Source: Rhodovulum sp. MB263 (GTDB taxonomy: Bacteria > Pseudomonadota > Alphaproteobacteria > Rhodobacterales > Rhodobacteraceae). Taken from it: 64,000 nt of DNA. Each line of letters opens with the position of its first letter. Positions within the stretch are counted from its first letter, which is position 1. The stretch covers positions 1 to 64,000 of the forward strand of contig NZ_CP020385.1 in NCBI RefSeq assembly GCF_002073975.1, read 5' to 3'. Of this stretch, positions 1-64,000 are shown piece by piece. The translations under genes were made by a program, and so were the position numbers. The notes beneath the pieces were generated by a model. That model searched no databases and was not told where the DNA came from. It was given only the letters and a program-made list of their open reading frames with translations.

Positions 1-1
1 T

Positions 2-208
2 TTGAAGGATCTCGCCATCGCTGGCATTGGGCTTGCACCATTAGCGAAGCATTATTGTCGTGCCGAGATCGCGTCCAAACAGCTAGCGCAGATCGAAATC
101 AGCTCCGCAACGCCACAGATGCACTACGAAGTACTATCCCGAACGTCCAGTATCTCGCCAATCAGGGCTGTTGTGGTCGAAGCCTGTTGCTCGGTTTGTA
201 GAGTTTAG
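2..208 (+). CDS. LysR-family regulator, C-terminal fragment (cut by window edge)
   Basis: The reading frame is open at the left edge and ends at TAG 206-208, leaving 68 residues. The start of the fragment (GIGLAPLAKHYCRAEIASKQL) resembles the end of the LysR substrate-binding domain, where a 'G.Gia.lp......l..g.L' stretch is followed by a final strand and helix. The last residues (EACCSVCRV) depart from the usual LysR tail, so the 3' end may have been replaced by foreign DNA. With only the tail visible, neither the effector nor the target can be named. Confidence 0.45.
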   Translation: MKDLAIAGIGLAPLAKHYCRAEIASKQLAQIEISSATPQMHYEVLSRTSSISPIRAVVVEACCSVCRV

Positions 209-249
209 GTGAATACCTGTCCCCAACGGAGTTTTTGACCACGACCGCC

Positions 250-289
250 GCGACAGCGCTCGAGACTCTTGCGGTCTCCGCGCTGTCGC
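250..289. terminator. Strong hairpin (10-bp perfect arms)
   Basis: GCGACAGCGC at 250-259 pairs perfectly with GCGCTGTCGC at 280-289. A second stem, GAGAC 262-266 with GTCTC 274-278, nests inside the loop. No T-run follows on either strand, so this is not a textbook intrinsic terminator. It lies between the LysR fragment and the converging PAS-LuxR gene, where a bidirectional terminator would fit. It could also be a transposon-end structure. Confidence 0.4.
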
Positions 290-439
290 TCAACACTGCA
301 AATCGACCGGAAATTTCTGGATCAACGCGGCCCTAGTTCAGGGGGAAGGTCAAGGTCACTCGGAAGCCTGCAGGGAAAGAGGCCATTCCTTCCGAGCTTC
401 GATGTCGCGCAACCGGACCGGGTGACGACCATGCCACGT
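290..439. other. Gap between hairpin and PAS-LuxR gene
   Basis: No convincing gene is seen here. Together with 209-249 this is the spacer between the end of the LysR fragment and the end of the converging PAS-LuxR gene. Confidence 0.5.
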
Positions 440-1006
440 TCAGTTTTGCACGATCATTTTTGCAACGAGTTCGGCTGCATTCTGCACGCCCAGCTTTTTC
501 ATCACCGAGCCGCGATGCACTTCGACCGTCCGTGGCGAGATGCCCATGGCAAGGCCTGTTTCCTTGCTGGTGTAACCATTCACGATGTAGCGCGCGACCT
601 CGCGTTCGCGGGGGGTCAGCGTGGCCGAATTCGGCGGACGGTTCTCGAGATGTTCGAAGGTCCAGACCATGAGCCGAAAGGGATCCCCCGGGGTCAGGGT
701 CCGCCCGGATGCCCGCGTCCAGATGATCTCTCCGCTGCGGCACTGCATGAAGCGCTCGTCGGTATAGCGTGGACGCTCGTCAAGCCAGCGCCGCCAGCGT
801 GAACCGGTTTTCTCGTAATCCACGCTTGAGGGGTAGAGCGCCCGGATCGACCGGCCTTCCAGCTCGTCGCGGGTCCAGCCGAAGATCCGTTCGATCTCGG
901 TATTGATTCGCTGGATCACCCGGTTCGACAACACCATCAGACCGATGGGCGCATCCATGAAGCCGGTAAGGTTGAGATCTGCGTCGGATATCTGGTCGTA
1001 AGCCAT
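440..1006 (-). CDS. PAS-domain LuxR/FixJ-type transcriptional regulator
   Basis: A one-component regulator of 188 residues. An N-terminal PAS-like domain (about 10-110; INTEIERIFGWTRDELEGRS) would sense a ligand or redox signal. A C-terminal LuxR helix-turn-helix (about 125-188; LTPREREVARYIVNGYTSKE and ISPRTVEVHRGSVMKKLG) binds DNA. There is no receiver domain. I start at ATG 1004-1006 because GAAGGGGG lies just upstream; an upstream ATG would add nine residues without a ribosome site. It is divergent from the thiolase/ligase/TRAP operon, and three TACGTA palindromes lie in the shared intergenic region, so it probably controls that operon and itself. The ligand is unknown. Confidence 0.85.
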   Translation of the reverse strand: MAYDQISDADLNLTGFMDAPIGLMVLSNRVIQRINTEIERIFGWTRDELEGRSIRALYPSSVDYEKTGSRWRRWLDERPRYTDERFMQCRSGEIIWTRASGRTLTPGDPFRLMVWTFEHLENRPPNSATLTPREREVARYIVNGYTSKETGLAMGISPRTVEVHRGSVMKKLGVQNAAELVAKMIVQN

Positions 1007-1034
1007 CGGTCGCCCCCTTCGCTGCATCTGCATC

Positions 1035-1063
1035 TACGTAAGTGCTACGTATATTTCTACGTA
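1035..1063. promoter_or_regulatory. Three phased TACGTA palindromes, candidate operator
   Basis: TACGTA occurs at 1035-1040, 1046-1051 and 1058-1063, starting 11 and 12 bp apart, about one helical turn each. They lie in the 115-bp region between the divergent PAS-LuxR gene and the thiolase operon. Repeated self-complementary sites on one DNA face suit a dimeric LuxR-type regulator. Assignment to the neighbouring regulator is inferred from position. Confidence 0.6.
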
Positions 1064-1121
1064 GTTTCACCAATATCTGCCATGCGTTTTTCACATCACT
1101 GTCGGGGCTGGAGGACGACAT

Positions 1122-2297
1122 ATGACGCAGGACATCTTTATCATCGGCTCCGGCCACACCCGTTTCGGACGGCTCGAAGACACGCTTGAGGATATGATCG
1201 TAGAGGCGGCGCGCGAGGCGCTGGAAGAGGCTCGGATCCCGCCGGCGGAAATCGATGCCGTGTTCCTCGGCCACTTCAATTCCGGGTTGGTGCCTGACGG
1301 TTTTGCCTCCTCGCTGATCTTGCAGGCACATCCCGACCTGCGGTTCAAACCGGCGACGCGCTGTGAAAACGCCTGCGCCTCTGGCGCTGCTGCGTTTCAT
1401 GCCGGGCTGAATGCCATTACCGCCGGACGCGCCCGCAACGTGCTCGTCGTCGGCGCCGAGAAGATGACCCATCGGCCGACCGCAGATGTCACCGCCGCGC
1501 TGGCGGGGGCCGGGTATCAGAACGACGCAGCGGAAGCGGCGCTGAGCTTTCCGCAGGTCTTCGCCATCGCGGCCGGGCAATATGCCGACCGCTACGGCGA
1601 CCCGATGGACGCCATGGCGCAGATCGCGGCGAAGAACCATGAAAATGCGATGAAGAACCCTCTGGCGCATATGCACAAGCCGTTGAGCCATGAGTTCTGT
1701 CGCGAGGTGAGCGACAAGAATCCGCTGATCGCGCCCCCCTTGCGGCTGAGCGATTGCTCGCTGGTGACGGACGGCGCCGCCGCCATCGTCCTGAGTGCTG
1801 CGGATGCCCATGCCCGGGACGCCACCGCCCGCGTGCGGATCGCCGCTGCCGAACATGTTTCCGATTACCTTCCCATGAGCCGCCGGGATTTCGTCGCTTT
1901 CGAGGGGCCGGAACGCGCCATTCGCCGCGCCTATGAAATAGCGGGCATCACTGTCGACGATCTCGATTTTGCGGAGGTCCATGACTGTTTCACCCCGGCG
2001 GAACTGCTCATCTACGAGGCCATGGGGCTTGCACCGAAAGGCCAGGGCGCGCGCGCGCTTGATGACGGCACGGTTCATGCCGATGGCCGTACACCCGTGA
2101 ACCTCTCTGGCGGGCTCAAGGCCAAGGGGCACCCGGTGGGCGCGACCGGCGTGTCGATGAATGCTCTGGGCTTCCGGCAACTGACCGGACGCGCCGGCGA
2201 CATGCAGCGCAAGGGCGCGGAATGGGGGCTGACCTTCAACATGGGCGGTGCCGCCGTCGCCAATTACGCCACGATCCTGCAGGCCGACCGCGCCTGA
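1122..2297 (+). CDS. Thiolase-family acetyl-CoA acyltransferase
   Basis: A 391-residue thiolase of the SCP2/acetyl-CoA acetyltransferase-like branch, expected to cleave a 3-ketoacyl-CoA or condense acyl-CoAs in the cytoplasm. The nucleophile is Cys85 in ENACASGA; His287 (HDCFTPAEL) and His337 (KAKGHPVGATG) fill the other catalytic positions. A good ribosome site (GGAGGACG) precedes the ATG. It is the first gene of an operon with an acyl-CoA ligase, a TRAP transporter and an SDR. The context suggests breakdown of an imported carboxylic acid whose ketoacyl-CoA is split here. Substrate not predictable from sequence. Confidence 0.88.
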   Translation: MTQDIFIIGSGHTRFGRLEDTLEDMIVEAAREALEEARIPPAEIDAVFLGHFNSGLVPDGFASSLILQAHPDLRFKPATRCENACASGAAAFHAGLNAITAGRARNVLVVGAEKMTHRPTADVTAALAGAGYQNDAAEAALSFPQVFAIAAGQYADRYGDPMDAMAQIAAKNHENAMKNPLAHMHKPLSHEFCREVSDKNPLIAPPLRLSDCSLVTDGAAAIVLSAADAHARDATARVRIAAAEHVSDYLPMSRRDFVAFEGPERAIRRAYEIAGITVDDLDFAEVHDCFTPAELLIYEAMGLAPKGQGARALDDGTVHADGRTPVNLSGGLKAKGHPVGATGVSMNALGFRQLTGRAGDMQRKGAEWGLTFNMGGAAVANYATILQADRA

Positions 2298-2326
2298 CAG
2301 CAGACGTTCCAAGGATTTCGAAGACG

Positions 2327-3838
2327 ATGAACATCGCGAACTGGCTATATCAGACAGCCTTGTCATGGCCTTCCCGCCCGGCGCTCTATGAGGGCGACAG
2401 CCTGCGCCAGACCTATCACGCCTTGCTGCAGGCGACCTGCGACCGGGCTGCGTGGATGCAGGCGGTGCATGCGATCGAAAAGGGCGACCGGGTTGCGATC
2501 TTTGCCAAGAATACCCCGGAATATATCGAACTGCTGCATGCTTGCTGGTGGCTCGGAGCCGTCGTCGTGCCGGTCAATTGCAAACTGCACCCGCGCGAGG
2601 CGGAGTGGATCATTCGCGATTCCGGCGCGGCCCTGACCCTGACCGAAAGCGGCAAGGTCTTCGCGGATCGACAGGACATCCGCGAGGCCGCTCTCGGCAG
2701 TTCCGTCTCCGGGACAAAAGAGATCGTGCCCCCCGCCCGGGTCGGGGATCGCGACCTGGCCTGGCTGTTCTACACCTCGGGCACGACGGGCACCCCCAAG
2801 GGCGTCATGCTCAGCCATGACAATCTGCGGCACATGACCTTGTGCTATGCGCTCGATGTCGACACCGCCCGGCCCGAGGATCACATGCTTTACGCCGCCC
2901 CGATGTCTCACGGCGCGGGGCTCTACATGTTCGCGCAAATCCGTGCCGGAGGCGCACATCTCGTGCCCGCCTCTCATGGCTTCGACAGCGACGAGATCAT
3001 CGCCCTTGCGAAGACCCGTGGCAATCTCGTGTTCTTTGCCGCTCCGACCATGGTCAAGCGCCTGATCGCCAAGGCAAAGCAGCAGGGTCATGACGGGACG
3101 GGCTTCCGGACGATCATCTATGGCGGCGGGCCGATGTATGCTCATGACATCGACGAGGCGCTTGCCTGTTTCGGGCCGCGTTTCGTGCAGATCTACGGTC
3201 AGGGCGAGACGCCGATGACAATCTCCGTGCTGCCGCGCGATCTGGTGGCGGATCAGTCCCACCCGCGCTGGCGCGCGCGCCGCGCCTCGGTCGGCATTGC
3301 GCAGGGGGCCGTGACCCTTGCGGTTCTTGGCCCCGACGGAACCTCCTTGCCCCCCGGTCATACCGGAGAAATCTGTGTGCAGGGGCCGACGGTGATGACA
3401 GGCTATTGGCGCAACGAGGCGGCCAGCGCAAAGGCGCTGCAGGATGGCTGGCTTCGCACCGGCGATCTCGGCCATCTCGACGAGGACGGCTTTCTTTACC
3501 TGACCGACCGTTCCAAGGACGTGATCATCTCCGGCGGCACCAACATCTACCCGCGTGAGGTCGAGGAAGCGCTGCTGGCCCATCCGGCAGTGTTCGAAAT
3601 TGCCGTGATCGGCGAGCCGGAGCCCGACTGGGGAGAGCAGGTCGTGGCCTATATCGTCTTCGAACCCGGCAAAAGCGCCAGCGTGCCCGAGCTTGACAGC
3701 TGGTGCCGCCAGCAGATCGCGGCCTTCAAGCGGCCGAAGCGATACCTGTTCGTCGAGGAACTGCCGAAGAACAGCTACGGCAAGGTTCTGAAATCCGATC
3801 TGAGGTCCGGCAAAGGCGCCGCGACCGCCACGGCATAG
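2327..3838 (+). CDS. AMP-forming acyl-CoA synthetase (class I adenylate-forming)
   Basis: A 503-residue ANL-family ligase that activates a carboxylic acid with ATP and CoA. The P-loop-like motif YTSGTTGTPKG is at residues 149-159. Further core motifs are YGQGETP (adenine site), TGDLGHLDEDGF (hinge side) and SGGTNIYPREVEEAL. The catalytic lysine lies in PKNSYGKVLK near the C-terminus. Start taken at ATG 2327, 30 bp after the thiolase stop; a longer upstream frame would overlap the thiolase. With the TRAP genes downstream it probably activates the imported acid. Acyl specificity unknown. Confidence 0.88.
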   Translation: MNIANWLYQTALSWPSRPALYEGDSLRQTYHALLQATCDRAAWMQAVHAIEKGDRVAIFAKNTPEYIELLHACWWLGAVVVPVNCKLHPREAEWIIRDSGAALTLTESGKVFADRQDIREAALGSSVSGTKEIVPPARVGDRDLAWLFYTSGTTGTPKGVMLSHDNLRHMTLCYALDVDTARPEDHMLYAAPMSHGAGLYMFAQIRAGGAHLVPASHGFDSDEIIALAKTRGNLVFFAAPTMVKRLIAKAKQQGHDGTGFRTIIYGGGPMYAHDIDEALACFGPRFVQIYGQGETPMTISVLPRDLVADQSHPRWRARRASVGIAQGAVTLAVLGPDGTSLPPGHTGEICVQGPTVMTGYWRNEAASAKALQDGWLRTGDLGHLDEDGFLYLTDRSKDVIISGGTNIYPREVEEALLAHPAVFEIAVIGEPEPDWGEQVVAYIVFEPGKSASVPELDSWCRQQIAAFKRPKRYLFVEELPKNSYGKVLKSDLRSGKGAATATA

Positions 3839-3891
3839 GCCGAGAAACAATACCGGGCAGGAGGAGCCCGGCCCAAAGGGAGGAGACAACC

Positions 3892-4977
3892 ATGAAAAGA
3901 CGTGACTTTCTGAAATCGACGGGGGCTTTCGCCGGGGCGGGGCTGATCTCGGGTCTGCCCGGGCTTGCCAATGCCGCGACCTCGCTGAAATTCGACAGCT
4001 ATGTCAGCGAGACCGCCGGTCCGTCCTGGGTCGACCGCTGGTTCCTCGAAGAACTCGCCAAGCGCAGCGATGGCGAAATCGGCATCAAGTATTACTGGGC
4101 CGGCAGCCTCAACAGGGTCGGTGAACATCTGGGGGCGGTACGCGACGGCACCAGCGAAATGACACTGATCGCGCCGGGCTATTACCAGGCCGAGCTGCCG
4201 GTCACGCGCGGCCTCGAGTGGTATTTCCGGATGGACCGCGCCGATGAGCTGCAACTCGTCTGCCGCGATGTCTACGCGAATTTCGCTCCGCTGCGGCAGG
4301 AATGGGAAGAGCGCCACCGCAGCAAGGTGCTTTACTGGACCAACTGGAATTACGCGCCTCTGGTGATGCGCGATCCGATCAGCTCCATCGCCGACATCAA
4401 GGGCAAGAAGATCCGCGGCTATGGCGTGGCCACGGATGTGATCGAAAGCCTCGGCGGCATTGCCGTGCCGATGGCGGCGGGCGAGGTTTATCAGGCGCTC
4501 GAACGCGGGGTCCTGGACGGGGTCTACGGCTTCGATTTCGTCACCGCCGTCGCCTACAAGCTGCATGAGATCGCGCCGAATTTCTACGATATCGGCGACG
4601 GCCCGCACGCCCCCGCCGTCACGATCATGAACCGCCGGGTCTGGGAGGGCCTGCCCGCCCAACATCAACAGATCTGCACCGATCTGGCCGATGAGCTGTA
4701 TGCCGGGAAATTCGCCGAGATCTACAACAAGGTGCTGGCCGATTACGTCGGCAAGGCCGTTGCCGAGGGCGTGGTGTTCGCCTCCCTGTCGGACGAGGAA
4801 AAGGCGAAGACCAAGGCGCTTGTCCAGCCCGCACAGGTCGACAAGTGGATCGAGACCGTGGCCAGGCCCAACGGGATCGACGGTGCGGCCATGCAGGCAG
4901 TGGTCGAAGAGGCGATCGCCCGTCACGCGGGGACCGGAACGATGAAGCGCCCGATCGAAATCGCGGCAGACCTGTAA
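3892..4977 (+). CDS. dctP: TRAP transporter solute-binding protein, DctP family
   Basis: A 361-residue periplasmic receptor for a carboxylate-type ligand. The N-terminus MKRRDFLKS followed by a hydrophobic stretch and ANAATS is a Tat-type signal peptide (RR at 3-4), suggesting export of the folded protein. DctP hallmarks include the KIRGYG segment with its conserved arginine, and EVYQALERGVLDGVYG. It has a strong ribosome site (GGGAGGAG) 53 bp after the ligase. The DctQ gene starts 4 bp after its stop and DctM follows, giving a complete tripartite transporter. Co-transcription with the thiolase and CoA ligase implies the ligand is the acid they degrade. Confidence 0.92.
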   Translation: MKRRDFLKSTGAFAGAGLISGLPGLANAATSLKFDSYVSETAGPSWVDRWFLEELAKRSDGEIGIKYYWAGSLNRVGEHLGAVRDGTSEMTLIAPGYYQAELPVTRGLEWYFRMDRADELQLVCRDVYANFAPLRQEWEERHRSKVLYWTNWNYAPLVMRDPISSIADIKGKKIRGYGVATDVIESLGGIAVPMAAGEVYQALERGVLDGVYGFDFVTAVAYKLHEIAPNFYDIGDGPHAPAVTIMNRRVWEGLPAQHQQICTDLADELYAGKFAEIYNKVLADYVGKAVAEGVVFASLSDEEKAKTKALVQPAQVDKWIETVARPNGIDGAAMQAVVEEAIARHAGTGTMKRPIEIAADL

Positions 4978-4981
4978 GTCG

Positions 4982-5524
4982 ATGCTGGCACGCCTGAACC
5001 GCCTGTTCGACGGACTTGCCCGGATCACATCATGGGTGGCGCTGGGGTTCCTAGCCTTCATGATGGTGGCCATCACAGTGGATGTGGTGGCCCGCGCCAC
5101 CTTCGGTCGCGCCGTGCCGGGGCTTTTCGAGCTGACCGAGATGTCCATGGTGATGGTGGTCTTCATGGGGCTGGGGGCGACCCTGCTCGATGACGGTCAC
5201 ATCCGGGTCACCATGATGACCGATGCCCTGCCCGGGCCGCTTTCGCGCGGATGCACGGCACTGGCCTGGCTGTTTGCCGCCCTGACCTTCCTGATGCTGG
5301 CCTGGCCCGCGACACAGGAGGCAGCCTACTCCTTCTCGATCAGGGAATTCCGCTGGGGTTATTTCCAGGTGCCGATCTGGTGGGCGAAGATCGCGGTGGC
5401 CGCGGGCCTCTGGTTTGCCGCGCTGCAAGCCGCCCTGCACAGCCTGCGCATCGCGCTGAGGCAAATCGAGCTGCCGTATATCGACAGCCTGCGCTCCGCC
5501 CCGGAAGACAAGCCCCTGCAATGA
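4982..5524 (+). CDS. dctQ: TRAP transporter small membrane subunit, DctQ family
   Basis: A 180-residue inner-membrane protein with four predicted helices (about 15-35, 50-70, 90-110, 130-155). The pattern 'FELTEMSMVMVVFMGLG' and the H-I-R-V after the second helix are typical of DctQ. It begins 4 bp after dctP with little ribosome-site sequence, so translation is probably coupled. It forms the permease with the large subunit encoded next. Confidence 0.9.
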   Translation: MLARLNRLFDGLARITSWVALGFLAFMMVAITVDVVARATFGRAVPGLFELTEMSMVMVVFMGLGATLLDDGHIRVTMMTDALPGPLSRGCTALAWLFAALTFLMLAWPATQEAAYSFSIREFRWGYFQVPIWWAKIAVAAGLWFAALQAALHSLRIALRQIELPYIDSLRSAPEDKPLQ

Positions 5525-5597
5525 GCAGGACGCGGCCCGAGAGGTCCCGGCGCCACGTCGCCGGGATCGCGACCCAGCATTTCACAGGACATCGACA

Positions 5598-6914
5598 ATG
5601 GATGTGACGCTCATCACCCTGCTCGCCGTCGGGCTGATCTTCTTCCTCATGGCCCTGGGCGCCCCGGTCTTCGCCGCATTGGCGCTCTCGGGCGCCTTCG
5701 GCATCGTCATGGTGGAAAACCTGGGCTTCCTGCTTGCGCGGCTGAAATCCTTTTCCTTCAGCCATACCGCCAATTACGCGCTCACTGTCATCCCGCTTTT
5801 CATCCTCATGGGGGCCTTCGCGCATCATGCGCAGGTCGGCAAACGCCTGTTCCATGTCGCCAATAAATGGGTCGGACATCTGAGCGGCGGGCTCGCGATG
5901 GCGAGCATCCTGACCTCTGCCGGTTTTGCCGCGACCTCGGGCTCCTCGGTGGCGACGGCGGCCACGGTGGGGGCGGTCGCCATCCCCGAAATGAAGGAAA
6001 AGGGCTACGATCCGCGCCTCTCGGCCGGGGCAGTGGCCGCAGGCGGTGTGCTGGGCGTCCTGATCCCGCCCTCTGTCCTGTTGATCTTTTATGCCGCCCT
6101 GACCGAAGTCTCTGCCGGCAAGATGCTGATCGCGGGGTTCGTGCCCGGCATCATCACCACAGTCGCCTTCATGATCGGCGTCGCCCTGATCGGTCGCCGG
6201 GTGCAGAACCATTCCACCCGCGCCCCCAAGGCCTCGTGGGGAGAGAGGCTGTCCTCGACGACGCAGGCCTGGCAGGTGGCCGTCCTGTTCGCAATCGTGC
6301 TGGGCGGGATTTACCTCGGCCTCGTCACCCCGACCGAAGCCGGCGCCATAGGTGCGCTGGCCGCCCTCGTCATGCTGGTCTTCGCGAAATCGGCACGCGG
6401 GCGTCTCGGTCACTACCTGTCCGAGAGCTTCCGCTCGACGGCCACCACCACGGTGATGATCCTCTTCACGATGATCGGCGCGGGCATCTTCAGCTTTTTC
6501 CTGACCCTCGTTCAGGTGCCGCAGATGATCGCCGAGACGATCACCGAAAGCGGCATCCCGCCCCATCTGATCGTCGCCGTGCTCTTGTTGCTCTATATCC
6601 CGCTCGGAATGTTCCTAGATGCCTTCTCGATGATGGTCATCACCCTGCCTATCGTGTTTCCAACGGTCTCGGGGCTTGGGTTCGATCCGATCTGGTTCGG
6701 CATTCTCTGCGTGAAAATGTGCGAGATCGGGCTGATCACTCCGCCTGTCGGCCTCAATTGCTTCGTGATCGCGGGCATCGACCGCGACACGCCCCTGCCG
6801 GATGTGTTCCGCGGGGCGCTCTGGTTCGTGGCGATCGAGATGGTGACCATCGTCCTGCTGTTCGCCTTCCCCGCGATCGTCACCTGGCTGCCCGACACGA
6901 TGATGGCCCGATAA
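5598..6914 (+). CDS. dctM: TRAP transporter large permease, DctM family
   Basis: A 438-residue sodium-coupled permease of about 12 transmembrane helices. DctM markers include the N-terminal MALGAPVFAALALSG segment, FAATSGSSVATAATVGAVAIPEM (helix-breaking cation-site region) and PPSVLLIFYAALTE, with EIGLITPPVGLN near the C-terminus. It follows DctQ after 73 bp and precedes an SDR gene. It completes an importer with the preceding DctP and DctQ. Confidence 0.93.
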   Translation: MDVTLITLLAVGLIFFLMALGAPVFAALALSGAFGIVMVENLGFLLARLKSFSFSHTANYALTVIPLFILMGAFAHHAQVGKRLFHVANKWVGHLSGGLAMASILTSAGFAATSGSSVATAATVGAVAIPEMKEKGYDPRLSAGAVAAGGVLGVLIPPSVLLIFYAALTEVSAGKMLIAGFVPGIITTVAFMIGVALIGRRVQNHSTRAPKASWGERLSSTTQAWQVAVLFAIVLGGIYLGLVTPTEAGAIGALAALVMLVFAKSARGRLGHYLSESFRSTATTTVMILFTMIGAGIFSFFLTLVQVPQMIAETITESGIPPHLIVAVLLLLYIPLGMFLDAFSMMVITLPIVFPTVSGLGFDPIWFGILCVKMCEIGLITPPVGLNCFVIAGIDRDTPLPDVFRGALWFVAIEMVTIVLLFAFPAIVTWLPDTMMAR

Positions 6915-6928
6915 GACAGGAGATTCCC

Positions 6929-7711
6929 ATGACACAGCGTAAAGACTATGGCACCGCCTTCATCACCGGCGGCGGTTCCGGCATCGGGCGTGCCAGCGCC
7001 CTGCGGCTGGCCGCACTGGGGGCCCGCGTGGCCGTGGCCGACCTGAGGTTCGAGGCGGCCGAAGAGGTCGCTCACGAGATCCGGTCGCATGGGGGGGAGG
7101 CAATCGCGTTCGATCATGATGTCGCGGATGCTGGCGTTCTGCCGGGCGTCGTTGCACAGGCCGAAGAGCAGCTTGGTCCCATCGACATTCTGGTGAACAG
7201 CGCCGGGATCATTCTGGTCGAACCGCTTCTGGATTTCGCCCCCGAGACCTGGAACAGGATCATGGAGGTCAATGTCACCGGCACCTTTCGGGTGAGTCAG
7301 CATATCGCCCGCGGCATGGCAGCGCGCGGTTATGGTCGGATCATAAACATCGCCTCCATCTCCGGTCTGCGCGCTGGTGTCGGACGGGCCGCGTATGGGA
7401 CGTCGAAGGCCGCGATTATCGGTCTCACACGGCAATTCGCCTTGGAATTGGGCTCCAGAAACGTCACGACAAATGCAATCGCTCCGGGGATTATCGAAAC
7501 GCCGATGACGCTGGCGGCCTATAGTGAGGACACCTGGAAGCGCGTCCTGGAGATGATCCCTGCTCACCGTCGTGGCCAGCCAGAGGACATAGCCGAAGCG
7601 GTCGCCTTTCTTGCAAGCCCCGCAGCATCATATGTGAACGGCGAAACTCTAACTGTCGATGGCGGTTATGTTGCATCTGGCATGACGCAGACCGGTAATC
7701 TGGAAACCTGA
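6929..7711 (+). CDS. Short-chain dehydrogenase/reductase
   Basis: A 260-residue classical SDR. The Rossmann motif TGGGSGIG is near residue 12, NSAG near residue 92, and catalytic Ser/Tyr/Lys lie in IASISG and YGTSKAA. The C-terminal YVNGETLTVDGGY is typical of FabG-like and hydroxyacyl dehydrogenases. Start ATG 6929 has AGGAG upstream and lies 14 bp after dctM. As the last gene of the thiolase/ligase/TRAP operon it probably oxidises a hydroxyacyl intermediate before thiolysis. The operon ends only 5 bp before the IS3 element. Confidence 0.88.
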   Translation: MTQRKDYGTAFITGGGSGIGRASALRLAALGARVAVADLRFEAAEEVAHEIRSHGGEAIAFDHDVADAGVLPGVVAQAEEQLGPIDILVNSAGIILVEPLLDFAPETWNRIMEVNVTGTFRVSQHIARGMAARGYGRIINIASISGLRAGVGRAAYGTSKAAIIGLTRQFALELGSRNVTTNAIAPGIIETPMTLAAYSEDTWKRVLEMIPAHRRGQPEDIAEAVAFLASPAASYVNGETLTVDGGYVASGMTQTGNLET

Positions 7712-7753
7712 ATGCTGAGCTTGCCCCCGGATCCCGGACTGGGGTGATGTTCA

Positions 7754-8726
7754 CTATGCGGCCATCAAGGCGGCCATGTCGATCCTTGCCTGTTCGGGCG
7801 TGCGGGAACCGATGCTCGAATGGCGGCGCCGGCGGTTGTAGAAAATCGCTATGTACTCGAACGGCGCGGCCTTCGCCTCTTGGCGCGACCGGAACCTGGT
7901 GCGGTGGACCGGTTCGTACTTGAGCGAGCCGAAGAAGCTCTCCATCGGCGCGTTCTGCGCCTTCGAACGGTCCCCCGGACCGTTCGATCCGCTGGCGTAT
8001 TGAACTCCACGATCGGAGTGACAAACCAGTCCCGGTACCGGCCGCCGGTTCTGTAGCGCCATGCGCATCGTGTCGACGGCGAGGCTGCTTTTCAGGCGGT
8101 CCGACATCGACCACCACACGATCTCCATGGTCGCCATGTCTCTCACCGCCGCCAGGAAAACCCAGCCCTCGTCAGTGGGCACGTAGCTGATGTAGGCGGG
8201 CAGATGCTGTCCGGCTCCGCGGCGCGGAAATTCCGCCGCAGCAGGTTTGGCGCGATGCCGAGATTGTGCCGGTTGTCGGTCGTCCGCGGAACGCGGCTGC
8301 CCCGGCGCGGCCCGGCAGACGGATATCGTGATCTTTCATGAGCCTGGCCACCGTCTTCCTGGCCACCCGGATGCCTTGATCGCGAAGTTCGGCGTCGCCA
8401 TTGCCGCTCGGACCAGTGGCGCGTCAATGGCAACTGCGTGGCGCGCCGTATCGCTGGTGGCTCGCATCGGAGATTTCCCGGATCCGTGGTGCCAGAGCGT
8501 CCCGCCGTGTCTGGCGCGCCGCCCGTTCGGGGGCAGCGGCGCGCCAGGCGTGGAACCAACTCGTGCTGACCGAGAGCACCCGGCACATGACGGTCACGGC
8601 GTGCTCGGCAGCGTGGGCGACAATGAACTCGAGCTTCGCGTTCATTGTTTCGCCGCCCACTGAGCGAAAAAAGCGTTCACTCGAAGGCATGGCGTTCGCC
8701 TGCTCACCCTTTCGCATAACCTCCAC
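7754..8726 (-). pseudogene. IS3-family transposase OrfB, frameshifted and internally deleted
   Basis: Pieces of one integrase-type (DDE) transposase lie in different frames. The N-terminal part (down to about 8424) ends in HQRYGAPR; a middle part is near 8172-8366 (KTVARLMKDHDIRLPG); the C-terminal part is 7754-8182 (EGWVFLAAVRDMATMEIVWW, CHSDRGVQYASG, NAPMESFFGSLK). The segment normally between GVQYAS and NAPMESF is shortened. With several frame breaks, no functional OrfAB fusion can be made from this copy. Confidence 0.85.
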
Positions 8727-8970
8727 CTTCTTCCTTCAGGCGGCGGTTCTCCTTGCGACGTTCGGCCAGCTCTGCGGCCTCCGCCTGTTGCCGACGGATC
8801 GCCTCGGCCGAGCCAGCGGCGGCCATTTCGAGCCGCCACCCTTTCAGCTGTGACGACGTCACGCCGAGCTCGTGCGCGACACCGGTCCGGGTGGCGCCGG
8901 GCTCCGACAGGCGGGCGACGGCCTGTTCCTTGAACCCGGCGGTGAAGTGACGGCGGGGGTGTCTGCTCAT
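8704..8970 (-). CDS. IS3-family transposase OrfA
   Basis: An 88-residue helix-turn-helix protein (RHFTAGFKEQAVARLSEPG, GVAHELGVTSSQLKGWR) with a C-terminal leucine-zipper-like helix (AELAERRKENRRLKEE). In IS3 elements it supplies DNA binding and is fused to OrfB by a programmed frameshift. Its frame is intact here, but its partner is not. Confidence 0.85.
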   Translation of the reverse strand: MSRHPRRHFTAGFKEQAVARLSEPGATRTGVAHELGVTSSQLKGWRLEMAAAGSAEAIRRQQAEAAELAERRKENRRLKEEGGGYAKG

Positions 8971-9027
8971 GTGGGATCCCTTTCTCTGCGAGTACGATAA
9001 CTCCCGGTCCGGGATCCGCGGGCAAGC

Positions 9028-9462
9028 TCACCGGGGCAGGGCGATCCCGGCCGACAGATGCGGTCGGGTCGGCAGGCCGGTGATGTCGGCAAAGGCCAGC
9101 AGCCGTCCGGACCCGGCCGGAAGCGGGAAGCGGCCTTCGGGCTGGCTCATCAGCAGCCGGTCGCCGGGCCGGGCGCGGGCTGCCCATACGGCTGTTAGCC
9201 CGCGATCAGGGCGGAGGATGTCGATGGTGACGGCCCCGGGGGGAGCGATCCGGCGCAGGATGCAGGCGCCCTCGAGACGGCCTGTCAAATGGGGCCGCCG
9301 GGGCAGGACGCTCGCCGCATCGGGGAAGCACAGGCGGCCCCATCCATCTGGACAGGGCGTCGCCTGCAGCCGCCCGAAATCCTCGGCCTCGAAGACCAGC
9401 CGCATCATCGAAGGCGACAGGTCACGGATCGTCTTCACCGCGACCGGGAGGACCGCACTCAT
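9028..9462 (-). pseudogene. Siderophore-interacting protein, truncated by the IS
   Basis: The first 144 codons of a siderophore-interacting flavoprotein (SIP, ViuB-like), which would reduce iron from an imported ferric siderophore. The FAD-binding barrel is visible (SPSMMRLVFEAEDFGRL, VTIDILRP, ARPGDRLLMSQPEG). The NAD(P)H-binding half, needed for a usual 240-280-residue protein, is missing. The stop codon TGA at 9028-9030 is the terminal TGA of the IS repeat. It is the last gene of the siderophore operon and overlaps the ATPase gene by 4 bp. No matching 3' half is found on the other side of the IS. Confidence 0.82.
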
Positions 9463-10256
9463 TCCACCGCGGCCCCGGGGCCGAGCAGGCGGGCCGGCAT
9501 CACCAGACGGCTGCCGCGCCAGGTGACGGTTTCCATCTCCAGCCCGTAAAGCCGGTGCAGCAGCGCCGGGTCGTGCAGATCGGAGATCGGCCCATGCGCG
9601 GCCAGCCTGCCGCCCCGGAGCGCGATGGCCTCGTCACACCAGCCCATCGCGAGGTTCAGGTCATGCAGCACCATGATCACCGACAGGCCCCGGCGGCGGT
9701 TGAGATTTGCCAGCAGCTCCATCACCTCGACCTGATGGGCGATGTCGAGCGCCGAAACCGGCTCGTCGAGCAGCAGCACCTCGGCCCCCTGCGCCAGCAG
9801 CATCGCGATCCAGCCGCGCTGCCGCTCGCCACCCGAGAGCGTGTCGACCTGCCGGTCGGCCAGCGCGGTGGTGCCGGTCAGGGCCATCGCCTCGTCGCAG
9901 GCCTCGCGGTCGCGTCTCGAGCGGCGGCCCAGAAGCCCGTGCCAGGGAAAGCGGCCAAGGGCAACCAGCCCGCGCAGCGTCATGCCGGGGGCAAGCGCGG
10001 GGGACTGCGGCAGCCATGCCAGACGCCGGGCCAGCTCGCGCCCCGGCCAGGCGCCGAGCGGCCGGTCCATGAAGTCGATCCGGCCGCCATCGGGGCGGTC
10101 CTGCCGGGCCAGCGCCTTCAGCAGGGTCGACTTGCCCGATCCGTTATGGCCCAGGATCGCGGTCAGGCGGCCTTGCGCGATGCTCAGATCCAGCGGGCCC
10201 AGCAGGGTGCGGCGTCCGGCGCGGCGCTCGAGGGCATGGCAGGTAAACAGGGTCAT
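9459..10256 (-). CDS. fhuC: Ferric-siderophore ABC transporter ATPase
   Basis: A 265-residue ATPase of the FhuC/FecE/BtuD group that energises iron-siderophore import at the inner membrane. Walker A is GHNGSGKST (near 35), the signature LSGGERQR (near 143) and Walker B VLLLDEP, followed by the H-loop VLHDLN. It overlaps the permease gene upstream and the truncated reductase downstream by 4 bp each, indicating coupled translation. Symbol given by family and gene order; the siderophore is not known. Confidence 0.9.
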   Translation of the reverse strand: MTLFTCHALERRAGRRTLLGPLDLSIAQGRLTAILGHNGSGKSTLLKALARQDRPDGGRIDFMDRPLGAWPGRELARRLAWLPQSPALAPGMTLRGLVALGRFPWHGLLGRRSRRDREACDEAMALTGTTALADRQVDTLSGGERQRGWIAMLLAQGAEVLLLDEPVSALDIAHQVEVMELLANLNRRRGLSVIMVLHDLNLAMGWCDEAIALRGGRLAAHGPISDLHDPALLHRLYGLEMETVTWRGSRLVMPARLLGPGAAVE

Positions 10257-12196
10257 CGGTTCCGTCCGATCAGCCAGAGGAAGAAGGGCGCGCCCAGCAG
10301 GGCTGCCAGCGCCCCGGCGGGAATTTCATAGGGAAACCAGATCAGTCGCCCGGCGAGGTCGGCCAGCACCAGGATCGCTCCGCCCCAGGCGGTGGCGCAA
10401 AGCCCCTGCGGGCCGGGCCTGACCGCGCCCGAGGCGCGCGCCAGATGCGGCGCGATCAGCCCGGCAAAGCTGATCGGCCCGACCGCGAGGGTGGCAAGCC
10501 CGGTCAGGAGCGCGACATAGGCCATCAGGACCAGTCGGGCCGCTCCGACCCGCACCCCAAGGGCCCGGGCCTGCTCGGCCCCCAGCGGCAGCAGCCGCAG
10601 CCAGCGCAGGAACAGCGGAAAGACCATGAGCGCAAGCACCGCGCCGCCCGCGCCCGCCAGCGCGCCCACAGGCTCGGCCCGGTAGGTCGGCCCCATGCTC
10701 CAGGCCAGGACGAAGAAGGCCCGGGGGTCGCCGCTGGCGATCATCAGCGAGATCAGCGCGCTGGCAAAGGTGCCGAAGGCGACGCCGGTCAGCAGCAGCG
10801 CGCCGGGGGCAAAGCGGTTGCGTGCGCCGATCAGCACGACCAGCCCGAAGGCCAGCCCCGCCCCCGCCCCCGCCCCGGCAAAAAGCGTGGCCATGCCACC
10901 CGCGAACAGCGCCAGGATGATGCCAAGCCCCGCGCCCGAGCTGATGCCGAGGCTCTCGGGGCTGGCCAGCGGGTTGCCGGTGACGCCCTGGATCACGACG
11001 CCCGCCAGCGCCAGCATCACCCCGGCCGAGAGCGCCGTCACGATGCGCGGCCAGCGCCCGGTCCAGAGTTCGGATGCCGAAAGCCCCGGCAGATGCAGTG
11101 TCTCGAAGGCCGAGAGCACAAGCGCCGCGCCCAGCAGCAGAAGCGCCAGGATCGTGGCCCCGAGCGGGAAGATCCGCGAGGGCGCGGGCTGGGTTGCGGG
11201 CTGTTCGGGGATGCGGTTCAGCCAGAGCAGGGCAAGGATCAGGACCCCGCCCAGGATCGGCGTCAGCACGCCCGTGGGCAACAGGACCGGAAGCTCGCCG
11301 GTCAGTGCCCGGCCCAGCATCTGCGTCACCCCGTCGGCCAGAAGCAGGATCACCGCCCCCGCCAGCGGGGCCGCGATCACCCGGGTGCCGAGGCTCCGGA
11401 TGCCGAGCCCCGAGACCAGCAGCGGCGCGGCGAGCCCGATGAAGCCGATCACCCCGATCCGCGCCGTCACCACCACCGACAGAAGCGTGGCGACCAGCAG
11501 CACCGTCAGCCGCAGCCCAGTCACCCGCGCCCCCAGGCTGCGCAGGCTGTCATCCTGCACGGCAAACAGCGTCATGGCGCGGGTCAGCAGCCCTGCCGCG
11601 GGCAGAAGCACCGCAAGCCGCAGGCCGAGCGCGGCCAGATCGCCATGGCCGTCCTGGGCCAGATTGCCGCTGGCCCAGATGAAGACCGAACGCAGGTAAT
11701 CCTGCCGCTGCAGCGCCAGCACCACGAACAGCGCCCCGATCGCCAGATTGACGACAAGCCCCGAGACCAGCAGCCGTGGCCCGGTCGCGCCGCGCCCGGC
11801 CAGAAGGATCGCCGCGGCAAGGGCCGCAAGGCCACCCCCAAGCCCGGCCGCCTCGCGCAGCCAGGGCGTGCTGCCCGCCAGCAGCAGGCAGAGCGCAATG
11901 GCAAGCTGGGCGCCCGACAGCACCCCCAGCGTGGCCGGTTCGGCCAGCGGGTTGCGCAGCACCTGCTGGAACATCAGGCCCGACAGACCCAGCGCCGCGC
12001 CCGCGATCAGCGCCATCCAGAAACGCGGCCATTGCGCCTCGCTCTGCCAGATCCGCAGGAACTCGGCGGGCAGCCCGGCCTGACCGGGCTCTGGCAGGGT
12101 GAGGTTCAGGGCGGCCAGGCCGAAGGCAAGCGCCGCCAGCCCGCAGGCCAGAAGGGCAGGGGCCAGAAAGCCAGGCATTGCGAGGGGCCGGGTCAT
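10253..12196 (-). CDS. fhuB: Ferric-siderophore ABC permease, two fused halves (FhuB type)
   Basis: A 647-residue polytopic inner-membrane protein made of two tandem FecCD-type permease halves. Each half contains the family signature: GLMFQQVLRNPLAEPATLGV near 75, and VVIQGVTGNPLASPESLGIS near 405. The fused form is typical of hydroxamate (FhuB) transporters, whereas catecholate/citrate systems use two separate proteins. About 18-20 helices are expected. It overlaps both neighbouring genes by 4 bp. Confidence 0.9.
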   Translation of the reverse strand: MTRPLAMPGFLAPALLACGLAALAFGLAALNLTLPEPGQAGLPAEFLRIWQSEAQWPRFWMALIAGAALGLSGLMFQQVLRNPLAEPATLGVLSGAQLAIALCLLLAGSTPWLREAAGLGGGLAALAAAILLAGRGATGPRLLVSGLVVNLAIGALFVVLALQRQDYLRSVFIWASGNLAQDGHGDLAALGLRLAVLLPAAGLLTRAMTLFAVQDDSLRSLGARVTGLRLTVLLVATLLSVVVTARIGVIGFIGLAAPLLVSGLGIRSLGTRVIAAPLAGAVILLLADGVTQMLGRALTGELPVLLPTGVLTPILGGVLILALLWLNRIPEQPATQPAPSRIFPLGATILALLLLGAALVLSAFETLHLPGLSASELWTGRWPRIVTALSAGVMLALAGVVIQGVTGNPLASPESLGISSGAGLGIILALFAGGMATLFAGAGAGAGLAFGLVVLIGARNRFAPGALLLTGVAFGTFASALISLMIASGDPRAFFVLAWSMGPTYRAEPVGALAGAGGAVLALMVFPLFLRWLRLLPLGAEQARALGVRVGAARLVLMAYVALLTGLATLAVGPISFAGLIAPHLARASGAVRPGPQGLCATAWGGAILVLADLAGRLIWFPYEIPAGALAALLGAPFFLWLIGRNR

Positions 12197-13074
12197 GCCG
12201 CCTCCAGAAGCCGCGCGAAGCGGATCGCCGAGGGCACGCCGCCGAAGACCCAGGCCGGTGGCAGCAGCTCGACCCGGCCCGCACGCTGCTGGGGCAGGGC
12301 CTGCCAGATCGCGCTTTGCCGCAGCAACCGGGCCGGCGCCGGTTCGATCACCAGCAGCCGGGTCTCGGGATGGCGGGCCAGCTCCTCGAGCCCGGCCGAG
12401 GCGAAGCCCCAGATATTGGTCGGCCCGGTCCAGGCATTCTCAAGCCCCCTGGCCCGCGCGACATCGTCGAAAAGGCTGCCCCGCCCGTAGATGTCGACAA
12501 CCCTTTCATCGGCGAATTTCACGATCAGGACGGGGCGCGGCCCCGCTGTCAGGGGGGCGAGGGCCGCGTCGAGCCGCTCCAGAAGCTGCCGGCCCTGCGC
12601 CTCGCGTTCGCAAAGACCGGCCAGGGCGGTGACGGCCTCGCGGGCCAGGGCAAGCGGGCGCCGCCCGGCGGTGTAGATCGGCAGGGCGCGCACCGGGGCG
12701 ATCGCCTCCAGCCGCGCGGGCGCGATGCCATAGCCTTCCAGCGCGACCACGAGATCGGGCCGCAGCGCGCGCAGCGCCTCGAGATTGGGCCAGCTGCGCA
12801 GGCCCGCATCGGCGGTGCCGGGCGGCAGCGCCGGGACCACTACGCGTTTCGCATAAAGCGGGGCCTCGGCCACCGCCAGCGGCGTCACGCCAAGCGCGAT
12901 CAGCGTCTCGGCCAGCGCCCAGTCCAGCGCCACGATGCGTTCGGGGCGCTCAGGTGGGGCGGGGCGATCAGGACCGCCGGGCGCAGCCGCGCGGGCGGCA
13001 CGGCCGGTCATCATCGCCAGCGCGGCGGCCCCGGCGACAAGCCGCCGCCGGGACAGGGCAGGCGCTGCCGTCAC
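12193..13074 (-). CDS. fhuD: Ferric-siderophore periplasmic binding protein
   Basis: A 293-residue substrate-binding protein of the FhuD/BtuF class. The N-terminus has SRRRLVAGAAALAMM, a Tat-like signal. The mature part begins with PERIVALDWALAETLIALGV, the typical first strand and helix, and includes RPDLVVAL. It hands the siderophore to the permease encoded next. It overlaps the TonB-receptor gene by 4 bp. Confidence 0.88.
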   Translation of the reverse strand: MTAAPALSRRRLVAGAAALAMMTGRAARAAAPGGPDRPAPPERPERIVALDWALAETLIALGVTPLAVAEAPLYAKRVVVPALPPGTADAGLRSWPNLEALRALRPDLVVALEGYGIAPARLEAIAPVRALPIYTAGRRPLALAREAVTALAGLCEREAQGRQLLERLDAALAPLTAGPRPVLIVKFADERVVDIYGRGSLFDDVARARGLENAWTGPTNIWGFASAGLEELARHPETRLLVIEPAPARLLRQSAIWQALPQQRAGRVELLPPAWVFGGVPSAIRFARLLEAA

Positions 13075-15482
13075 CAGCGGTAATCCAGGCTGGCCGTCAC
13101 CGCCCGGCCCGCGCCCCAGTAGCAGCCCGAGGCGTTGAGACAGGTCGAGACATAGCGCTTGTCTTCGAGATTGGTGACGTTGAGGCTGAACTTGACCCCG
13201 TCATAGCCGATCGCGGCCAGGTCGTAGCGGATCGCGGCATCGAGCAGGGTGAAGGAGGGCACGCTGAACTGGTTGGCATTGTCGCCATAGGTCTGGCCGA
13301 CATGGCGCAGCCCGCCACCGAGGCTGAGCCCGCCCCAGGCGCCGGGCGATTGCAGCGCGTAATCCAGCCAGAGCGAGCCCTGGTTGCGCGGCACGAAGGC
13401 CGGGCGGTTGCCCTGATAGCGGTTGTCCTCGGTGATCTCGGCATCGCTATAGGCCCAGGAGCCGATCAGGCTGAAACCGTGGGGCAGTTCGGCCTTGGCC
13501 TCGAGCTCGATCCCGCGCACCCGCACCTCTCCGGTCTGGGTGTTGAAGCTGGTATTCAGCGGATCGGGGGTCAGCACGTTTTCCTGGGTCAGCTGGAAGG
13601 CCGAGAGCGTGACCATGACCGGCCGGCCCTCGGGGGCGTAGCGCAGGCCCAGCTCGATCTGGTCGGCACTGGTCGGCTCGAAGGCCTTGCCGTTCCGGTC
13701 GGTGCCGCCGGCCGGGTAGAACGAGGTCGAGTAGCCCAGATAGGGCGAGAGCCCGTTGTCGAGATGGTAGACCGCGCCGAGCCGTCCGGTCAGCTCGCCG
13801 TCGCTCTGATCGACGGTGCGGTCGGCCGAGGCGGTGACGGTGCGGGTGGTGGTGTCGGCCCAGTCATAGCGCAGCCCCGCCGAGAACACGGCCCGACCCC
13901 AGCTGATCTGGTCGCTGGCATAGACCCCGACCTGCTTGCGGGTCTGGTCGATGCTCATCGCCACCGGCGGCCGGTCGATGCCGCCGCCCAGATAGACCGG
14001 ATCGAACACGTCCCAGCCCATCGACACATAATCGAGCGCGGTCTCGTCGAAGTGGCTTTTCTCGCGCGAGGCGTCGATGCCGAACAGCAGCTCGTGTTCC
14101 AGCGGGCCGGTGCCGACCTTGCCGGTCAGATGCGCATCCCAGGACCAGAGCTTCGAGGTCTCGGGGAAGCCCCAGGCATAGCGCACCGCCTCGGTCGGAC
14201 CGCAGTCGAGGGTCTGGCAATAGAGCTGGACCCGCTGGGTATCGACATCGACCTCGCTGTAGCGCAGCACCTGGTTGAAGGCCCAGCCCGTGCCGATCTG
14301 CTTTTCCATCCGCAGGCCGAGCTGTTTCGAGGTGCTTTCGAAATGGTCGTAGCCGGGCTCGCCGACGAAGGTCGAGCGCGGCAGCCAGCCATTGTCGGCA
14401 TCGCGGTAGAGGGTACCGTTGGCCGAAAGCGCGGGCGCGCCGCCGCCGCCGGGCGCGTCGATGTTCTGGTATTCGGCGAAGACAGTCAGCGACAGGCTGG
14501 GGTCGAGCTTCCAGGTCAGCGAGGGGGCGACGTAGAGCTTGCGCTCGCTGACATGGTCATATTCGCTGTTGCCGTCCCGCGACATGGCGACGAAGCGGTA
14601 CAGCAGGTCGCCCGCCTCATCCAGCCTGCCGCCGAAATCGACCCCGACCTGCTTGCGGTCATAAGAGCCGTAGCTCAGCTCGACCTGGCGGACCTCGCGA
14701 TCGACCGGGCGCTTGCTGACGACATTGACGATGCCGCCCGGCGTGGCCTGGCCGTACAGCACCGAGGCCGGGCCTTTCAGAACCTCGATCCGCTCCAGCC
14801 CGAAGGGTTCGGCGCGCGACTGGGCATAGCCGCGGGCGCCGAAATTCAGCCGCAGCCCGTCGGCATAGCGGTCCGGGCGGAAGCCGCGGATGGTCAGCCA
14901 GTCATGGCGCAGGTCGGTGTCGCCATATTGCCCGACGACGCCCGGCGTATAGGCCAGCCCCGACACCACCGAGCGCGCGCCCTGCGCCTCGGCCTGATCG
15001 GCGGTGACCACATTCACCGCCTGCGGCACGTCGCGCAGATCGGCGCCGGTCCTGGTGCCGGTGCCGCTGGTCCGCGCCACGAAGCCCGAGACCTCGCCGA
15101 ACGGATCTTCGCTGATCAGGGTGATGGTGTCGAGCATGACCGAGCCGTCCGCGGCCAGCGCGCCGGCCCGGCCTCCGCCCTGCGGGCCCATGCTCAGCGT
15201 GTCGTCATTGACAAGCGCGGGTTTCAGGCCGGTGTCGCCCAGCATGATCTGCAGCGCCTCGCGCGGGGTGGTGACACCCGAGACCGCCACGCTCTGCCGT
15301 CCGGCCATCAGCCGGTCATCGACCACCACCTGAAGCCCGGTCTTGCGCCCCAGTTCCAGCACGGCGCTGGCCAAAGGCTGTGCGGCGATCTCGATCCGCT
15401 GCGCCTCCTCGGCACTGGCGGCGGCCGCCAGCACGGATCCGAGCGCGGCCAGTGCCACGAGCCTTCCCGTCATTCCTTGCAT
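13071..15482 (-). CDS. TonB-dependent siderophore receptor with signalling (STN) domain
   Basis: An 803-residue outer-membrane receptor. After a signal peptide (cut near SAEEA), residues about 27-100 form a secretin/TonB short N-terminal domain (IEIAAQPLASAVLELGRKTG), which relays occupancy to FecR. The plug follows (DVPQAVNVVTADQAEAQGA; VLKGPASVLYGQATPGGIVN near 240) and a beta-barrel ending in a terminal aromatic (SLDYRW). The two closely spaced cysteines STCLNASGCYWG are near the C-terminus. Gene order FecI-FecR-receptor implies cell-surface signalling: ferric siderophore at the receptor activates the sigma factor. Confidence 0.92.
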   Translation of the reverse strand: MQGMTGRLVALAALGSVLAAAASAEEAQRIEIAAQPLASAVLELGRKTGLQVVVDDRLMAGRQSVAVSGVTTPREALQIMLGDTGLKPALVNDDTLSMGPQGGGRAGALAADGSVMLDTITLISEDPFGEVSGFVARTSGTGTRTGADLRDVPQAVNVVTADQAEAQGARSVVSGLAYTPGVVGQYGDTDLRHDWLTIRGFRPDRYADGLRLNFGARGYAQSRAEPFGLERIEVLKGPASVLYGQATPGGIVNVVSKRPVDREVRQVELSYGSYDRKQVGVDFGGRLDEAGDLLYRFVAMSRDGNSEYDHVSERKLYVAPSLTWKLDPSLSLTVFAEYQNIDAPGGGGAPALSANGTLYRDADNGWLPRSTFVGEPGYDHFESTSKQLGLRMEKQIGTGWAFNQVLRYSEVDVDTQRVQLYCQTLDCGPTEAVRYAWGFPETSKLWSWDAHLTGKVGTGPLEHELLFGIDASREKSHFDETALDYVSMGWDVFDPVYLGGGIDRPPVAMSIDQTRKQVGVYASDQISWGRAVFSAGLRYDWADTTTRTVTASADRTVDQSDGELTGRLGAVYHLDNGLSPYLGYSTSFYPAGGTDRNGKAFEPTSADQIELGLRYAPEGRPVMVTLSAFQLTQENVLTPDPLNTSFNTQTGEVRVRGIELEAKAELPHGFSLIGSWAYSDAEITEDNRYQGNRPAFVPRNQGSLWLDYALQSPGAWGGLSLGGGLRHVGQTYGDNANQFSVPSFTLLDAAIRYDLAAIGYDGVKFSLNVTNLEDKRYVSTCLNASGCYWGAGRAVTASLDYRW

Positions 15483-15571
15483 TCCGTCTTCCCCATCAGC
15501 CGGTTACAAAGAGAAGACAGTCTCGCGGCGGCAGGTCATTACAGCGGGCCGGGATTTTTTTCGCGGCCCCG

Positions 15572-16477
15572 CTAGCGGGCGCGGATGACGAGGACGCTGC
15601 CCGGCAGCCGCGAGAGCCGGACCGGCAGGGTGCGGGCGATGGTCTCGGGGGCCTCCTCGAGGCGCGAGAGGCTGAACATCGCCGTGACCGGGATCCCGGC
15701 CGCCGCCCGGCTGAGCATGACGGTCCAGCCCGCATTGCGGCCGAGCACATCCATCACCTCTCCCAGCGGCGCGGCGGCGAAGACCAGCCGGTCGTGGCGC
15801 CAGGCGGTCGCGATCCCGGGATCGACGGGTTGCGGGCGCGGCCGGGGGCCGCGTCCGTTCTGGCCCAGATCCAGCATCTGGCCCTCCTCGACGGTGGTCT
15901 CCTCCCGGTCCCGCCGGGCCAGGACCCGGTGCTCGGTGACGGTGAGGCTGACCCGGTCGGCCACCAGCCGCAGGTTGAAGGCGGTGCCGAGCGCGGTGAA
16001 ATCGGCCCCGCCCGCGGAAACGACGAAGGGTCGGGCTGGATCGGGGACGACCTGGAAGAAGGCCTCGCCCCGGTGCAGGCTCAGATGCCGTGCGCGGGGG
16101 CCGAGATCGACCGACAGCGCCGAGCCCGCGGCCAGATCGACCCGGCTGCCATCGTCAAGCTGCAGCCGGCGGGTCTCGCCGGCCAGGGTGCGGTAATCGG
16201 CGAAGCGGCCGGGGCGGGTCAGCCAGAAGGCAAGCGGCGCCAGCAGCGCCGCGCCCCCGACCGCCACCATCGCCGCCCGCCGCGAGACCTGCCGCTGGCG
16301 GCGCATCTCGGCCGTGACAGGGGCGAGCCGGGTCCAGAAGGCCTGTGCCTCGTCCCAGGCGGCGGCATGTTCGGGCACCTCGTGCCAGCGCGCGAATTCG
16401 GCGCGCAGCCTGTCATCGGCGCGGTCGTCATTCAGGCGCACCAGCCATTCAAGGGCCTGATCGTCGGGTGCGCTCAT
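15572..16477 (-). CDS. fecR: FecR-type anti-sigma factor / signal transducer
   Basis: A 301-residue single-pass membrane protein. The N-terminal cytoplasmic segment (ALEWLVRLNDDRAD, DUF4880-like) binds the sigma factor. One transmembrane helix is at about 70-87 (AAMVAVGGAALLAPLAFWL). The periplasmic FecR domain (ETRRLQLDDGSRVDLAAGSA) is followed by a C-terminal STN-like piece (LGEVMDVLGRNAGWTVML) that would contact the receptor. It overlaps the sigma gene by 4 bp and lies 89 bp before the receptor gene. Confidence 0.9.
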   Translation of the reverse strand: MSAPDDQALEWLVRLNDDRADDRLRAEFARWHEVPEHAAAWDEAQAFWTRLAPVTAEMRRQRQVSRRAAMVAVGGAALLAPLAFWLTRPGRFADYRTLAGETRRLQLDDGSRVDLAAGSALSVDLGPRARHLSLHRGEAFFQVVPDPARPFVVSAGGADFTALGTAFNLRLVADRVSLTVTEHRVLARRDREETTVEEGQMLDLGQNGRGPRPRPQPVDPGIATAWRHDRLVFAAAPLGEVMDVLGRNAGWTVMLSRAAAGIPVTAMFSLSRLEEAPETIARTLPVRLSRLPGSVLVIRAR

Positions 16478-16977
16478 GCCGGTTCCGGCATCGGCAGCGC
16501 CTTGCGCAGATCCGACAGCGCCCGCACGATCTGGACCATCACCGTATTGCGCGAGATCCCCAGCCGGGCCGCGATCTGGTCATAGGTCAGATCGTCGACC
16601 CGCGACAGGACGAAGACCTGCCGCCGCCGCGCCGGAAGGGCCGCAATGGCGCGCATGACCAGCAGGAGTTCCTCGCGGGCGATCATCCGCTCGACGGCGG
16701 CGGGCGCGGGGTCGGCAATGTCGGGCATCTCGTCCATATCCGCGCTGCGGCGCTGAACCGCCAGCGTGTTGAGCGCAAGATTGCGGGCCGAGCGCAGCAG
16801 ATAGGCGCGCGGATCGCGGATCTCGCCACCGGCGGAGTCGCGCTCCAGCACGCGCAGGAAGGTCTCCTGCACCAGGTCTTCGGCAAGGGACAGGTTGCCG
16901 GTCATCGATGTCAGGAACCGCCGCAGGCCGGGCCGTTCCTTCATGTAGAGGCAGGCAAGATGGACAGTGTCGGTCAT
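16474..16977 (-). CDS. fecI: FecI-type ECF sigma factor
   Basis: A 167-residue sigma-70-family ECF factor. Region 2 contains LAEDLVQETFLRVLE and PRAYLLRSARNLALN; region 4 contains LPARRRQVFVLSRVDDLTYDQIAARLGISRNTVMVQI. I start at ATG 16975-16977 (MTDTVH); a TTG at 17031 in the same frame would add 18 residues. It heads the minus-strand iron operon and would activate the receptor gene once released from FecR. Fur-type control is likely but I see no clear box. Confidence 0.9.
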   Translation of the reverse strand: MTDTVHLACLYMKERPGLRRFLTSMTGNLSLAEDLVQETFLRVLERDSAGGEIRDPRAYLLRSARNLALNTLAVQRRSADMDEMPDIADPAPAAVERMIAREELLLVMRAIAALPARRRQVFVLSRVDDLTYDQIAARLGISRNTVMVQIVRALSDLRKALPMPEPA

Positions 16978-17356
16978 CGGGGCAGTCTCTGGGATCCGCT
17001 GGCAGGAGGACGGGATCGCCCTGGCTCTCAAATCCGACTAATTCAATCAGGCAAGGCTTGCAAGCGATCGCTGGGCGAGCGCGGACGGGGCGGGCGCATG
17101 GGTAGCCCGATGGCCTGCCGGGACGGGGAGGTGCCCGAATCCCGTGGGGCGAAGAGATCGCCACCGCCGACGGCGCCGTCGACACGCGCGCCAGCCACGC
17201 TGCCATTGCAGCCCGGGGCGCCGCAGAAGGTCGCGACGCGAGGTCGTGGACGCCGTAAACTGCCGGAGCTTCCGCGCGCAACGAGATCCTGCGCGCCTCG
17301 TCCGAGCCCGACAGATTCATCCTGAACCCGATCCACCAAATGCCGGGAGTGAACAG
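16978..17356. other. Upstream region of fecI, no gene seen
   Basis: 379 bp between the sigma-factor gene and the IS5-like remnant. Short frames here have no ribosome site or family resemblance. It should contain the fecI promoter, but I cannot place it. Confidence 0.4.
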
Positions 17357-17574
17357 GTCTTGGGAGGACCGTATTCCTTCGCTGCATCGCGCCAGCGCTA
17401 CCCATTGCGATTGAAGAAGATTATTCCGCTAAGACCACGGCGATCATCCACCCGGGGGCGGCCATGGCTCTTCGGGATTTTGGAGGATCAGAAAACAGTC
17501 CGGGGGAATGTTTCCCCGACAAACGGCTTGAGCCGTGCCATCTGCTCGTCCGTCAGCCGGAGAAGATTGCCCAT
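17357..17574 (-). pseudogene. IS5-family transposase remnant
   Basis: On the minus strand, ATG 17572-17574 begins MGNLLRLTDEQMARLKPF, the start of IS427/IS1031-type IS5 transposases. The frame then breaks (TGA). In another frame it continues KIPKSHGRPRVDDRRGLSGI, FFNRNG, an in-frame TAG, then RWRDAAKEYGPPKT, in the canonical order for the family. Sequence beyond about 17357 no longer matches. This is a 5' fragment with at least one frameshift and one stop; no terminal repeats were located. Confidence 0.8.
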
Positions 17575-19110
17575 CACACCTTCCCACGGTTGGAGAGCGT
17601 GAATCACGCAGCCAGTGGTGGCGCAAGCCGATCTCTGTCGCGTGCTGAAGGTCTGCTCTGCGGATACCAGGGCGGTTCACGGCTACAACCTCAAGCGCCT
17701 GCTCCCCGCCCTTGTGTCTATTTTCTGGAAAAGCAGTCAGACGGCGCAAATGAGTTCCGGTATCTTGCGGCGGTTGCCTGCCCCCGCAACCAAAAATGCC
17801 ATCAGTGCCCTCCAGGCGCGCCACGCCTAGGGGCACGGCCGTGGTCGTTTGCACCTCGGCCCCTGTCTCGACCATGCCCCGGCGATCCCGCGCGCGTTCC
17901 GGCTGGTGCTGGCTGCCCGGCTCGAGGCTGATCCCGAGCTCGCCGTCGCGATCCGCGACAAGCTGTAGGGCTGGGCCAACCGCTCGGAGACCGGCGAGCT
18001 CTGCGTGCTGCACCGGGCGGCGGGACAGGAGGAGCCTGCCGGCAGCGCGCCCGCGCCTTTCCCCGGGCCCTTTTCCGGGCGCAAGGCGCTGCCTGCCGGG
18101 TCCGGCACGGCGCCCGGATCAGTTTCAGATCGACCGCCGCGAGGGGCGCGCCAGATGCATCGTCGCCAATGGCCGCCTCGAGATCCGGATCGCGCGCGTT
18201 TTCCCGGTCATGGAGCGTCGCAGGCTGGAAAAGGCGGTGCGGCTGATGCTGGATCAGCCGGGCTGACGGGCAGGGGACGGGGCAAGACCCCTCCCGGCGG
18301 GGAAGGTCCCTTGCGTCCGGCGCCGCGCGGCGGTCAGCCCGGTGCCATTCTCCTCGAGCCCGTTTGCGCCGCGTCCGGGAAGCGCCGCTGAGCGGTCGTT
18401 CCGCGCGCCCTTCCGGGCGCAGGCATCGGGAGCAGCGTCAGGGAGGGAGGCAGCCAATGGTGTCCCCAGCGCGCCTCCAACCGGCGGTCCGTGCTTCGGA
18501 CCGTCACCGCGGGCGGGTGTTCCTTTCCAGAGTGCTCCTGTTCCGCCGCCGCGCCCTGCGCTGGAAAAGCGGTACAAAGCGGCATTCCCGAGACCGGGAT
18601 GGTATGCACCTCGCGGAACCCGCCGAGATGCAGAATGCAGGCGATCCCCTCGATATCCCGTCGATCGGCCATGCTCGTCCCGAGCTTCAAGGCGTTTTGT
18701 CCCTGCTGCGGTTCCGTCACGATACAAGCCTCTGCCGGCGTTGTGCGATGCAATCCGCCGCAGCCCTTGCGACAACGAGGCCGCCTTGCCCCCGCGCATC
18801 CAGAGGGGCATCGCGGCCCGGAGGAGGCTCATCGGCGCCCCGTCCTTGCTCCGAAGACCGTCGCATCCGTGCAAGGCATGGCGGGCGCGGTCTTCGCCTG
18901 CGATGCGGCCGGCCCGGGAAATGGCTTTGTCCCGTTATCTTTCGTCACGGTTCAAGACGGAAAACAGCCCGCCCGGCGGGCCATGCCGGGCAAGCCTGCG
19001 ACTGTCGGGTGCGCCCGCAGGATCGGACAGGTCCGGGAGGCGGTGGCAGCGTCGCCAGATCGGGCCACCCCCGCCCCGGGTCAATCTCGGCGGTCGATGT
19101 CGGCGCGCGG
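17575..19110. other. 1.5-kb region without a recognisable gene
   Basis: No frame here has a convincing start, codon use and family match. Fragments that look faintly protein-like include about 17890-17970 plus (AFRLVLAARLEADPELAVAI, then a stop), about 18120-18265 plus (VANGRLEIRIARVFPVMERR) and a TTG-started minus frame 18334-18753. I read the stretch as decayed DNA left after IS activity. It separates the iron operon from the SUF-like pair. Confidence 0.5.
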
Positions 19111-20229
19111 CTACATTCCCCCGGATTTCGCCTCGGCCACCATCTCCGTCACGCGGCGGCGCAGGGTCTCCGGGATCTGCTCGTCGTTCAGCGCCAGAAA
19201 GCCCTGTACGATCAGGTCGCGCGCCGCGTCCTCGGCCATGCCCGAGGCCACGAGATAGCTCAGCTTCTCGCTGTCGATCATGCCCACCGAGGCCTCATGC
19301 GACAGCTGGGAGCCCTCGGCCAGGGCGCGCAGCGAGGGCACGGCGCGGATCTCGCCGCTTTCCTTCAGCTTGAGCCCGTCGCAGCCCAGGAACCCCTCGC
19401 TGCCCGCGGCATCGCCGATCAGAAGCGCCTCGTTGACGATGGTTCCGCCCGCCGAGACCATCCGCGTGACGTCCTTGGATTTGGCTCCGGTCGCGGCTAA
19501 CCGGGTTTCCGAGACCAGCACCCGTTCGGTGCCCTCGGGCGCGAAGACGATCGCTTGCGAGACGGCAGAGGCGCCCGCCCCCAGCGTCGAGACCGAGCGG
19601 CTGCTGTGATGGCGGACCGGCGACATCATGATCGCGGTTGCGCTGCTGGTCGCGGTCGCGTCGAGCTGCGAATAGCCGTAGGAATAGACCTCCATTTCCG
19701 GGCCCCAATGCTCGATCGTGACCGAGCTGCATCTGGCGCCCTTGCGCAGATAGGTTTCGCCGATCGAGATGTGGCGGCCCTTGCGCAGGTCGGCCGGCAC
19801 GCCCGAGCCCGAAACCATCTCGACCTCGGCACCCTCGTCGATCAGGGTGATGTCATGGGTGAACTGCCGCGCCTGGGGCGTTTCCATCAGGGTGAAGCTC
19901 TGCACCGGCAGCCGCACCCGGGCGCCGGGCCTGACCCAGATGAAATGGCCGAGCGGGTCATGCATGTGCTCGGCAACCAGCCGGATGTGGTCGTTCTCCT
20001 CCGGATCGACCAGCCCGAACATCAGCCCCTGCACGAAGTCATAGCTCTTCAGCGCCTCGGCCAGCGGCAGGATCACCACGTCGGGATCGTTCGACAGCGC
20101 CATGCGCATCCGGTGATCGGCCAGAACCGAGGTGCCGGCGCGGGTCGTCTCATCCGCGAAGCCGACATCGTGCAGGATGTCGCGTTCGGCATTGGTCAGA
20201 TCGTTTTCGGGGGTCGTCGCCAAGTCCAT
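19111..20229 (-). CDS. SufB/SufD-family Fe-S cluster assembly protein
   Basis: A 372-residue member of the SufBD (UPF0051) family, cytoplasmic scaffold for iron-sulfur clusters. The conserved core includes MVSAGGTIVNEALLIGD, SLRALAEGSQLSHEASVGMI and EDAARDLIVQGFL, ending the usual right-handed beta-helix and C-terminal helices. Its length suits the single SufB/D-like proteins found with one SufC (archaeal SmsB type) better than full SufB (about 480 residues). It follows SufC by 27 bp. No SufS, SufE, SufA or second SufB/D is nearby. Whether it acts in general cluster synthesis or in a stress-specific task is unknown. Confidence 0.85.
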   Translation of the reverse strand: MDLATTPENDLTNAERDILHDVGFADETTRAGTSVLADHRMRMALSNDPDVVILPLAEALKSYDFVQGLMFGLVDPEENDHIRLVAEHMHDPLGHFIWVRPGARVRLPVQSFTLMETPQARQFTHDITLIDEGAEVEMVSGSGVPADLRKGRHISIGETYLRKGARCSSVTIEHWGPEMEVYSYGYSQLDATATSSATAIMMSPVRHHSSRSVSTLGAGASAVSQAIVFAPEGTERVLVSETRLAATGAKSKDVTRMVSAGGTIVNEALLIGDAAGSEGFLGCDGLKLKESGEIRAVPSLRALAEGSQLSHEASVGMIDSEKLSYLVASGMAEDAARDLIVQGFLALNDEQIPETLRRRVTEMVAEAKSGGM

Positions 20230-20256
20230 CTGTCTCTCCTTCTGCTTGGCCCGCGC

Positions 20257-20970
20257 TCAGGCGGCGGCGGGCACGGTGTAGCCATGGGACCGGACATGCC
20301 GGAACAGCGCCCCGGGATCGCCCGAGTGCAGCAGGCGCCCGTCCTTCATGATATGGGCGCGGTCGGCCTCGACATGGGACAGGATCAGCCCGGTATGGGT
20401 GATGACGAGGCCCGCGCGGGACCGTCCCTTGCGGTCGGTGCTGCGGGTGATCCGGCGGATCGCCTGTCCGATGGCGCTGACATGTTCCAGATCGACCCCG
20501 CTTTCGGGCTCGTCGAACAGCATCAGGCGCGGGTCCTGCAGGAACAGTTTCAGGATCTCCCAGCGCTTGATCTCGCCGCCCGAGAAACCGACATTCATGT
20601 CGCGGGTCACGAAATCGGACAGATCCAGTGCCGCCGCCTCGCGCGCGAGGATATCCGAGGCGCCAAGGGCCGCGGCAAAGGCCGAGACCGAGACGCCGCC
20701 CAGGCTGGGCGGGCGCTGGAAGGCCATCCCGATGCCCAGCCCGGCCCGGTCCTGCAGGCTCAGATCGCGAAGCGGCGTGCCGTCGAAGCGGATCCCGCCG
20801 CCGGTGATGCGATAGCCGGGCAGGCCGAGAATGGTGGCCAGCAGGCTGGACTTGCCCGAGCCGTTCGGGCCGAGAAGCACATGCAGCTCTCCGTCGCCCA
20901 GTGAAAGGTTGATATCGTGGAGAACCGGTTGCCCGGCCACCTCGACGCACAGGTCGGAAATCTCAAGCAT
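20257..20970 (-). CDS. sufC: SufC-type Fe-S assembly ATPase
   Basis: A 237-residue soluble ABC ATPase that powers the SufB/D scaffold. Walker A is GPNGSGKSS near 34. The SufC-specific FSGGEIKRWEILKLFLQDP replaces the usual LSGGQ environment, and Walker B is LMLFDEPESGVDLEH. The H-loop is VITHTGLIL. Ribosome site GTGAGGGG precedes the ATG. First gene of a two-gene operon with the SufB/D protein. Confidence 0.9.
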   Translation of the reverse strand: MLEISDLCVEVAGQPVLHDINLSLGDGELHVLLGPNGSGKSSLLATILGLPGYRITGGGIRFDGTPLRDLSLQDRAGLGIGMAFQRPPSLGGVSVSAFAAALGASDILAREAAALDLSDFVTRDMNVGFSGGEIKRWEILKLFLQDPRLMLFDEPESGVDLEHVSAIGQAIRRITRSTDRKGRSRAGLVITHTGLILSHVEADRAHIMKDGRLLHSGDPGALFRHVRSHGYTVPAAA

Positions 20971-21421
20971 GGCCCCTCACATGATCGATGCGCGGTTCGG
21001 CCTGGCTTGAGACTCTTGTCGCTGGGACCGGCAGGAAAAGCCTAACCGCGATCCCGAGTGTTTCAATCAGAATTGAGGTCTGGCGACTGCGTCAAATCGA
21101 GCCCCCCGGGCGGCGCTCGGTGGGGAGCGGCCTCATGCGGGAAAGGCAATCCGTAGAAAGACATAAGGAAAACAGCAGCCTGCATTGCCCAGCCGGGACC
21201 GGCGACGACCGACATATCCGCCTTGCTGACGGCGCGCCGCGGCACGGGGCAAGGGACAGTCGCGCCGCGATCACGCCGCGCGACGGCGGCCCGCTCCCTG
21301 CTCGCCCGACCGACAGGGGGCTGCGCCTTTGCCATGGGCGGGCGGCGGATCCGGGGCTTTCTGCCCGGACGGGGCCGTCCCCTGCCGGTTCAGCCCGGCC
21401 CCCGGGCGCGCCGCCCCCTGT
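20971..21421. other. Upstream region of sufC, no gene seen
   Basis: 451 bp between sufC and the 3' end of nnrS. Apart from the palindrome at 21063-21076 I see no gene or strong signal. Any transcript from here would run into sufC on the minus strand. Confidence 0.4.
21063..21076. promoter_or_regulatory. 14-bp palindrome upstream of sufC
   Basis: TCAAT-N4-ATTGA lies 92 bp upstream of the sufC start in an otherwise GC-rich stretch. The arms are perfect. It is not the TTG-N8-CAA pattern of Dnr/FNR proteins. A regulator site for the SUF-like pair is possible, by position only. Confidence 0.3.
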
Positions 21422-22603
21422 TCAGTTGCGGGGCGGCGGGGCCGGGCTCGGCTGGCGCCGGGCCACCGATGGCAGGGTCAGCCAGGGCCCGACCTTCAGC
21501 AGGAAGCCCGTGAAGGCCAGGGTCCAGAGCGTGCCGCTCAGAGCCAGCCCGCCAATGGCGCCAAAGCCCTGATCGGGCAGGACCGCGCGTGTCACCGCCG
21601 CCGCGCAAAGCAACAGGAACGCGGCGGTCAGCAGCCCTCCGGCCTGAAGCGGCCGGCCGGTATGGCCCATCGAGGCCCGCATCATGACGGCCAGCGTCAT
21701 CCCCCCGATCGCGCCGATGCCCAGCAGGTGCAGCCCGGCCACCGGCGCCCCCAGCGCCAGCGCGGCAAATCCCAGCGGCAGGAACAGATAGGCGATATGC
21801 AGGGTCCAGAGGATCGGTGCCCGCCCACAGCGCCAGCCCCGCCAGCGCGCCAGCCGCACCAGATGCAGACCCGCCAGCCCGGCAAAGGCGGCGGACAGGC
21901 CGGGCAGGCCCGGCGCGAAGGACCACAGGGTCAACACCGCGGCGCTTGCCAGAAGCGCCAGCCGGTCGAACCGGCCGAAGGGCGCGGGCAGGGCGCCCGG
22001 CCCCTGCCGGCTCAGCCAGTTCCGGGTGAAGCTCGGCACGATCCGCCCGCCGATCAGCAGGATCAGGAAAAGGGTGCAGGCAAAGCCCGCGCGAATGCCG
22101 ATATCGGCCGCGCCCCGCGTCATCGCCTCGACATGGAAGGTCGCATTGGCGGCGGCCATCAGCCCGACCGGCACGATCACCGCGAGGTTGCGCCAGTTCC
22201 GTCCCGCGACGATCTCGATCAGGGCGATTGCCGCCACCGCCAGCAGGAAGGACAGGTCGAGCGCCATCACCGCCCAGGCGGGCAGGGCGATCACCCCCGC
22301 GACGGCCAGTCGTGCCAGCAGCCACAGCCCGCTCAGCGCCACCAGCGGCAGGCCGCGTCGGGGCATCCGTCCGGTCCAGTTCGGGATGGCGGTGAACAGA
22401 AAGCCCGTCAGGACCGCGGGCACATAGCCGAACAGCATCTCGTGGATATGCCAGTCGCGCGGGCCGAAGGGGCCGGCAATCGCGGCATGCCCGGCCCAGA
22501 CCGCCAGCCAGAGCGGGATGACCGCCGCCGCGAACAGCGCAGCCAACAGGAAGAACGGCCGGAAGCCGTAGGAAAACAGGGCAAGCCGCGACAGTCTGGT
22601 CAT
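21422..22603 (-). CDS. nnrS: NnrS family membrane protein
   Basis: A 393-residue polytopic inner-membrane protein of the NnrS family, haem/copper-containing proteins linked to nitric-oxide stress and denitrification. Diagnostic stretches are FSYGFRPFFLLAALFA at the N-terminus, WHIHEMLFGYVPAVLTGFL, TAIPNWTGR, GGRIVPSFTRNW and MMRASMGHTGR. About 12 helices, with histidines in WHIHE, in AGLHLLG and in MGHTGR as possible metal ligands. I start at ATG 22603 because GGAAAGGAACC lies just upstream. A divergent Dnr-type regulator 0.5 kb away fits control by NO. Confidence 0.92.
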   Translation of the reverse strand: MTRLSRLALFSYGFRPFFLLAALFAAAVIPLWLAVWAGHAAIAGPFGPRDWHIHEMLFGYVPAVLTGFLFTAIPNWTGRMPRRGLPLVALSGLWLLARLAVAGVIALPAWAVMALDLSFLLAVAAIALIEIVAGRNWRNLAVIVPVGLMAAANATFHVEAMTRGAADIGIRAGFACTLFLILLIGGRIVPSFTRNWLSRQGPGALPAPFGRFDRLALLASAAVLTLWSFAPGLPGLSAAFAGLAGLHLVRLARWRGWRCGRAPILWTLHIAYLFLPLGFAALALGAPVAGLHLLGIGAIGGMTLAVMMRASMGHTGRPLQAGGLLTAAFLLLCAAAVTRAVLPDQGFGAIGGLALSGTLWTLAFTGFLLKVGPWLTLPSVARRQPSPAPPPRN

Positions 22604-23107
22604 GATGGTTCCTTTCCGGATTGGGCGGGGCTCTGCCCGGATTTGCGGCCCTGCGAAGACCTCGTCGCCGCTGTCAAGGCATCCGCGCCGGGAGTTCCCC
22701 GAAGGGCCCGGCCGTCCCGGCAGGCTGTTGCGTCCCGGCCAGGCCGATCCGGGGCGGCACCGCCATGCCGCTTGCGAGGGGCGGCGCGCGCCTGGCGCCG
22801 GGGATGTTCGCACCGGGGATAGCCGGGCCGGTACCGCGCGGCCCGGGGCCCGTGCCGCCGCCAGTCGTCCGGCGAGTGGGCAGCCTCTCGTCGAGTTCCG
22901 GGGCATCCGGCCCGTTCCCGGGTACGAAAGGCCGCCCCGCAATGTCGCCGCGGCCGGGCCTTGTCCCCTTCCGGGAGAGCGCCGATGCGGCACGGGCGAT
23001 GGGGCTGCCGCAACAGGGGGGACAGCAGATGTCGCAGGGGAAGCCTCCTTTCGCCGTCATATGCGTTTTCATGCCTTCCCTTTTGCGCTGTCGCGGGCCA
23101 GACCTCA
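22604..23107. other. nnrS-dnr intergenic region
   Basis: About 0.5 kb with no confident gene. A minus-strand frame from ATG 23072 to 22674 (132 codons) has a fair ribosome site (GGGAAGG) and a cysteine cluster CDICCPPCCGSP, but the rest is low-complexity Gly/Pro/Arg as expected of random GC-rich sequence. The region probably carries the nnrS leader or promoter. Confidence 0.35.
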
Positions 23108-23121
23108 TTGCGTTTCGACAA
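23108..23121. promoter_or_regulatory. TTG-N8-CAA (FNR/Dnr-type) box
   Basis: TTGCGTTTCGACAA at 23108-23121 matches the TTG-N8-CAA consensus of FNR, Dnr and NnrR regulators. It ends 15 bp before the dnr ATG, so on that side it would overlap the start of transcription and could act in autorepression. On the minus strand it could serve the nnrS direction. Confidence 0.5.
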
Positions 23122-23136
23122 ATTCGGGGCCGGTTC

Positions 23137-23832
23137 ATGGTCGCAAAACTGGATGAAAGCCTGTTGCAGGATGTCGGCCCGTTCCGGCGGCTCGACCGGG
23201 GACAGATCCGCGAGATCCTCGATCTGGCCACCGCCCGGCGTTTTGACGAGGGCGCGGCCGTGTTCCGCGAGGGCCACCCGGCAGAGCGTTTCCATCTGCT
23301 TCTGGACGGCGTGATCCGGGTCATGCGCATCACCGCCGAAGGCACGGCGGTGACCGCGCTCCATATCCCGTCGGGGCAGCTTTTCGGGATTGCCCGGGCG
23401 CTCCGGCGCGAGAGCTATCCCGCCACGGCGATCTGCGCGCGGGACTGTCTGACGCTGTCCTGGCCGATGAGCCTCTGGGACGGTTTCACGGCCCGCTATG
23501 ACGGCTTCGCCGAAGAGGGCTACAGGACCGTCGGCACCCGCGTCGGCGAGATGAATGCGCGGCTGATCGAGATGGCCACGCAACAGGTGCAGCAGCGCGT
23601 GGCGGGGGCGCTGTTGCGGCTGATCGCGCAGTCGGGCCGCGAGGTGGAGGCGGGGATCGAGATCGCCTTTCCGGTGACGCGGCAGGACATCTCGGACATG
23701 ACCGGCACGACGCTGCACAGCGTCAGCCGCCTGCTGAGCGCCTGGGAAAAGGCGGGCATCGTGGCCAGCCGCCGGCGCCATGTCACCGTGACCGATCCGC
23801 AGCGTCTGGGGCTGATCGGCGACGGACGGTAA
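23137..23832 (+). CDS. dnr: Crp/Fnr-family regulator, Dnr/NnrR type
   Basis: A 231-residue regulator with an N-terminal cyclic-nucleotide-type sensor barrel (about 20-120; FREGHPAERFHLLLDGVIRV) and a C-terminal winged helix (about 150-225; PVTRQDISDMTGTTLHSVSRLLSAWEKAGIV). It lacks the four N-terminal cysteines of FNR, as expected for Dnr/NnrR proteins that sense NO through haem. HTH contact residues are S-V-S-R in TTLHSVSRLL. The adjacent divergent nnrS gene and the TTG-N8-CAA box support an NO-response role. The start at ATG 23137 has only a weak ribosome site. Confidence 0.82.
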   Translation: MVAKLDESLLQDVGPFRRLDRGQIREILDLATARRFDEGAAVFREGHPAERFHLLLDGVIRVMRITAEGTAVTALHIPSGQLFGIARALRRESYPATAICARDCLTLSWPMSLWDGFTARYDGFAEEGYRTVGTRVGEMNARLIEMATQQVQQRVAGALLRLIAQSGREVEAGIEIAFPVTRQDISDMTGTTLHSVSRLLSAWEKAGIVASRRRHVTVTDPQRLGLIGDGR

Positions 23833-24174
23833 GCCGCACCGCCGGGCGAATGGGCGCAGGCCCCGCGCCCCGGACCCGGCCGCCGGGCGACACCGGGGGA
23901 GGGGCGGAAAGACATCGGAGACATGTCGCGAAAGGTGGCATCGGCGCATGTTCTCGGCGCGAGGGGCCTGTTCGCGATCCAGGCGCCGGGCGGAGCGACG
24001 GCCTTCCGAATCCAGGCCTTGTCGGCGTCTGCCTTGGAGGTCTGGCGCCCGGCCGGAGAGCGGCGCATCCCCGGCCGGTCGGGACCCTCTGCGGCAGATC
24101 CCGGCGAAAGGGCGCCCGCAGGAGACAAGACGGGCCTGCCTCCGTTCCGGGCGCCCCGCCCCGTCCCCTTTGCG
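23833..24174. other. Gap between dnr and the methyltransferase gene
   Basis: 342 bp between converging genes. No gene, repeat or clear terminator hairpin with a T-run found. Confidence 0.4.
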
Positions 24175-25305
24175 TCAGGTTTCGCCCCAGATCGCCTCGG
24201 CGCTCTTCACGACCAATTCCAGCTTGCGCTTCTGGTCGTCCTCGGTGATCTCGTTGCCATGCTCGGTCGAGGCGAAACCGCATTGGGGTGCGACGCCGAG
24301 CTGGCCGATATCGACATATTTCGACACCTCGTCATATTTCGCCCTGATCCAGTCCAGCGATTCCAGCTTGCCGGTCTTGGTGGTGATGAAGCCGGGCATG
24401 ACCCGCTTGCGGCCCTTCGGCAGCGCGGCCAGCGGCTCGAGCCCGCCGGCCCGCCCGGTGTCGTATTCCATCAGGTAGATATCGACCGAGGTGCCGTTGA
24501 AGATCGCGTCGGCCGCGACGTGATAGCCGCCCTCGGCCACATGCGAGGAGCGGAAATTGCCGCGGCACATATGCATCCCGATCACCATGTCGGCCGGGCG
24601 ATCCTTGATCGCCTCTTCCAGCATCCAGGCATATTTGCGGATCAGCGCGTCGGGATCCTGGCCCATGGCGCGGCGCTCCTCGCGCTGGGTCTCGTCGCCG
24701 AGATAGGCGAAGAAGATGTCGTCGAGCTGCAGATAGCGGCAACCGACATCGTAGAAGGCCCTGACCGCCTTGCGGTAGGTCGCGGCGATGTCATGGAACA
24801 TCAGCTCCTGATCCAGATAGGGCTTGTGCTCGATATTCTCGGGAACCATCCGGTAATGGCAGGCCGAGGGCCCCGGGATCGAGATCTTGGCGATGCCCTC
24901 GCCCGGCGCCACCAGATCCCTGACATAGGTGAAATGCCGCAGCATCGGGTGATCGGCGGGGAAATCCAGCGGCCCGGTCAGATGCGCCTCGATGGGCGGG
25001 GTCTTGTGCTTTGTCTGAAACGGCAGGCTGCGGGTCGAGGGCTTCATGTCCAGCCCGGTCAGCATCCCCATGAAATCGTAATGCCAGAACTGGCGGCGGG
25101 CCTCGCCATCGGTGAAGACCTTGAGACCGGCGGCCTTCTGCATCGCAACCATGTCGGGGATCTCGCGGTCCTCGACGGCGCAGAGCTCGGCGCCTTTCAG
25201 GCCCTGCATCCTGGCCCCGGCAATCGCCTGCGGGCGCAACAGCGAGCCGACATGATCTGCCCGAGGAAGCGCAGGGCGGAGGGAGGAGGTATCTTCGGTC
25301 GTCAT
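24175..25305 (-). CDS. Cobalamin-independent methionine synthase-like protein (MetE C-terminal domain only)
   Basis: A 376-residue single-domain protein matching the catalytic C-terminal half of MetE (YxjG/core-MetE group; full MetE has about 750). The zinc ligands are all present: His245 and Cys247 in GMHMCRGN, Glu280 in YLMEYD and Cys342 in APQCGF. LPRADHVGSLLRP at the start and YLQLDD near 191 are family motifs. It should transfer a methyl group to homocysteine or a related thiol, from a donor not known for this subfamily. Start ATG 25303-25305 fits the family N-terminus. A cobalamin riboswitch precedes it, so it is probably shut off when B12 is available. Confidence 0.88.
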   Translation of the reverse strand: MTTEDTSSLRPALPRADHVGSLLRPQAIAGARMQGLKGAELCAVEDREIPDMVAMQKAAGLKVFTDGEARRQFWHYDFMGMLTGLDMKPSTRSLPFQTKHKTPPIEAHLTGPLDFPADHPMLRHFTYVRDLVAPGEGIAKISIPGPSACHYRMVPENIEHKPYLDQELMFHDIAATYRKAVRAFYDVGCRYLQLDDIFFAYLGDETQREERRAMGQDPDALIRKYAWMLEEAIKDRPADMVIGMHMCRGNFRSSHVAEGGYHVAADAIFNGTSVDIYLMEYDTGRAGGLEPLAALPKGRKRVMPGFITTKTGKLESLDWIRAKYDEVSKYVDIGQLGVAPQCGFASTEHGNEITEDDQKRKLELVVKSAEAIWGET

Positions 25306-25405
25306 CGTGACATGCCTTTCGAACGGCCCGCGCTCGGCGCGCGCCGGAACTGGAAACGAAACCCCGCGACCGGCGTCGCGGAGCGGCGGTGTCACCTTTG
25401 CGGAA

Positions 25406-25433
25406 GGCCGCTCCCGGCACGCCCCACGCGGCC
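25406..25433 (-). promoter_or_regulatory. Hairpin between riboswitch and methyltransferase gene
   Basis: GGCCGC at 25406-25411 pairs with GCGGCC at 25428-25433 around a GC-rich loop, just downstream of the riboswitch core in the minus-strand transcript. No T-run follows. It may be part of the expression platform, perhaps with Rho or translational control. Confidence 0.3.
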
Positions 25434-25444
25434 GGAACAGGTGA

Positions 25445-25622
25445 TCGGTCCAGGCAGGTTTCCTGACTCGCGGATGAGCGCCTTGCCCGGCCTTCCCGGC
25501 GCGCGCGGCCAGTGGCATTGTCGGGCAGGCTGTCCGCCTACAGTTGCGGGGGCAGTTCCGGCTCCGGCCGACGGGCCGTCCCGGATTCCCTTTTCACCGG
25601 ACATCGATCCGGCACCTGAACC
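25445..25622 (-). promoter_or_regulatory. Cobalamin (B12) riboswitch
   Basis: Read on the minus strand, the conserved blocks come in canonical order: GGTGAAAAGGGAATCCGG (from about 25598), a GGAACTGCCCCCGCAACTGT block with the AGGCGG that follows, GCCACTGG, GCCGGGAAGG, and the closing GCGAGTCAGGAAACCTGCC (ending about 25452). This is the B12-box architecture. It lies 140-320 nt upstream of the MetE-core gene on the same strand, giving repression of a B12-independent enzyme when cobalamin is present. Confidence 0.93.
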
Positions 25623-25728
25623 GCGCCAGAGATGCGAGAGCGGCGCGCGACTGTCAATGCGCCGGGCTTTCAGAAGTTTTCATGACAATGATGAGGGCGC
25701 TGCAGGTTCCGCACCTGACCCGGCCCGG

Positions 25729-26154
25729 TCAGCGCGGTTTGCGCGGCCTGACATAGAGTTCCAGCTTGTGGCTGACGATCTCGAAACCGTGCTTGCGGGC
25801 GATCTCTTCCTGCAGCCGCTCGATCTCGTCGGATCTGAATTCGACCACCTCGCCGGTCTCGAGATTGATGAAATGGTCGTGATGCTGTTCGGGGGCCGGT
25901 TCGTAGCGCAGGCGTCCGTCCTCGAACATGTGGCGTTCGATCAGCCCCTTCTCGGCAAGCTTGTTCATCGTCCGGTAGACGGTGGCGATGTTGATCCCCG
26001 GCTCGATGGCGGCGACCCTGCGATGCAGCTCTTCGACATCGGGATGATCCCCGGCCGCATCCAGCACCTCGAGGATGACCCGGCGTTGCCCGGTGATGCG
26101 AAGACCGTGCCGCCGACAGATGTCGAGCAAGGACTCGGGGCTGGCTTTGGTCAT
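25729..26154 (-). CDS. Fur-family metalloregulator (Fur/Mur type)
   Basis: A 141-residue Fur-family repressor. The winged helix spans about 10-85 (GLRITGQRRVILEVLD; INIATVYRTMNKLAEKG) and the dimerisation domain about 86-135, with metal ligands in HHDHFINLETGEVVEF. It has no C-terminal CxxC zinc site, as usual for alphaproteobacterial Fur/Mur. I start at ATG 26154 (MTKASPE). It is divergent from sitABCD and TTGCAA repeats lie between, so Mur-like manganese (or iron) control of that transporter is the likely role. A Zur role cannot be excluded. Confidence 0.85.
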   Translation of the reverse strand: MTKASPESLLDICRRHGLRITGQRRVILEVLDAAGDHPDVEELHRRVAAIEPGINIATVYRTMNKLAEKGLIERHMFEDGRLRYEPAPEQHHDHFINLETGEVVEFRSDEIERLQEEIARKHGFEIVSHKLELYVRPRKPR

Positions 26155-26330
26155 GGGGCGTCCGCTCCGTCGGTGATGTCCTGTGCCCGACACCGGAGCG
26201 GGCCGGTCGGGCTGAAGCGATGCCATAGCATGAACGCGTGGCAAGGTCATCCGGCTTGACGACAGGCAGGGCCGCCGGACCCGGGCGGCCGGGAAGGCAG
26301 GCAGGGGGTGGCAGGCCTCCGGTTGCGGGC

Positions 26331-26394
26331 TGCAATTGCAAATAACTTGCAACAAGCCATGGGGCTGCTATCTGTATCTGCGACTCTCTTGCAA
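26331..26394. promoter_or_regulatory. TTGCAA repeats, candidate Fur/Mur operator of sitABCD
   Basis: TTGCAA occurs at 26336-26341, 26347-26352 and 26389-26394, with TGCAA also starting at 26331. The first two form an AT-rich island in GC-rich DNA. The sites lie 50-110 bp upstream of the sitA ATG and 180 bp from the divergent fur-type gene. The resemblance to Mur-responsive sequences (TGCAA-type half sites) is from memory; binding is inferred. Confidence 0.5.
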
Positions 26395-26443
26395 CTGGGC
26401 GGCCCGTGCAGGGCGATTGCCCGAACCCTGGAAAGGACGGTCC

Positions 26444-27349
26444 ATGAGCCTGAAGATGACAGGCCTGATCGGGGTGGCGGCTACGGCCGGGCTGATGGCG
26501 GGCGCCGCACTTGCGGATGCAGACCGGATGAAGGTGGTGACGACCTTCACGGTCCTGGCCGACATGGCCCGGCATGTGGCAGGCGATGCGGCCGATGTGG
26601 TCTCGATCACCAAGCCGGGGGCCGAGATCCACGGCTATGAGCCGACGCCGCGCGACATCCTCCGGGCGCAGGATGCCGACCTGATCCTGTCGAACGGCCT
26701 GAATCTCGAGCTGTGGTTCCAGCAGTTCCTGGACCATCTCGGCGACGTGCCCTCGGTCACGCTGAGCGAGGGCATCGACCCGATCCCGATCGCCGAGGGC
26801 GCCTATCGGGGCAAGCCGAACCCGCATGCCTGGATGGGGCTCGAGACGGCGCTTGTCTATGTCGACAATATCCTCGACGCCTTTGCCGAGCACGACCCCG
26901 CCAATGCCGCGACCTATGTCCGGAATGCCACCGCTTACAAGGACGCGCTGCGCGCCACGCTCGAGCCGCTGAAGGCCGAGATCGCGACCATTCCCGAGGC
27001 GCAGCGCTGGCTGGTCACCTGCGAGGGCGCGTTCAGTTACCTGGCGCGGGATTTCGGGCTGAAGGAGCTGTATCTCTGGCCGATGAATGCTGATCGGATG
27101 GGCACGCCGCAACAGGTGCGCGCGGTGATCGACGGGGTCAGGCAGAACGATGTTCCGGTGGTCTTCTGCGAAAGCACCGTCAACACCGCCCCGGCCGAAC
27201 AGGTCGCGCGCGAGACCGGCGCCAGATATGGCGGGGTGCTCTATGTCGACAGCCTGTCGGAACCGGGCGGACCGGTGCCGAGTTATCTCGATCTGCTGAG
27301 GGTCACGTCGCAGACCGTGGCGGACGGGCTGAGTGCAACCGCGAACTGA
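26444..27349 (+). CDS. sitA: Manganese/iron ABC transporter substrate-binding protein
   Basis: A 301-residue cluster A-I periplasmic metal-binding protein with a signal peptide cleaved near ALADA. The four ligand positions are His63 (EIHGYEPT), His128 (NPHAWMG), Glu194 (CEGAFSYLARDFGL) and Asp269 (YVDSLS). His-His-Glu-Asp indicates Mn/Fe rather than zinc (His-His-His). It lacks the His-rich loop of ZnuA. First of four genes sitABCD. Start ATG 26444 has GAAAGGACGG upstream. Confidence 0.92.
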   Translation: MSLKMTGLIGVAATAGLMAGAALADADRMKVVTTFTVLADMARHVAGDAADVVSITKPGAEIHGYEPTPRDILRAQDADLILSNGLNLELWFQQFLDHLGDVPSVTLSEGIDPIPIAEGAYRGKPNPHAWMGLETALVYVDNILDAFAEHDPANAATYVRNATAYKDALRATLEPLKAEIATIPEAQRWLVTCEGAFSYLARDFGLKELYLWPMNADRMGTPQQVRAVIDGVRQNDVPVVFCESTVNTAPAEQVARETGARYGGVLYVDSLSEPGGPVPSYLDLLRVTSQTVADGLSATAN

Positions 27350-27418
27350 CGCCCGGTGGGGCAGACGGCCCTGCCGGGGCGCGACATCCGGCGGGGTCTT
27401 TCCGGGAGGAGGGACGGC

Positions 27419-28336
27419 ATGAAGGATGAGCTGAAGACGGACGGGGCGCCGCCGCCAGATGCCGCGAATCCCGACGCCGCAGACACCGCGGGCGGCATCG
27501 AGGCGCGCGGGGTGACCGTCACCTACCGCAACGGCCATACCGCGCTGCGAAACGCCTCGTTCCGGATCCCGCGCGGCACCGTCACCGCCCTTGTCGGGGT
27601 CAATGGCGCAGGGAAATCCACGCTGTTCAAGGCGATCATGGGCTTCGTGCCGGTGGCGCAGGGCGATATCCGCCTGCTGGGCCTCGGCGTGAAGGAGGCG
27701 CTGCGCCGCAACCTCGTCTCCTATGTGCCGCAATCCGAGGAGGTGGACTGGTCCTTCCCGGTTCTGGTCGAGGATGTGGTGATGATGGGCCGTTACGGCC
27801 ATATGGGCTTTCTGCGCCGGCCCGCGACGGCAGACCGCGCCGCTGTCGATGCCGCGCTCGGCCGGGTGGGGATGCTCGAGTTCCGCCACCGCCAGATCGG
27901 CGAGCTGTCGGGGGGCCAGAAGAAGCGCGTCTTCCTGGCCCGCGCGCTGGCCCAGGACGGGCAGGTGATCCTGCTCGACGAGCCCTTCACAGGCGTCGAC
28001 GTGAAGACCGAGGACCAGATCATCGCGCTTTTGCGCGCGCTGAAGGACGAGGGCCGGGTGATGCTGGTCTCGACCCATAATCTGGGCTCGGTGCCCGAAT
28101 TCTGCGACCGCACGATCCTGGTGAAGGGCACGGTGCTGGCCCATGGTCCGACCGAGACCACCTTCACCCGCCCCAATCTCGAGGCGGCCTTCGGCGGGGT
28201 TCTGCGCCATTTCACCCTGGGCGGGCCCGATCTGCACGAGGATGACGACAGCCGGCAGGTCTCGATCTTCACCGATGACGAGCGCCCGCTGGTGCAATAT
28301 GGCGAGCGCACCCGCAAGGCGGAGACGCGGGAATGA
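27419..28336 (+). CDS. sitB: Manganese/iron ABC transporter ATPase
   Basis: A 305-residue ATPase. Walker [10 protein letters not shown] is near 59, the signature [15 protein letters not shown] follows, and Walker B is [12 protein letters not shown]. The segment [15 protein letters not shown] is typical of MntB/SitB-type ATPases. An unusual N-terminal extension of about 25 Asp/Ala/Pro-rich residues precedes the ABC fold. A strong site GGGAGGAGGG precedes ATG 27419. It overlaps sitC by 4 bp. Confidence 0.92.
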
Positions 28337-29193
28337 CCGCGCTTCTGGAGCCTTTCGCCTATGGCTACATGACCAACGCGATGTGGGTCTCGGCGCTGGT
28401 CGGGGGTGTCTGCGCCTTCCTGTCCTGCTACCTGATGCTGAAGGGCTGGTCCCTGATCGGGGACGCCCTGTCGCATTCGGTGGTGCCGGGGGTGGCCGGG
28501 GCCTATATCCTCGGGCTGCCCTTCGCGCTTGGCGCCTTTCTGTCCGGCGGGCTGGCAGCGGGGGCGATGCTGTTCCTGTCGGACCGCTCGGGGCTGAAGA
28601 CCGACGTGGTCATCGGCATCATCTTCACCTCCTTCTTCGGGCTGGGGCTGTTCATGGCCTCGGTCAACCCGATGTCGGTCTCGATCCAGACCATCACCAT
28701 GGGCAACATCCTCGCCATCACCCCCGGGGACACGCTGCAGCTGGCGATCATCGGCATCGTGTCGCTGACGGTGCTGGTGCTGAAATGGAAGGACCTCATG
28801 GTCACCTTCTTCGACGAAAGCCATGCCCGCTCCATCGGCCTGCGCCCGGGGCTTCTGAAGGCGGTGTTCTTCGTGCTGCTCTCGGCCAGCGTGGTGGCGG
28901 CGATGCAGACGGTCGGGGCCTTCCTGGTGATCGCCATGGTGGTGACGCCGGGCGCGACGGCCTATCTGCTCTGCGACCGCTTCCCGAGGCTGATCCTGAC
29001 TGCGGTCGGCATCGGTGCCGCGACCGGCTTCGCGGGCACTTATCTCAGCTACTTCCTCGACGGCGCCACCGGGGGCGTGATCGTGGTGCTGCAGACCCTG
29101 ATCTTCCTCGCGACCTTCCTTCTGGCACCGAAACACGGGCTTCTGGCCGCCCGGCGCAAGGCCGCAGCCGCCCTGACGGCGGAGGGGGCGTGA
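28333..29193 (+). CDS. sitC: Manganese/iron ABC transporter permease
   Basis: A 286-residue ABC-3 family permease with 8-9 helices ([23 protein letters not shown] is the family signature near 32). [22 protein letters not shown] and [21 protein letters not shown] are further conserved parts. The start overlaps sitB (ATGA) and its stop overlaps the sitD start. It pairs with SitD in the inner membrane. Confidence 0.92.
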
Positions 29194-30029
29194 TGCTCGA
29201 CACGTTTCTGATGCCGTTCCAGTTCGGCTTCATGCAGAAGGCCTTCGCGATCGCCCTGATCGTCTCGGTGCCGACGGCGCTGCTGTCCTGCTTTCTGGTG
29301 CTGAAGGGCTGGGCGCTGATGGGGGACGCGGTCAGCCATGCGGTTCTGCCGGGGATCGTGCTGGCCTATGTCGCCGGGCTGCCGCTGATCCTGGGGGCCT
29401 TCGCGGCCGGGATGCTGACCGCGGTCGCCACGGGGTTCCTGTCCGGAAACAGCCGGATCAAGCAGGACACGGTGATGGGCGTGGTATTCTCGGGCATGTT
29501 CGGGCTGGGGATCGTGATGTTCGTCGCGCTCCGGACCAATGTGCATCTCGATCATGTGTTGTTCGGCAACATGCTGGGCGTGGGGGCCGGGGATCTCTGG
29601 ACTGCGGGGGCGATTTCGGCCTGCGTCAGCCTGGTGCTGGTCGTGAAATGGAAGGATCTGATGCTTTACGCCTTCGATCCGGCCCAGGCGAGAGCCTCGG
29701 GCCTGCCGGTCGGGTTGCTGCATTACGGCCTGCTGGCAATCCTGTCCCTGACCATCGTGGCGACGCTTTCGGCCACCGGGCTTGTGCTGGCGGTCGGGCT
29801 GCTGATCTCGCCGGGGGCCATCGCCTTCCTGATCGTGCGGAGCTTCGGGCGCATGCTGGCCGTGTCGGTCCTGGTCTGTGCCGTGGCGATGCTGGGCGGA
29901 ACCTATGCCAGCTTCTTTCTCGACAGCGCACCGGCGGCCACGATCATCCTGGTGCTGACGGGCCTGTTCGTTCTGGCCTTCCTGCGCCGCCTGCAGCAAA
30001 CCCGGGCCGCGTCCCGCAAGGCCGCTTGA
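29193..30029 (+). CDS. sitD: Manganese/iron ABC transporter second permease
   Basis: A 278-residue paralogue of SitC (SCFLVLKGWALMGDAVSHAVLPG near 30). It starts at ATG 29193, overlapping the sitC stop (TGATG). GNSRIKQDTVMGVVFSGMFG and GLLISPGAIAFLIVRSFG match the family. Two distinct permeases are the norm for SitABCD. It is the last gene of the operon. Confidence 0.92.
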   Translation: MLDTFLMPFQFGFMQKAFAIALIVSVPTALLSCFLVLKGWALMGDAVSHAVLPGIVLAYVAGLPLILGAFAAGMLTAVATGFLSGNSRIKQDTVMGVVFSGMFGLGIVMFVALRTNVHLDHVLFGNMLGVGAGDLWTAGAISACVSLVLVVKWKDLMLYAFDPAQARASGLPVGLLHYGLLAILSLTIVATLSATGLVLAVGLLISPGAIAFLIVRSFGRMLAVSVLVCAVAMLGGTYASFFLDSAPAATIILVLTGLFVLAFLRRLQQTRAASRKAA

Positions 30030-30787
30030 CGCGCCCCCACGCCCTTCCGCCGACCTGCCCCTGAGGGCCGCCGCGCGCGCCCCGGGCGATGCAGCTCTGA
30101 CGGAGGTCGGCGGGGCCGGTGTCATGCGCCCCCGAACAAGTGGACGGCGCGGCTGTGGTTCCGGTCGCTGACGGGCGCCTGCGGTTGATCTGCCTGGAAA
30201 AGCCCCGGCCCATGGGCGATGGCGCCGGGCGGTATGGGCGCCTCCTGCCCGCGTGATCCAAGGGGGCGGGGCCGAAGGATCGTCCAGCCACCCCTGCGGT
30301 GCCACGCCCCCGGAGATCTGGAGACCCAGCATATCAGGTGCCTGAAGACCGAGCCCATCTCCGGGGCAACCAGATCCGCGAAGAAGACCTCGCGATTTGC
30401 CGCGGGGGCGAAGTGCCGTGCCCGGTGCGGCTGGCCGACGGGCTTTCCCCTTCCGGGAAGGCCGCGGGCGGTCGAGGATCGCTTCGCATCCCGAGGGCGG
30501 CGCAGAACGAGCTGTAGCGCGGAACAGGTGCGAGGCGCCTGCACCGGCGCGGCCCGGTGCAGGAAGGGGGCTGCTTGATGGCTGAGGCGGCGAAATGCAA
30601 GGAAACCTCGCGAATGCGTCCCGGGGTGTCAGGGCTGCCGCACCAGGAGTTTTACGCATCTGCCGCCGGTCCCATGGCGTCGGCGTGATGCTGCCAATGA
30701 TCGTGACCCCGGAATAAAATCCCGTCTCAAGGGTTGCCATGACAGGCCCCGCGTTACTACCTTAGCGGTATTAAAAGAGGGTATTTC
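30030..30787. other. Gap between sitD and vgrG
   Basis: 758 bp without a convincing gene. CCGCCGACCT at 30047-30056 is repeated inverted (AGGTCGGCGG) at 30104-30113, a possible long hairpin after sitD. The last 40 bp become AT-rich and probably hold the vgrG promoter. Confidence 0.4.
30755..30773. promoter_or_regulatory. Inverted repeat just upstream of vgrG
   Basis: TACTACC-N5-GGTATTA, arms matching at six of seven positions, ends 15 bp before the vgrG ATG, in the only AT-rich stretch nearby. Possible operator or part of the promoter. AGAGGG at 30776-30781 is the ribosome site. Confidence 0.35.
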
Positions 30788-32836
30788 ATGAGTGGCTTCT
30801 TCCGTCAGGACGCCCGCATGGGCCGGATTTCCACGGTTCTGGGGCAGGATGTCCTGGTGCTCCGCCGGTTCGAGGGCGTCGATCATCTGAACGCGCTGTT
30901 CGACTATTCGGCCGACTGCCTCGCCGCCTCGGCCGACATCGATTTCGACCGGTTGATCGGGACCCATGCCACCGTCACCCTCACCACGAAGGAAGGCGAA
31001 CGCCCTTTCGACGGCATCGTCACCGAGGCGCGCTGGCTGGGCTCGGGCGACAATGGCCACCGCTACCGGCTGCGCCTGCGGCCCTGGGCCTTCCTCGCCA
31101 GCCTCCGCCGTAACCAGCGGATCTTCCACAACAAGACCGTGGTCGAGATCCTGACAGAGCTGCTCTCGGCCTATGCGGATGCGGGCGCGCTGACGGTGGA
31201 GCTCGCGAACGATTACCCCGAGCTCGAATATACCGTGCAGTACCGCGAGAGCGACCTGGCCTTCGCCTGCCGGATGATGGAGCGGCACGGGATCAGCTAC
31301 CATTTCCGCCACGCGGACGGCGCCCATGAGATGGTGCTGACCGACCAGGTCGAGGCCCATGACAGCATCGGCGCGCGGCCCTTCCGGCCGGCCGAGGGCC
31401 ACCACCAGGAGGAGGTCTCGCATTTCCGCGCCTGGCGGCCCGCGCGGCGGATCACGACCGGCGCCATCCGGCTGACGGACTACAACTTCAAGACCCCGGT
31501 GGCGGCGATGGAAACCGACCACCTGGGCGACGCCGCCTACGAACAGGGCCAGATCGAAAGCTTCGACTGGCCGGGCGATTACCTCGATCAGGGCCGGGGC
31601 CGGGTGGTGGCCGAGCTGCGCGCTGCGGGCGAACGCGGCCAGGACCGGCGTTACGAGGCCGAGGGCGATATCGTCGCGCTTGGCGCGGGCCTCCGGGTGA
31701 CGCTGTCAGGCGATCCGGTGCCCGGGACCGGCGGCGAGTACATGTGCCTGAGCGCCCGGCACTCCTACACCGCCGACAACTATGGCTCGGGCGGGTCGGA
31801 CGATGGCGACGGCCGCGCCTATGACGGGCAATATGTCCTGATGCCGGTCGAAGCTCCGCTTCTGCCCGAACAGAAGACCGCGCGGGCCGATGTGCGGGGC
31901 CCGCAGACGGCGACGGTGGTCGGCGAAGGCGAGATCGACTGCGACGAATACGGGCGGATCCTGGTGCGGTTCCACTGGGACCTGGACGAGGCCTGGTCGA
32001 TGCGCTGCCGGGTGTCGCAAAGCTGGGCCGGTGCGGGCTGGGGCGGGATGGTGATCCCGCGGATCGGCATGGAGGTGGTGGTCGAGTTCCTCGACGGCGA
32101 CCCCGACAAGCCGCTGGTCACGGGGTGCGTCTATAACGGCCGGAACCCGGTGCCCTATGATCTGCCCGCCAACAAGACGGTCTCGACCTTCAAGTCCGAC
32201 ACCCATCAGGGCGCGGGCTATAACGAGTTCCGCTTCGAGGATGAGAAGGACCGCGAAGAGGTCTTCCTGCATGCGCAGAAGGACCACAACACCATCATCG
32301 AGAATGACGAAAGCCATTCCATCGGACATGACCGCTCGAAATCGGTGGGCAACGACCAGTCGGAAGCCATCGGCCATGACAAGACCATCTCGGTCGGCAA
32401 CGACCATCGCGAATCCATCGGCCAGGACATGTATTACACCGTCGGCCGCAACCAGCAGGAAGATTACGGCAAGGACCACATCCACCGCGTCGGCAATATT
32501 CACAAGCAGTCGGTCTGGGCCGATCACCTCTACGAGGTCGGCCGCAATTACCAGGGCGAGGTCGCGGGCAAATATGTGCTCGATGTCGGGACCTCGATCA
32601 CCAACAATACCGGCAAGCACACGCTGATGGCCTTCGAGAGGTTCCAGATCAAGGGGCCGGGCGGCAAGATCACCATCGACGGCTCGGGCATCACGCTGGA
32701 AGCGGCCAATATCCGGCTCAAGGGCAATGTCTCGGTCGGCGGATCGGGCTCGGCCCAGGTCCCGACGCTGAAGCTGGCGGCCAAGGAAGGCCTGCCGCTC
32801 TGCGAGGAATGCGCCGCCATCAAGGAGGAGGTCTGA
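30788..32836 (+). CDS. vgrG: T6SS-type VgrG spike protein
   Basis: A 682-residue VgrG, the trimeric tip of a type VI secretion system. The gp27-like part spans about 1-370 (FEGVDHLNALFDYSADCLA; AFACRMMERHGISYHFRH) and the gp5 OB-fold about 385-470 (GRILVRFHWDLDEAWSMRCRVSQSWAG; WGGMVIPRIGMEVVVEFLDGDPDKPLVTG). From about 500 to 600 runs a beta-helix of repeats (SIGHDRSKSVGNDQSEAIGH) and a short C-terminal tail (LCEECAAIKEEV). There is no added effector domain. A PAAR gene follows, overlapping the stop. No T6SS sheath, tube, TssJLM or ClpV gene is in the window, so it is an orphan spike here. Confidence 0.93.
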   Translation: MSGFFRQDARMGRISTVLGQDVLVLRRFEGVDHLNALFDYSADCLAASADIDFDRLIGTHATVTLTTKEGERPFDGIVTEARWLGSGDNGHRYRLRLRPWAFLASLRRNQRIFHNKTVVEILTELLSAYADAGALTVELANDYPELEYTVQYRESDLAFACRMMERHGISYHFRHADGAHEMVLTDQVEAHDSIGARPFRPAEGHHQEEVSHFRAWRPARRITTGAIRLTDYNFKTPVAAMETDHLGDAAYEQGQIESFDWPGDYLDQGRGRVVAELRAAGERGQDRRYEAEGDIVALGAGLRVTLSGDPVPGTGGEYMCLSARHSYTADNYGSGGSDDGDGRAYDGQYVLMPVEAPLLPEQKTARADVRGPQTATVVGEGEIDCDEYGRILVRFHWDLDEAWSMRCRVSQSWAGAGWGGMVIPRIGMEVVVEFLDGDPDKPLVTGCVYNGRNPVPYDLPANKTVSTFKSDTHQGAGYNEFRFEDEKDREEVFLHAQKDHNTIIENDESHSIGHDRSKSVGNDQSEAIGHDKTISVGNDHRESIGQDMYYTVGRNQQEDYGKDHIHRVGNIHKQSVWADHLYEVGRNYQGEVAGKYVLDVGTSITNNTGKHTLMAFERFQIKGPGGKITIDGSGITLEAANIRLKGNVSVGGSGSAQVPTLKLAAKEGLPLCEECAAIKEEV

Positions 32837-33096
32837 TGCGCCAGATCGCGCGCGTCGGAGATACCCATGTCTGCCCGCGCAAGGGGCATGGGACCAATGC
32901 CATCGTGACGGGCGGCTCTGCGCTGATCGACGGCCGGCCGGTCGCGCGGGTCGGAGACAAATGCGCCTGCGGCTGTGTCATCGTCTCGGGCGCGTCGCAG
33001 ATGACCTGCGACGACCGTCCGGTCGCGGTCCTGGGCTCCAAGACCTCCGGCGGCGGAACGATCGTTTCGGGCTCGCCGAATCACAAGACGATGTGA
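32836..33096 (+). CDS. PAAR-domain spike tip protein
   Basis: An 86-residue PAAR protein that sharpens the VgrG spike. Two PAAR-type repeats are visible (GSALIDGRPVARVGDKCACG and ASQMTCDDRPVAVLGSKTSGGG). C-G-C and His residues (HVCPRKGHG, NHKTM) can bind the tip zinc. Start ATG 32836, in TGATG overlap with vgrG and after AAGGAGGAGG. It has no C-terminal effector extension. Confidence 0.92.
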   Translation: MRQIARVGDTHVCPRKGHGTNAIVTGGSALIDGRPVARVGDKCACGCVIVSGASQMTCDDRPVAVLGSKTSGGGTIVSGSPNHKTM

Positions 33097-33594
33097 CCGT
33101 GGCCCGGGGCCGCCGATGACGGTCCCGGCGGAAAAGGAAGCAGAGGCGCCCCTGGCCGGACACTCCCGAAAGCGGGTCGAGGCTCTTTCGGGTTTGGCCG
33201 CATGGTTCCTGTCAGTCACCGACAGACTGTGCGCCGATCCGGCTGACCCTCTCCTTCCCGCCCCACTGCCGAATCTCAGCCGGGATCGACAAGGGCAATG
33301 ACGGATTCCGTGGCTTCTGCCATCGTGCCGCGTCGGACAGGCCTGCCCCAGAGGCCGGGCCTGTCCGCCCTTCGCCAGAGCGGCTTGACCTGCATTGCGG
33401 AGGCGAGGGGGCCGTAACGGAGGGCGGCCCTTGGAGGATAGGCCCGGCCGCATCGCGCGGGCAGTCTGCGCGGAAAGCCGCCGGTTGGCGCTGTCTTCAA
33501 GGGGGGGCATCAAGGGGGCGCGGGCAGCTCTCCTCGAAATCCGCCGAACAATGCGTTAACCAAGCAATACTGTTGTTTCCCAGGGAGATAAGCG
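33097..33594. other. Gap between PAAR gene and secreted-protein gene
   Basis: About 0.5 kb. No gene with a credible start or codon use. A moderately AT-rich run at 33545-33590 (AACAATGCGTTAACC and following) is a likely promoter for the next gene. Confidence 0.4.
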
Positions 33595-33966
33595 ATGCGC
33601 CTTCCCCGTCTCACATTTGCTGCAGCGGTTGCTTTCGCTGCCACGGCCTCCGCCGCTTCGGCACAGGAGACTCTGAGCGAAGAACAATGCTTCGCGGTGC
33701 TGGACGCCATGTCGAAGCTCGAGCTGTCGATGGTCGGAAAGGTGCCGCTCGAGGACGCCCGCGCGGCGCTTTCCGGGCTTCAATCGACGGTTCCGGAAAG
33801 CGTCTGGCCGCGCATCGATGACCTGGTGGCGGTCGCGGAGGCCGCACAGGGACGAGAACCGGGCGATCCGGCGCATCCGATGGCGACCGGGCAATTTCAG
33901 CAGGCCAGCACGTCCTATCGCGAAGCGCTTGCACCATATTGCCCCGGGTTCCACCTGGATTACTAA
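33595..33966 (+). CDS. Small secreted protein of unknown function
   Basis: A 123-residue protein with a clear Sec signal peptide (MRLPRLTFAAAVAFAATASA, cut near ASAQE). The mature part is short and helical with two cysteines (EEQCFAVL and APYCPGFHLDY) that could form a disulfide. Ribosome site AGGGAGAT precedes the ATG. It lies between the VgrG/PAAR pair and the contractile system. I recognise no family. An effector, an immunity protein or an unrelated periplasmic protein are all possible. Confidence 0.6.
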   Translation: MRLPRLTFAAAVAFAATASAASAQETLSEEQCFAVLDAMSKLELSMVGKVPLEDARAALSGLQSTVPESVWPRIDDLVAVAEAAQGREPGDPAHPMATGQFQQASTSYREALAPYCPGFHLDY

Positions 33967-34472
33967 TGTCGCGCCATGGGGCGGGTCAGCCGCGAACCTG
34001 GCTCCTGGACGCCTGCGCCGCGCGGCGGCCCGGATCGGCGACCGGGGCACACCGCTCGGGGGCCTGCTGCCGACTTTCCCATCTCCTGTCGCTGCCCCCG
34101 CGCTGTGAGGCAAACGGGCTCTGTGCCCTCCGCTGCGATTCGCCTGATCGGCGGTTTTACGTGTTCAGGCGCAATAAGGGTCCGCGATCTGGCAGGAAAC
34201 GCGACCTTGCCTGAATAGCCGGCACTGTCGGAAGACCGCCGTTTCCGTGCATCGGGACGAATGACCGGCGTCGTGGCCGGGGGCGGCGGATCTGCGCTCC
34301 CGAAAGCGCGGCTTGCGCCCGGCAATGCCTGGTGCGGAGGCATCCGGGCCCGCGCTCGTGGCGGCTGTTTTGTTCTGGCCAGACGAGACCGGAGAGTGGC
34401 TTTGATGGCGGCAGGACAGGCCCCGCATCGACGGCGCCTCCGGCGCGGCGCTGCAGGCAAAGGTGACGCTAG
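33967..34472. other. Gap before the contractile-system operon
   Basis: About 0.5 kb without a gene that stands up. Short frames on both strands are Arg/Pro-rich and lack ribosome sites. Confidence 0.4.
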
Positions 34473-34520
34473 GTTAATTTTAGTTGAAATATTCTACTGA
34501 TTCCCGCCATGATTGAGACA
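34473..34520 (+). promoter_or_regulatory. Candidate promoter of the contractile-system operon
   Basis: The only AT-rich stretch nearby (34473-34500). TTGAAA at 34484-34489 is followed after 18 bp by CATGAT at 34508-34513, a fair sigma-70 pair. Transcription would begin about 15-20 bp before the first gene, whose ribosome site is CGGAGGGG. Confidence 0.35.
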
Positions 34521-34536
34521 AAGCGGAGGGGATCGC

Positions 34537-35013
34537 ATGGAACGGGCACCGCTGCCTTCGGTCAGGTTCGGGACGGCGTCTGAACTGCGCGCGGCGCTGG
34601 TCGGCTGGATCGGCGCAACCGTGCCGGGCTGCCGGGTCGGCGCGCCCGGCGAGAAAACCGGAAACGACGCGGGCGGAGAGGGCCTGCGGGCGGTGCTGCG
34701 GCTGGGCGACATCGCCCCCGTTCCCCATGGCGAGGGCCGCGACCTGGTGCTGGCCCGGGCGAGCTACCGGCTGGATCTGGCAGCCGGGGGCATAGCCGAG
34801 GCCGAACAGGCGCTGGTCGATCTGATCCTCGGGGGCGCGGGGCATCCGGCCTTCGCGGTCGAGGCCGTGGCGCAACCCGATGCGCCGCTGCCGGGGCTTG
34901 CGATCCGGGCCTGTCTGGAACGGCGCCGTGCAGCGCCGGCAGCGCCGCCGGTCAGGATCCACAATGTCGAACTGCGCCCGGGACGACACCCCGGGGAACG
35001 GGAGACGGGATAG
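34537..35013 (+). CDS. Contractile-system protein, possible tail terminator
   Basis: A 158-residue protein that opens the contractile operon, 48 bp before the sheath. The pattern (ASELRAALVGWIG near the start, then a beta-rich part with RASYRLDLA, and LVDLILGGAGHPAF) loosely recalls short tail-terminator or cap proteins (Pvc16/DUF4255 type) that sit on the tube end, but it is only about half the length of Pvc16. I recognise no exact family, so this is an inference from position and fold pattern. Start ATG 34537 has CGGAGGGG upstream. Confidence 0.5.
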   Translation: MERAPLPSVRFGTASELRAALVGWIGATVPGCRVGAPGEKTGNDAGGEGLRAVLRLGDIAPVPHGEGRDLVLARASYRLDLAAGGIAEAEQALVDLILGGAGHPAFAVEAVAQPDAPLPGLAIRACLERRRAAPAAPPVRIHNVELRPGRHPGERETG

Positions 35014-35061
35014 CGACAGGGGCCGCGCAATCGGGGCCCGTTCAGGGGGAGGGGGACGGCA

Positions 35062-36270
35062 ATGGTGATGACGGTAGCGGCGCCCGGCGTCTATGTTTTC
35101 GAAGAGAAGCTGGGCCCGAGGACCATCGAGGCGGTCGGCACCAGCGTCGCGGCGCTGGTGGGGCGGGTGCCCTTGCGCGGGGTCGCGGCGGGAACCCCGG
35201 TCCCCGTCAACGGCTGGATGGAGTTCCGCCGCCGCTTCACCGACGAGGACAGCTCCAGCACCGATCTGAGCAATGCCGCCTTCGGCGCCTTCGCCAACGG
35301 GCTGCGGCGGCTTTGGGTGATGCCGACCGAGGCCGGCTCCGAGATCTCGGATGACGATCTGCGGCCGCTCGAGGGGATCGACGAGATCGCCATCGTGGCA
35401 GCGCCGGGCTATGCCACCAAGGCCAGCCATGACGCCCTGGCGACCCATGCGATGCGCTGCAGCGACCGCTTTGCCCTGTTCGATCTGCCCAAGGACGCGC
35501 CGGTCGAGGCGATGACCGAGGTCGGCGGCGCCACCCGGCGCGGGGGGGCCGCGACCGATGGCGGTGGCGACGGCCCCGCCCCTGCTCCGTCTTCGGCCCC
35601 GTCTTCGGCCACGGCCAAGGCGGTGCGCCCCTCCAGCATCGATTGCGGCGCCTGCTATGCGCCCTGGCTGCTGATGCAGGACCCGCTGAAGCCCGGCGAA
35701 CGGGTGCTGGCGCCGCCCTCGGGGCATGTGGCGGGGATCTATGCCCGGGTCGACGCCACCCGGGGCGTGCACAAGGCGCCCGCCAACGAGCTGGTGCTGG
35801 CCGCCATCGATGCCGAGCGCCGGATCACCCGCCAGCAGCAGGAGCTGCTGAACCCGCGCGGGGTCAACGCGATCCGGTTCATGGGCGGAGGGCTGAAGGT
35901 CTGGGGGGCGCGGACGCTGTCCGAGGATTCGCTCAACCGCTACGTGCCGGTGGTACGGCTGGTGCTGATGATCAGGGAATCGATCGAACAGGGCACGGGC
36001 TGGGTGGTGTTCGAGCCGAATTCCTATCCGCTCTGGGAGGCGATCAAGCTCGACGTGCGGGCCTTCATGACCCGGCTCTGGCGCTCCGGCGCGCTGGTCG
36101 GGCGGACCCCGGACGAGGCGTTCTTCGTGAAATGCGACGAAGAGACCAACCCGCCCGAGATACGCGATGCGGGCCGGGTCGAGACGCTGATCGGCTTCGC
36201 GCCGGTGCGACCGGCCGAATTCGTGATCTTCCGGCTGGCCCAGGTCACGGCCGGGGCCGAGCCCGCCTAG
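35062..36270 (+). CDS. Contractile sheath protein (phage tail sheath family)
   Basis: A 402-residue sheath subunit, the contracting outer layer. The N-terminal APGVYVFEEKLGPRTIEAVGTSVAALVG and the C-terminal core (GVNAIRFMGGGLKVWGARTL; GTGWVVFEPNSYPLWEAIK; DEAFFVKCDEETNPPEI; FAPVRPAEFVIFRLAQ) are canonical for Pvc2/Afp2 and phage sheaths. Between about 154 and 190 a Gly/Ala/Ser/Pro-rich linker sits where larger sheaths carry a surface domain. Only one sheath gene is present; Afp and PVC loci have three. The tube gene follows after 63 bp. Confidence 0.93.
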   Translation: MVMTVAAPGVYVFEEKLGPRTIEAVGTSVAALVGRVPLRGVAAGTPVPVNGWMEFRRRFTDEDSSSTDLSNAAFGAFANGLRRLWVMPTEAGSEISDDDLRPLEGIDEIAIVAAPGYATKASHDALATHAMRCSDRFALFDLPKDAPVEAMTEVGGATRRGGAATDGGGDGPAPAPSSAPSSATAKAVRPSSIDCGACYAPWLLMQDPLKPGERVLAPPSGHVAGIYARVDATRGVHKAPANELVLAAIDAERRITRQQQELLNPRGVNAIRFMGGGLKVWGARTLSEDSLNRYVPVVRLVLMIRESIEQGTGWVVFEPNSYPLWEAIKLDVRAFMTRLWRSGALVGRTPDEAFFVKCDEETNPPEIRDAGRVETLIGFAPVRPAEFVIFRLAQVTAGAEPA

Positions 36271-36333
36271 GGCCGGCATGAGGGCAGGGCGCGGCCGCAA
36301 GGCCGGGTCCGGGACAGGACGAGGAGGGGGACG

Positions 36334-36798
36334 ATGCCTGAAAACGCCACGGCCGCGCGGCCCGAGCCGCTGCGCAACTACCAGTTCTCGCTGCAGATCC
36401 AGAACCGCGAGATCGCGGCCTTCACCGCCTGCACCAATCTTGGGATGCGGATCGCACCGATCCGCTATCGCGAGGGCGGCGCCCATGAGGCGGTGCGCTG
36501 GCTGACCGGCGACACCGAATATGGCGAGGTCTGCCTGCGCTTCGGCGTCACCAATTCGACCGAACTCTGGGACTGGATCATGACCGCGGCCGCCGGCGCG
36601 GTCGAGCGGCGCAATGTGGCGATCATCCTCTATACGCCCCGGGGCGACGAGGCCTTGCGCTACAACCTGACCGCCGCCTGGCCCTGCGAATGGGCGGGCG
36701 CGCATCTGGACGCGCTCGATCAGGGCGTGGCCTATGAATACGTCAAACTGGTCTTCGAACAGATCGCGGCGGTGCCGCGCGCCGCGGCGGCGACCTGA
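36334..36798 (+). CDS. Contractile-system inner tube protein
   Basis: A 154-residue tube protein of the gp19/Hcp-like family (Pvc1/Afp1 type). The motifs RNYQFSLQIQNREIAAFTAC and VRWLTGDTEYGEVCLRFGV are typical, and it ends in ALDQGVAYEYVKLVFEQI. Hexameric rings of it stack inside the sheath. A single tube gene is present, whereas Afp has two. Ribosome site GGACGAGGAGGGG precedes the ATG. Confidence 0.92.
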   Translation: MPENATAARPEPLRNYQFSLQIQNREIAAFTACTNLGMRIAPIRYREGGAHEAVRWLTGDTEYGEVCLRFGVTNSTELWDWIMTAAAGAVERRNVAIILYTPRGDEALRYNLTAAWPCEWAGAHLDALDQGVAYEYVKLVFEQIAAVPRAAAAT

Positions 36799-36799
36799 G

Positions 36800-38107
36800 A
36801 TGACCGGGCGCCAGGGCTTGCTGGCCGGGACGGTTTCGGCGCTGGGGCGGATCCTGGGCCGGATCGCCCTCCTGCTGTCGAAGCGCGGCGGGGCGGCGGC
36901 CGCCTCCGGGGACGGGCCGGGGCCGGGGGACGGGCGGCCACCCGCCCATTGGCTGGCCGCGATCCGCGCCGCCGCGCCCGACAAGCTGGACGGCCCCCGG
37001 CTGATCGCCGATTTCGCGGGCGGCATCCCCAACCGGAGCGCCGGGCCGGAACGCGCATCGCCGCCCTCTGCGGCCCCTCCAGTAGGCGTAGAGAGGAGGG
37101 CAGCGGAAAGCGGGGCCATGCCAGTCTCTGCGCCGGTATCTGTGCCGGTATCTGTGCCAGTATCTGACCCCGGGTCTGCGGCCTCTGCCGCCTCCCCGCC
37201 TTCGGCGACGCCACTTGCGCCTGGCGCACGGGGCCCGCACCCGGCCTCTCCATCGGTGACCCGTTCTCCCGCCGCGCGGTCGCGCAGCCCGTATCCCCGG
37301 GTCTCGGTTCTGCCCCCGACCTCGCTGGCGGCTGCGGCGGTCCTGGCAGAGACGGAGCGGGCGGCGCGGGAGGGCGCTCCGGCGACGCCGCCGCGCCGGA
37401 ACCCGTCGGTGCATGTGCTGCCCTGGCCGGCCCCTGCCGTCCCCTCGATGCCGAGTGAGGACCCTGACGCAGGAGCGGCCCGGGAACGGGCAGGTCGCCA
37501 TCGGGCGCTTTTGGGTACAGACCAGAGCCGGGGCCGCGAGGAGGGACAAGGCGACAGAGACGGCGAGGGACACCAGCGGCCACAGGGCGGACAGGCTGGG
37601 TCTGAGAAAGGGCAAGGCGACTGGCCCGACGATTGGCAAGGACAGGGGCAGGCCGACCCGCATCCCGGGACCTCGATGCCTCCGGATCCTCCCTTGCCTC
37701 TGCCGGAGCACGCGGCCCCTGCTGCGGTCTCGCATGTCGTCCCCGCGCCTGTTCCGCCGGGCTTCCCACCGGGCCTCCCCCTGCAGCCGCGACGGTCGGG
37801 GCGCGCGGAGGCCTGCGCCGGGACGGTCCGCCTGCCGGTCCGGGCCCCGGGCGTCGATCCGACCCCCGCTTGCGTCCCCGCGCTCGCGGCGGACGGACCG
37901 CGCGCAACCCCGCCCGCAACCCCGACCGTTTTCGGGACGAGGGAGGCCGGGCCGGCAAGCATCGCCGATGCGGCCGGGCGGTTCCCGGCCCTGGATCCGG
38001 TGCGCGAGGCCGATCCGCTGCCGCCCTTCGAGCGGCGGCTGGACGGTCCCGAGTCGCGCCGGGCGCGGCTCATGCGCGAGCAGGGAGGTGAGCTATGGAC
38101 CGTGTGA
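36800..38107 (+). CDS. Proline-rich low-complexity protein of the contractile operon
   Basis: A 435-residue protein starting 1 bp after the tube stop and overlapping the LysM gene by 13 bp. The first 80 residues (RILGRIALLLSKRGG; WLAAIRAAAPDKLDGPRL) and the last 40 (DAAGRFPALDPVREADPLPP to the end) look ordered. The middle is rich in Pro, Ala, Gly and Ser and carries a PVSx repeat. I find no family. It takes the place where other systems encode small baseplate or tape-measure genes, but it lacks their helical pattern, so a tape measure is unlikely. Possible disordered adaptor, cargo or length-setting protein. Confidence 0.6.
   Translation: MTGRQGLLAGTVSALGRILGRIALLLSKRGGAAAASGDGPGPGDGRPPAHWLAAIRAAAPDKLDGPRLIADFAGGIPNRSAGPERASPPSAAPPVGVERRAAESGAMPVSAPVSVPVSVPVSDPGSAASAASPPSATPLAPGARGPHPASPSVTRSPAARSRSPYPRVSVLPPTSLAAAAVLAETERAAREGAPATPPRRNPSVHVLPWPAPAVPSMPSEDPDAGAARERAGRHRALLGTDQSRGREEGQGDRDGEGHQRPQGGQAGSEKGQGDWPDDWQGQGQADPHPGTSMPPDPPLPLPEHAAPAAVSHVVPAPVPPGFPPGLPLQPRRSGRAEACAGTVRLPVRAPGVDPTPACVPALAADGPRATPPATPTVFGTREAGPASIADAAGRFPALDPVREADPLPPFERRLDGPESRRARLMREQGGELWTV
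37121..37168 (+). repeat. Four 12-bp tandem repeats inside the Pro-rich gene
   Basis: Units at 37121-37132, 37133-37144, 37145-37156 and 37157-37168 share CC(A/G)GT(A/C)TCTG; the middle two are identical (CCGGTATCTGTG). They encode P-V-S-A/V/D units and could expand or contract without a frameshift. Confidence 0.85.
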
Positions 38108-38910
38108 TGCTGCTGGTCGACGAGACCGGGGACCAGATCTCGGCCCTCCTGAACCCCGCAAGCCTCAGCTTCCGGCGCCAGTCCGGGCTGCGTCCCCGGC
38201 GCCGGATCGGCGCGGCCGTGGTCGGCGGGACCGGCCGCGACGCGCCACTGGTCTTCGCGGGCGACGCGGTCACCGAACTCGAGCTGGAGCTGCTGTTCGA
38301 TGCCGATTTCGCGGCCCCTGCCGGTCCCGGCCCGTCCACCCCCGCCCCCCGCGACAGTCTTGACGTGCGGCGGCTGACCGCGCCGATCTGGCGGCTGTCC
38401 GAGGCGGCGGACGCGCGCGGCGAGGCGCTGGACGACCTGCCCCAGCTGTTCCTGATCTGGGGCCGTGCCACCAAGCTGCGCTGCCGCCTGATGGGGCTTT
38501 CGGAACGGCTGGAACGGTTCGACGCGGTGGGCATCCCGCGCCGGTCCTGGCTGGCGCTGAGGTTCCGGGTGTTCCAGGAGGCCGAGGAGGACCCGCGCGG
38601 CTATCTGCCTCTGCCCGCGCCGGTTCTGGCAAGCTTCCCGGACGAGGCGCCGGTGCCGGGGGCGCTGGCGGGGCCGCCCGACCCGGATCTGCCCGGGCTG
38701 ATGATGGACCGAAGCCCCGGCGTCACCGTGACCGGCGGCGCGCGGCTCGATGAGATCGCCGCGCGCTGGCTGGGCTCGCCCGCCGACTGGCGCTGGCTGG
38801 CCGTCCTCAACGACCTGACCGATCCGCTGCGGCTGGAGCCCGGCAGCGTGCTGAGCCTGCCGCCGCCCGGCGCCGCTCCGGGCGCCCCGACCACGGGGGC
38901 CGCGCCATGA
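38095..38910 (+). CDS. LysM-domain baseplate hub protein (Afp7/Pvc7 type)
   Basis: A 271-residue protein. The N-terminal part (LLVDETGDQISALLNPASLSFRRQSGL) matches the start of eCIS Afp7-like proteins. A C-terminal LysM-like domain at about 215-262 (VTVTGGARLDEIAARWLGSP; WRWLAVLNDL) parallels gp53/LysM subunits that join spike to tube and wedge. Overlaps the Pro-rich gene upstream by 13 bp and the spike gene downstream by 4 bp. Confidence 0.85.
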   Translation: MDRVMLLVDETGDQISALLNPASLSFRRQSGLRPRRRIGAAVVGGTGRDAPLVFAGDAVTELELELLFDADFAAPAGPGPSTPAPRDSLDVRRLTAPIWRLSEAADARGEALDDLPQLFLIWGRATKLRCRLMGLSERLERFDAVGIPRRSWLALRFRVFQEAEEDPRGYLPLPAPVLASFPDEAPVPGALAGPPDPDLPGLMMDRSPGVTVTGGARLDEIAARWLGSPADWRWLAVLNDLTDPLRLEPGSVLSLPPPGAAPGAPTTGAAP

Positions 38911-40388
38911 CCGAGATGCCCCGCCCCGGCCGCGATCTGGAACGCAAGCTGACGGTGCGGCTCGACGGCGTGCCGCTGGCGCCCGCGGCGGTCGATGCCC
39001 TGACCGGGATCGAGCTGCGCCAGACCGCCTCGGCGCCCGCGCTTTGCGAGCTGTCCCTCGAGGCGGGCGGCACTCTGCCGCTGGATCCGGGCGCACTGAC
39101 GGGACAGCGGCTCGAGATCGCGGCGGGGCCGGGGGCCGTGCTGTTCGAGGGCAGCATCGGCGCGGTTGCCACGGGCCGGGCGCGGCCGAACCGAAGGACA
39201 CTGCGGATCAGGGCGCATGACCCGCTGGTGGCGCTCTATCGTTCCGCGCTGCCCGCGCGGCACGAGGCCGACGGGCTGGATGCGCTGGCCCGCGCGATCC
39301 TCGGCCGCCACGGGCTGACGCTGCGGTGCGAAAGCGGGGCGCCCTGTCCGGCGGTGCTGTTGCAGCACGGCACCGACGATCTGCGGTTTCTGGCCCGGCA
39401 GGCGGCGAAGCTGGGCTTTCATCTGGCCGCCGAGGGCCGGGCCGTCGATCTGTTCGGCGCGGACGGGCTGGGTGCGCCCTTGCAGCTGTCCTTCGAAGGC
39501 GGCTTGCTCGAGGCCGAGATCGAGGAGAACGCGCTTGCGGGTTTTGCCGCCACCCGGCTGACGCTGTGGGATACGGGGCCGAACCGGCCGCTTGCGGGGG
39601 AAAGCCCGGGCGCTGTGCCGGGCCGGGCGGGCGAGGTCACGCTGGCGGCGGAGCTTTACGAGCCGCCCGTTACCGCGGACTGGCTGAGCGGCACGCGCGC
39701 GGCCCAGCATGGCTCGGCCGCGCGCCGGATCTCGGGCGTGGCCCTTGGCGATGCCGCGCTCAGGCCGGGGCGGCGGATCACGCTTGGGCTGGAGCCGGGT
39801 CGGACCGCCGGGGGCACCATCGCCGAGACCCTGCACCGGGTCGAACCGGGGCTGGGCTGGGTCACCGAATTCCGCACCGGGCTGCCCGCCTGGGTGCCCT
39901 CCGGGGGCATGCTGGCGGCGCCGGGCAGCGTGTCAGAGGTCTCGGGCGGGGACGATCCGCTGCTGCGGCTGAAACTGGACCTCTGCGACGGGCTGGAAAC
40001 CGACTGGCTGGCGGTGGCTTTGCCCGGCGCCGGGGCCGACAAGGGCATGATCGCGCTGCCCGAACCGGGCGACCGCGTGCTGGCGCTGGTCTTCGCCGAG
40101 AACCCTGCCCATGGTTTCGTGCTGGGCGGGCTATACGGCGAACAGCAGGTGCCGGGGCTGGGGCGCGGCCCGGACGGGGTGCGGCCCTATCTTCTGCGCA
40201 CGCCGCGCGGCCAGCAATTGCTGCTGAGCGACCGGGGCGCCCGGGTCGAGCTGCGCGCCAGCGGCGGCAGCCGTCTGACCGCCGGGCCGTCCCGGACCGA
40301 GCTGCATTCGGCGGGCGATCTGGTGATCGAGGCGCCGGGCCGGGCGATCACGATCCGGGCGGCAAGCATCGGTTTCGAAGAGGGGTAG
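38907..40388 (+). CDS. VgrG-like spike protein of the contractile system (Afp8/Pvc8 type)
   Basis: A 493-residue gp27-gp5-type spike. gp27-like domains cover about 1-330 (LKLKLD begins the OB-fold near 350), and the OB-fold includes ALPEPGDRVLALVFAENPAHGFVLGGLYG, typical of eCIS spikes. A short beta-helix ends the protein (LVIEAPGRAITIRAASIGFE). It differs clearly from the T6SS VgrG at 30788. The next gene encodes its PAAR-like tip. Confidence 0.9.
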   Translation: MTEMPRPGRDLERKLTVRLDGVPLAPAAVDALTGIELRQTASAPALCELSLEAGGTLPLDPGALTGQRLEIAAGPGAVLFEGSIGAVATGRARPNRRTLRIRAHDPLVALYRSALPARHEADGLDALARAILGRHGLTLRCESGAPCPAVLLQHGTDDLRFLARQAAKLGFHLAAEGRAVDLFGADGLGAPLQLSFEGGLLEAEIEENALAGFAATRLTLWDTGPNRPLAGESPGAVPGRAGEVTLAAELYEPPVTADWLSGTRAAQHGSAARRISGVALGDAALRPGRRITLGLEPGRTAGGTIAETLHRVEPGLGWVTEFRTGLPAWVPSGGMLAAPGSVSEVSGGDDPLLRLKLDLCDGLETDWLAVALPGAGADKGMIALPEPGDRVLALVFAENPAHGFVLGGLYGEQQVPGLGRGPDGVRPYLLRTPRGQQLLLSDRGARVELRASGGSRLTAGPSRTELHSAGDLVIEAPGRAITIRAASIGFEEG

Positions 40389-40389
40389 C

Positions 40390-40719
40390 ATGCGGGTCCT
40401 GGTCGAACCGGCAACAATCGTCTGTGCCCATGGCGGCACGATCCCGCAGCGGGCCTCGCAGGGTTTCGTGACGGTGATGGGCGCCCCCGTGCTGGTCGGG
40501 CCCGATCCGGTGCCGCGGCGGGTCGATCTCTGCCCGCTGCCGCCGCCCCAGAAGAAATGCCTGACCACGATCACCGTCACGGCGGGCTATTCGCGCTTCG
40601 TGACCGTCGGCGGGCGGCCGGTCTGCCTCGACACGCTGGCGGGGCTCACCGAGGGCTCGCCGGTCGGCACCTGGCGCGTGCTGGCGCCGGGACAGGCCCT
40701 GGTGGAGTGCAGCGCATGA
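40390..40719 (+). CDS. PAAR-like tip protein of the contractile system
   Basis: A 109-residue protein. VEPATIVCAHGGTI at the start, a central C-P-L/KKCLTTITVTAGYSRFVTVGGRPVCLDT and a final PGQALVECSA follow the pattern of eCIS PAAR-like proteins. Cys and His residues could hold the tip metal. It starts 1 bp after the spike stop and overlaps the gp25 gene by 4 bp. Confidence 0.75.
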   Translation: MRVLVEPATIVCAHGGTIPQRASQGFVTVMGAPVLVGPDPVPRRVDLCPLPPPQKKCLTTITVTAGYSRFVTVGGRPVCLDTLAGLTEGSPVGTWRVLAPGQALVECSA

Positions 40720-41180
40720 TCGCCCGGAGCGCCATGCTGCAGGGGATCGGGTTCGGCCTGGGGACCGGCGGGGGCGCATCGCGGGCCGCGGGGCCGGGGA
40801 TCGGCCATACCGGCGCGCTGCTGCTTGTGCCCGAGGCCGCCTGCATCCGCCAGGATCTGCTGCTGCTGCTCCTGACGGTGCCGGGCGAGCGGGTGATGCG
40901 CCCGGCCTTCGGCTGCCATCTCGACCGGCTGCTGTTCCAGCCCAATGACGCGACGCTGGCGGGGCTTGCGATCCATTACGTGCGCCAGGCCGTGGCCCGG
41001 TTCGAGCCGAGGATCGAGATCGTCGGCCTCGATGCCGGGCGCCCGGCCGGGGCAGGGCCGGATGCGGAAGCCGGGGCGGGCAACCTGCTCGAGATCGTGC
41101 TGAGCTACCGGATCCGCCGCAGCCGGACCGAGGACGGGCTGGTGTTGCGGGTCGATCTCGATGCGGGGGGCCCGCCATGA
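40716..41180 (+). CDS. gp25-like baseplate wedge protein
   Basis: A 154-residue wedge subunit of the gp25/Afp9 family. The family core is LLLLLTVPGERVMRPAFGCHLDRLLFQPND followed by FEPRIEI and a C-terminal strand LEIVLSYRIRRSRTED. gp25 starts sheath assembly by providing the sheath-like fold at the baseplate. It overlaps its neighbours by 4 bp each. Confidence 0.92.
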   Translation: MIARSAMLQGIGFGLGTGGGASRAAGPGIGHTGALLLVPEAACIRQDLLLLLLTVPGERVMRPAFGCHLDRLLFQPNDATLAGLAIHYVRQAVARFEPRIEIVGLDAGRPAGAGPDAEAGAGNLLEIVLSYRIRRSRTEDGLVLRVDLDAGGPP

Positions 41181-43708
41181 GCCTGCCGCTGCCGCAGCTG
41201 GACGACCGCGATTTCGCGGCCCTGGTCGAGGAGGCGCTGGCCCGTGCCCGGCAGAGCTGCCCGGACTGGACCGACATGTCGCCCGCCGATCCCGGCCGCG
41301 CCCTGATCGAGGCCTTCGCCCATCTGACCGATGTGATGATCTTCCGGCTGAACCGGCTGCCGCGCAAGCTTTACGTGGCCTTCCTGAACCTTCTGGGCGG
41401 CGAGCTGCGCCCGCCCTCGGCCGCGACCGCGATGCTGGAGTTCCGCCGCGAGGAAGGCGAGGCGGATCTGGCTCCGGCCGCCGTGACGATCCCCGCCGGC
41501 ACCCGGATCGGCGGCCGGGGCGAGGGCGCGCCGGTCTTCGTGACGCTGGAACAGGCGGTGCTGGCGGCCGATGCCCCAAGCGTCTCGGTGCGCGCGATCC
41601 ATGCCGCCTGGGTCGAGGGAGAGCTGCTCTCCGAGGGGGTCGAGGGTCCCGGCGCGGTGCTGGCGCTGGCGCAGGGTCCGGTGATCGCGCCTCTGCCCTA
41701 TGAGAGCGGCATCCTTCTGGGCGTCGAGGAAAGCGCGGGCGGGCGCCCGATGCGCCGCTTCGGCGGGCGGGATTTCGCGCTCTGGCCCGGGCTCGAGACG
41801 CCGTTCGAGCTGTTCTCGGACGGCCCGGGCTTTTACTGCGCGCGGGCTGCGGGGCGGATCTTCCTGCCGCGCGCGGCCCCGGGCAGCGCGGGCGTGCCCC
41901 CGCGCGATGCGCAGATCCGGGCCTGGTATCTGACCGGCGGCGGGGCGGCGGGCAATGTTGCGGCCGGAACGCTGAGCGACCTGCGCGACCCGCTCCCGGG
42001 GCTGACGGTGCGCAATCCCGAACGCGCGGCGGGCGGGCGCGACGCCGAGCCGCTGGAAGCGGCGCTGGAACGCATCCCGCGTGAGGTGTTTTCCGACCGC
42101 CGCGCGGTCACTGCCCGCGATTTCGAGGCCATCGCCACCGGCGAGGGCGGGGTGGCGCGGGCCCAGGCGCGGACCGGGGTGCAGCTCTGGGCCCATGCCG
42201 AACCGGGCACGGTCGAGCTGCTGCTGGTGCCCGAACCGGCGCCCGGCCAGTCCGATGCGGTGGGCCGCCGCGCCGGGATCGAGCCGTTGCAGACCGAAGA
42301 GCTGCGCGGCCGCATCGCCCGCCTCATCGCCGCGCGCAAGCCGCTGGGGGTGACGGTCAATGTCGCCTGGGCGCGGCTGAAACCGCTGTCGATCCGGGTC
42401 GATGTCGAGATCGAGCCCGACGCGCCCGAGGACGCGGTCCTGCGCCGGATCGAGGCGAGGCTCGACCGGCTGATCTCGCCCTTCCGCGACTGGCCGCCGG
42501 GCCGTCCGATCCGGCCCGCCGATGTCTATGGCACGGTGCTGGCCGAACCCGGGGTGCGCAGCGCCCGTTCGGTGGTCTTCGAGGTCGCCGAGGCGCCCGA
42601 TACGGATGTCCGCGACGCGGTGCCCGACCCGCATCAGCCGCGCACCTGGTTCGCGGCCGCGGGCGACGCCATCTTCCGGTCGCTGAATGACGGCGCCAGC
42701 TGGGAAAGCGTCGCCCGGCAGGAGGGCTGTCCGGCGGTCGCGATGCGCCCGCATCCGACGCGGCCGGGACTGGTCGCCGCGGTCTGGGCCGAGGGCGGGA
42801 ACCATACCGAGGACGGCGCGCGGCTGGCGGTCAGCTTCGATTGCGGCGAAACTTGGCAACGCGACGCGATCCGCTTCGACAGCTGGATCTACGACCTGGC
42901 CTGGCTGGGACGGGCGTCCGATCCGGTGCTGCTGATCGCCACCCGCTCGGGGCTTTACACTTGGCAGCTCCGCTCCGAGGCCCTGCAGCGGCGGCTTCCG
43001 GTCGCGGCCGGGGTGGATGCGGTGGGCGCCTATGCGGTCCTGGCCACCGAAACCGCGCTCGGCCGCCCGGTGGTGGTGCTGGCGACGCGGGAACAGCGGG
43101 GGGTGTGGATCTCCTACGATCCGCTGGAGCCGGGCAGCTTCGTCGCGACCGGGCTCGAGGGCAGCGACATCCGGGTGCTGGACGCGGCCGATCTGGCGGG
43201 CGGGCGTTATATCTGGGCGGGTGCGCGGGCCACCGGCGGCAGCGCGGGCGAGGGCGCCTTCCGGCTGACCCTGCCCGAGCGGCCGCAGGATCTGGACGCC
43301 TGGCAGCCCCTGCGCGCGCACTGGCGGGGGGGCTCGTGCCTCGGCTTCGCCTTTCTCGGCAGCCGCGCCTATGCCGGGTCCTTCGATGCCGGGGTGCTCG
43401 AGGCCGATCTGGCGGCCGATCCGCTGTCCTGGACCGCGCCCGAGGTCGATATTGGCCTGCCCTTCCGCAGCCGCGAAAACCTGTTCGAGCCGGTCGCGGC
43501 GCTGGCCGCGCGCGCCGCCGGTCCCGGCGGGCCCGAACTCATGATGGCGGCCGGTCCGCGCGGGCTTTATGCGCGGGGCGAAGGCGGCGGGCCCTTCGCC
43601 GCCACCTCGCCGACCCTGTTCGAGAACGAGGTCCGGCTGCCCGCGCCCTGGCTCTTCGCCTCGGAGCCCCATCGCATCAGGGTGATCGGATCCGATGACA
43701 CGCCATGA
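41177..43708 (+). CDS. gpJ-like baseplate wedge protein fused to an Asp-box beta-propeller
   Basis: An 843-residue two-part protein. Residues about 1-475 are a baseplate J/gp6-type wedge (Afp11/Pvc11): DMSPADPGRALIEAFAHLTDVMIFRLNRLP near 35-65, a middle beta part and the C-terminal VFSDRRAVTARDFEAIA and DRLISPFRDWPPGRPIRPADVYG. From about 477 the sequence becomes sialidase-like, with Asp boxes SLNDGASWES (about 501) and SFDCGETWQR (about 552), and a weaker SYDPLEPGSF (about 645), consistent with a BNR beta-propeller of several blades. It could bind a surface ligand or carry a hydrolase fold. Overlaps gp25 by 4 bp and gpI by 14 bp. Confidence 0.85.
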   Translation: MSLPLPQLDDRDFAALVEEALARARQSCPDWTDMSPADPGRALIEAFAHLTDVMIFRLNRLPRKLYVAFLNLLGGELRPPSAATAMLEFRREEGEADLAPAAVTIPAGTRIGGRGEGAPVFVTLEQAVLAADAPSVSVRAIHAAWVEGELLSEGVEGPGAVLALAQGPVIAPLPYESGILLGVEESAGGRPMRRFGGRDFALWPGLETPFELFSDGPGFYCARAAGRIFLPRAAPGSAGVPPRDAQIRAWYLTGGGAAGNVAAGTLSDLRDPLPGLTVRNPERAAGGRDAEPLEAALERIPREVFSDRRAVTARDFEAIATGEGGVARAQARTGVQLWAHAEPGTVELLLVPEPAPGQSDAVGRRAGIEPLQTEELRGRIARLIAARKPLGVTVNVAWARLKPLSIRVDVEIEPDAPEDAVLRRIEARLDRLISPFRDWPPGRPIRPADVYGTVLAEPGVRSARSVVFEVAEAPDTDVRDAVPDPHQPRTWFAAAGDAIFRSLNDGASWESVARQEGCPAVAMRPHPTRPGLVAAVWAEGGNHTEDGARLAVSFDCGETWQRDAIRFDSWIYDLAWLGRASDPVLLIATRSGLYTWQLRSEALQRRLPVAAGVDAVGAYAVLATETALGRPVVVLATREQRGVWISYDPLEPGSFVATGLEGSDIRVLDAADLAGGRYIWAGARATGGSAGEGAFRLTLPERPQDLDAWQPLRAHWRGGSCLGFAFLGSRAYAGSFDAGVLEADLAADPLSWTAPEVDIGLPFRSRENLFEPVAALAARAAGPGGPELMMAAGPRGLYARGEGGGPFAATSPTLFENEVRLPAPWLFASEPHRIRVIGSDDTP

Positions 43709-44249
43709 GATCGCAGCCCTCCTGCCCGAGATCCTGCGCGAGGCCGACCGCCCCGCCTCGCCCTTCCGCGCGCTGCTCGAGGCGATGGTCGGGCTGGCCG
43801 ATCCGGTCGACCGCGAGATCGACGGGCTCGACGTCCAGATCGACCCCAGGCGCTGCCGCGACCGGATGCTGGGGATGCTGCTGGGATGGCTGGATCTGGG
43901 GCCGGTGGCCGCGGCGGTCGCGCGCCATGTCCGCGATCCGGCCCTGCGCGATGCGCGGCTCCGGCGGCTGGCCTTGGCCGCGCCCGCGCTGCTGCCCCGG
44001 CGCGGCACCCAGGCCGGGCTGCGCGACATGCTGGCGGCGGCCTCGGGGCTGGAGGCGCTGCAGCTCTGCGAAAGCCGACCCGGCGACGGCCCGGGCCTTC
44101 GCCCGTTTCATGTGGTCATCGAATATCCCCGGCCCGAAAGCCCCGTCCGCGCCCTGATCCGGGAGGTGGCCGAGCTGGAGAAACCGGCCTTCGTCAGCTT
44201 CGAGATCGTCGAATTCTCCGCAACCGAAGACCGTGAGGAAGGAACCTGA
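43695..44249 (+). CDS. gpI-like baseplate wedge protein (phage tail protein I family)
   Basis: A 184-residue protein of the gpI/Afp12 family, partner of gpJ in the wedge. Family features are the early FRALLEAMVGLADPVDREID, a run of helices (RLALAAPALLPRRGTQAGL) and FHVVIEYPRP. Its start lies inside the end of the gpJ gene. Confidence 0.85.
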   Translation: MTRHEIAALLPEILREADRPASPFRALLEAMVGLADPVDREIDGLDVQIDPRRCRDRMLGMLLGWLDLGPVAAAVARHVRDPALRDARLRRLALAAPALLPRRGTQAGLRDMLAAASGLEALQLCESRPGDGPGLRPFHVVIEYPRPESPVRALIREVAELEKPAFVSFEIVEFSATEDREEGT

Positions 44250-44253
44250 GGGA

Positions 44254-45594
44254 ATGCCAAGTTTCGAGATCGACGCCCCCCAGCTTGTGATAGAGCCTTC
44301 CGGCAGCGTGCAGGTCGGCATTTCCAACCGGGCCAACCAGGCCCGGAGCTGCCGTCTGCAGATCGCCTCCGAAGATGCCGAGACCGCGGGCTGGGTCGCG
44401 ATCTCGCCCTGGCAGGAACGCAGCCTGCAACCGAACGAGCGCAGCGAAATCACGCTGAGCGTGACCCCGCCGCCCGATGCGGCGACCAAAGCGGCAACCG
44501 GTCCGCGGCGGTTCCGGCTGCTGGCGGTCGAGGTCTCGAACCCCGACGAGGATGTCGCGCGCAGCCCCGATTTCCGCTTCGATCTGCCCGGGGGCGGGGG
44601 CGCCAGGACGCCGCTCTGGCCGTTCATCGCCGCGGGGGTCGCGGCGCTTCTTCTGGTGATCGGGGTCGGGGCCTATCTGTTCTGGCCGCCCGGGACGGCA
44701 CTGGTGCCGGGGCTGAGCGGGCTGCAGCTTTCCGAGGCCGAGGCCCGCCTGAAAGAGGCCGATCTGGTCCTGGGCGATGTCGAGGATCGGGAAACCGGCG
44801 GCGCTGCGCCGGGCATCGTTCTCGCTCAGGATCCGGGCGAGGGCGCCGAGCTTGCGCGCGGCTCGGCGGTGGCGCTGACCGTGTCGATCGAGCCGACCCG
44901 GGCCGAGGTGCCGAACCTGGTTGGCCTGAGCCAGGCCAACGCCGAGAACATCCTGCGCGATCGCGGGCTGCGTCTGGGACGGATCTCGACCCGGGAAAGC
45001 GGCGGCGTTGCGCCGGGAACGGTGCTTGCCCAGGACCCGGCAGCGAGCGCCGGGCTTGCGCCGGGCTCGGCGGTGGCGGTGGTGCTGGCAGCCGCGCCGG
45101 AGGAGGCGGTCGACGAGGACTGCATCCGCCACGATCCGGGCCGCATCGCGGCAAAGCAGATCGGCGGCCGCTGGAAGATCGTCGAGGGCAGCCACTGGAT
45201 GCTGGATTTCGGCACCGATGGCGACAGCGCGAAGAAGGCGCTGGCGGTGCTGCAGGCCTATGGCGCCGACCGGATCTGCTATGTGAGCCGGCCGCAGCCA
45301 CCGATGATGTATATCCTGAACGGCGACAGCGCCCCGGCCGCCACCGCCGCGACCCGGCAGAGACTGGCGGCGGCGGGGATCGGCCGCGAGGATTGCATCG
45401 GTTTCGATCCGGCGACGCTGGATCTGGAAAGCGGCGGCTCGGGGGTGACGCTGGTCAGCGACCGCAGCCGGATGATCCTCTTTCGCAACATGGACGAGGC
45501 GAAGACGGCGCTGAGGGTGATCCGCAAGCACGGTTTCACCCGGCAATGCTTCGTCGGCCGTCCGAACCCCGAATTCCGGTATTTCCTGCGCTGA
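44254..45594 (+). CDS. Membrane-anchored PASTA-domain protein of the contractile operon
   Basis: A 446-residue single-pass protein. Residues 1-112 form a beta-rich N-domain (VQVGISNRANQARSCRLQIA). One transmembrane helix is at about 122-144. Two PASTA repeats follow at about 148-212 and 217-280 (VPNLVGLSQANAENILRDRG; GTVLAQDP). Two copies of a domain of about 70 residues end the protein: 289-358 (GGRWKIVEGSHWMLDFG; ICYVSRPQPPMMY) and 380-446 (CFVGRPNPEFRYF). There is no signal peptide, so the N-domain may face the cytoplasm and the PASTA part the periplasm. PASTA domains bind peptidoglycan or muropeptides. It may tether the system to the envelope. Ribosome site GAGGAAGGAACC; 4 bp after gpI. 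Confidence 0.82.
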   Translation: MPSFEIDAPQLVIEPSGSVQVGISNRANQARSCRLQIASEDAETAGWVAISPWQERSLQPNERSEITLSVTPPPDAATKAATGPRRFRLLAVEVSNPDEDVARSPDFRFDLPGGGGARTPLWPFIAAGVAALLLVIGVGAYLFWPPGTALVPGLSGLQLSEAEARLKEADLVLGDVEDRETGGAAPGIVLAQDPGEGAELARGSAVALTVSIEPTRAEVPNLVGLSQANAENILRDRGLRLGRISTRESGGVAPGTVLAQDPAASAGLAPGSAVAVVLAAAPEEAVDEDCIRHDPGRIAAKQIGGRWKIVEGSHWMLDFGTDGDSAKKALAVLQAYGADRICYVSRPQPPMMYILNGDSAPAATAATRQRLAAAGIGREDCIGFDPATLDLESGGSGVTLVSDRSRMILFRNMDEAKTALRVIRKHGFTRQCFVGRPNPEFRYFLR

Positions 45595-45615
45595 ACTCTA
45601 TGAAAGGAGACAGAA

Positions 45616-45924
45616 ATGGCGCTTGCACTTCCTGTGACGATGAAGAAGGCGGTTCATGTGATCGGTATCCTGTGCGCGGCTGCGGCCGGGCTTGCCCTGA
45701 TCATCCACGGCGCGATCATCACCAGGGCGCCGCTGGAAATCGCCTGGGGCGCGATCTTCCTGGCCGGGGCGCTCCTTGCCGTGCTCGGCGGGGCGACGGC
45801 CAGCCCCCGGGGCGGCATCGACCCGCCCTCAGTGGGGGCGAAATTCACCCGGATCGCCGACTGGGCCTGGTATTGCATCGCGGCTCTCGTGGTGGTGGGC
45901 ATCGTCCTGAGCTTCGTGATCTAG
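45616..45924 (+). CDS. Small membrane protein with about three helices
   Basis: A 102-residue protein with hydrophobic segments at about 12-33, 40-60 and 78-100 (VVVGIVLSFVI) and a short polar loop (GGIDPPSVGAKFTRIADWA). Ribosome site AAAGGAGA. It lies 21 bp after the PASTA gene. I recognise no family. Its place suggests a membrane partner of the contractile system. Confidence 0.72.
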   Translation: MALALPVTMKKAVHVIGILCAAAAGLALIIHGAIITRAPLEIAWGAIFLAGALLAVLGGATASPRGGIDPPSVGAKFTRIADWAWYCIAALVVVGIVLSFVI

Positions 45925-45934
45925 GCCGGGCGCA

Positions 45935-46384
45935 ATGGGGGTGAAGGGCGCGGTCGCGCTGTTGCTGGTCTTCGGTCTCGTCTTCTACCTGACGCTGGGG
46001 GCGGGGCTGATGACCGGACGCGGCACCGGCCCGCCCGATCCCGAAAATTTCAGCGCCCCGGGATGGACCGGGGCGCTGGACCGGCTCGTCGCGCCGTTCC
46101 GGCCGCGGCTGGACCTGTCGCAGACCCGCTTCGTCTTTACCGAGGCCGGCTCGATCGAGCTGCCGCGGATTTCGGGCGAGGCGATGCGGCGGGCCAGTTT
46201 CGCGGTCGAGGGACGGGCGCGGCTGATCTATTCCTGCCCGGGATGCGACGGGGATCAGGTCTGGCCAGAGGAAGGGACCCGCGATTTCGGCAAGGTGAGC
46301 TTTGCGGTCTTCCCCTCGGGCGGGCGGATCCTGGTCCGTCCCCAGAGCAGCCGGGTGGTGCTCAGCTTACGGGACGGGCGGTGA
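45935..46384 (+). CDS. Membrane-anchored protein of unknown function
   Basis: A 149-residue protein with one N-terminal helix (AVALLLVFGLVFYLTLGAGL) and a soluble part containing a C-P-G-C motif (YSCPGCDG), possibly redox-active or metal-binding. It follows the previous gene by 10 bp and overlaps the converging gene by 23 bp. Probably the last gene of the contractile operon. No family recognised. Confidence 0.65.
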   Translation: MGVKGAVALLLVFGLVFYLTLGAGLMTGRGTGPPDPENFSAPGWTGALDRLVAPFRPRLDLSQTRFVFTEAGSIELPRISGEAMRRASFAVEGRARLIYSCPGCDGDQVWPEEGTRDFGKVSFAVFPSGGRILVRPQSSRVVLSLRDGR

Positions 46385-47078
46385 GAAGCGAACGGATCGC
46401 ACGGATCAGCCCCGGCAGGGTGCCGATGAACAGCGCCACGATCCAGACCAGCGCGAGGACCGAGGTGATCAGCGCCGCCAGCGCATCGGCGATCGAGGCG
46501 AGAAAGCCCGGCACCAGGGCATGCAGGACTGCCGTCAGCCAGGTCAGGGCCAGCGAGCTGGCAATCACCAGCATCAGGGTCTTCATCTTCAGGAAGCGCT
46601 GATGGGCGAGGATCAGGCAGATCGCGAAGCCGAGCTTGAAGGCCATGATCAGGGCCAGCGCGGCGGCGGCCTTTCCAGTCGGGAAATCCGCGAAGGCGGC
46701 GAAATAGGCCAGGGTGCCGAAAGGGACCGCCAGAAGCAGGGTCAACATCAGCATCAGCGCCGCGAAGGCCGCGAGGATCAGGGCCAGCACCGCAAGGCCG
46801 CCGATCAGCGCCAGCAGGATGCCGATGGCCGCCTGCACCCGTCCCGCCAGCGCGGGCCAGAGCAGGGCCAGCGCGATGGCCAAGGTGGCATAGACCAGGA
46901 TCAGGTCGATGGCGGCAAGGTAGGGCACGCCGAAGCCGGGCGAGATATCGGACAGCCCTCCCCCCGGTGGCGGCACCAGCGCGGGCCAGGCCAGGGCCAG
47001 ACCGATCTCGAAGGAGACCGCGAAGGCCAGCAGCACCAGCGCCAGCACGAAGAACGGCATGCGGAGGGTCTCGGTCAC
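46362..47078 (-). CDS. Polytopic membrane protein of unknown function
   Basis: A 238-residue protein with about six hydrophobic helices (MPFFVLALVLLAFAVSFEIGL; LILVYATLAIALALLWPAL; LLALIGGLAVLALILAAFAALM; and others). I start at GTG 47076-47078 because AAAGGGGA lies upstream; an ATG 18 bp later lacks one. Converging with the contractile operon. Whether it belongs to that system is unclear. No family recognised. Confidence 0.65.
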   Translation of the reverse strand: MTETLRMPFFVLALVLLAFAVSFEIGLALAWPALVPPPGGGLSDISPGFGVPYLAAIDLILVYATLAIALALLWPALAGRVQAAIGILLALIGGLAVLALILAAFAALMLMLTLLLAVPFGTLAYFAAFADFPTGKAAAALALIMAFKLGFAICLILAHQRFLKMKTLMLVIASSLALTWLTAVLHALVPGFLASIADALAALITSVLALVWIVALFIGTLPGLIRAIRSLLTARPVS

Positions 47079-47645
47079 GGGGCGGCATCCCCTTTGCGCG
47101 AGCGTGTCGGGACATGATACCGCAGAAGGCGGCCTTCTCAAGCATAGTCTCGGGCTCATTCTTGGGCGCGGTGTCGGGACGGGCGCCGCCCGGCGTCGGG
47201 CAGGGCAGGGGTCGCGGAAGCACAAGGCGGCGGGCAGTCATCGCAGTTGCAGGGGGCTTGGCGCGCCAGGGCTTCGGTCCCCGGCCCTTGTCGGGTCCGG
47301 GCCGGGTCCGGGCCGGTTTTTCGCATCTTGGGGACGGCTCCGGAAGCGCTGTCCGGATGAGCCGGGCCGCCTGTCCCGGCGGGGGCACAGAGGACCGGTG
47401 CCGGGCGGATAAGGCGACGGTCTCCGCCATGCCGGGGCCGGCGCGGGGCGCGCGAGGCGGCATGATCGCGGCCCCCTGCACGCCTCTCTGTGGGAGCCTC
47501 TGCGGGGGCATCGTCTTCGGATGGCCCAGCCATTCGGCACCGACCTGGGAATGCGGGGCGCCGCGACCGCAGCGGCCCGGGTCCGATCCGCCCTGCACTG
47601 GCGTCCCGCGCCCGGGACGCCCCTTGCGGCACCGCCCTCGCCGGG
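47079..47645. other. Gap between membrane-protein and dehydrogenase genes
   Basis: 567 bp. No gene found. Arg/Gly-rich short frames on both strands are typical of random GC-rich DNA. Confidence 0.4.
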
Positions 47646-48770
47646 TCAGAGCCCGCGGGCGATGACCATGCGCTGCACCTCGCTGGTGCCCTCGTAGATC
47701 TGGCAGACCCGGACGTCGCGATAGATCCGCTCGACGGGATAATCGGCCAGATAGCCATAGCCGCCATGGATCTGCAGCGCCGCCGAACAGACCTCCTCGG
47801 CCATTTCCGAGGCGAAGAGCTTGGCCATGCTGGCCTCGGTCAGGCAGGGCCTGCCCGCCTCGCGCAGGCGGGCCGCGCGCAGGACCAGAAGCCGCGCCGC
47901 GTCGATCCGCGTCGCCATGTCGGCCAGCCTGAACGCGACCGCCTGATGCTCGGCGATGGGGCGGCCGAAGGTGATCCGCTCGCGGGCATAGGCCAGCGCC
48001 GCCTCATGCGCCGCGCGCGCCATGCCGACGGCCTGCGCGGCGATGCCGATCCGGCCACCCTCGAGATTGGACAGTGCGATCCGGTAGCCCTCGCCCTCGG
48101 CGCCCAGCAGGTTCTCGGCCGGGACGCGCATGCCGTCGAAGGCCAGCGCGCAGGTGTCCGAGGCGTTCTGGCCGAGCTTTCTCTCAACCGAGACGACCTC
48201 GTAGCCGGGGGTATCCGTCGGGACGATGAAGGCCGAGATGCCCTTCTTGCCCGCCGCCTTGTCGGTGACCGCGAAGACGATCACCACCGCGCCGTTCTGG
48301 CCCGAGGTGATGAACTGCTTGGCGCCGTCGATGACATAGTGATCGCCCTCGCGCCGCGCCGTGGTCTTCAGCGCCGAGGCGTCGGAGCCCGCCTGCGGCT
48401 CGGTCAGGGCAAAGCCGCCGATCCACTCGCCCGCGGCCATCTTCGGCAGAAACCGGGCCTTCTGTTCTTCGGTGCCGTAGCGCAGGATCGGCATGCAGCC
48501 CACCGAACTGTGCACCGAGACGATGGTGGAACAGGCGCCGTCGGCGGCGGCGATCTCTTCGAGCGCCAGCGCATAGGCCACCATGCCGGTATCCGAGCCG
48601 CCATGGGCCTCCGGTACCAGCATGCCCATGAAACCCAGTTCGCCCAGCTCGGTCATCTCGGCGCGGGGGAAGGCATGGTCACGGTCGCGGGCGGCGGCGC
48701 CGGTGGCAAGGCGCCCCTGCGCGAAGGCGCGCGCGGCCTCGCGGATCTGGTCCTGCTCTTCCGTCAGCAT
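47646..48770 (-). CDS. Acyl-CoA dehydrogenase
   Basis: A 374-residue flavoprotein that makes trans-2-enoyl-CoA from acyl-CoA, passing electrons to ETF. The family features are [19 protein letters not shown] near 125, [12 protein letters not shown], and [45 protein letters not shown], with the catalytic Glu in IYEGTSE. It matches short-branched/short-chain or isobutyryl-type dehydrogenases in length. It overlaps the thiolase stop by 1 bp and is the last gene of a four-gene operon. Confidence 0.93.
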
Positions 48771-49951
48771 CAGGCGAACCTTTCCACGGCCATGGCGGTG
48801 GCCTCGCCGCCGCCGATGCAGAGCGAGGCGACGCCGCGTTTCAGCCCGTGGGTTTCGAGCGCCGCGAGCAGCGTCACCAGCACCCGCGCCCCCGAGGCGC
48901 CGATGGGATGACCAAGCGCGCAGGCTCCGCCATGGATGTTGACGATGTCATGCGAGAGCCCCAGATCGCGGATCGCGGCCATGGCGACGACGGCGAAGGC
49001 TTCGTTCACCTCGAACAGGTCGATTTCGGACAGCGTCAGCCCGGTGCGCTCGGTCAGCTTGCGGATCGCGCCGATGGGGGCGGTCGGAAACAGCGAGGGC
49101 TTGTCGGCATGGGTGGCATGGCCGAGGATGCGGGCCAGGGGTGTCAGGCCCCGGCGCTCGGCCTCGGAGGCGCGCATCAGGACCAGCGCGGCGGCGCCGT
49201 CCGAGATCGACGAGCTGTTGGCCGCAGTCACGGTGCCGCCCTCGCGGAAGGCGGGTTTCAGCGCGGGGATCTTCTCGGGGCGGGCCTTGCCGGGCTGTTC
49301 GTCAGTGTCGATCACCTGCTCGCCCTTGCGCGTGGCAAGGATCACGGGCGCGATCTCGGCCCGGAAGCGGCCTTCTGCGATGGCGGCATTGGCGCGCTCG
49401 AGCGAGGCGATGGCATAGGCGTCCTGGGCCTCGCGGGTGAACTGGAAGGCCTCGGCGCAATCCTCGGCGAAGGTGCCCATCAGCCGGCCCCTGTCATAGG
49501 CGTCCTCGAGCCCGTCGAGGAACATGTGGTCCTTCACCTCGCCATGGCCCATCCGGTAACCGCCCCGTGCCTTCGGCAGCAGATAGGGGGCATTCGACAT
49601 GCTCTCCATCCCGCCCGCGACAACCACCTGCGCCGAGCCGGCGGCGATCAGGTCATGGGCCAGCATCGCGGCCTTCATCCCCGAGCCGCACATCTTGTTG
49701 ACGGTGGTGGCGCCTGCGCCCAGGGGCAGGCCGGCCGCCAGCGCCGCCTGCCGGGCGGGGGCCTGGCCCTGGCCCGCGGGCAGCACGCAGCCCATCAGGA
49801 TCTCCTCGACCGCCTCGGGCGCGAGCCCGTTCAGGGCGGCGCGGATCGCGGTGGCGCCGAGGCTCGGGGCATCCGCCGCGGCAAGATCGCCCTGAAAGCC
49901 GCCCATGGGGCTGCGCCGGGCGCCGGTGATGACGATGGGATCGGAGGTCAT
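48770..49951 (-). CDS. Acetyl-CoA acetyltransferase / 3-ketoacyl-CoA thiolase
   Basis: A 393-residue thiolase. Nucleophile Cys in [13 protein letters not shown] (about 89), His in [16 protein letters not shown] and Cys in [15 protein letters not shown] near the end. It cleaves 3-ketoacyl-CoA to acetyl-CoA and a shortened acyl-CoA. It lies 10 bp after the hydroxyacyl-CoA dehydrogenase gene. Differs from the thiolase at 1122, which belongs to another branch. Confidence 0.93.
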
Positions 49952-49961
49952 GTCGGTTTCC

Positions 49962-50720
49962 TCATTTCGGGGCCATGCGAAGCGCGCCGTCCAGCCGGAT
50001 CACCTCGCCGTTCAGCATCGGGTTCTCGACGATCGCGCGGACCATCTGCGCGTATTCCTGCGGACGGCCCAGCCGGGGCGGGTAGGGCACGGTGGCGCCG
50101 AGGCTGTCCTGTACCTCCTGCGGCAGGCCCGCCATCATCGGAGTCGCGAAGATGCCGGGCGCGATGGTCATGACGCGGATCGCGTGGCGCGCCAGTTCGC
50201 GGGCGGCCGGAAGGGTCATCGCGGCGATGCCGCCCTTCGAGGCCGCATAGGCGATCTGGCCGATCTGGCCGTCGAAGGCGGCCACCGAAGCGGTATTGAC
50301 GATCACGCCCCGTTCCTCGCCCTCATTGCCCGCCATCGCCTCGGCGGCGAGACGCATCATGTTGAAACTGCCGGTGAGATTGATGCCGATGGCGCGCCGG
50401 AAGCTGTCCAGCCCGTGCGGCCCGTCCCGGCCCAGAAGCCTTTCGCCCGGGGCGATGCCCGCGCAGTTCACCAGCACATGGAGCCCGCCGAAGCTCTCGC
50501 ATGCGGCGGCGACGGCCGCCTGGGCGTCCTCGCCCGAGGTGACGTCGGTCTGCACGAAGCGGGCGGCCTGGCCCAGCTTTTGCGCCTGTGCCGCGCCGGC
50601 CTCGGCATCGATGTCGGCCAGCAGCACGCGGCCACCCGCAGCCACGGCCATTTCGGCCACCGCCGCGCCAAGGCCCGAGGCCGCGCCGGTGACCAGAAAA
50701 ACCCGGTTCTCGATCTGCAT
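49962..50720 (-). CDS. SDR-type 3-hydroxyacyl-CoA dehydrogenase
   Basis: A 252-residue SDR resembling HSD10/3-hydroxy-2-methylbutyryl-CoA dehydrogenase. Motifs: [15 protein letters not shown] near 10, [31 protein letters not shown] and [24 protein letters not shown], the last being typical of that group. In the operon it oxidises the 3-hydroxyacyl-CoA for the thiolase. It is 9 bp downstream of the acyl-CoA synthetase gene. Confidence 0.9.
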
Positions 50721-50729
50721 GGGATATCC

Positions 50730-52391
50730 TTACCTGACGTTCTGCTTCTCGACCTCGGCCTTGCGCAGCAGGAAGCGCTGGATCTTGCCCGAGGGGGTCT
50801 TGGGCAGGCTGTCGACGAAATCGATCAGCCGCGGATAGGCATGGGCCGAGAGCCGTTTCCTGACATGTTGCTGCAGCTCTTCGCAAAGCGCGTCGCTGGC
50901 CTCATGGCCCTTGCCGAGGATCACGAAGGCCTTGACCAGCTCGGTGCGCTCGGGGTCGGGGATGCCGACCACGGCGGCCTCGATCACGGCCGGGTGCTCG
51001 ATCAGCGCGCTTTCGACGTCGAAGGGGCCGATCCGGTAGCCCGAGGAGGTGATGACGTCATCCGCCCGCCCGATGAAGCTGAGCGAGCCGTCGGGCTCGA
51101 TCTCGACGGAATCCCCGGTGCGGTAATAGCCGTCCCGGATCGCCGGCGTCTCGGTGCCGTAATAGCCGGTGAACCACAGAAGCGGCGAATTCGCGATGTC
51201 GACAGCCAGTTCGCCGGGGCAGTTCGGGGGCTGTTCGTTGCCCGCCTCGTCCAGCACCGCGATCCGGTAGCCGGGCATGGCATATCCGGCCGAGCCGGGG
51301 CGCACGTCATGGGAAAGCCCGTGATGGTTGTTCACGCACATGCCAAGCTCGGTCTGGCCGTAATGGTCGTGGATCGCGACCGAGAGATGCTTTTCGAACC
51401 AGTGGATGATCTCGGGGTTCAGGGGCTCGCCCGCAGATGAAACGGTGCGCAGCCTGCCCTTGATCGGGGCCACGGCCTCGGGGCCCGCCGCGATCAGCAT
51501 CCGGAAGGCGGTGGGAGAGCCCGCGAGGCTGGTGATGCCCAGCTCGTCGATCAGCCGGATCGTGGTCTCGGCCGAGAAGCCGCCCTCGTGCAGCGTGGTC
51601 GCGGCGCCCAGCAGCAGCGGGCCGCAGACGGCGTAGTAAAGCCCGTAGGCCCAGCCCGCATCGGCGAGGTTCCAGAAGCTGTCCTCCTCGTGCAGGCCGA
51701 TGCCGTCGCGCATGTAGACCGCGAAGGCCAGCATCGCGCGTTGCGGCACCATCAGCGCCTTGGGCAGCCCGGTGGTGCCCGAGGTCGACATCACCATGAA
51801 GGGCGCGTCCTTGTCGCGCAGGACCGGGGCGAATTCGGCCGGGGCGGCGGCGCGCTCGGCGCAAAGATCGATATCGCCCGCCGGCCGCGGGTCATCCGCG
51901 CCGCGGATCAGTGCGACAGGCGGGCAATCGGGGATCTCGTCCAGCTTGTCGCGTTGGGCGGCGGTGGTGACGATCATCCGGGTGCCCGCGCAGACCAGGC
52001 GGTGCTCGATGGCCTTGGGGCCGAAGGCGGTGAAAAGCGGCTGATAGACCGCCCCCAGCCGCCAGACCCCGAGGATGGTGGCGATCAGATCGAGGGTGCG
52101 GGGCAGAAGACCGGCCACCACGTCGCCCGGGCCGACGCCATGGGCCTTGAGCACATTGGCCGTGCGGGCGGAAAGCTCGCGCAGGTCCTCGAAGGTGTAT
52201 TCGGCAAGGTTGCCCTCGGCCGGGACGGCGCGCAGGGCCACCAGGTTCCGCCCGCAATGGCGATCGCAGCATTCGACGGCGGCATTCAGCCCGGCATCCA
52301 GATCGCCCGCGAGGCTGGCGATCTCGTCCTTGATCGAGAAGCGGGCATGGGCATCGGCGTAATCGCGGCGCGCGATCCGGTCTATCTTCAT
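50730..52391 (-). CDS. AMP-forming acyl-CoA synthetase
   Basis: A 553-residue ANL-family ligase, similar to medium-chain acyl-CoA/acetyl-CoA synthetases. P-loop MSTSGTTGLPKALMVPQ; WNLADAGWAYGLYYAV typical of ACSM/Acs-like enzymes; YGQTELGM; SGYRIGPFDVESALIEHP; catalytic Lys in PKTPSGKIQRF near the C-terminus. Start ATG 52389-52391, preceded by GGGAGGACGAC. First gene of the beta-oxidation operon, divergent from an AraC regulator. Confidence 0.92.
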   Translation of the reverse strand: MKIDRIARRDYADAHARFSIKDEIASLAGDLDAGLNAAVECCDRHCGRNLVALRAVPAEGNLAEYTFEDLRELSARTANVLKAHGVGPGDVVAGLLPRTLDLIATILGVWRLGAVYQPLFTAFGPKAIEHRLVCAGTRMIVTTAAQRDKLDEIPDCPPVALIRGADDPRPAGDIDLCAERAAAPAEFAPVLRDKDAPFMVMSTSGTTGLPKALMVPQRAMLAFAVYMRDGIGLHEEDSFWNLADAGWAYGLYYAVCGPLLLGAATTLHEGGFSAETTIRLIDELGITSLAGSPTAFRMLIAAGPEAVAPIKGRLRTVSSAGEPLNPEIIHWFEKHLSVAIHDHYGQTELGMCVNNHHGLSHDVRPGSAGYAMPGYRIAVLDEAGNEQPPNCPGELAVDIANSPLLWFTGYYGTETPAIRDGYYRTGDSVEIEPDGSLSFIGRADDVITSSGYRIGPFDVESALIEHPAVIEAAVVGIPDPERTELVKAFVILGKGHEASDALCEELQQHVRKRLSAHAYPRLIDFVDSLPKTPSGKIQRFLLRKAEVEKQNVR

Positions 52392-52469
52392 ATGTCGTCC
52401 TCCCTGACCCCTCCGCCCGCGTCTTCGGGGCGGCCTCCCGGGGTCCGGTGACATACTGTCGCGGGGACG

Positions 52470-52483
52470 CATTGCAAACAATG
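52470..52483. promoter_or_regulatory. Palindrome between acyl-CoA synthetase and AraC genes
   Basis: CATTG-N4-CAATG, perfect arms, in the divergent intergenic region about 80 bp from the ligase start and 35 bp from the regulator start. Candidate operator for the AraC-type regulator or another factor. Confidence 0.35.
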
Positions 52484-52517
52484 TCGCAATCGTCCAAAAT
52501 CGGTGATCGGTTTTGCA

Positions 52518-53522
52518 ATGGATTCAGGTCGGGAAATGCAACGACGGATCGTCTCGGCCGGGTTCGTGGCGGATGCGCTGGCGCCTCTGGCACAGCGCGG
52601 CATCGACCCGGGCCCGCTGCTGGCCGGGGCCGGGATCGGGACCGCGGACGGGCCGGTGACCAACCAGGAATACGGCCGATTATGGCTGGCGGTGGCCGAG
52701 GCCCTGGGCGACGAGTTCTTCGGGCTGGGGGCGCGGCCGATGCGGCCGGGCGGCTTCGTGTTCCTGGGCCATGCGGTGCTGCATGCGGCGACGCTGAATG
52801 TCGCGCTCAGGCGCGCCCTGCGCTTTCTGGGCGTCCTGCTCGAGGATCCGAGCGGCGCCTTACGGGTGAGCGACGGGCAGGCCGAGATCGTGCTGAGCGA
52901 CCGGCGCGGGCTGCGCTCGGCCTTTGCCTACCGGACCTACTGGCTGGTGCTGATGGGGCTGTCCTGCTGGCTGATCGGGCGGCGGATCCCCTTGACGCGG
53001 CTTGATTTCGCCTGTGCGGCGCCGCCGAACCGGGCCGATTACCAGCGCTTCTTCGGCGCGCCGGTGCAGTTCGGCCAGCCCGAAAGCCGGCTTTGCTTCG
53101 CGGCGCGCTATCTGGATCTGCCGACGATCCGCGACGAACGCGCGCTGAAGGTCTTCCTGGCCGGGGCGCCCGCGAACATTCTCGTGCGCTACCGTCACGA
53201 TCAGGGGCTGTCGGCGCGGATCCGGGCGCGGCTGCGCGGGTGCGAGCCCGCGCTCTGGCCCGATCTGGAGGCGCTGGCGCAGGAGCTGGCGCTGTCGCCC
53301 GCGACGCTGAGGCGACGGCTGAGCGCCGAGGGTCAGGGCTGGCAGGCGATCCGCGACGATCTGCGCTTTGCCGAAAGCCGGCGGCTTCTGGCCGAAACCG
53401 GCGAGAGCGTGGCGACGATTGCCCTGCGCGTCGGCTATGCCGAGCCGAGCGCCTTTCACCGGGCCTTCCTGAAATGGTCGGGCGAGACCCCCGCGGCCTT
53501 TCGCGCGGCGCGCGCGGGCTGA
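52518..53522 (+). CDS. AraC-family transcriptional regulator
   Basis: A 334-residue regulator with an N-terminal arabinose-binding-like domain (about 30-200; FFGLGARPMRPGGFVFLGHAVLHAATL, DUF-type of OruR/ArgR-like AraC proteins) and a C-terminal double helix-turn-helix (about 235-330; LSPATLRRRLSAEGQGWQAI; VATIALRVGYAEPSAFHRAFLKWSGETPAAFR). I use ATG 52518; GTG 52503 and ATG 52536 are alternatives in frame. Divergent from the beta-oxidation operon, so probably its regulator with an acyl compound as signal. Confidence 0.87.
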   Translation: MDSGREMQRRIVSAGFVADALAPLAQRGIDPGPLLAGAGIGTADGPVTNQEYGRLWLAVAEALGDEFFGLGARPMRPGGFVFLGHAVLHAATLNVALRRALRFLGVLLEDPSGALRVSDGQAEIVLSDRRGLRSAFAYRTYWLVLMGLSCWLIGRRIPLTRLDFACAAPPNRADYQRFFGAPVQFGQPESRLCFAARYLDLPTIRDERALKVFLAGAPANILVRYRHDQGLSARIRARLRGCEPALWPDLEALAQELALSPATLRRRLSAEGQGWQAIRDDLRFAESRRLLAETGESVATIALRVGYAEPSAFHRAFLKWSGETPAAFRAARAG

Positions 53523-53911
53523 GCCCGGGGTGGCGCCCGCGGCCTTCAGCCGCCGGGACGACCGCCTGCCGCGGCGGCAGGGCTTTGGGCGTCATCCGGC
53601 CCTGCCGCAGAGAAAGGCCCGGAAAGAATGTCTTCGTTCCCGGATCCGTGAAAGGGGAACCCTTCCTGCGCTGGACAGGGCGGGGCGCGACCGGGGAAAG
53701 CGGCTCACTGGTTCACCGGACCACGGGGGCACGGGGGCACGGGGGCACGGGGGCACGGGGGCACGGGAGGCGAGGATGAGAGCGGCGCGGCCTCTGGCCA
53801 GACCTGCCGACAGCGCGCGGGGGGGCAAGGACCCGATCCCGCCTGTTCCTGCCCTGAAAGATACGGGCGGGCATGGTCCGGCCCGCGCCGGGGCGGGGCC
53901 GGGGGGGCCGC
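53523..53911. other. Gap after AraC gene, containing a tandem repeat
   Basis: 389 bp without a gene. Besides the 8-bp repeats at 53723-53770, nothing specific was seen. Confidence 0.4.
53723..53770. repeat. 8-bp tandem repeat (ACGGGGGC)
   Basis: Five perfect copies of ACGGGGGC follow one another from about 53723, ending in a degenerate sixth (ACGGGAGG). G-runs of five every 8 bp on the plus strand could form a G-quadruplex or be prone to slippage. Confidence 0.85.
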
Positions 53912-54982
53912 TCAGTCGTCATGGTCGTCATGGTCGTCGCGTGTGGCGTCGCCGGGCCGCCCGCGCCGCCAATAGGTGCCGATTTCCTTCTGCCCGGGGG
54001 GCAGGGCGGCGGCGATCCGGCGGGCCTCAAGCACCAGCCCGTGTTCGGCCCCGACCCAGACCCGCGCCCCGGGCCGGGCGTCCAGCGCCTCGGCGAAGCG
54101 CGCGGCGGCAGAGGCGGCAAAACCCTCGGGGCCCAACAGCAGCGTCTCGAGCGGCGAGGCGGGCAGATAGCCGGCATCGGCCGGGCGCAGCGGCGCGATC
54201 ACCCAGCCCTCGGCCCGGGCGGGCAGGGCCTCGAGGATCCGCACCAGGGCGGGCAGCGCGGTCTCGTCGCCCATCAGGATCAGCGGCCGGTCGGTCCCGG
54301 GGGGCAGGCCGCCGCCCGGGCCCATGATGCCGATCCGGTCGCCGGGACGGGCGGCGCGGGCCCAGTCCGAAATCTGCCCGCCCGGATGATCGGCGAAATC
54401 GATTGCCACGCGGCCCGCCTCCGGTTCCAGCCCGAGCAGGGTAAAATAGCGCACATGCAGCCGGTCGGGGCCCTTGGGCCAGCGCGTGGCACCATTGGCC
54501 GCAACCCCGGGCCAGACCGGGCTCCGGCTCCGGTCGGCGGGCAGCATCAGCTTGACATGGATGCCGTCGCGGGTCAGCGGCCCGAGATCCTCACCCGAGA
54601 GGGACAGCCGGGTCATGCCGTCGACGGGGCGCGAGCGGTCGAGCACCGTCAGCAGCCGGAAGTTCGGTGGCGTCCGGCGGCTGTCGGCATCGCCGTCTCC
54701 GGGCCAGCGCAGGTTGCGCGCGGCCTCGGGATCGGCGTCTTCGAGGTGATGCACGACCGCCTCCTTGAGGAAATAGAGCGTGTTCCGGCTGACCGCCGAG
54801 AGCCGGATCCGCATCCGTCCCGGAACGGTCAGGAATTCCAGCCGGTTGCCCTGGAAGGAAAAGGCCAGATGCCCGGCCCGGTCGATCTCGGGCGGGATGT
54901 CGTGGCTTTTGGCATGGGCCGACAGCGCGGCATGGGCCGCCTCGGCGCCGGCAAAGGCCAGTTCGGTTTCGACGTCGATCAA
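53912..54982 (-). CDS. Siderophore-interacting protein with DUF2218 domain
   Basis: A 356-residue protein. The N-terminal DUF2218 domain (about 1-90; AHAKSHDIPPEI, FLKEAVVHHLEDADP) precedes an FAD-binding siderophore-reductase domain (about 110-340; RLLTVLDRSRPVDGMTRLSL, HVRYFTLLGLEPEAGRVAIDF, LMGDETALPAL, and the terminal GTYWRRG). It would reduce ferric siderophore in the cytoplasm. The C-terminus DDHDDHDD is an unusual Asp/His tail that could bind metal. It is the complete counterpart of the truncated gene at 9028. Third gene of the second iron locus. Confidence 0.9.
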   Translation of the reverse strand: MIDVETELAFAGAEAAHAALSAHAKSHDIPPEIDRAGHLAFSFQGNRLEFLTVPGRMRIRLSAVSRNTLYFLKEAVVHHLEDADPEAARNLRWPGDGDADSRRTPPNFRLLTVLDRSRPVDGMTRLSLSGEDLGPLTRDGIHVKLMLPADRSRSPVWPGVAANGATRWPKGPDRLHVRYFTLLGLEPEAGRVAIDFADHPGGQISDWARAARPGDRIGIMGPGGGLPPGTDRPLILMGDETALPALVRILEALPARAEGWVIAPLRPADAGYLPASPLETLLLGPEGFAASAAARFAEALDARPGARVWVGAEHGLVLEARRIAAALPPGQKEIGTYWRRGRPGDATRDDHDDHDD

Positions 54983-55036
54983 GGGAGCTCTCCTCTCAGT
55001 GCCGTGCGGGTGCCGGAAGGGTGGGGGGGGGCGCGC

Positions 55037-56128
55037 TCAGGCCGCGTCCAGCGACAGCCAGAGCGGGCCGGGCAGGGGCCGTGCGAAGCGCGCGTTCAGC
55101 GCCGCCAGCGTCCGGCCGGGATCGAGGCCCGCGCCGGTCTCGGGATGCAGCCAGCGCCCGAGGCATTCGGCCAGAACCGGCGCCATCAGCGGCGCGGTCG
55201 CGAGCCCCGACCAGATGCCATGGACCCGACCCCTGCGCGTGGCGGTGCTGTCCTTCAGCGCCGGGCGGGCGGCGGCACGAACAAGACCTGCCCGGCCCTG
55301 ATCCGGGTCGAGCCCCGGCGCGATGCCGGGTTGCAGCTCGGGGGCGAAGCTGCCGCCGGTGGCGATATAGACCTCGGGGTCGAAGGCGATCAGGCCCTCG
55401 GGGCCGAGCTTTGCGCCCCAGCCCTCGGAGCCCTCCAGAAGCTGCCCGCCCGCGAGCCCGAACAGCCCGCCCCAGAAGGCATGGCCCGCGGCCCAGCAGC
55501 AGGTGTCATAGGTCGACATGATCTCCATATAGGTGCGGGGCCGCGATCCGGAGGCGGCAGCCGCTGCGCGCACCGCCGCAAGCCGGGCACGGCCCGAGGC
55601 CGCCAGATCGCGCGCAGCGCCCGGCTGCTCCAGCACCGCGCCCCAGAACCCCATCGTGCGCTCGAGCGTCTCGCCGGGCGGCAGCGCCCGGTCATGGCCG
55701 CCGGTCCAGGCCAGCGGGATCCCGGCCGCGCGCAGGACGCCTTCCAGCACCGAGCCGCCGGGCGGCAGCATATAGGCGCTGGCCACCACCAGATCCGGGG
55801 ACAGCGCGAGGATGCCCTCGGCCGAGACGGTGTCGGGCGAGAGCTTGCCGACCACCGGCAGGCCCGCGGGCGCCAGCCAGTCGGCACGCCCGAGATCCAG
55901 CCGGGGCACGCTGGCCCAGCCCGCGAGCCGCGCGCCCGGCTCCGGGATCAGGGCGGCCATCGAGATCAGGTCGGTCGCATCCAGAAGCACGATCCGCTCG
56001 GGCGGCGCGGGCAGCGCGAGGCGGTTTCCCAGCACGTCGCGGGCCTCGATCCCCGCCCGGGCGCGGGCCAGGCGCGGGGCGGCCAGCGCCGCCGCCGCCC
56101 CGATCAGCACAGCGCGCCGGCCTACCAT
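55037..56128 (-). CDS. Iron-siderophore periplasmic binding protein
   Basis: A 363-residue cluster A-II binding protein (PERIVLLDATDLISMAALIP near 43; ILALSPDLVVASAYMLPPGG; YMEIMSTYDTCCWAAGHAFWGGLF). N-terminus GRRAVLIGAAAALAAP is Tat-like. It overlaps the receptor stop and lies 54 bp before the SIP gene. No permease or ATPase follows, so it may use those of another locus. A non-transport role is possible. Confidence 0.85.
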   Translation of the reverse strand: MVGRRAVLIGAAAALAAPRLARARAGIEARDVLGNRLALPAPPERIVLLDATDLISMAALIPEPGARLAGWASVPRLDLGRADWLAPAGLPVVGKLSPDTVSAEGILALSPDLVVASAYMLPPGGSVLEGVLRAAGIPLAWTGGHDRALPPGETLERTMGFWGAVLEQPGAARDLAASGRARLAAVRAAAAASGSRPRTYMEIMSTYDTCCWAAGHAFWGGLFGLAGGQLLEGSEGWGAKLGPEGLIAFDPEVYIATGGSFAPELQPGIAPGLDPDQGRAGLVRAAARPALKDSTATRRGRVHGIWSGLATAPLMAPVLAECLGRWLHPETGAGLDPGRTLAALNARFARPLPGPLWLSLDAA

Positions 56129-58266
56129 GTCTTGCGCAGCCCGACGGTGACGATCCGGCCCTCTCCGTATTGGCAGAAATAGTCGTAGCTGCAGCTGGAA
56201 TAATAGGTCTCGTCGAACAGGTTGCGCACGTTCAGCGTGGCCTCGAGCCCCGAAAGCGCGGGGTTGCGCGCGCCCAAATCGTAGCGGATCGCCAGATCGG
56301 TCAGGGTATAGGAGCCGGATTTCAGGCTGTTCGCATCGTCGCCATAGCTTGACCCGACGAAGCGCACCCCGCCACCCAGTTCCAGCCCGTCAAGCGCGCC
56401 GCCGAAGCTGCGGTTCAGCCAGAGAGAGCCGAAATAATCCGGTACCGCCTGCGGCCGGTTGCCGATGATCGCGGCATTGGACGAGGAACGCAGCTCGGTA
56501 TCGAGCAGGGTCAGCGCGCCGATCAGCTCGAGCCGGTCGGTCAGCTTGCCGCGGCCCTCGAATTCCACCCCGCGCGAGCGGATCTTGCCGGTCTGGATGA
56601 AATAGCCCGAGACGTCGCCCGGGGTCAGCACGTTGGTCTGGTCGATGCTGAAGGCGGCCATGGTGAACAGCGCGTCCATGCCGGGCGGCTGGTACTTGAT
56701 CCCCAGCTCCCATTGCTCGGACTCGGTCGGCACGAAGGGATTGCCCGCGGCATCGACACCCGAGGTCGGCTCGAGCGAGGTCGAATAGCTGACATAGGGC
56801 GCGGCGCCATTGTCGAAGAGATAGAGCAGGGCCGCGCGGTAGGAGGTGTTCTCGGTGCTCTGGTCGGTACTGGTCGCGCTCAGCCGGTTCAGGCTGTCGG
56901 TCTCGATCCGGTCATGGCGCAGGCCCAGCACCGCGCGGAACCGGCCGAAGGCGAGCTGATCGGTCAGGTAGAGCCCGGCCTGCCGCATGGTCTGGTGGCT
57001 GTCGGTCATGGCCGTGAACGGGCCCGAGACGCCGCCATAGGCCGGGGCGGTCACGTCGAGCGGCGGGGCCATCGCGAAGGAATATTGCCAGTCGCTGTCA
57101 TTCCACAACAGATCGGCCCCGGCCAGCAGCCGGTGCTCGACCGCGCCGGTCGCAAAGCGGTATTCGAGATTGGTGTCCCAGTTCAGCGCCCGCACGGTCT
57201 CGCCCGAGATCAGCGCGAGCCGCGCAAGCTCGCCGCCGGCGTCGAGCGGCGCGCCCATCTGGAGGCCCTTCATGTCGGCGTCGATCCGGCCATAGCGCAG
57301 TTTCGAACGCAGCGTCAGATCGGCCGAGAAGGCATGTTCGAGCCCGGCCGTCAGCGCCCATTGGGTGCGCTCGAAGCTGTCGAAATCCGGGTCGCCCACA
57401 TTGAAGTCGCGGTCGAGATAGCGGGCATAGGCGGCAGGCGCGCGGCCCCTGGGATAGATCGAGTTGAAATAGCCGCCCTCGGGGTCGTCCTGCCAGTAGC
57501 CGCCGAAGGTCAGCCTTGTCCCGGCCGAGGGCTGCCAGACCAGGACCGGGGCGATGGCGTAACGCCGCTCGTCGACATCGTCGTAGCGGGTGTTCGCGCT
57601 GCGGCCGATGGCGATCAGGCTGTATTGCAGGGTGCCGGCCTGATCGAGGGTGCCGTGCTGCTCGACCCCGGCCTGGACCCGGTCATGGGTGCCGTATTCC
57701 AGCCGCGCCTCGCCGCCGGTCGTGCCATCCGGGGCGCGGGTGACCATGTTGACCAGACCGCCGGGGCTCGAGGGCCCGTACAGCAGCGCCGAAGGGCCCT
57801 TGAGCACATCGACCCGGTCCAGCAGGAACGGATCGACGGCGGGCTGGGCGAAGGCCTGGCCGCGCGGCAACCGCAGCCCGTCCAGCGAGGCCACGAATTG
57901 CGACGAGGTGCCGAAGCCGCCGAAGCCGCGCAGGAACACGCTGTCATAGCGGGTCGAGGCGTCGATCTCGGACAGCACGCCCGAGGTGTAGCGCAGCGCC
58001 TGGCCCACGGTCTGGGTGTTCTGGTCGTCGAACTGCTTGCGGGTCAGCACGCTCAGCGCCTGGGGCGTCTCGACCACCGGCGTGTCGGTCTTGGTCGCCG
58101 AGCGCATGTCCGGGAGCGCGTAGGAGCTCGAGGTATCGGCGATATCGGCCTGCAACACGATGGTCTCGAGCGCGAAGGCATCCTGCTGTGCGGCAGCATC
58201 GGTCGCGGCCGCGCCGAGTGCGGCGGCCAATGCCGCGGTCGTCCTGCCCAAGGTCCCTCTGTCCAT
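56122..58266 (-). CDS. TonB-dependent siderophore receptor
   Basis: A 714-residue outer-membrane receptor. Signal peptide (cut near DAAAQQD); plug with TPVVETPQALSVLTRKQFDD and VLKGPSALLYGPSSPGGLVNM; 22-strand barrel ending in IVTVGLRKTW. No N-terminal signalling domain, unlike the receptor at 13071. I start at ATG 58264-58266, with a short cleavable signal; the open frame continues upstream into non-coding DNA. A cysteine pair (SSCSYDYFCQYG) sits before the last strand, as in the other receptor. Probably controlled by the divergent TetR regulator. Confidence 0.92.
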   Translation of the reverse strand: MDRGTLGRTTAALAAALGAAATDAAAQQDAFALETIVLQADIADTSSSYALPDMRSATKTDTPVVETPQALSVLTRKQFDDQNTQTVGQALRYTSGVLSEIDASTRYDSVFLRGFGGFGTSSQFVASLDGLRLPRGQAFAQPAVDPFLLDRVDVLKGPSALLYGPSSPGGLVNMVTRAPDGTTGGEARLEYGTHDRVQAGVEQHGTLDQAGTLQYSLIAIGRSANTRYDDVDERRYAIAPVLVWQPSAGTRLTFGGYWQDDPEGGYFNSIYPRGRAPAAYARYLDRDFNVGDPDFDSFERTQWALTAGLEHAFSADLTLRSKLRYGRIDADMKGLQMGAPLDAGGELARLALISGETVRALNWDTNLEYRFATGAVEHRLLAGADLLWNDSDWQYSFAMAPPLDVTAPAYGGVSGPFTAMTDSHQTMRQAGLYLTDQLAFGRFRAVLGLRHDRIETDSLNRLSATSTDQSTENTSYRAALLYLFDNGAAPYVSYSTSLEPTSGVDAAGNPFVPTESEQWELGIKYQPPGMDALFTMAAFSIDQTNVLTPGDVSGYFIQTGKIRSRGVEFEGRGKLTDRLELIGALTLLDTELRSSSNAAIIGNRPQAVPDYFGSLWLNRSFGGALDGLELGGGVRFVGSSYGDDANSLKSGSYTLTDLAIRYDLGARNPALSGLEATLNVRNLFDETYYSSCSYDYFCQYGEGRIVTVGLRKTW

Positions 58267-58311
58267 CCGACATCTCCGTTTCGTGACTGTCGAAGCGGCG
58301 TTAGCAAAACG

Positions 58312-58325
58312 GGACGATACCGTCC
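58312..58325. promoter_or_regulatory. GGACG-ATAC-CGTCC palindrome, candidate TetR operator
   Basis: Perfect 5-bp arms around ATAC in the divergent region between the receptor gene (46 bp from its ATG) and the TetR gene (about 100 bp). TetR-family genes commonly bind such palindromes in shared promoters. Confidence 0.45.
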
Positions 58326-58423
58326 AGTTAAAAACAGAGTATTTTGGTCGGAATATGGGCCGCTTGCCGTCCGGCCGGAAAATTGCCCATAAGACAGCTG
58401 CACTTCCGGAAGGCTGCACGGGA

Positions 58424-59065
58424 ATGACGACAGCAGATACCCCCCGCCCGGCACGCGCCGGACGCCCGACCAAGCGCCAGTCCGAACGGATCGCGGCCGA
58501 GATCGTCGTCCGGGCGCGCGAGCTGTTCATCGCCCAGGGCTTCGCCGCGACCACGATGGAGCAGGTGATCGCCGCTTGCGGTATCGGCAAGGACACGCTT
58601 TATCGCCGCTTCGCCACCAAGGAGGAACTGTTCGCAGCGGTGGCGCAGAAGGCGCTGGAGCGGACCGAGGCCTGGTTCGGGGCGGTGGCGGCCGACTGCC
58701 CCGAGCGGCCGCTCGACCGGGTCCGGCATCTGGCGCGCTGGTTTCTGGATGCCAATCTCGACCCCGAGCTGCTGGCGCTGAAGCGCGAGGCCTTCATCGA
58801 GGCGATGCGCGCCCGGCCGCTGGTCGGCGCGGACCCGTTCACGCCGAAGCTGGCCGAGGCGATCCGGGCCGCCGCCGCCGCGGGCGAGCTTGCCGCGCCG
58901 GATGCCGATTTCGTCGCCGACCAGCTGATCGCGGCCCTGGTGCTGGGCCCGAGCAATGCGGCGCTGATGGGCGATGACGCGCTGGCCGATCCGGCGGCGC
59001 GGAAGGCCTGGTTCGACCGCGCCTGGCGGCTTTTCGTCGAAGGTGCCGCGCCCGGCAGGGGCTGA
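58424..59065 (+). CDS. TetR-family transcriptional regulator
   Basis: A 213-residue repressor. HTH at about 20-65 (IVVRARELFIAQGFAATTME; ACGIGKDTLYRRFATKEELFAAV), followed by an all-helical ligand domain. Start ATG 58424 (MTTADTP) gives the usual short Arg/Lys-rich lead-in (GRPTKRQSERIAAE). Upstream in-frame ATGs are not supported. Divergent from the second receptor gene, so probably governs iron or siderophore uptake there. Confidence 0.88.
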   Translation: MTTADTPRPARAGRPTKRQSERIAAEIVVRARELFIAQGFAATTMEQVIAACGIGKDTLYRRFATKEELFAAVAQKALERTEAWFGAVAADCPERPLDRVRHLARWFLDANLDPELLALKREAFIEAMRARPLVGADPFTPKLAEAIRAAAAAGELAAPDADFVADQLIAALVLGPSNAALMGDDALADPAARKAWFDRAWRLFVEGAAPGRG

Positions 59066-59686
59066 CCCTTGGGGGCGCCGTCAGGGCGGCTCAAGGTGGT
59101 TGGAAAAGCTCCGGAAGCGTGATGCCCGCGCGCCGCTGCCGGTGTCGGACGAGATGTCGGGCGGGGCCCGGCAGGGTCAAGGCCGTGGCCGTAGCGGATG
59201 GGGCGGAGGCCAGCAGATCCGGATCCGGGGGGCATGCTCGCCCGCGGGAGCTTCGGCTTGGAAGATGGGCGGCGGCCGGGGCTGGCCTTGGCTGTGAAAC
59301 GGCGCCTCGAACCGGGGCTTGTCGCTGGCGACCGGGCGGGTCGGCCCGGCGAAACGCCCCTGTCCTGGCTCGGGTTCGACGCGGTGCCGGGCGATCAAGG
59401 CGCTCTGCCGAGGCAAGCGGCGCCCGGTTGCCGGGCCTTCGCCGTCGTCATCAAGCAGCGGATCACACGTTCCGCCCGCCCGTTCGCGGCGGTGACTGCG
59501 GCGTTCAACGGGCCTGCGCATCTGCCCGAGCGGCCCGGGTGCCGGTCGCATATCGAGCATGTCTGCAGCCGATCTTCCGGGTCCGGTCCGTTGGCCGAAC
59601 CCGGCCTTTCCAGCCCGAAGTCAGGCATTGCTGACCCGAACCAGACCTTCGAGCTGTGAGGCCCGGCGGACGGGGTGAAGCTGCCG
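59066..59686. other. Gap after tetR gene
   Basis: About 0.6 kb, no gene recognised. Frames on both strands lack starts or family matches. Confidence 0.35.
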
Positions 59687-59875
59687 TCATGAGTCAGCTA
59701 GGCCATTGGCGATAAGCTCAGCCTTCATCCAGTGGATTTCGGACTGAACATGCCCTTCCCTGACATATTTTCCCATCCGCCTCGGCATGTCGCTTTCTGG
59801 GAACGAGCCGGCGATCCTTACAACAAACCCCTCTTGCCTCGACAGGTCGAGGGCCCGCGCCAGATCCTCGAACAT
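59687..59875 (-). CDS. Small hypothetical protein
   Basis: 62 residues (start MFEDLARALDLSRQEGFVVR). Its region is less GC-rich than the surroundings, and the amino-acid mix is protein-like (amphipathic helices at both ends), which sets it apart from nearby random frames. A weak site GAAGAAG precedes the ATG. No family recognised. It may be a remnant of a larger gene. Confidence 0.4.
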   Translation of the reverse strand: MFEDLARALDLSRQEGFVVRIAGSFPESDMPRRMGKYVREGHVQSEIHWMKAELIANGLADS

Positions 59876-60362
59876 ACTTCTTCAAGCGACCAGCCTAGCA
59901 CGATGGCCGACTTACGGCCATGGGCGCATTCCGGACCGTCGCTGCGTTTTCCGTGAACGACCGCTTTGCTCCGGGCAAGTCCCATGAGCGGGTCGTCCTG
60001 CTCAGGCGAAGGGGATCAGACCGGCTTTCGTCGGCAAGATCCTGTCCGAATGACCCCCGGCCTGTTTCACCCTGCGCGAACCTTAGGCCATGGTCGGCGA
60101 TGATCGGCCTCGGGGCCGCGCCGATGCGCCCTTCGGATAACGATCATCGGGGCGGGACGGCATCGATCCGAAATGCGGGTCGGCAAGGTGACATGAACGT
60201 CGATTTTTCAAGCGTCTGGTTCTGATGCTGGCGCTCGAGCAGGAAGGACACATGCCCTGCCGGTTCCAGTGCTGTTGACGGCGATGCGGAAACCCGCGCC
60301 CGAAGGACAGGGACCCCTGGCGGGCAAGCGACCGACCCTTTGCCGAGCCGGGCCGGGGACGG
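59876..60362. other. Gap before exoD
   Basis: 487 bp with no gene or clear signal found. Confidence 0.35.
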
Positions 60363-60983
60363 CTACGGGATCACCGCCTCGGCGCTGAGGGTCAGCGAGA
60401 CCACGATGGCGGCGGTCAGCAGCACCGAGGCCGCGCCCATGACAAGGCCCCAGATGGTGACCCGGCCGTCATGCTCGACGATGCCGACACCCGCGACGAA
60501 CAGCGAGATCGCCGGGAACCAGCCGCTGCCCGGCACCGGCAGGAACAGGGTGAAGGCGATCACGAACAGCGCCGCCCCCAGCGCGCGCTCGTTGCGGCGG
60601 CGGAACAGCGCGGTGTGGCGCGGCCTCAGCACCCGCTCGAGCCGCCGGGTGACCGGGCGCAGGCGCAGCACGGTGCGCCGCAGCTTGTCGTGATCCAGCC
60701 GCAGCCGCGCCAGCACCCCGGGCAGGCGGACATGGCGGTAGCCCAGCATCATCTGCGCGGTGGTGACCAGCACCGGCAGCGCCGTCACCAGCGAGGATCC
60801 GGGCGGCAGCGGCAACATGGTCAGGAGCGCGAAGACGACCACCGCCCAGCCGAACGAGGCCTCGCCCAGTCCCGACAGCAGGCTGCCGAGGGTCAGGTTC
60901 CCGGCATCGTGCTGATCCCGCGAGGTCCGCAGGATCGGAAGCGACAATGACACCCGTCGCCCGGAGCCGCGATTTCTGTTCAT
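60363..60983 (-). CDS. exoD: ExoD-family exopolysaccharide-synthesis membrane protein
   Basis: A 206-residue protein of the ExoD family, linked in rhizobia to exopolysaccharide and alkaline stress; mechanism unclear. Family markers are LGSLLSGLGEASFGWAVVVFALLTMLPLPPGSSLVTALPVL and VLRPRHTALFRRRNERALGA, with FLPVPGSGWFPAISLFVAGVG. About four to five membrane segments. Monocistronic. Confidence 0.85.
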   Translation of the reverse strand: MNRNRGSGRRVSLSLPILRTSRDQHDAGNLTLGSLLSGLGEASFGWAVVVFALLTMLPLPPGSSLVTALPVLVTTAQMMLGYRHVRLPGVLARLRLDHDKLRRTVLRLRPVTRRLERVLRPRHTALFRRRNERALGAALFVIAFTLFLPVPGSGWFPAISLFVAGVGIVEHDGRVTIWGLVMGAASVLLTAAIVVSLTLSAEAVIP

Positions 60984-61768
60984 CAGGATATCCCCCGCGC
61001 CCCGCTGTTACGCGATATCGTCACCGGATGCCATGACTTCGATTTCGGCCGCGGACAAGTGTTTGCCGCGCCGGCGATTTTCCGCATGGGGCAGGCTGGC
61101 ACCGTCCCTTTGCGAAGCTTCTTCGGAACGATACCGGCCAATCGCCGCGATTGTCCTGATTTTAAGCGGCCGGGGACAGGGGCGGGGCGCGACTTCGACG
61201 ATGACAACGCCGCGCGGGCGGGCCGTGAGCTCTGCCGGCTTGTCACCCGCTGCGGGTCGGGCTGCATTCACCGAGAGGCGGGCGCAAGCTGCAAGGATGC
61301 CACCGCCCGCCGCGCGGCCGTTCAAGGCGGAGGGACGGCCGCGGTGTATGGCAGGCAATGGGCCATGGCACAGTGCAGCGAAGGCAGCCCTGCGCGCCCA
61401 TGGGCGTCATCATGACCGCCAGACCGCGCGAATGAAAGGACAGCATCAGCGCCTGCCGGTCGCACCGGGGCAGCAAGAGGCCTGGCGGGTCCGGGTTTTC
61501 CCGCAGGGGACGCCCGGCAAGGCCAGGCTTTTTCCTTTGCGCGACGGAGTTTGCGCAGCCCTCCTCATCCGCACAGAGGGCGCGCCGAGCTTGACGGAAC
61601 GAACCGCGCAAGGCCAAAGTCGGCCCTCACCCAGTCAGCCCGCGACGGCGCGGCCTCCAGGGATGCGACAAGCCCCCTGCTGAGGCCCCGGGGGCAGGAT
61701 CGCGGTTCCGGGGGAGGATGCCGGAAGCGGGCCCAGTGGCTGTCGAAAGGAACGGAAGGAGGAGCGGA
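60984..61768. other. Gap between exoD and the DMT transporter, with an integrase scrap
   Basis: About 0.8 kb. Apart from the fragment at 61008-61115 no gene was found. Confidence 0.35.
61008..61115 (-). pseudogene. Possible tyrosine-recombinase fragment
   Basis: A minus-strand frame ends ...ENRRRGKHLSAAEIEVMASG and stops at 61008. RRGKHL(S/T)..EIE.. resembles the start of the catalytic domain of some phage-type integrases. Only about 30 residues match and the rest is absent, so this is a weak call. Confidence 0.3.
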
Positions 61769-62644
61769 ATGGCGGCAGGCGGGGCGCGGCGCGACTGCAT
61801 GGCGGGGATCGCGGCGATGTGCGCGGGCGTGGCCTGTCTCTGCCTCAACGATGCTTTCGCCAAGGCGCTGACAGCAGGTTACTCGCCGCTCCAGATCCTG
61901 TTTCTGCGCAGCCTGATCGCATTGCCCTTCGCCGCTGCCATCGCGCTTCGGGCGGGCGGTGCAAGGGCCCTGATCTCGCATCGGCCAAGGGCGCATCTGG
62001 CGCGCGGCGGGTTGCAGGTCGCGGCGGCGCTGCTGTTCTTCACCAGTTTCCGGCATCTGGGACTGGCCGAGGCGACCGGGCTGATCTTCGTCGCGCCGGT
62101 CTTCATCACCGCGCTGTCGGCTCTGGTCCTGCGCGAGCCGGTGGGCTGGCGGCGCTGGCTGGCGGTGGCGGCAGGCTTCGCGGGGGTGCTGATCGTGGTG
62201 CGCCCGGGGGCGGAGGCGTTTCAGCCCGCCTCGGTGCTGCCGCTGCTGGCCGCGCTGTGTTATGCGGTGCTGATGCTCAGCGCCCGCTGGCTCGACCCCC
62301 GCGAAAGCGTCTGGACGATGCAGCTGTGGCTGGTCGCCAGCTCGCTGCTGCTGAGCGGTCTGGCGGTCGGCGTCGTCTGGACCCCGGTCGCGACCGGCGA
62401 TCTCTGGGCCTTCGCCGGCATCGCCCTGTTCGGTACGCTGGGGATCACGCTGATCACCCAGGCCTTCCGGATGGCGCCCGCGGTGGTGATCGCGCCGCTC
62501 GACTATACCGCGCTGCTCTGGGCCACCGGTTTCGGCTGGCTGTTCTGGCAGGAGGTTCCCGACCGCGCGACGGCGGTGGGGGCGGCGGTGATCGTCGCCA
62601 GCGGCCTCTTCATCATGATCCGCGAAAGGCGGGCGGCGGGCTGA
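61769..62644 (+). CDS. DMT-superfamily (EamA) transporter
   Basis: A 291-residue exporter-type membrane protein with ten helices in two EamA repeats. First repeat: DAFAKALTAGYSPLQILFLRSLIALPF, then ATGLIFVAPVFITALSALVLREPVGWRRW. Second repeat: AFRMAPAVVIAPLDYTALLWATGFGWLFWQEVPD. Start ATG 61769 has a strong site GGAAGGAGGAG. Substrate unknown. Confidence 0.9.
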   Translation: MAAGGARRDCMAGIAAMCAGVACLCLNDAFAKALTAGYSPLQILFLRSLIALPFAAAIALRAGGARALISHRPRAHLARGGLQVAAALLFFTSFRHLGLAEATGLIFVAPVFITALSALVLREPVGWRRWLAVAAGFAGVLIVVRPGAEAFQPASVLPLLAALCYAVLMLSARWLDPRESVWTMQLWLVASSLLLSGLAVGVVWTPVATGDLWAFAGIALFGTLGITLITQAFRMAPAVVIAPLDYTALLWATGFGWLFWQEVPDRATAVGAAVIVASGLFIMIRERRAAG

Positions 62645-62656
62645 GCGCCCCCCCCC

Positions 62657-63328
62657 TCAGCCGGTCGGCATGATATGGATCTCGCGCAGCTCGGCGCGGG
62701 GGTTCTGCTCCAGCGCATAAAGCACCGCATCGGCCACATCCTCGGGCCGGATCTTGTCGGGCTTGGGGCTGTCGAAGAACGGCGTGTCGACCATTCCGGG
62801 CGAGATCACCGTGCAGCGGCCGCCCCATTCGCGCATCTCCTCGGACATGTTGCCGCCATAGCCATGCACGAACCACTTGGTCGCGGAATAGATCGAGCCC
62901 TTGATATGGGTCCGCCCCGCGGCCGAGCCGGTCAACACCAGATGCCCCTTGGTGCGGCGCAGATGCGGCACGGCGGCGCGGGCGGTGAACAGCACGCCCA
63001 TCACGTTCAGATCGACCATCCCGCGCCAGTCCCCGGGGTCGCCCGCCTCGGTGCCGGACCGTTCGAGCCCGCGCCCGGCATTGGCGAAGGCCGCGTGCAG
63101 CGCACCGAACTGTTCGACGGTACGGGCCACGGCCTCTTCCTGAGCGGCCAGGTCGGTGGCGTCGCCGGGCAGCGCCAGGGCGGCCTCGCCCAGCTCGGCT
63201 GCAAGCGCCTCCAGCCTGTCGGCCGAGCGCGCCATCAGCCCCACTGACCAGCCCTTCGCGACGGCGGCGCGGGCGGTGGCGGCACCGATGCCGCTGGAGG
63301 CGCCGGTGATGAACAGGGTTCGGGTCAT
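62657..63328 (-). CDS. Short-chain dehydrogenase/reductase
   Basis: A 223-residue SDR of the YdfG-like group. TGASSGIG near 8, NAGRG near 88, Ser in LTGSAAG, Y-S-A-T-K motif, and PGMVDTPFF. It overlaps the PIN-toxin gene by 4 bp (that gene's stop covers the SDR start), so the two may be co-transcribed. Substrate unknown. Confidence 0.88.
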   Translation of the reverse strand: MTRTLFITGASSGIGAATARAAVAKGWSVGLMARSADRLEALAAELGEAALALPGDATDLAAQEEAVARTVEQFGALHAAFANAGRGLERSGTEAGDPGDWRGMVDLNVMGVLFTARAAVPHLRRTKGHLVLTGSAAGRTHIKGSIYSATKWFVHGYGGNMSEEMREWGGRCTVISPGMVDTPFFDSPKPDKIRPEDVADAVLYALEQNPRAELREIHIMPTG

Positions 63329-63828
63329 GGTCGGTCTCCTTCGGGTCCGGATCGACCCTGGAAGCTGTGGCGCGGGCGGCGCGAGACAAGCCCGCCCCGT
63401 ATCGCCCGGGCGAAGGCAGCGGTTCGGGCGGCTGCGGCGAAGGGGTTGACGATCTTCAACCGCCCCTCGACGGTCAGCCCGTCCTGCATGTCCTCGGACC
63501 GGAGCCGCGTGCATCCGCTCAGAAGCGCCGCGGCGACGATCATCGCGTCGTAGACAGACAGCTTGTAGCGGGCGGCCAGCGCGCGCCCGACATCATGGGT
63601 ATCGACGCTCAGCGCGACCGTCTCGCAGAGATCGCGGATCCCGAACAGGAACGCGCCCGCCTCGTCAGGGGTCATGCGGACCTTGCGCAGGCAGGTCACC
63701 AGCGCCTCGTTCAGCACCTGGACGCTGATCGTGCCGCCCCGGGCCAGCAGCGCCTCGGCCCGGTCGGCCCTGAGCCCGTCATCCAGCAGGCAAAGGATGA
63801 CATTGGGGTCGAAGACATCAGCGGCCAT
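63325..63828 (-). CDS. PIN-domain toxin (VapC-like)
   Basis: A 167-residue putative RNase. Acidic active-site residues: Asp7 (FDPNVILCLL), Glu near 41 (VLNEALV) and Asp near 94 (VYDAMIVAAAL), with a fourth acid in the LRSEDMQDG part. The C-terminal 35 residues (Arg-rich) exceed the typical 130-140. Its ATG lies inside the end of the antitoxin gene. The antitoxin appears broken, which could leave the toxin unchecked or mean the toxin is inactive or separately controlled. Confidence 0.85.
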   Translation of the reverse strand: MAADVFDPNVILCLLDDGLRADRAEALLARGGTISVQVLNEALVTCLRKVRMTPDEAGAFLFGIRDLCETVALSVDTHDVGRALAARYKLSVYDAMIVAAALLSGCTRLRSEDMQDGLTVEGRLKIVNPFAAAARTAAFARAIRGGLVSRRPRHSFQGRSGPEGDRP

Positions 63829-64000
63829 TGGCCGTGTCGCGGCTCAGCCGATCCCCGGGCGCCAGCCGGCCACGGAACCGGCGCAGCTCCGACAGCACCT
63901 CCTCGGCACGGGATCGCGGCTGACCGCAAGCCGGCCCTCGCCCGAAGGCTCGAGCTCGATCCGGTCGCCCTCGCGCAGGCCGAGGGTCCGGACCAGGTCC
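63818..64000 (-). pseudogene. VapB/AbrB-type antitoxin, partial and apparently frameshifted
   Basis: The minus strand reads DLVRTLGLREGDRIELEP and RLAVSRD in one frame, then RAEEVLSELRRFRGRLAPGD and RLSRDTANGR-stop in another, the usual end of AbrB/SpoVT-type VapB proteins. The frame change (one base missing) falls near 63908-63915. It overlaps the toxin gene by 11 bp. The window edge cuts off the N-terminus. A sequencing error is possible. Confidence 0.6.

Follow-up and report, generated by a model that had tools for sequence, protein, structure and literature searches.

The operon at positions 34537-46384 of the window (the 64,000-nucleotide stretch of DNA from the purple bacterium Rhodovulum sp. 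MB263 that was analyzed) codes for a complete contractile injection system (CIS) of the Pvc/Afp lineage and belongs to a compact subfamily that occurs in at least nine phyla. We consider it probable that a dedicated membrane module, analogous to CisA of Streptomyces, docks the particle at the cytoplasmic membrane, on the inner side. The ORF listing confirmed the tightly packed, one-strand operon described in the initial annotation, with 13 intact ORFs on the plus strand that overlap or are separated by gaps of 1-63 bp. A 14th member on the minus strand, which had been overlooked, was added. The genes are as follows.

34537..35013, plus strand: g1, Pvc16-type cap (158 aa), assigned from family-level matches
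35062..36270, plus strand: g2, single sheath (402 aa); PF04984 (2.1e-14) and PF17482 (8.3e-13), both over the Pfam cut-offs; top PDB match 8bky_A (2.5e-79)
36334..36798, plus strand: g3, tube (154 aa); PF06841 (6.9e-31, Pfam); CIS5_fam (3.1e-25, below that profile's cut-off)
36800..38107, plus strand: g4, protein X, Pro/Ala-rich and probably disordered; conserved end motifs
38095..38910, plus strand: g5, LysM-type hub (Pvc7-like); CIS_tube, PF19266 (6.1e-8)
38907..40388, plus strand: g6, spike (Pvc8/VgrG-like); Phage_base_V (3e-10)
40390..40719, plus strand: g7, putative PAAR-like tip, named from its position and a Cys/His set
40716..41180, plus strand: g8, gp25 baseplate wedge; PF04965 (1.3e-19)
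41177..43708, plus strand: g9, gpJ (Pvc11/Cis11) with a C-terminal BNR/sortilin-type propeller; Baseplate_J (3.2e-14) and PDB matches
43695..44249, plus strand: g10, gpI (Pvc12-like); TIGR02242 and CIS12_fam, both under cut-off
44254..45594, plus strand: g11, bitopic protein with a predicted cytoplasmic Ig-like domain, a helix and a PASTA ectodomain (PASTA 1.2e-25, Pfam)
45616..45924, plus strand: g12, small hydrophobic protein, an ORF that is not general in the family
45935..46384, plus strand: g13, single-pass protein, predicted N-in from charge, with a Cys-containing outer part
46362..47078, minus strand: g14, multi-pass membrane protein (alignments A2 and A9)

A GTG codon at 44233 is a possible alternative start of g11. 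For g14, a GTG start is proposed from the alignment, and the gene overlaps g13 convergently. T6SS-type VgrG and PAAR genes adjoin the operon at 30788-33096, and in R. sulfidophilum ABC transporters lie upstream of it.

The sheath, tube, spike and gp25/gpJ baseplate are of CIS type and lie in one cluster, which places the system in the Pvc/Afp lineage. The earlier reading of one sheath, one tube, hub, spike, gp25, gpJ and PASTA protein was borne out by Pfam matches over the cut-offs. The gpI label is retained with reserve, as its matches in Pfam (0.026), TIGR02242 (1e-7) and CIS12_fam (9.1e-5) are all weak and under cut-off. The window copy of g1 alone has no Pfam match; in its family, PF14065 (Pvc16_N) was found in 18 of 48 aligned relatives and CarboxypepD_reg in 37 of 48, and the family profile matches PDB 9gts_0A (4.3e-9). 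Judged from these profiles, g1 is a member of the Pvc16 cap family, which refines its first description; a Pvc16-type cap is thus recognized at the family level only. The PAAR-like label of g7 agrees with its position and with C12, H14, C48 and C57, invariant in 40 relatives, and lacks profile support in Pfam or PDB. The gpJ family profile matches 9gtp_1K (5.4e-107) over residues 120-492, and BNR, xyloglucanase and sortilin chains over about 500-664. We take the 8bky/8bl4 and 9gtp chains to be of S. coelicolor origin.

The absence of a tape measure, also claimed at first, is less certain. PF10145 is absent from the genome of the strain; protein X, lying between the tube and hub genes and carrying conserved end motifs (counted in 50 relatives), is a candidate, so that the absence is not established. 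X belongs to no family in Pfam or PHROGs, and X, g7 and g13 gave no match in the searches, Pfam included. With a dN/dS of 0.91, X has the highest value of the 14 genes, and it may be a ruler or a cargo protein.

The search for the same gene order elsewhere that had been proposed showed that 73 distinct loci from nine phyla share the gene set, in addition to a Nitrospirota fragment. Besides 69 genome loci, plasmids of Paracoccus, Deinococcus and R. sulfidophilum (strain DSM 1374 of the last carries the operon) have the set, indicating more than a chance assembly. None of the 14 genes has an internal stop, and dN/dS is 0-0.59 in the other 13. This is purifying selection on a live locus, and it answers the suggestion that the locus might be dead. 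In the sheath tree of 93 rows, accounting for the compact rows takes two label changes. After removal of eight rows, chosen from the listed long and gappy ones, the AU test did not reject a single compact clade (p-AU 0.714), and constraining the tree to it improved the score by 13.9 log units, which is no proof of a clade.

Three membrane protein families accompany the particle. In the 46 of the 73 loci with enough flanking sequence, the bitopic protein was found in 45, g13 in 43 and g14 in 43 (g13 and g14 each missing in three), while g12 was found in only 7; the attached membrane proteins of the initial annotation therefore stand for g11 and g13 and not for g12. The bitopic protein has a constant N-terminal domain and helix in 64 of the 73 loci. 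It is missing from nine, where six contigs end no more than about 2 kb from gpJ and three do not (L093, L139 and L156). The ectodomain is exchangeable; PASTA is frequent there, with 22 of 34 scanned bitopic proteins carrying it. No Pfam family was found in any of the 43 g14 proteins. The constant domain, g13 and g14 are all absent from ten outgroup loci, and the constant-domain profile had no match in the Streptomyces loci L166 and L168. These results support the view that the membrane proteins are real parts of the system. The charge distribution predicts an N-in topology for the bitopic protein (59 for, 8 against, 14 tied) and g13 (49 for, 1 against, 10 tied), and envelope tethering agrees with this predicted topology.

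As claimed at the outset, no Pvc15-type ATPase is encoded in the operon, and the Pvc15 profile found only AAA cores in the rest of the genome. The same profile detected an ATPase in none of the 73 loci, and the R. sulfidophilum genome contains no Pvc15-type gene. Among 43 carrier genomes, many of them incomplete MAGs, 28 had AAA-core matches only, 14 had a strong match outside the locus and one was intermediate; in those 14, the protein could act in trans. No ClpV is present in the ORF list of the operon, and TssJLM were not shown by Pfam scans of it. Of 24 carriers, only 9 had a T6SS ClpV1 match that passed the cut-off; in this genome it lies about 108 kb from the operon on the same contig. 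Neither ClpV1 over cut-off nor a strong Pvc15 match was seen in 11 of the 24. The operon likewise has no fibre recognizable with Pfam or PHROGs, as first noted; the fibre profile CIS13_fam gave no match, but its control also matched in no genome.

Several other assignments were considered and rejected. One was a phage or prophage tail: PHROGs returned mainly tail families, along with a weak endolysin match and two families without an assigned function, and of the 11 loci from the viral scan only L171, a 7.5-kb fragment, belonged to the compact family. As to anti-phage defence, one of ten proteins matched PADLOC, namely the bitopic protein over its PASTA region. A T6SS outlier might be suspected from the adjoining VgrG and PAAR genes, but the upstream flank in R. 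sulfidophilum contains the ABC transporters. A shared effector was also rejected: in the Pfam scan of neighbours (99 of 128 listed ORFs), no family among the best 25 of 126 occurred in more than 2 of the 99, suggesting that there is no common effector.

In the mechanism that we propose, the particle would be built in the cytoplasm. Its baseplate would consist of gp25, gpJ and gpI, and a Pvc16-type cap would sit on a single sheath and a single tube; the genes for all of these are present. X is a likely lumen protein, either ruler or cargo. The membrane module would hold the baseplate against the cytoplasmic membrane from the inside, in keeping with the predicted topology. The constant Ig-like domain of the bitopic protein would lie inside, its exchangeable outer domain, here PASTA, would grip or sense the cell wall, and g13 and g14 would complete the docking module. 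On the baseplate, the likely partner in this membrane contact is the gpJ propeller. According to the available part of one report, an archaeal CIS is membrane-docked, and a Cis11 cage was fitted where it touches the membrane (PMC11566945). Firing, triggered via the bitopic protein, would push the tube and spike out across the envelope of the cell that carries them, and the target would be a neighbour somewhat more probably than that cell itself. Since Pvc15 is absent, there would be no dedicated loading ATPase, and a T6SS-type ClpV would not be needed, so that the device is probably single-use.

Compared with known systems, the cap, sheath, tube, hub, spike, gp25, gpJ and gpI are homologous to those of Afp/PVC-type eCIS, whereas Pvc15 is absent, no Pvc13 or Pvc14 was recognized, the sheath is single and a membrane module is present. 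The system resembles T6SS subtypes i-iii in its proposed action as a cell-bound contractile device and differs in its CIS-type core and in the ClpV distribution given above. The T6SS-like CIS of Halogeometricum borinquense differs in having an ATPase gene and Cis13 in its cluster, and the part of its description available mentions no PASTA module.

The Streptomyces CIS with CisA (subtype IId) suggests another mode of action, in which a free cytoplasmic particle is recruited by the bitopic protein under stress and contraction breaches the cell's own membrane, as a death or permeability device. The nearest solved sheath and gpJ chains (8bky/8bl4 and 9gtp), the lack of a common effector and the fact that CisA is also bitopic and outside the particle (PMC12237407) agree with this. 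However, CisA, compared here by its description, has a disordered N-terminus and a substrate-binding-like outer domain (PMC12237407), unlike the Ig-like inner domain and often PASTA-containing outer part found here. Moreover, the compact loci have two further conserved membrane families and a gpJ propeller, and lack the Pvc15-type ATPase that is present in the L166 and L168 clusters. Many carriers are single-celled, which also weighs against self-killing of this type, and we regard it as unlikely.

Still less likely, in our estimation, is a released eCIS or tailocin-like particle that does without the ATPase and uses its membrane proteins for lysis, release or immunity. The particle parts, cap included, are present, and R-type bacteriocins manage without an ATPase according to the available part of a metagenome survey (PMC12210884), but no fibre is recognizable in the operon, no lysis family is common to the neighbours (among the best 25 of 126 families, phage lysozyme occurs in 2 of 99), and a membrane-spanning protein with a constant cytoplasmic domain would be odd for release. 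A normal eCIS supplied in trans with its ATPase and other parts agrees with the 14 carriers that have a strong match elsewhere; it was rejected for this genome, where a sheath query found only this locus and no Pvc15-type gene exists, and the 28 AAA-core-only carriers, many incomplete, make it very improbable in general. The missing eCIS genes might also point to a degenerate remnant, a reading hardly credible now, being contradicted by the same reduced set in nine phyla and by the intact, constrained genes. Taken together, docking at the membrane remains our preferred reading. It is close to an even call, and we propose it tentatively, that these loci form a separate CIS class in about ten bacterial phyla, partly plasmid-borne, in which a three-part membrane module and a baseplate propeller replaced the ATPase-ruler-fibre set. 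Such a device would wait, loaded, at the cytoplasmic membrane, its disordered lumen protein serving as ruler or cargo, and an exchangeable ectodomain that senses the wall or a ligand would fire it.

CISs are sorted into released eCISs, cell-bound T6SSs and a few cytoplasmic cases. The same gene set in many phyla looks like an overlooked cell-anchored injection system. Published surveys may under-count such compact loci because of core-gene minima and scoring against known systems: as far as their available text goes, Geller et al. required at least 10 core genes (PMC8213781), and a 2025 metagenome survey scored candidates against eight known systems (PMC12210884). The finding bears on how a phage-tail-like baseplate turns into a membrane-docked machine. 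As a Pvc-type baseplate is here tied to specific membrane proteins across phyla, docking and triggering would be testable by the removal of a few genes.

The window opens a 238,713-bp contig, covering its first 64 kb, in a genome of 4.16 Mb in three contigs. ORFs and profile matches defined the operon, next to which lies a membrane protein gene, g14:

34537-46384, + strand: compact contractile tail operon, 13 genes
46362-47078, - strand: g14, multi-pass membrane protein, convergent overlap with g13

Promoter-like sequences, which are consensus matches only, were observed 5' of g1 and of g14. The first gene, g1, encodes a protein of the cap family, as its relatives show, although the copy in the window had no Pfam match by itself. 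From 53 upstream genes found in the family, five were discarded by eye (wrong frame) and 48 were aligned, among which 18 matched Pvc16_N and 37 carried a carboxypeptidase-regulatory-like domain; the family profile matched a solved Pvc16-type chain at 4.3e-9. T6SS-type VgrG and PAAR genes (30788-33096) are located directly upstream of the operon. Downstream there are acyl-CoA dehydrogenase, thiolase, SDR, and AMP-binding genes (47646-52481), which also follow the operon in R. sulfidophilum, so the downstream flank is common to both genomes and the upstream flank is not.

The same 13 genes are present in R. sulfidophilum DSM 1374 on a 113-kb plasmid, and the gene order of the operon was also found on plasmids of Deinococcus sp. 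AJ005 and Paracoccus sp. MC1862, as the initial annotation had proposed to check. That annotation had also considered a dead locus, and none of the 14 genes contained an internal stop in the comparison with R. sulfidophilum. Among these 14 genes the tube had a dN/dS of 0 and twelve others lay at 0.18-0.59 (Nei-Gojobori, Biopython module marked experimental); the highest value, 0.91, was that of X, the protein between tube and hub, which was read one codon late. On the Deinococcus plasmid, PP2C phosphatase and VWA genes (L077:1-1871) are located some kb upstream of the operon and might be linked to signalling.

Searching genome contigs with a gpJ alignment yielded 79 loci out of the best 80 of 97 confirmed stretches. 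They were divided into a compact family sharing the gene set of the operon (L090-L158, 69 loci) and an outgroup of other CIS loci (L159-L168, 10 loci), because a gap in E-values separates the former (1e-46 or better) from the latter (1e-22 or worse). Adding the window's own locus and those of three plasmid records gave 73 loci (L081-L083 repeat L158, L121, and L133 and were uncounted), which are not 73 independent cases since some are close kin. Phyla were named for 67 of the 69 loci, namely Pseudomonadota (30), Chloroflexota (13), Actinomycetota (9), Acidobacteriota (5), Thermodesulfobacteriota (4), Myxococcota (3), Planctomycetota (1), Fibrobacterota (1), and Nitrospirota (1). A usable locus was obtained in nine phyla, with Deinococcota counted from the plasmid and Nitrospirota left out, its locus (L156) being a fragment. 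The compact locus is rare; the spike query matched in 17 of 394 genomes of the host's family, four of them compact loci, and the multi-pass protein query matched in 1 of 398 genomes of the host's phylum, its own. Larger CIS loci of a different kind, some of them having two sheaths and Pvc15-type ATPases, occur in further genomes from the host's genus and family (L040-L058).

Gene content was compared in the 46 of the 73 loci in which an intact gpJ had at least 7 kb upstream and 6 kb downstream, the other 27 being cut short or broken. One sheath ORF was present in 44 loci, two in one, and none in one (L093). Tube, hub, spike, and PAAR-like tip were each detected in 45 loci, and gp25, gpJ, and gpI in all 46. 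The bitopic protein family (g11) was found in 45, with two copies in twelve, and g13 and g14 in 43 each. An ORF ended at the position of X in 44, four of which were later discarded as not credible (L104, L121, L122, L124). The eight core genes kept a strict single order in 38 loci; two of the eight exceptions lack some genes, and at least one, that of Paracoccus, arises from the calling of ORF starts, as the usual order is seen in its record. Two further membrane proteins, the small g12 and one containing HExxH, were each found in 7 of the 46 loci and are not general. An HExxH-like multi-pass protein adjoins the bitopic gene, for example, at L077:17022-17963 (Deinococcus plasmid) and L081:4492-5484.

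The suggestion that the locus has no Pvc15-type ATPase was borne out by a profile built from seven such ATPases of conventional loci, which matched ORFs of at least 70 aa in none of the 73 compact loci and in 6 of the 10 outgroup loci (four that gave profile rows, L161 strongly, and L163 weakly). Genome-wide, it matched only AAA cores in the host, in open frames 673 and 794 aa long that were taken for FtsH and ClpA. Among the first 22 carrier genomes, 7 had a strong match somewhere (4e-100 or better) and 15 AAA-core matches only, while all 7 outgroup genomes matched at 1e-125 or better. Twenty further carriers gave 7 strong matches (5e-82 or better), one intermediate (G853, 1.3e-39), and 12 none, the absence being weaker here because many are MAGs. 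Thus, 43 carriers including the host comprised 14 strong, 1 intermediate, and 28 without a match beyond AAA cores. T6SS ClpV1 was above the cut-off in 9 of 24 carriers, including the host's contig at 154023-156617, and 11 of the 24 had neither ClpV1 above the cut-off nor a strong Pvc15 match. The PF10145 tape measure had no match in the host genome. For the fibre (Pvc13), CIS13_fam matched nothing, but its control also matched in no genome. Pvc15 has been reported to aid effector loading in PVC (PMC11495950), and its absence therefore fits the lack of a common effector among the scanned neighbours of compact loci.

A constant part of the bitopic protein, comprising an Ig-like domain (~120 residues) and a single helix, was recognized in 64 of the 73 loci, and the same profile scan detected it in 0 of 10 outgroup loci and 0 of 34 further CIS or viral loci. 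Flanking charge predicted the N-terminus to be inside in 59 proteins, outside in 8, and tied in 14. The outer part spans 92-776 aa where the ORF appears whole. In 34 proteins selected for a domain scan (one-per-locus candidates numbered 59), it carried PASTA (22), CARDB (2), and Kelch and PD40 repeats once each. Such a pattern, an unchanging inner end joined to exchangeable outer ends, would be expected of an anchor or sensor. The host genome encodes one bitopic protein of this kind. For g13, charge predicted N-in in 49 cases, with 1 against and 10 ties, and 53 of 63 members had at least four cysteines. None of 43 g14 members matched a Pfam family; the sole PDB match, a designed channel (4e-4), probably reflects hydrophobic composition.

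X was read in 50 loci, after five of 55 were discarded by eye; its ORF ranges from 249 to 1202 aa, with a median of 378, and has ~15% proline. Its sequence drifts and its end motifs are kept. A W-x-x-[LR]-[PL]-type motif was found in 46 of 50 (7.5 on average after shuffling). The final 40 residues held an EQ-G-type motif in 38 (2.8), and the first 150 held xW[LVRI] in 42 (9.0); these counts are no blind test, because the patterns were picked after the ends were read. We infer that X is a disordered lumen protein. Tape-measure-related cargo has been reported in one actinobacterial CIS (PMC13277306). The planctomycete contig (L110:1-22526) has an X of 1202 aa, about three times the median, and offers a natural test of a length-ruler role.

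The gpJ family profile matched a solved baseplate-J chain over 120-492 (5.4e-107), and xyloglucanase, BNR, and sortilin propellers matched at ~500-664 (1e-12 to 1e-6). The propeller call rests on the profile, because few single sequences reached Sortilin-Vps10 (5/50) or BNR (2/50) in Pfam at 1e-3. The alignment of outgroup gpJ ORFs ends by approximately position 509 of the profile.

The compact family is a CIS by descent. It differs from the Afp/PVC type in having no Pvc15-type ATPase, and by its parts it does not belong to T6SS i-iii. Roseiflexus clusters have been described as subtype IId, whose reference has an ATPase gene (PMC12998442), so they appear to be another group. Among open-licence PMC papers, none was found that linked a contractile injection system and its sheath to the PASTA domain, eCIS to Rhodovulum, or contractile injection to sortilin, and supplementary tables of surveys may mention such loci. 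Papers naming eCIS and PASTA were, among the matches listed, all off-topic by title, and PMC7159879, examined for PASTA, had no contractile system in its excerpted text.

CisA, the bitopic membrane protein of Streptomyces CIS, is the nearest precedent for the compact family (PMC12237407). An archaeal system shows that membrane docking is possible for a CIS without a tape-measure homologue (PMC11566945). Beyond the established gene content, conservation, topology predictions, and Pvc15 absence, we propose that the particle may assemble in the cytoplasm with X in its lumen, and that its baseplate would be docked by the bitopic protein and its partners. The ectodomain of this protein might trigger the device, which would fire outward and be single-use.
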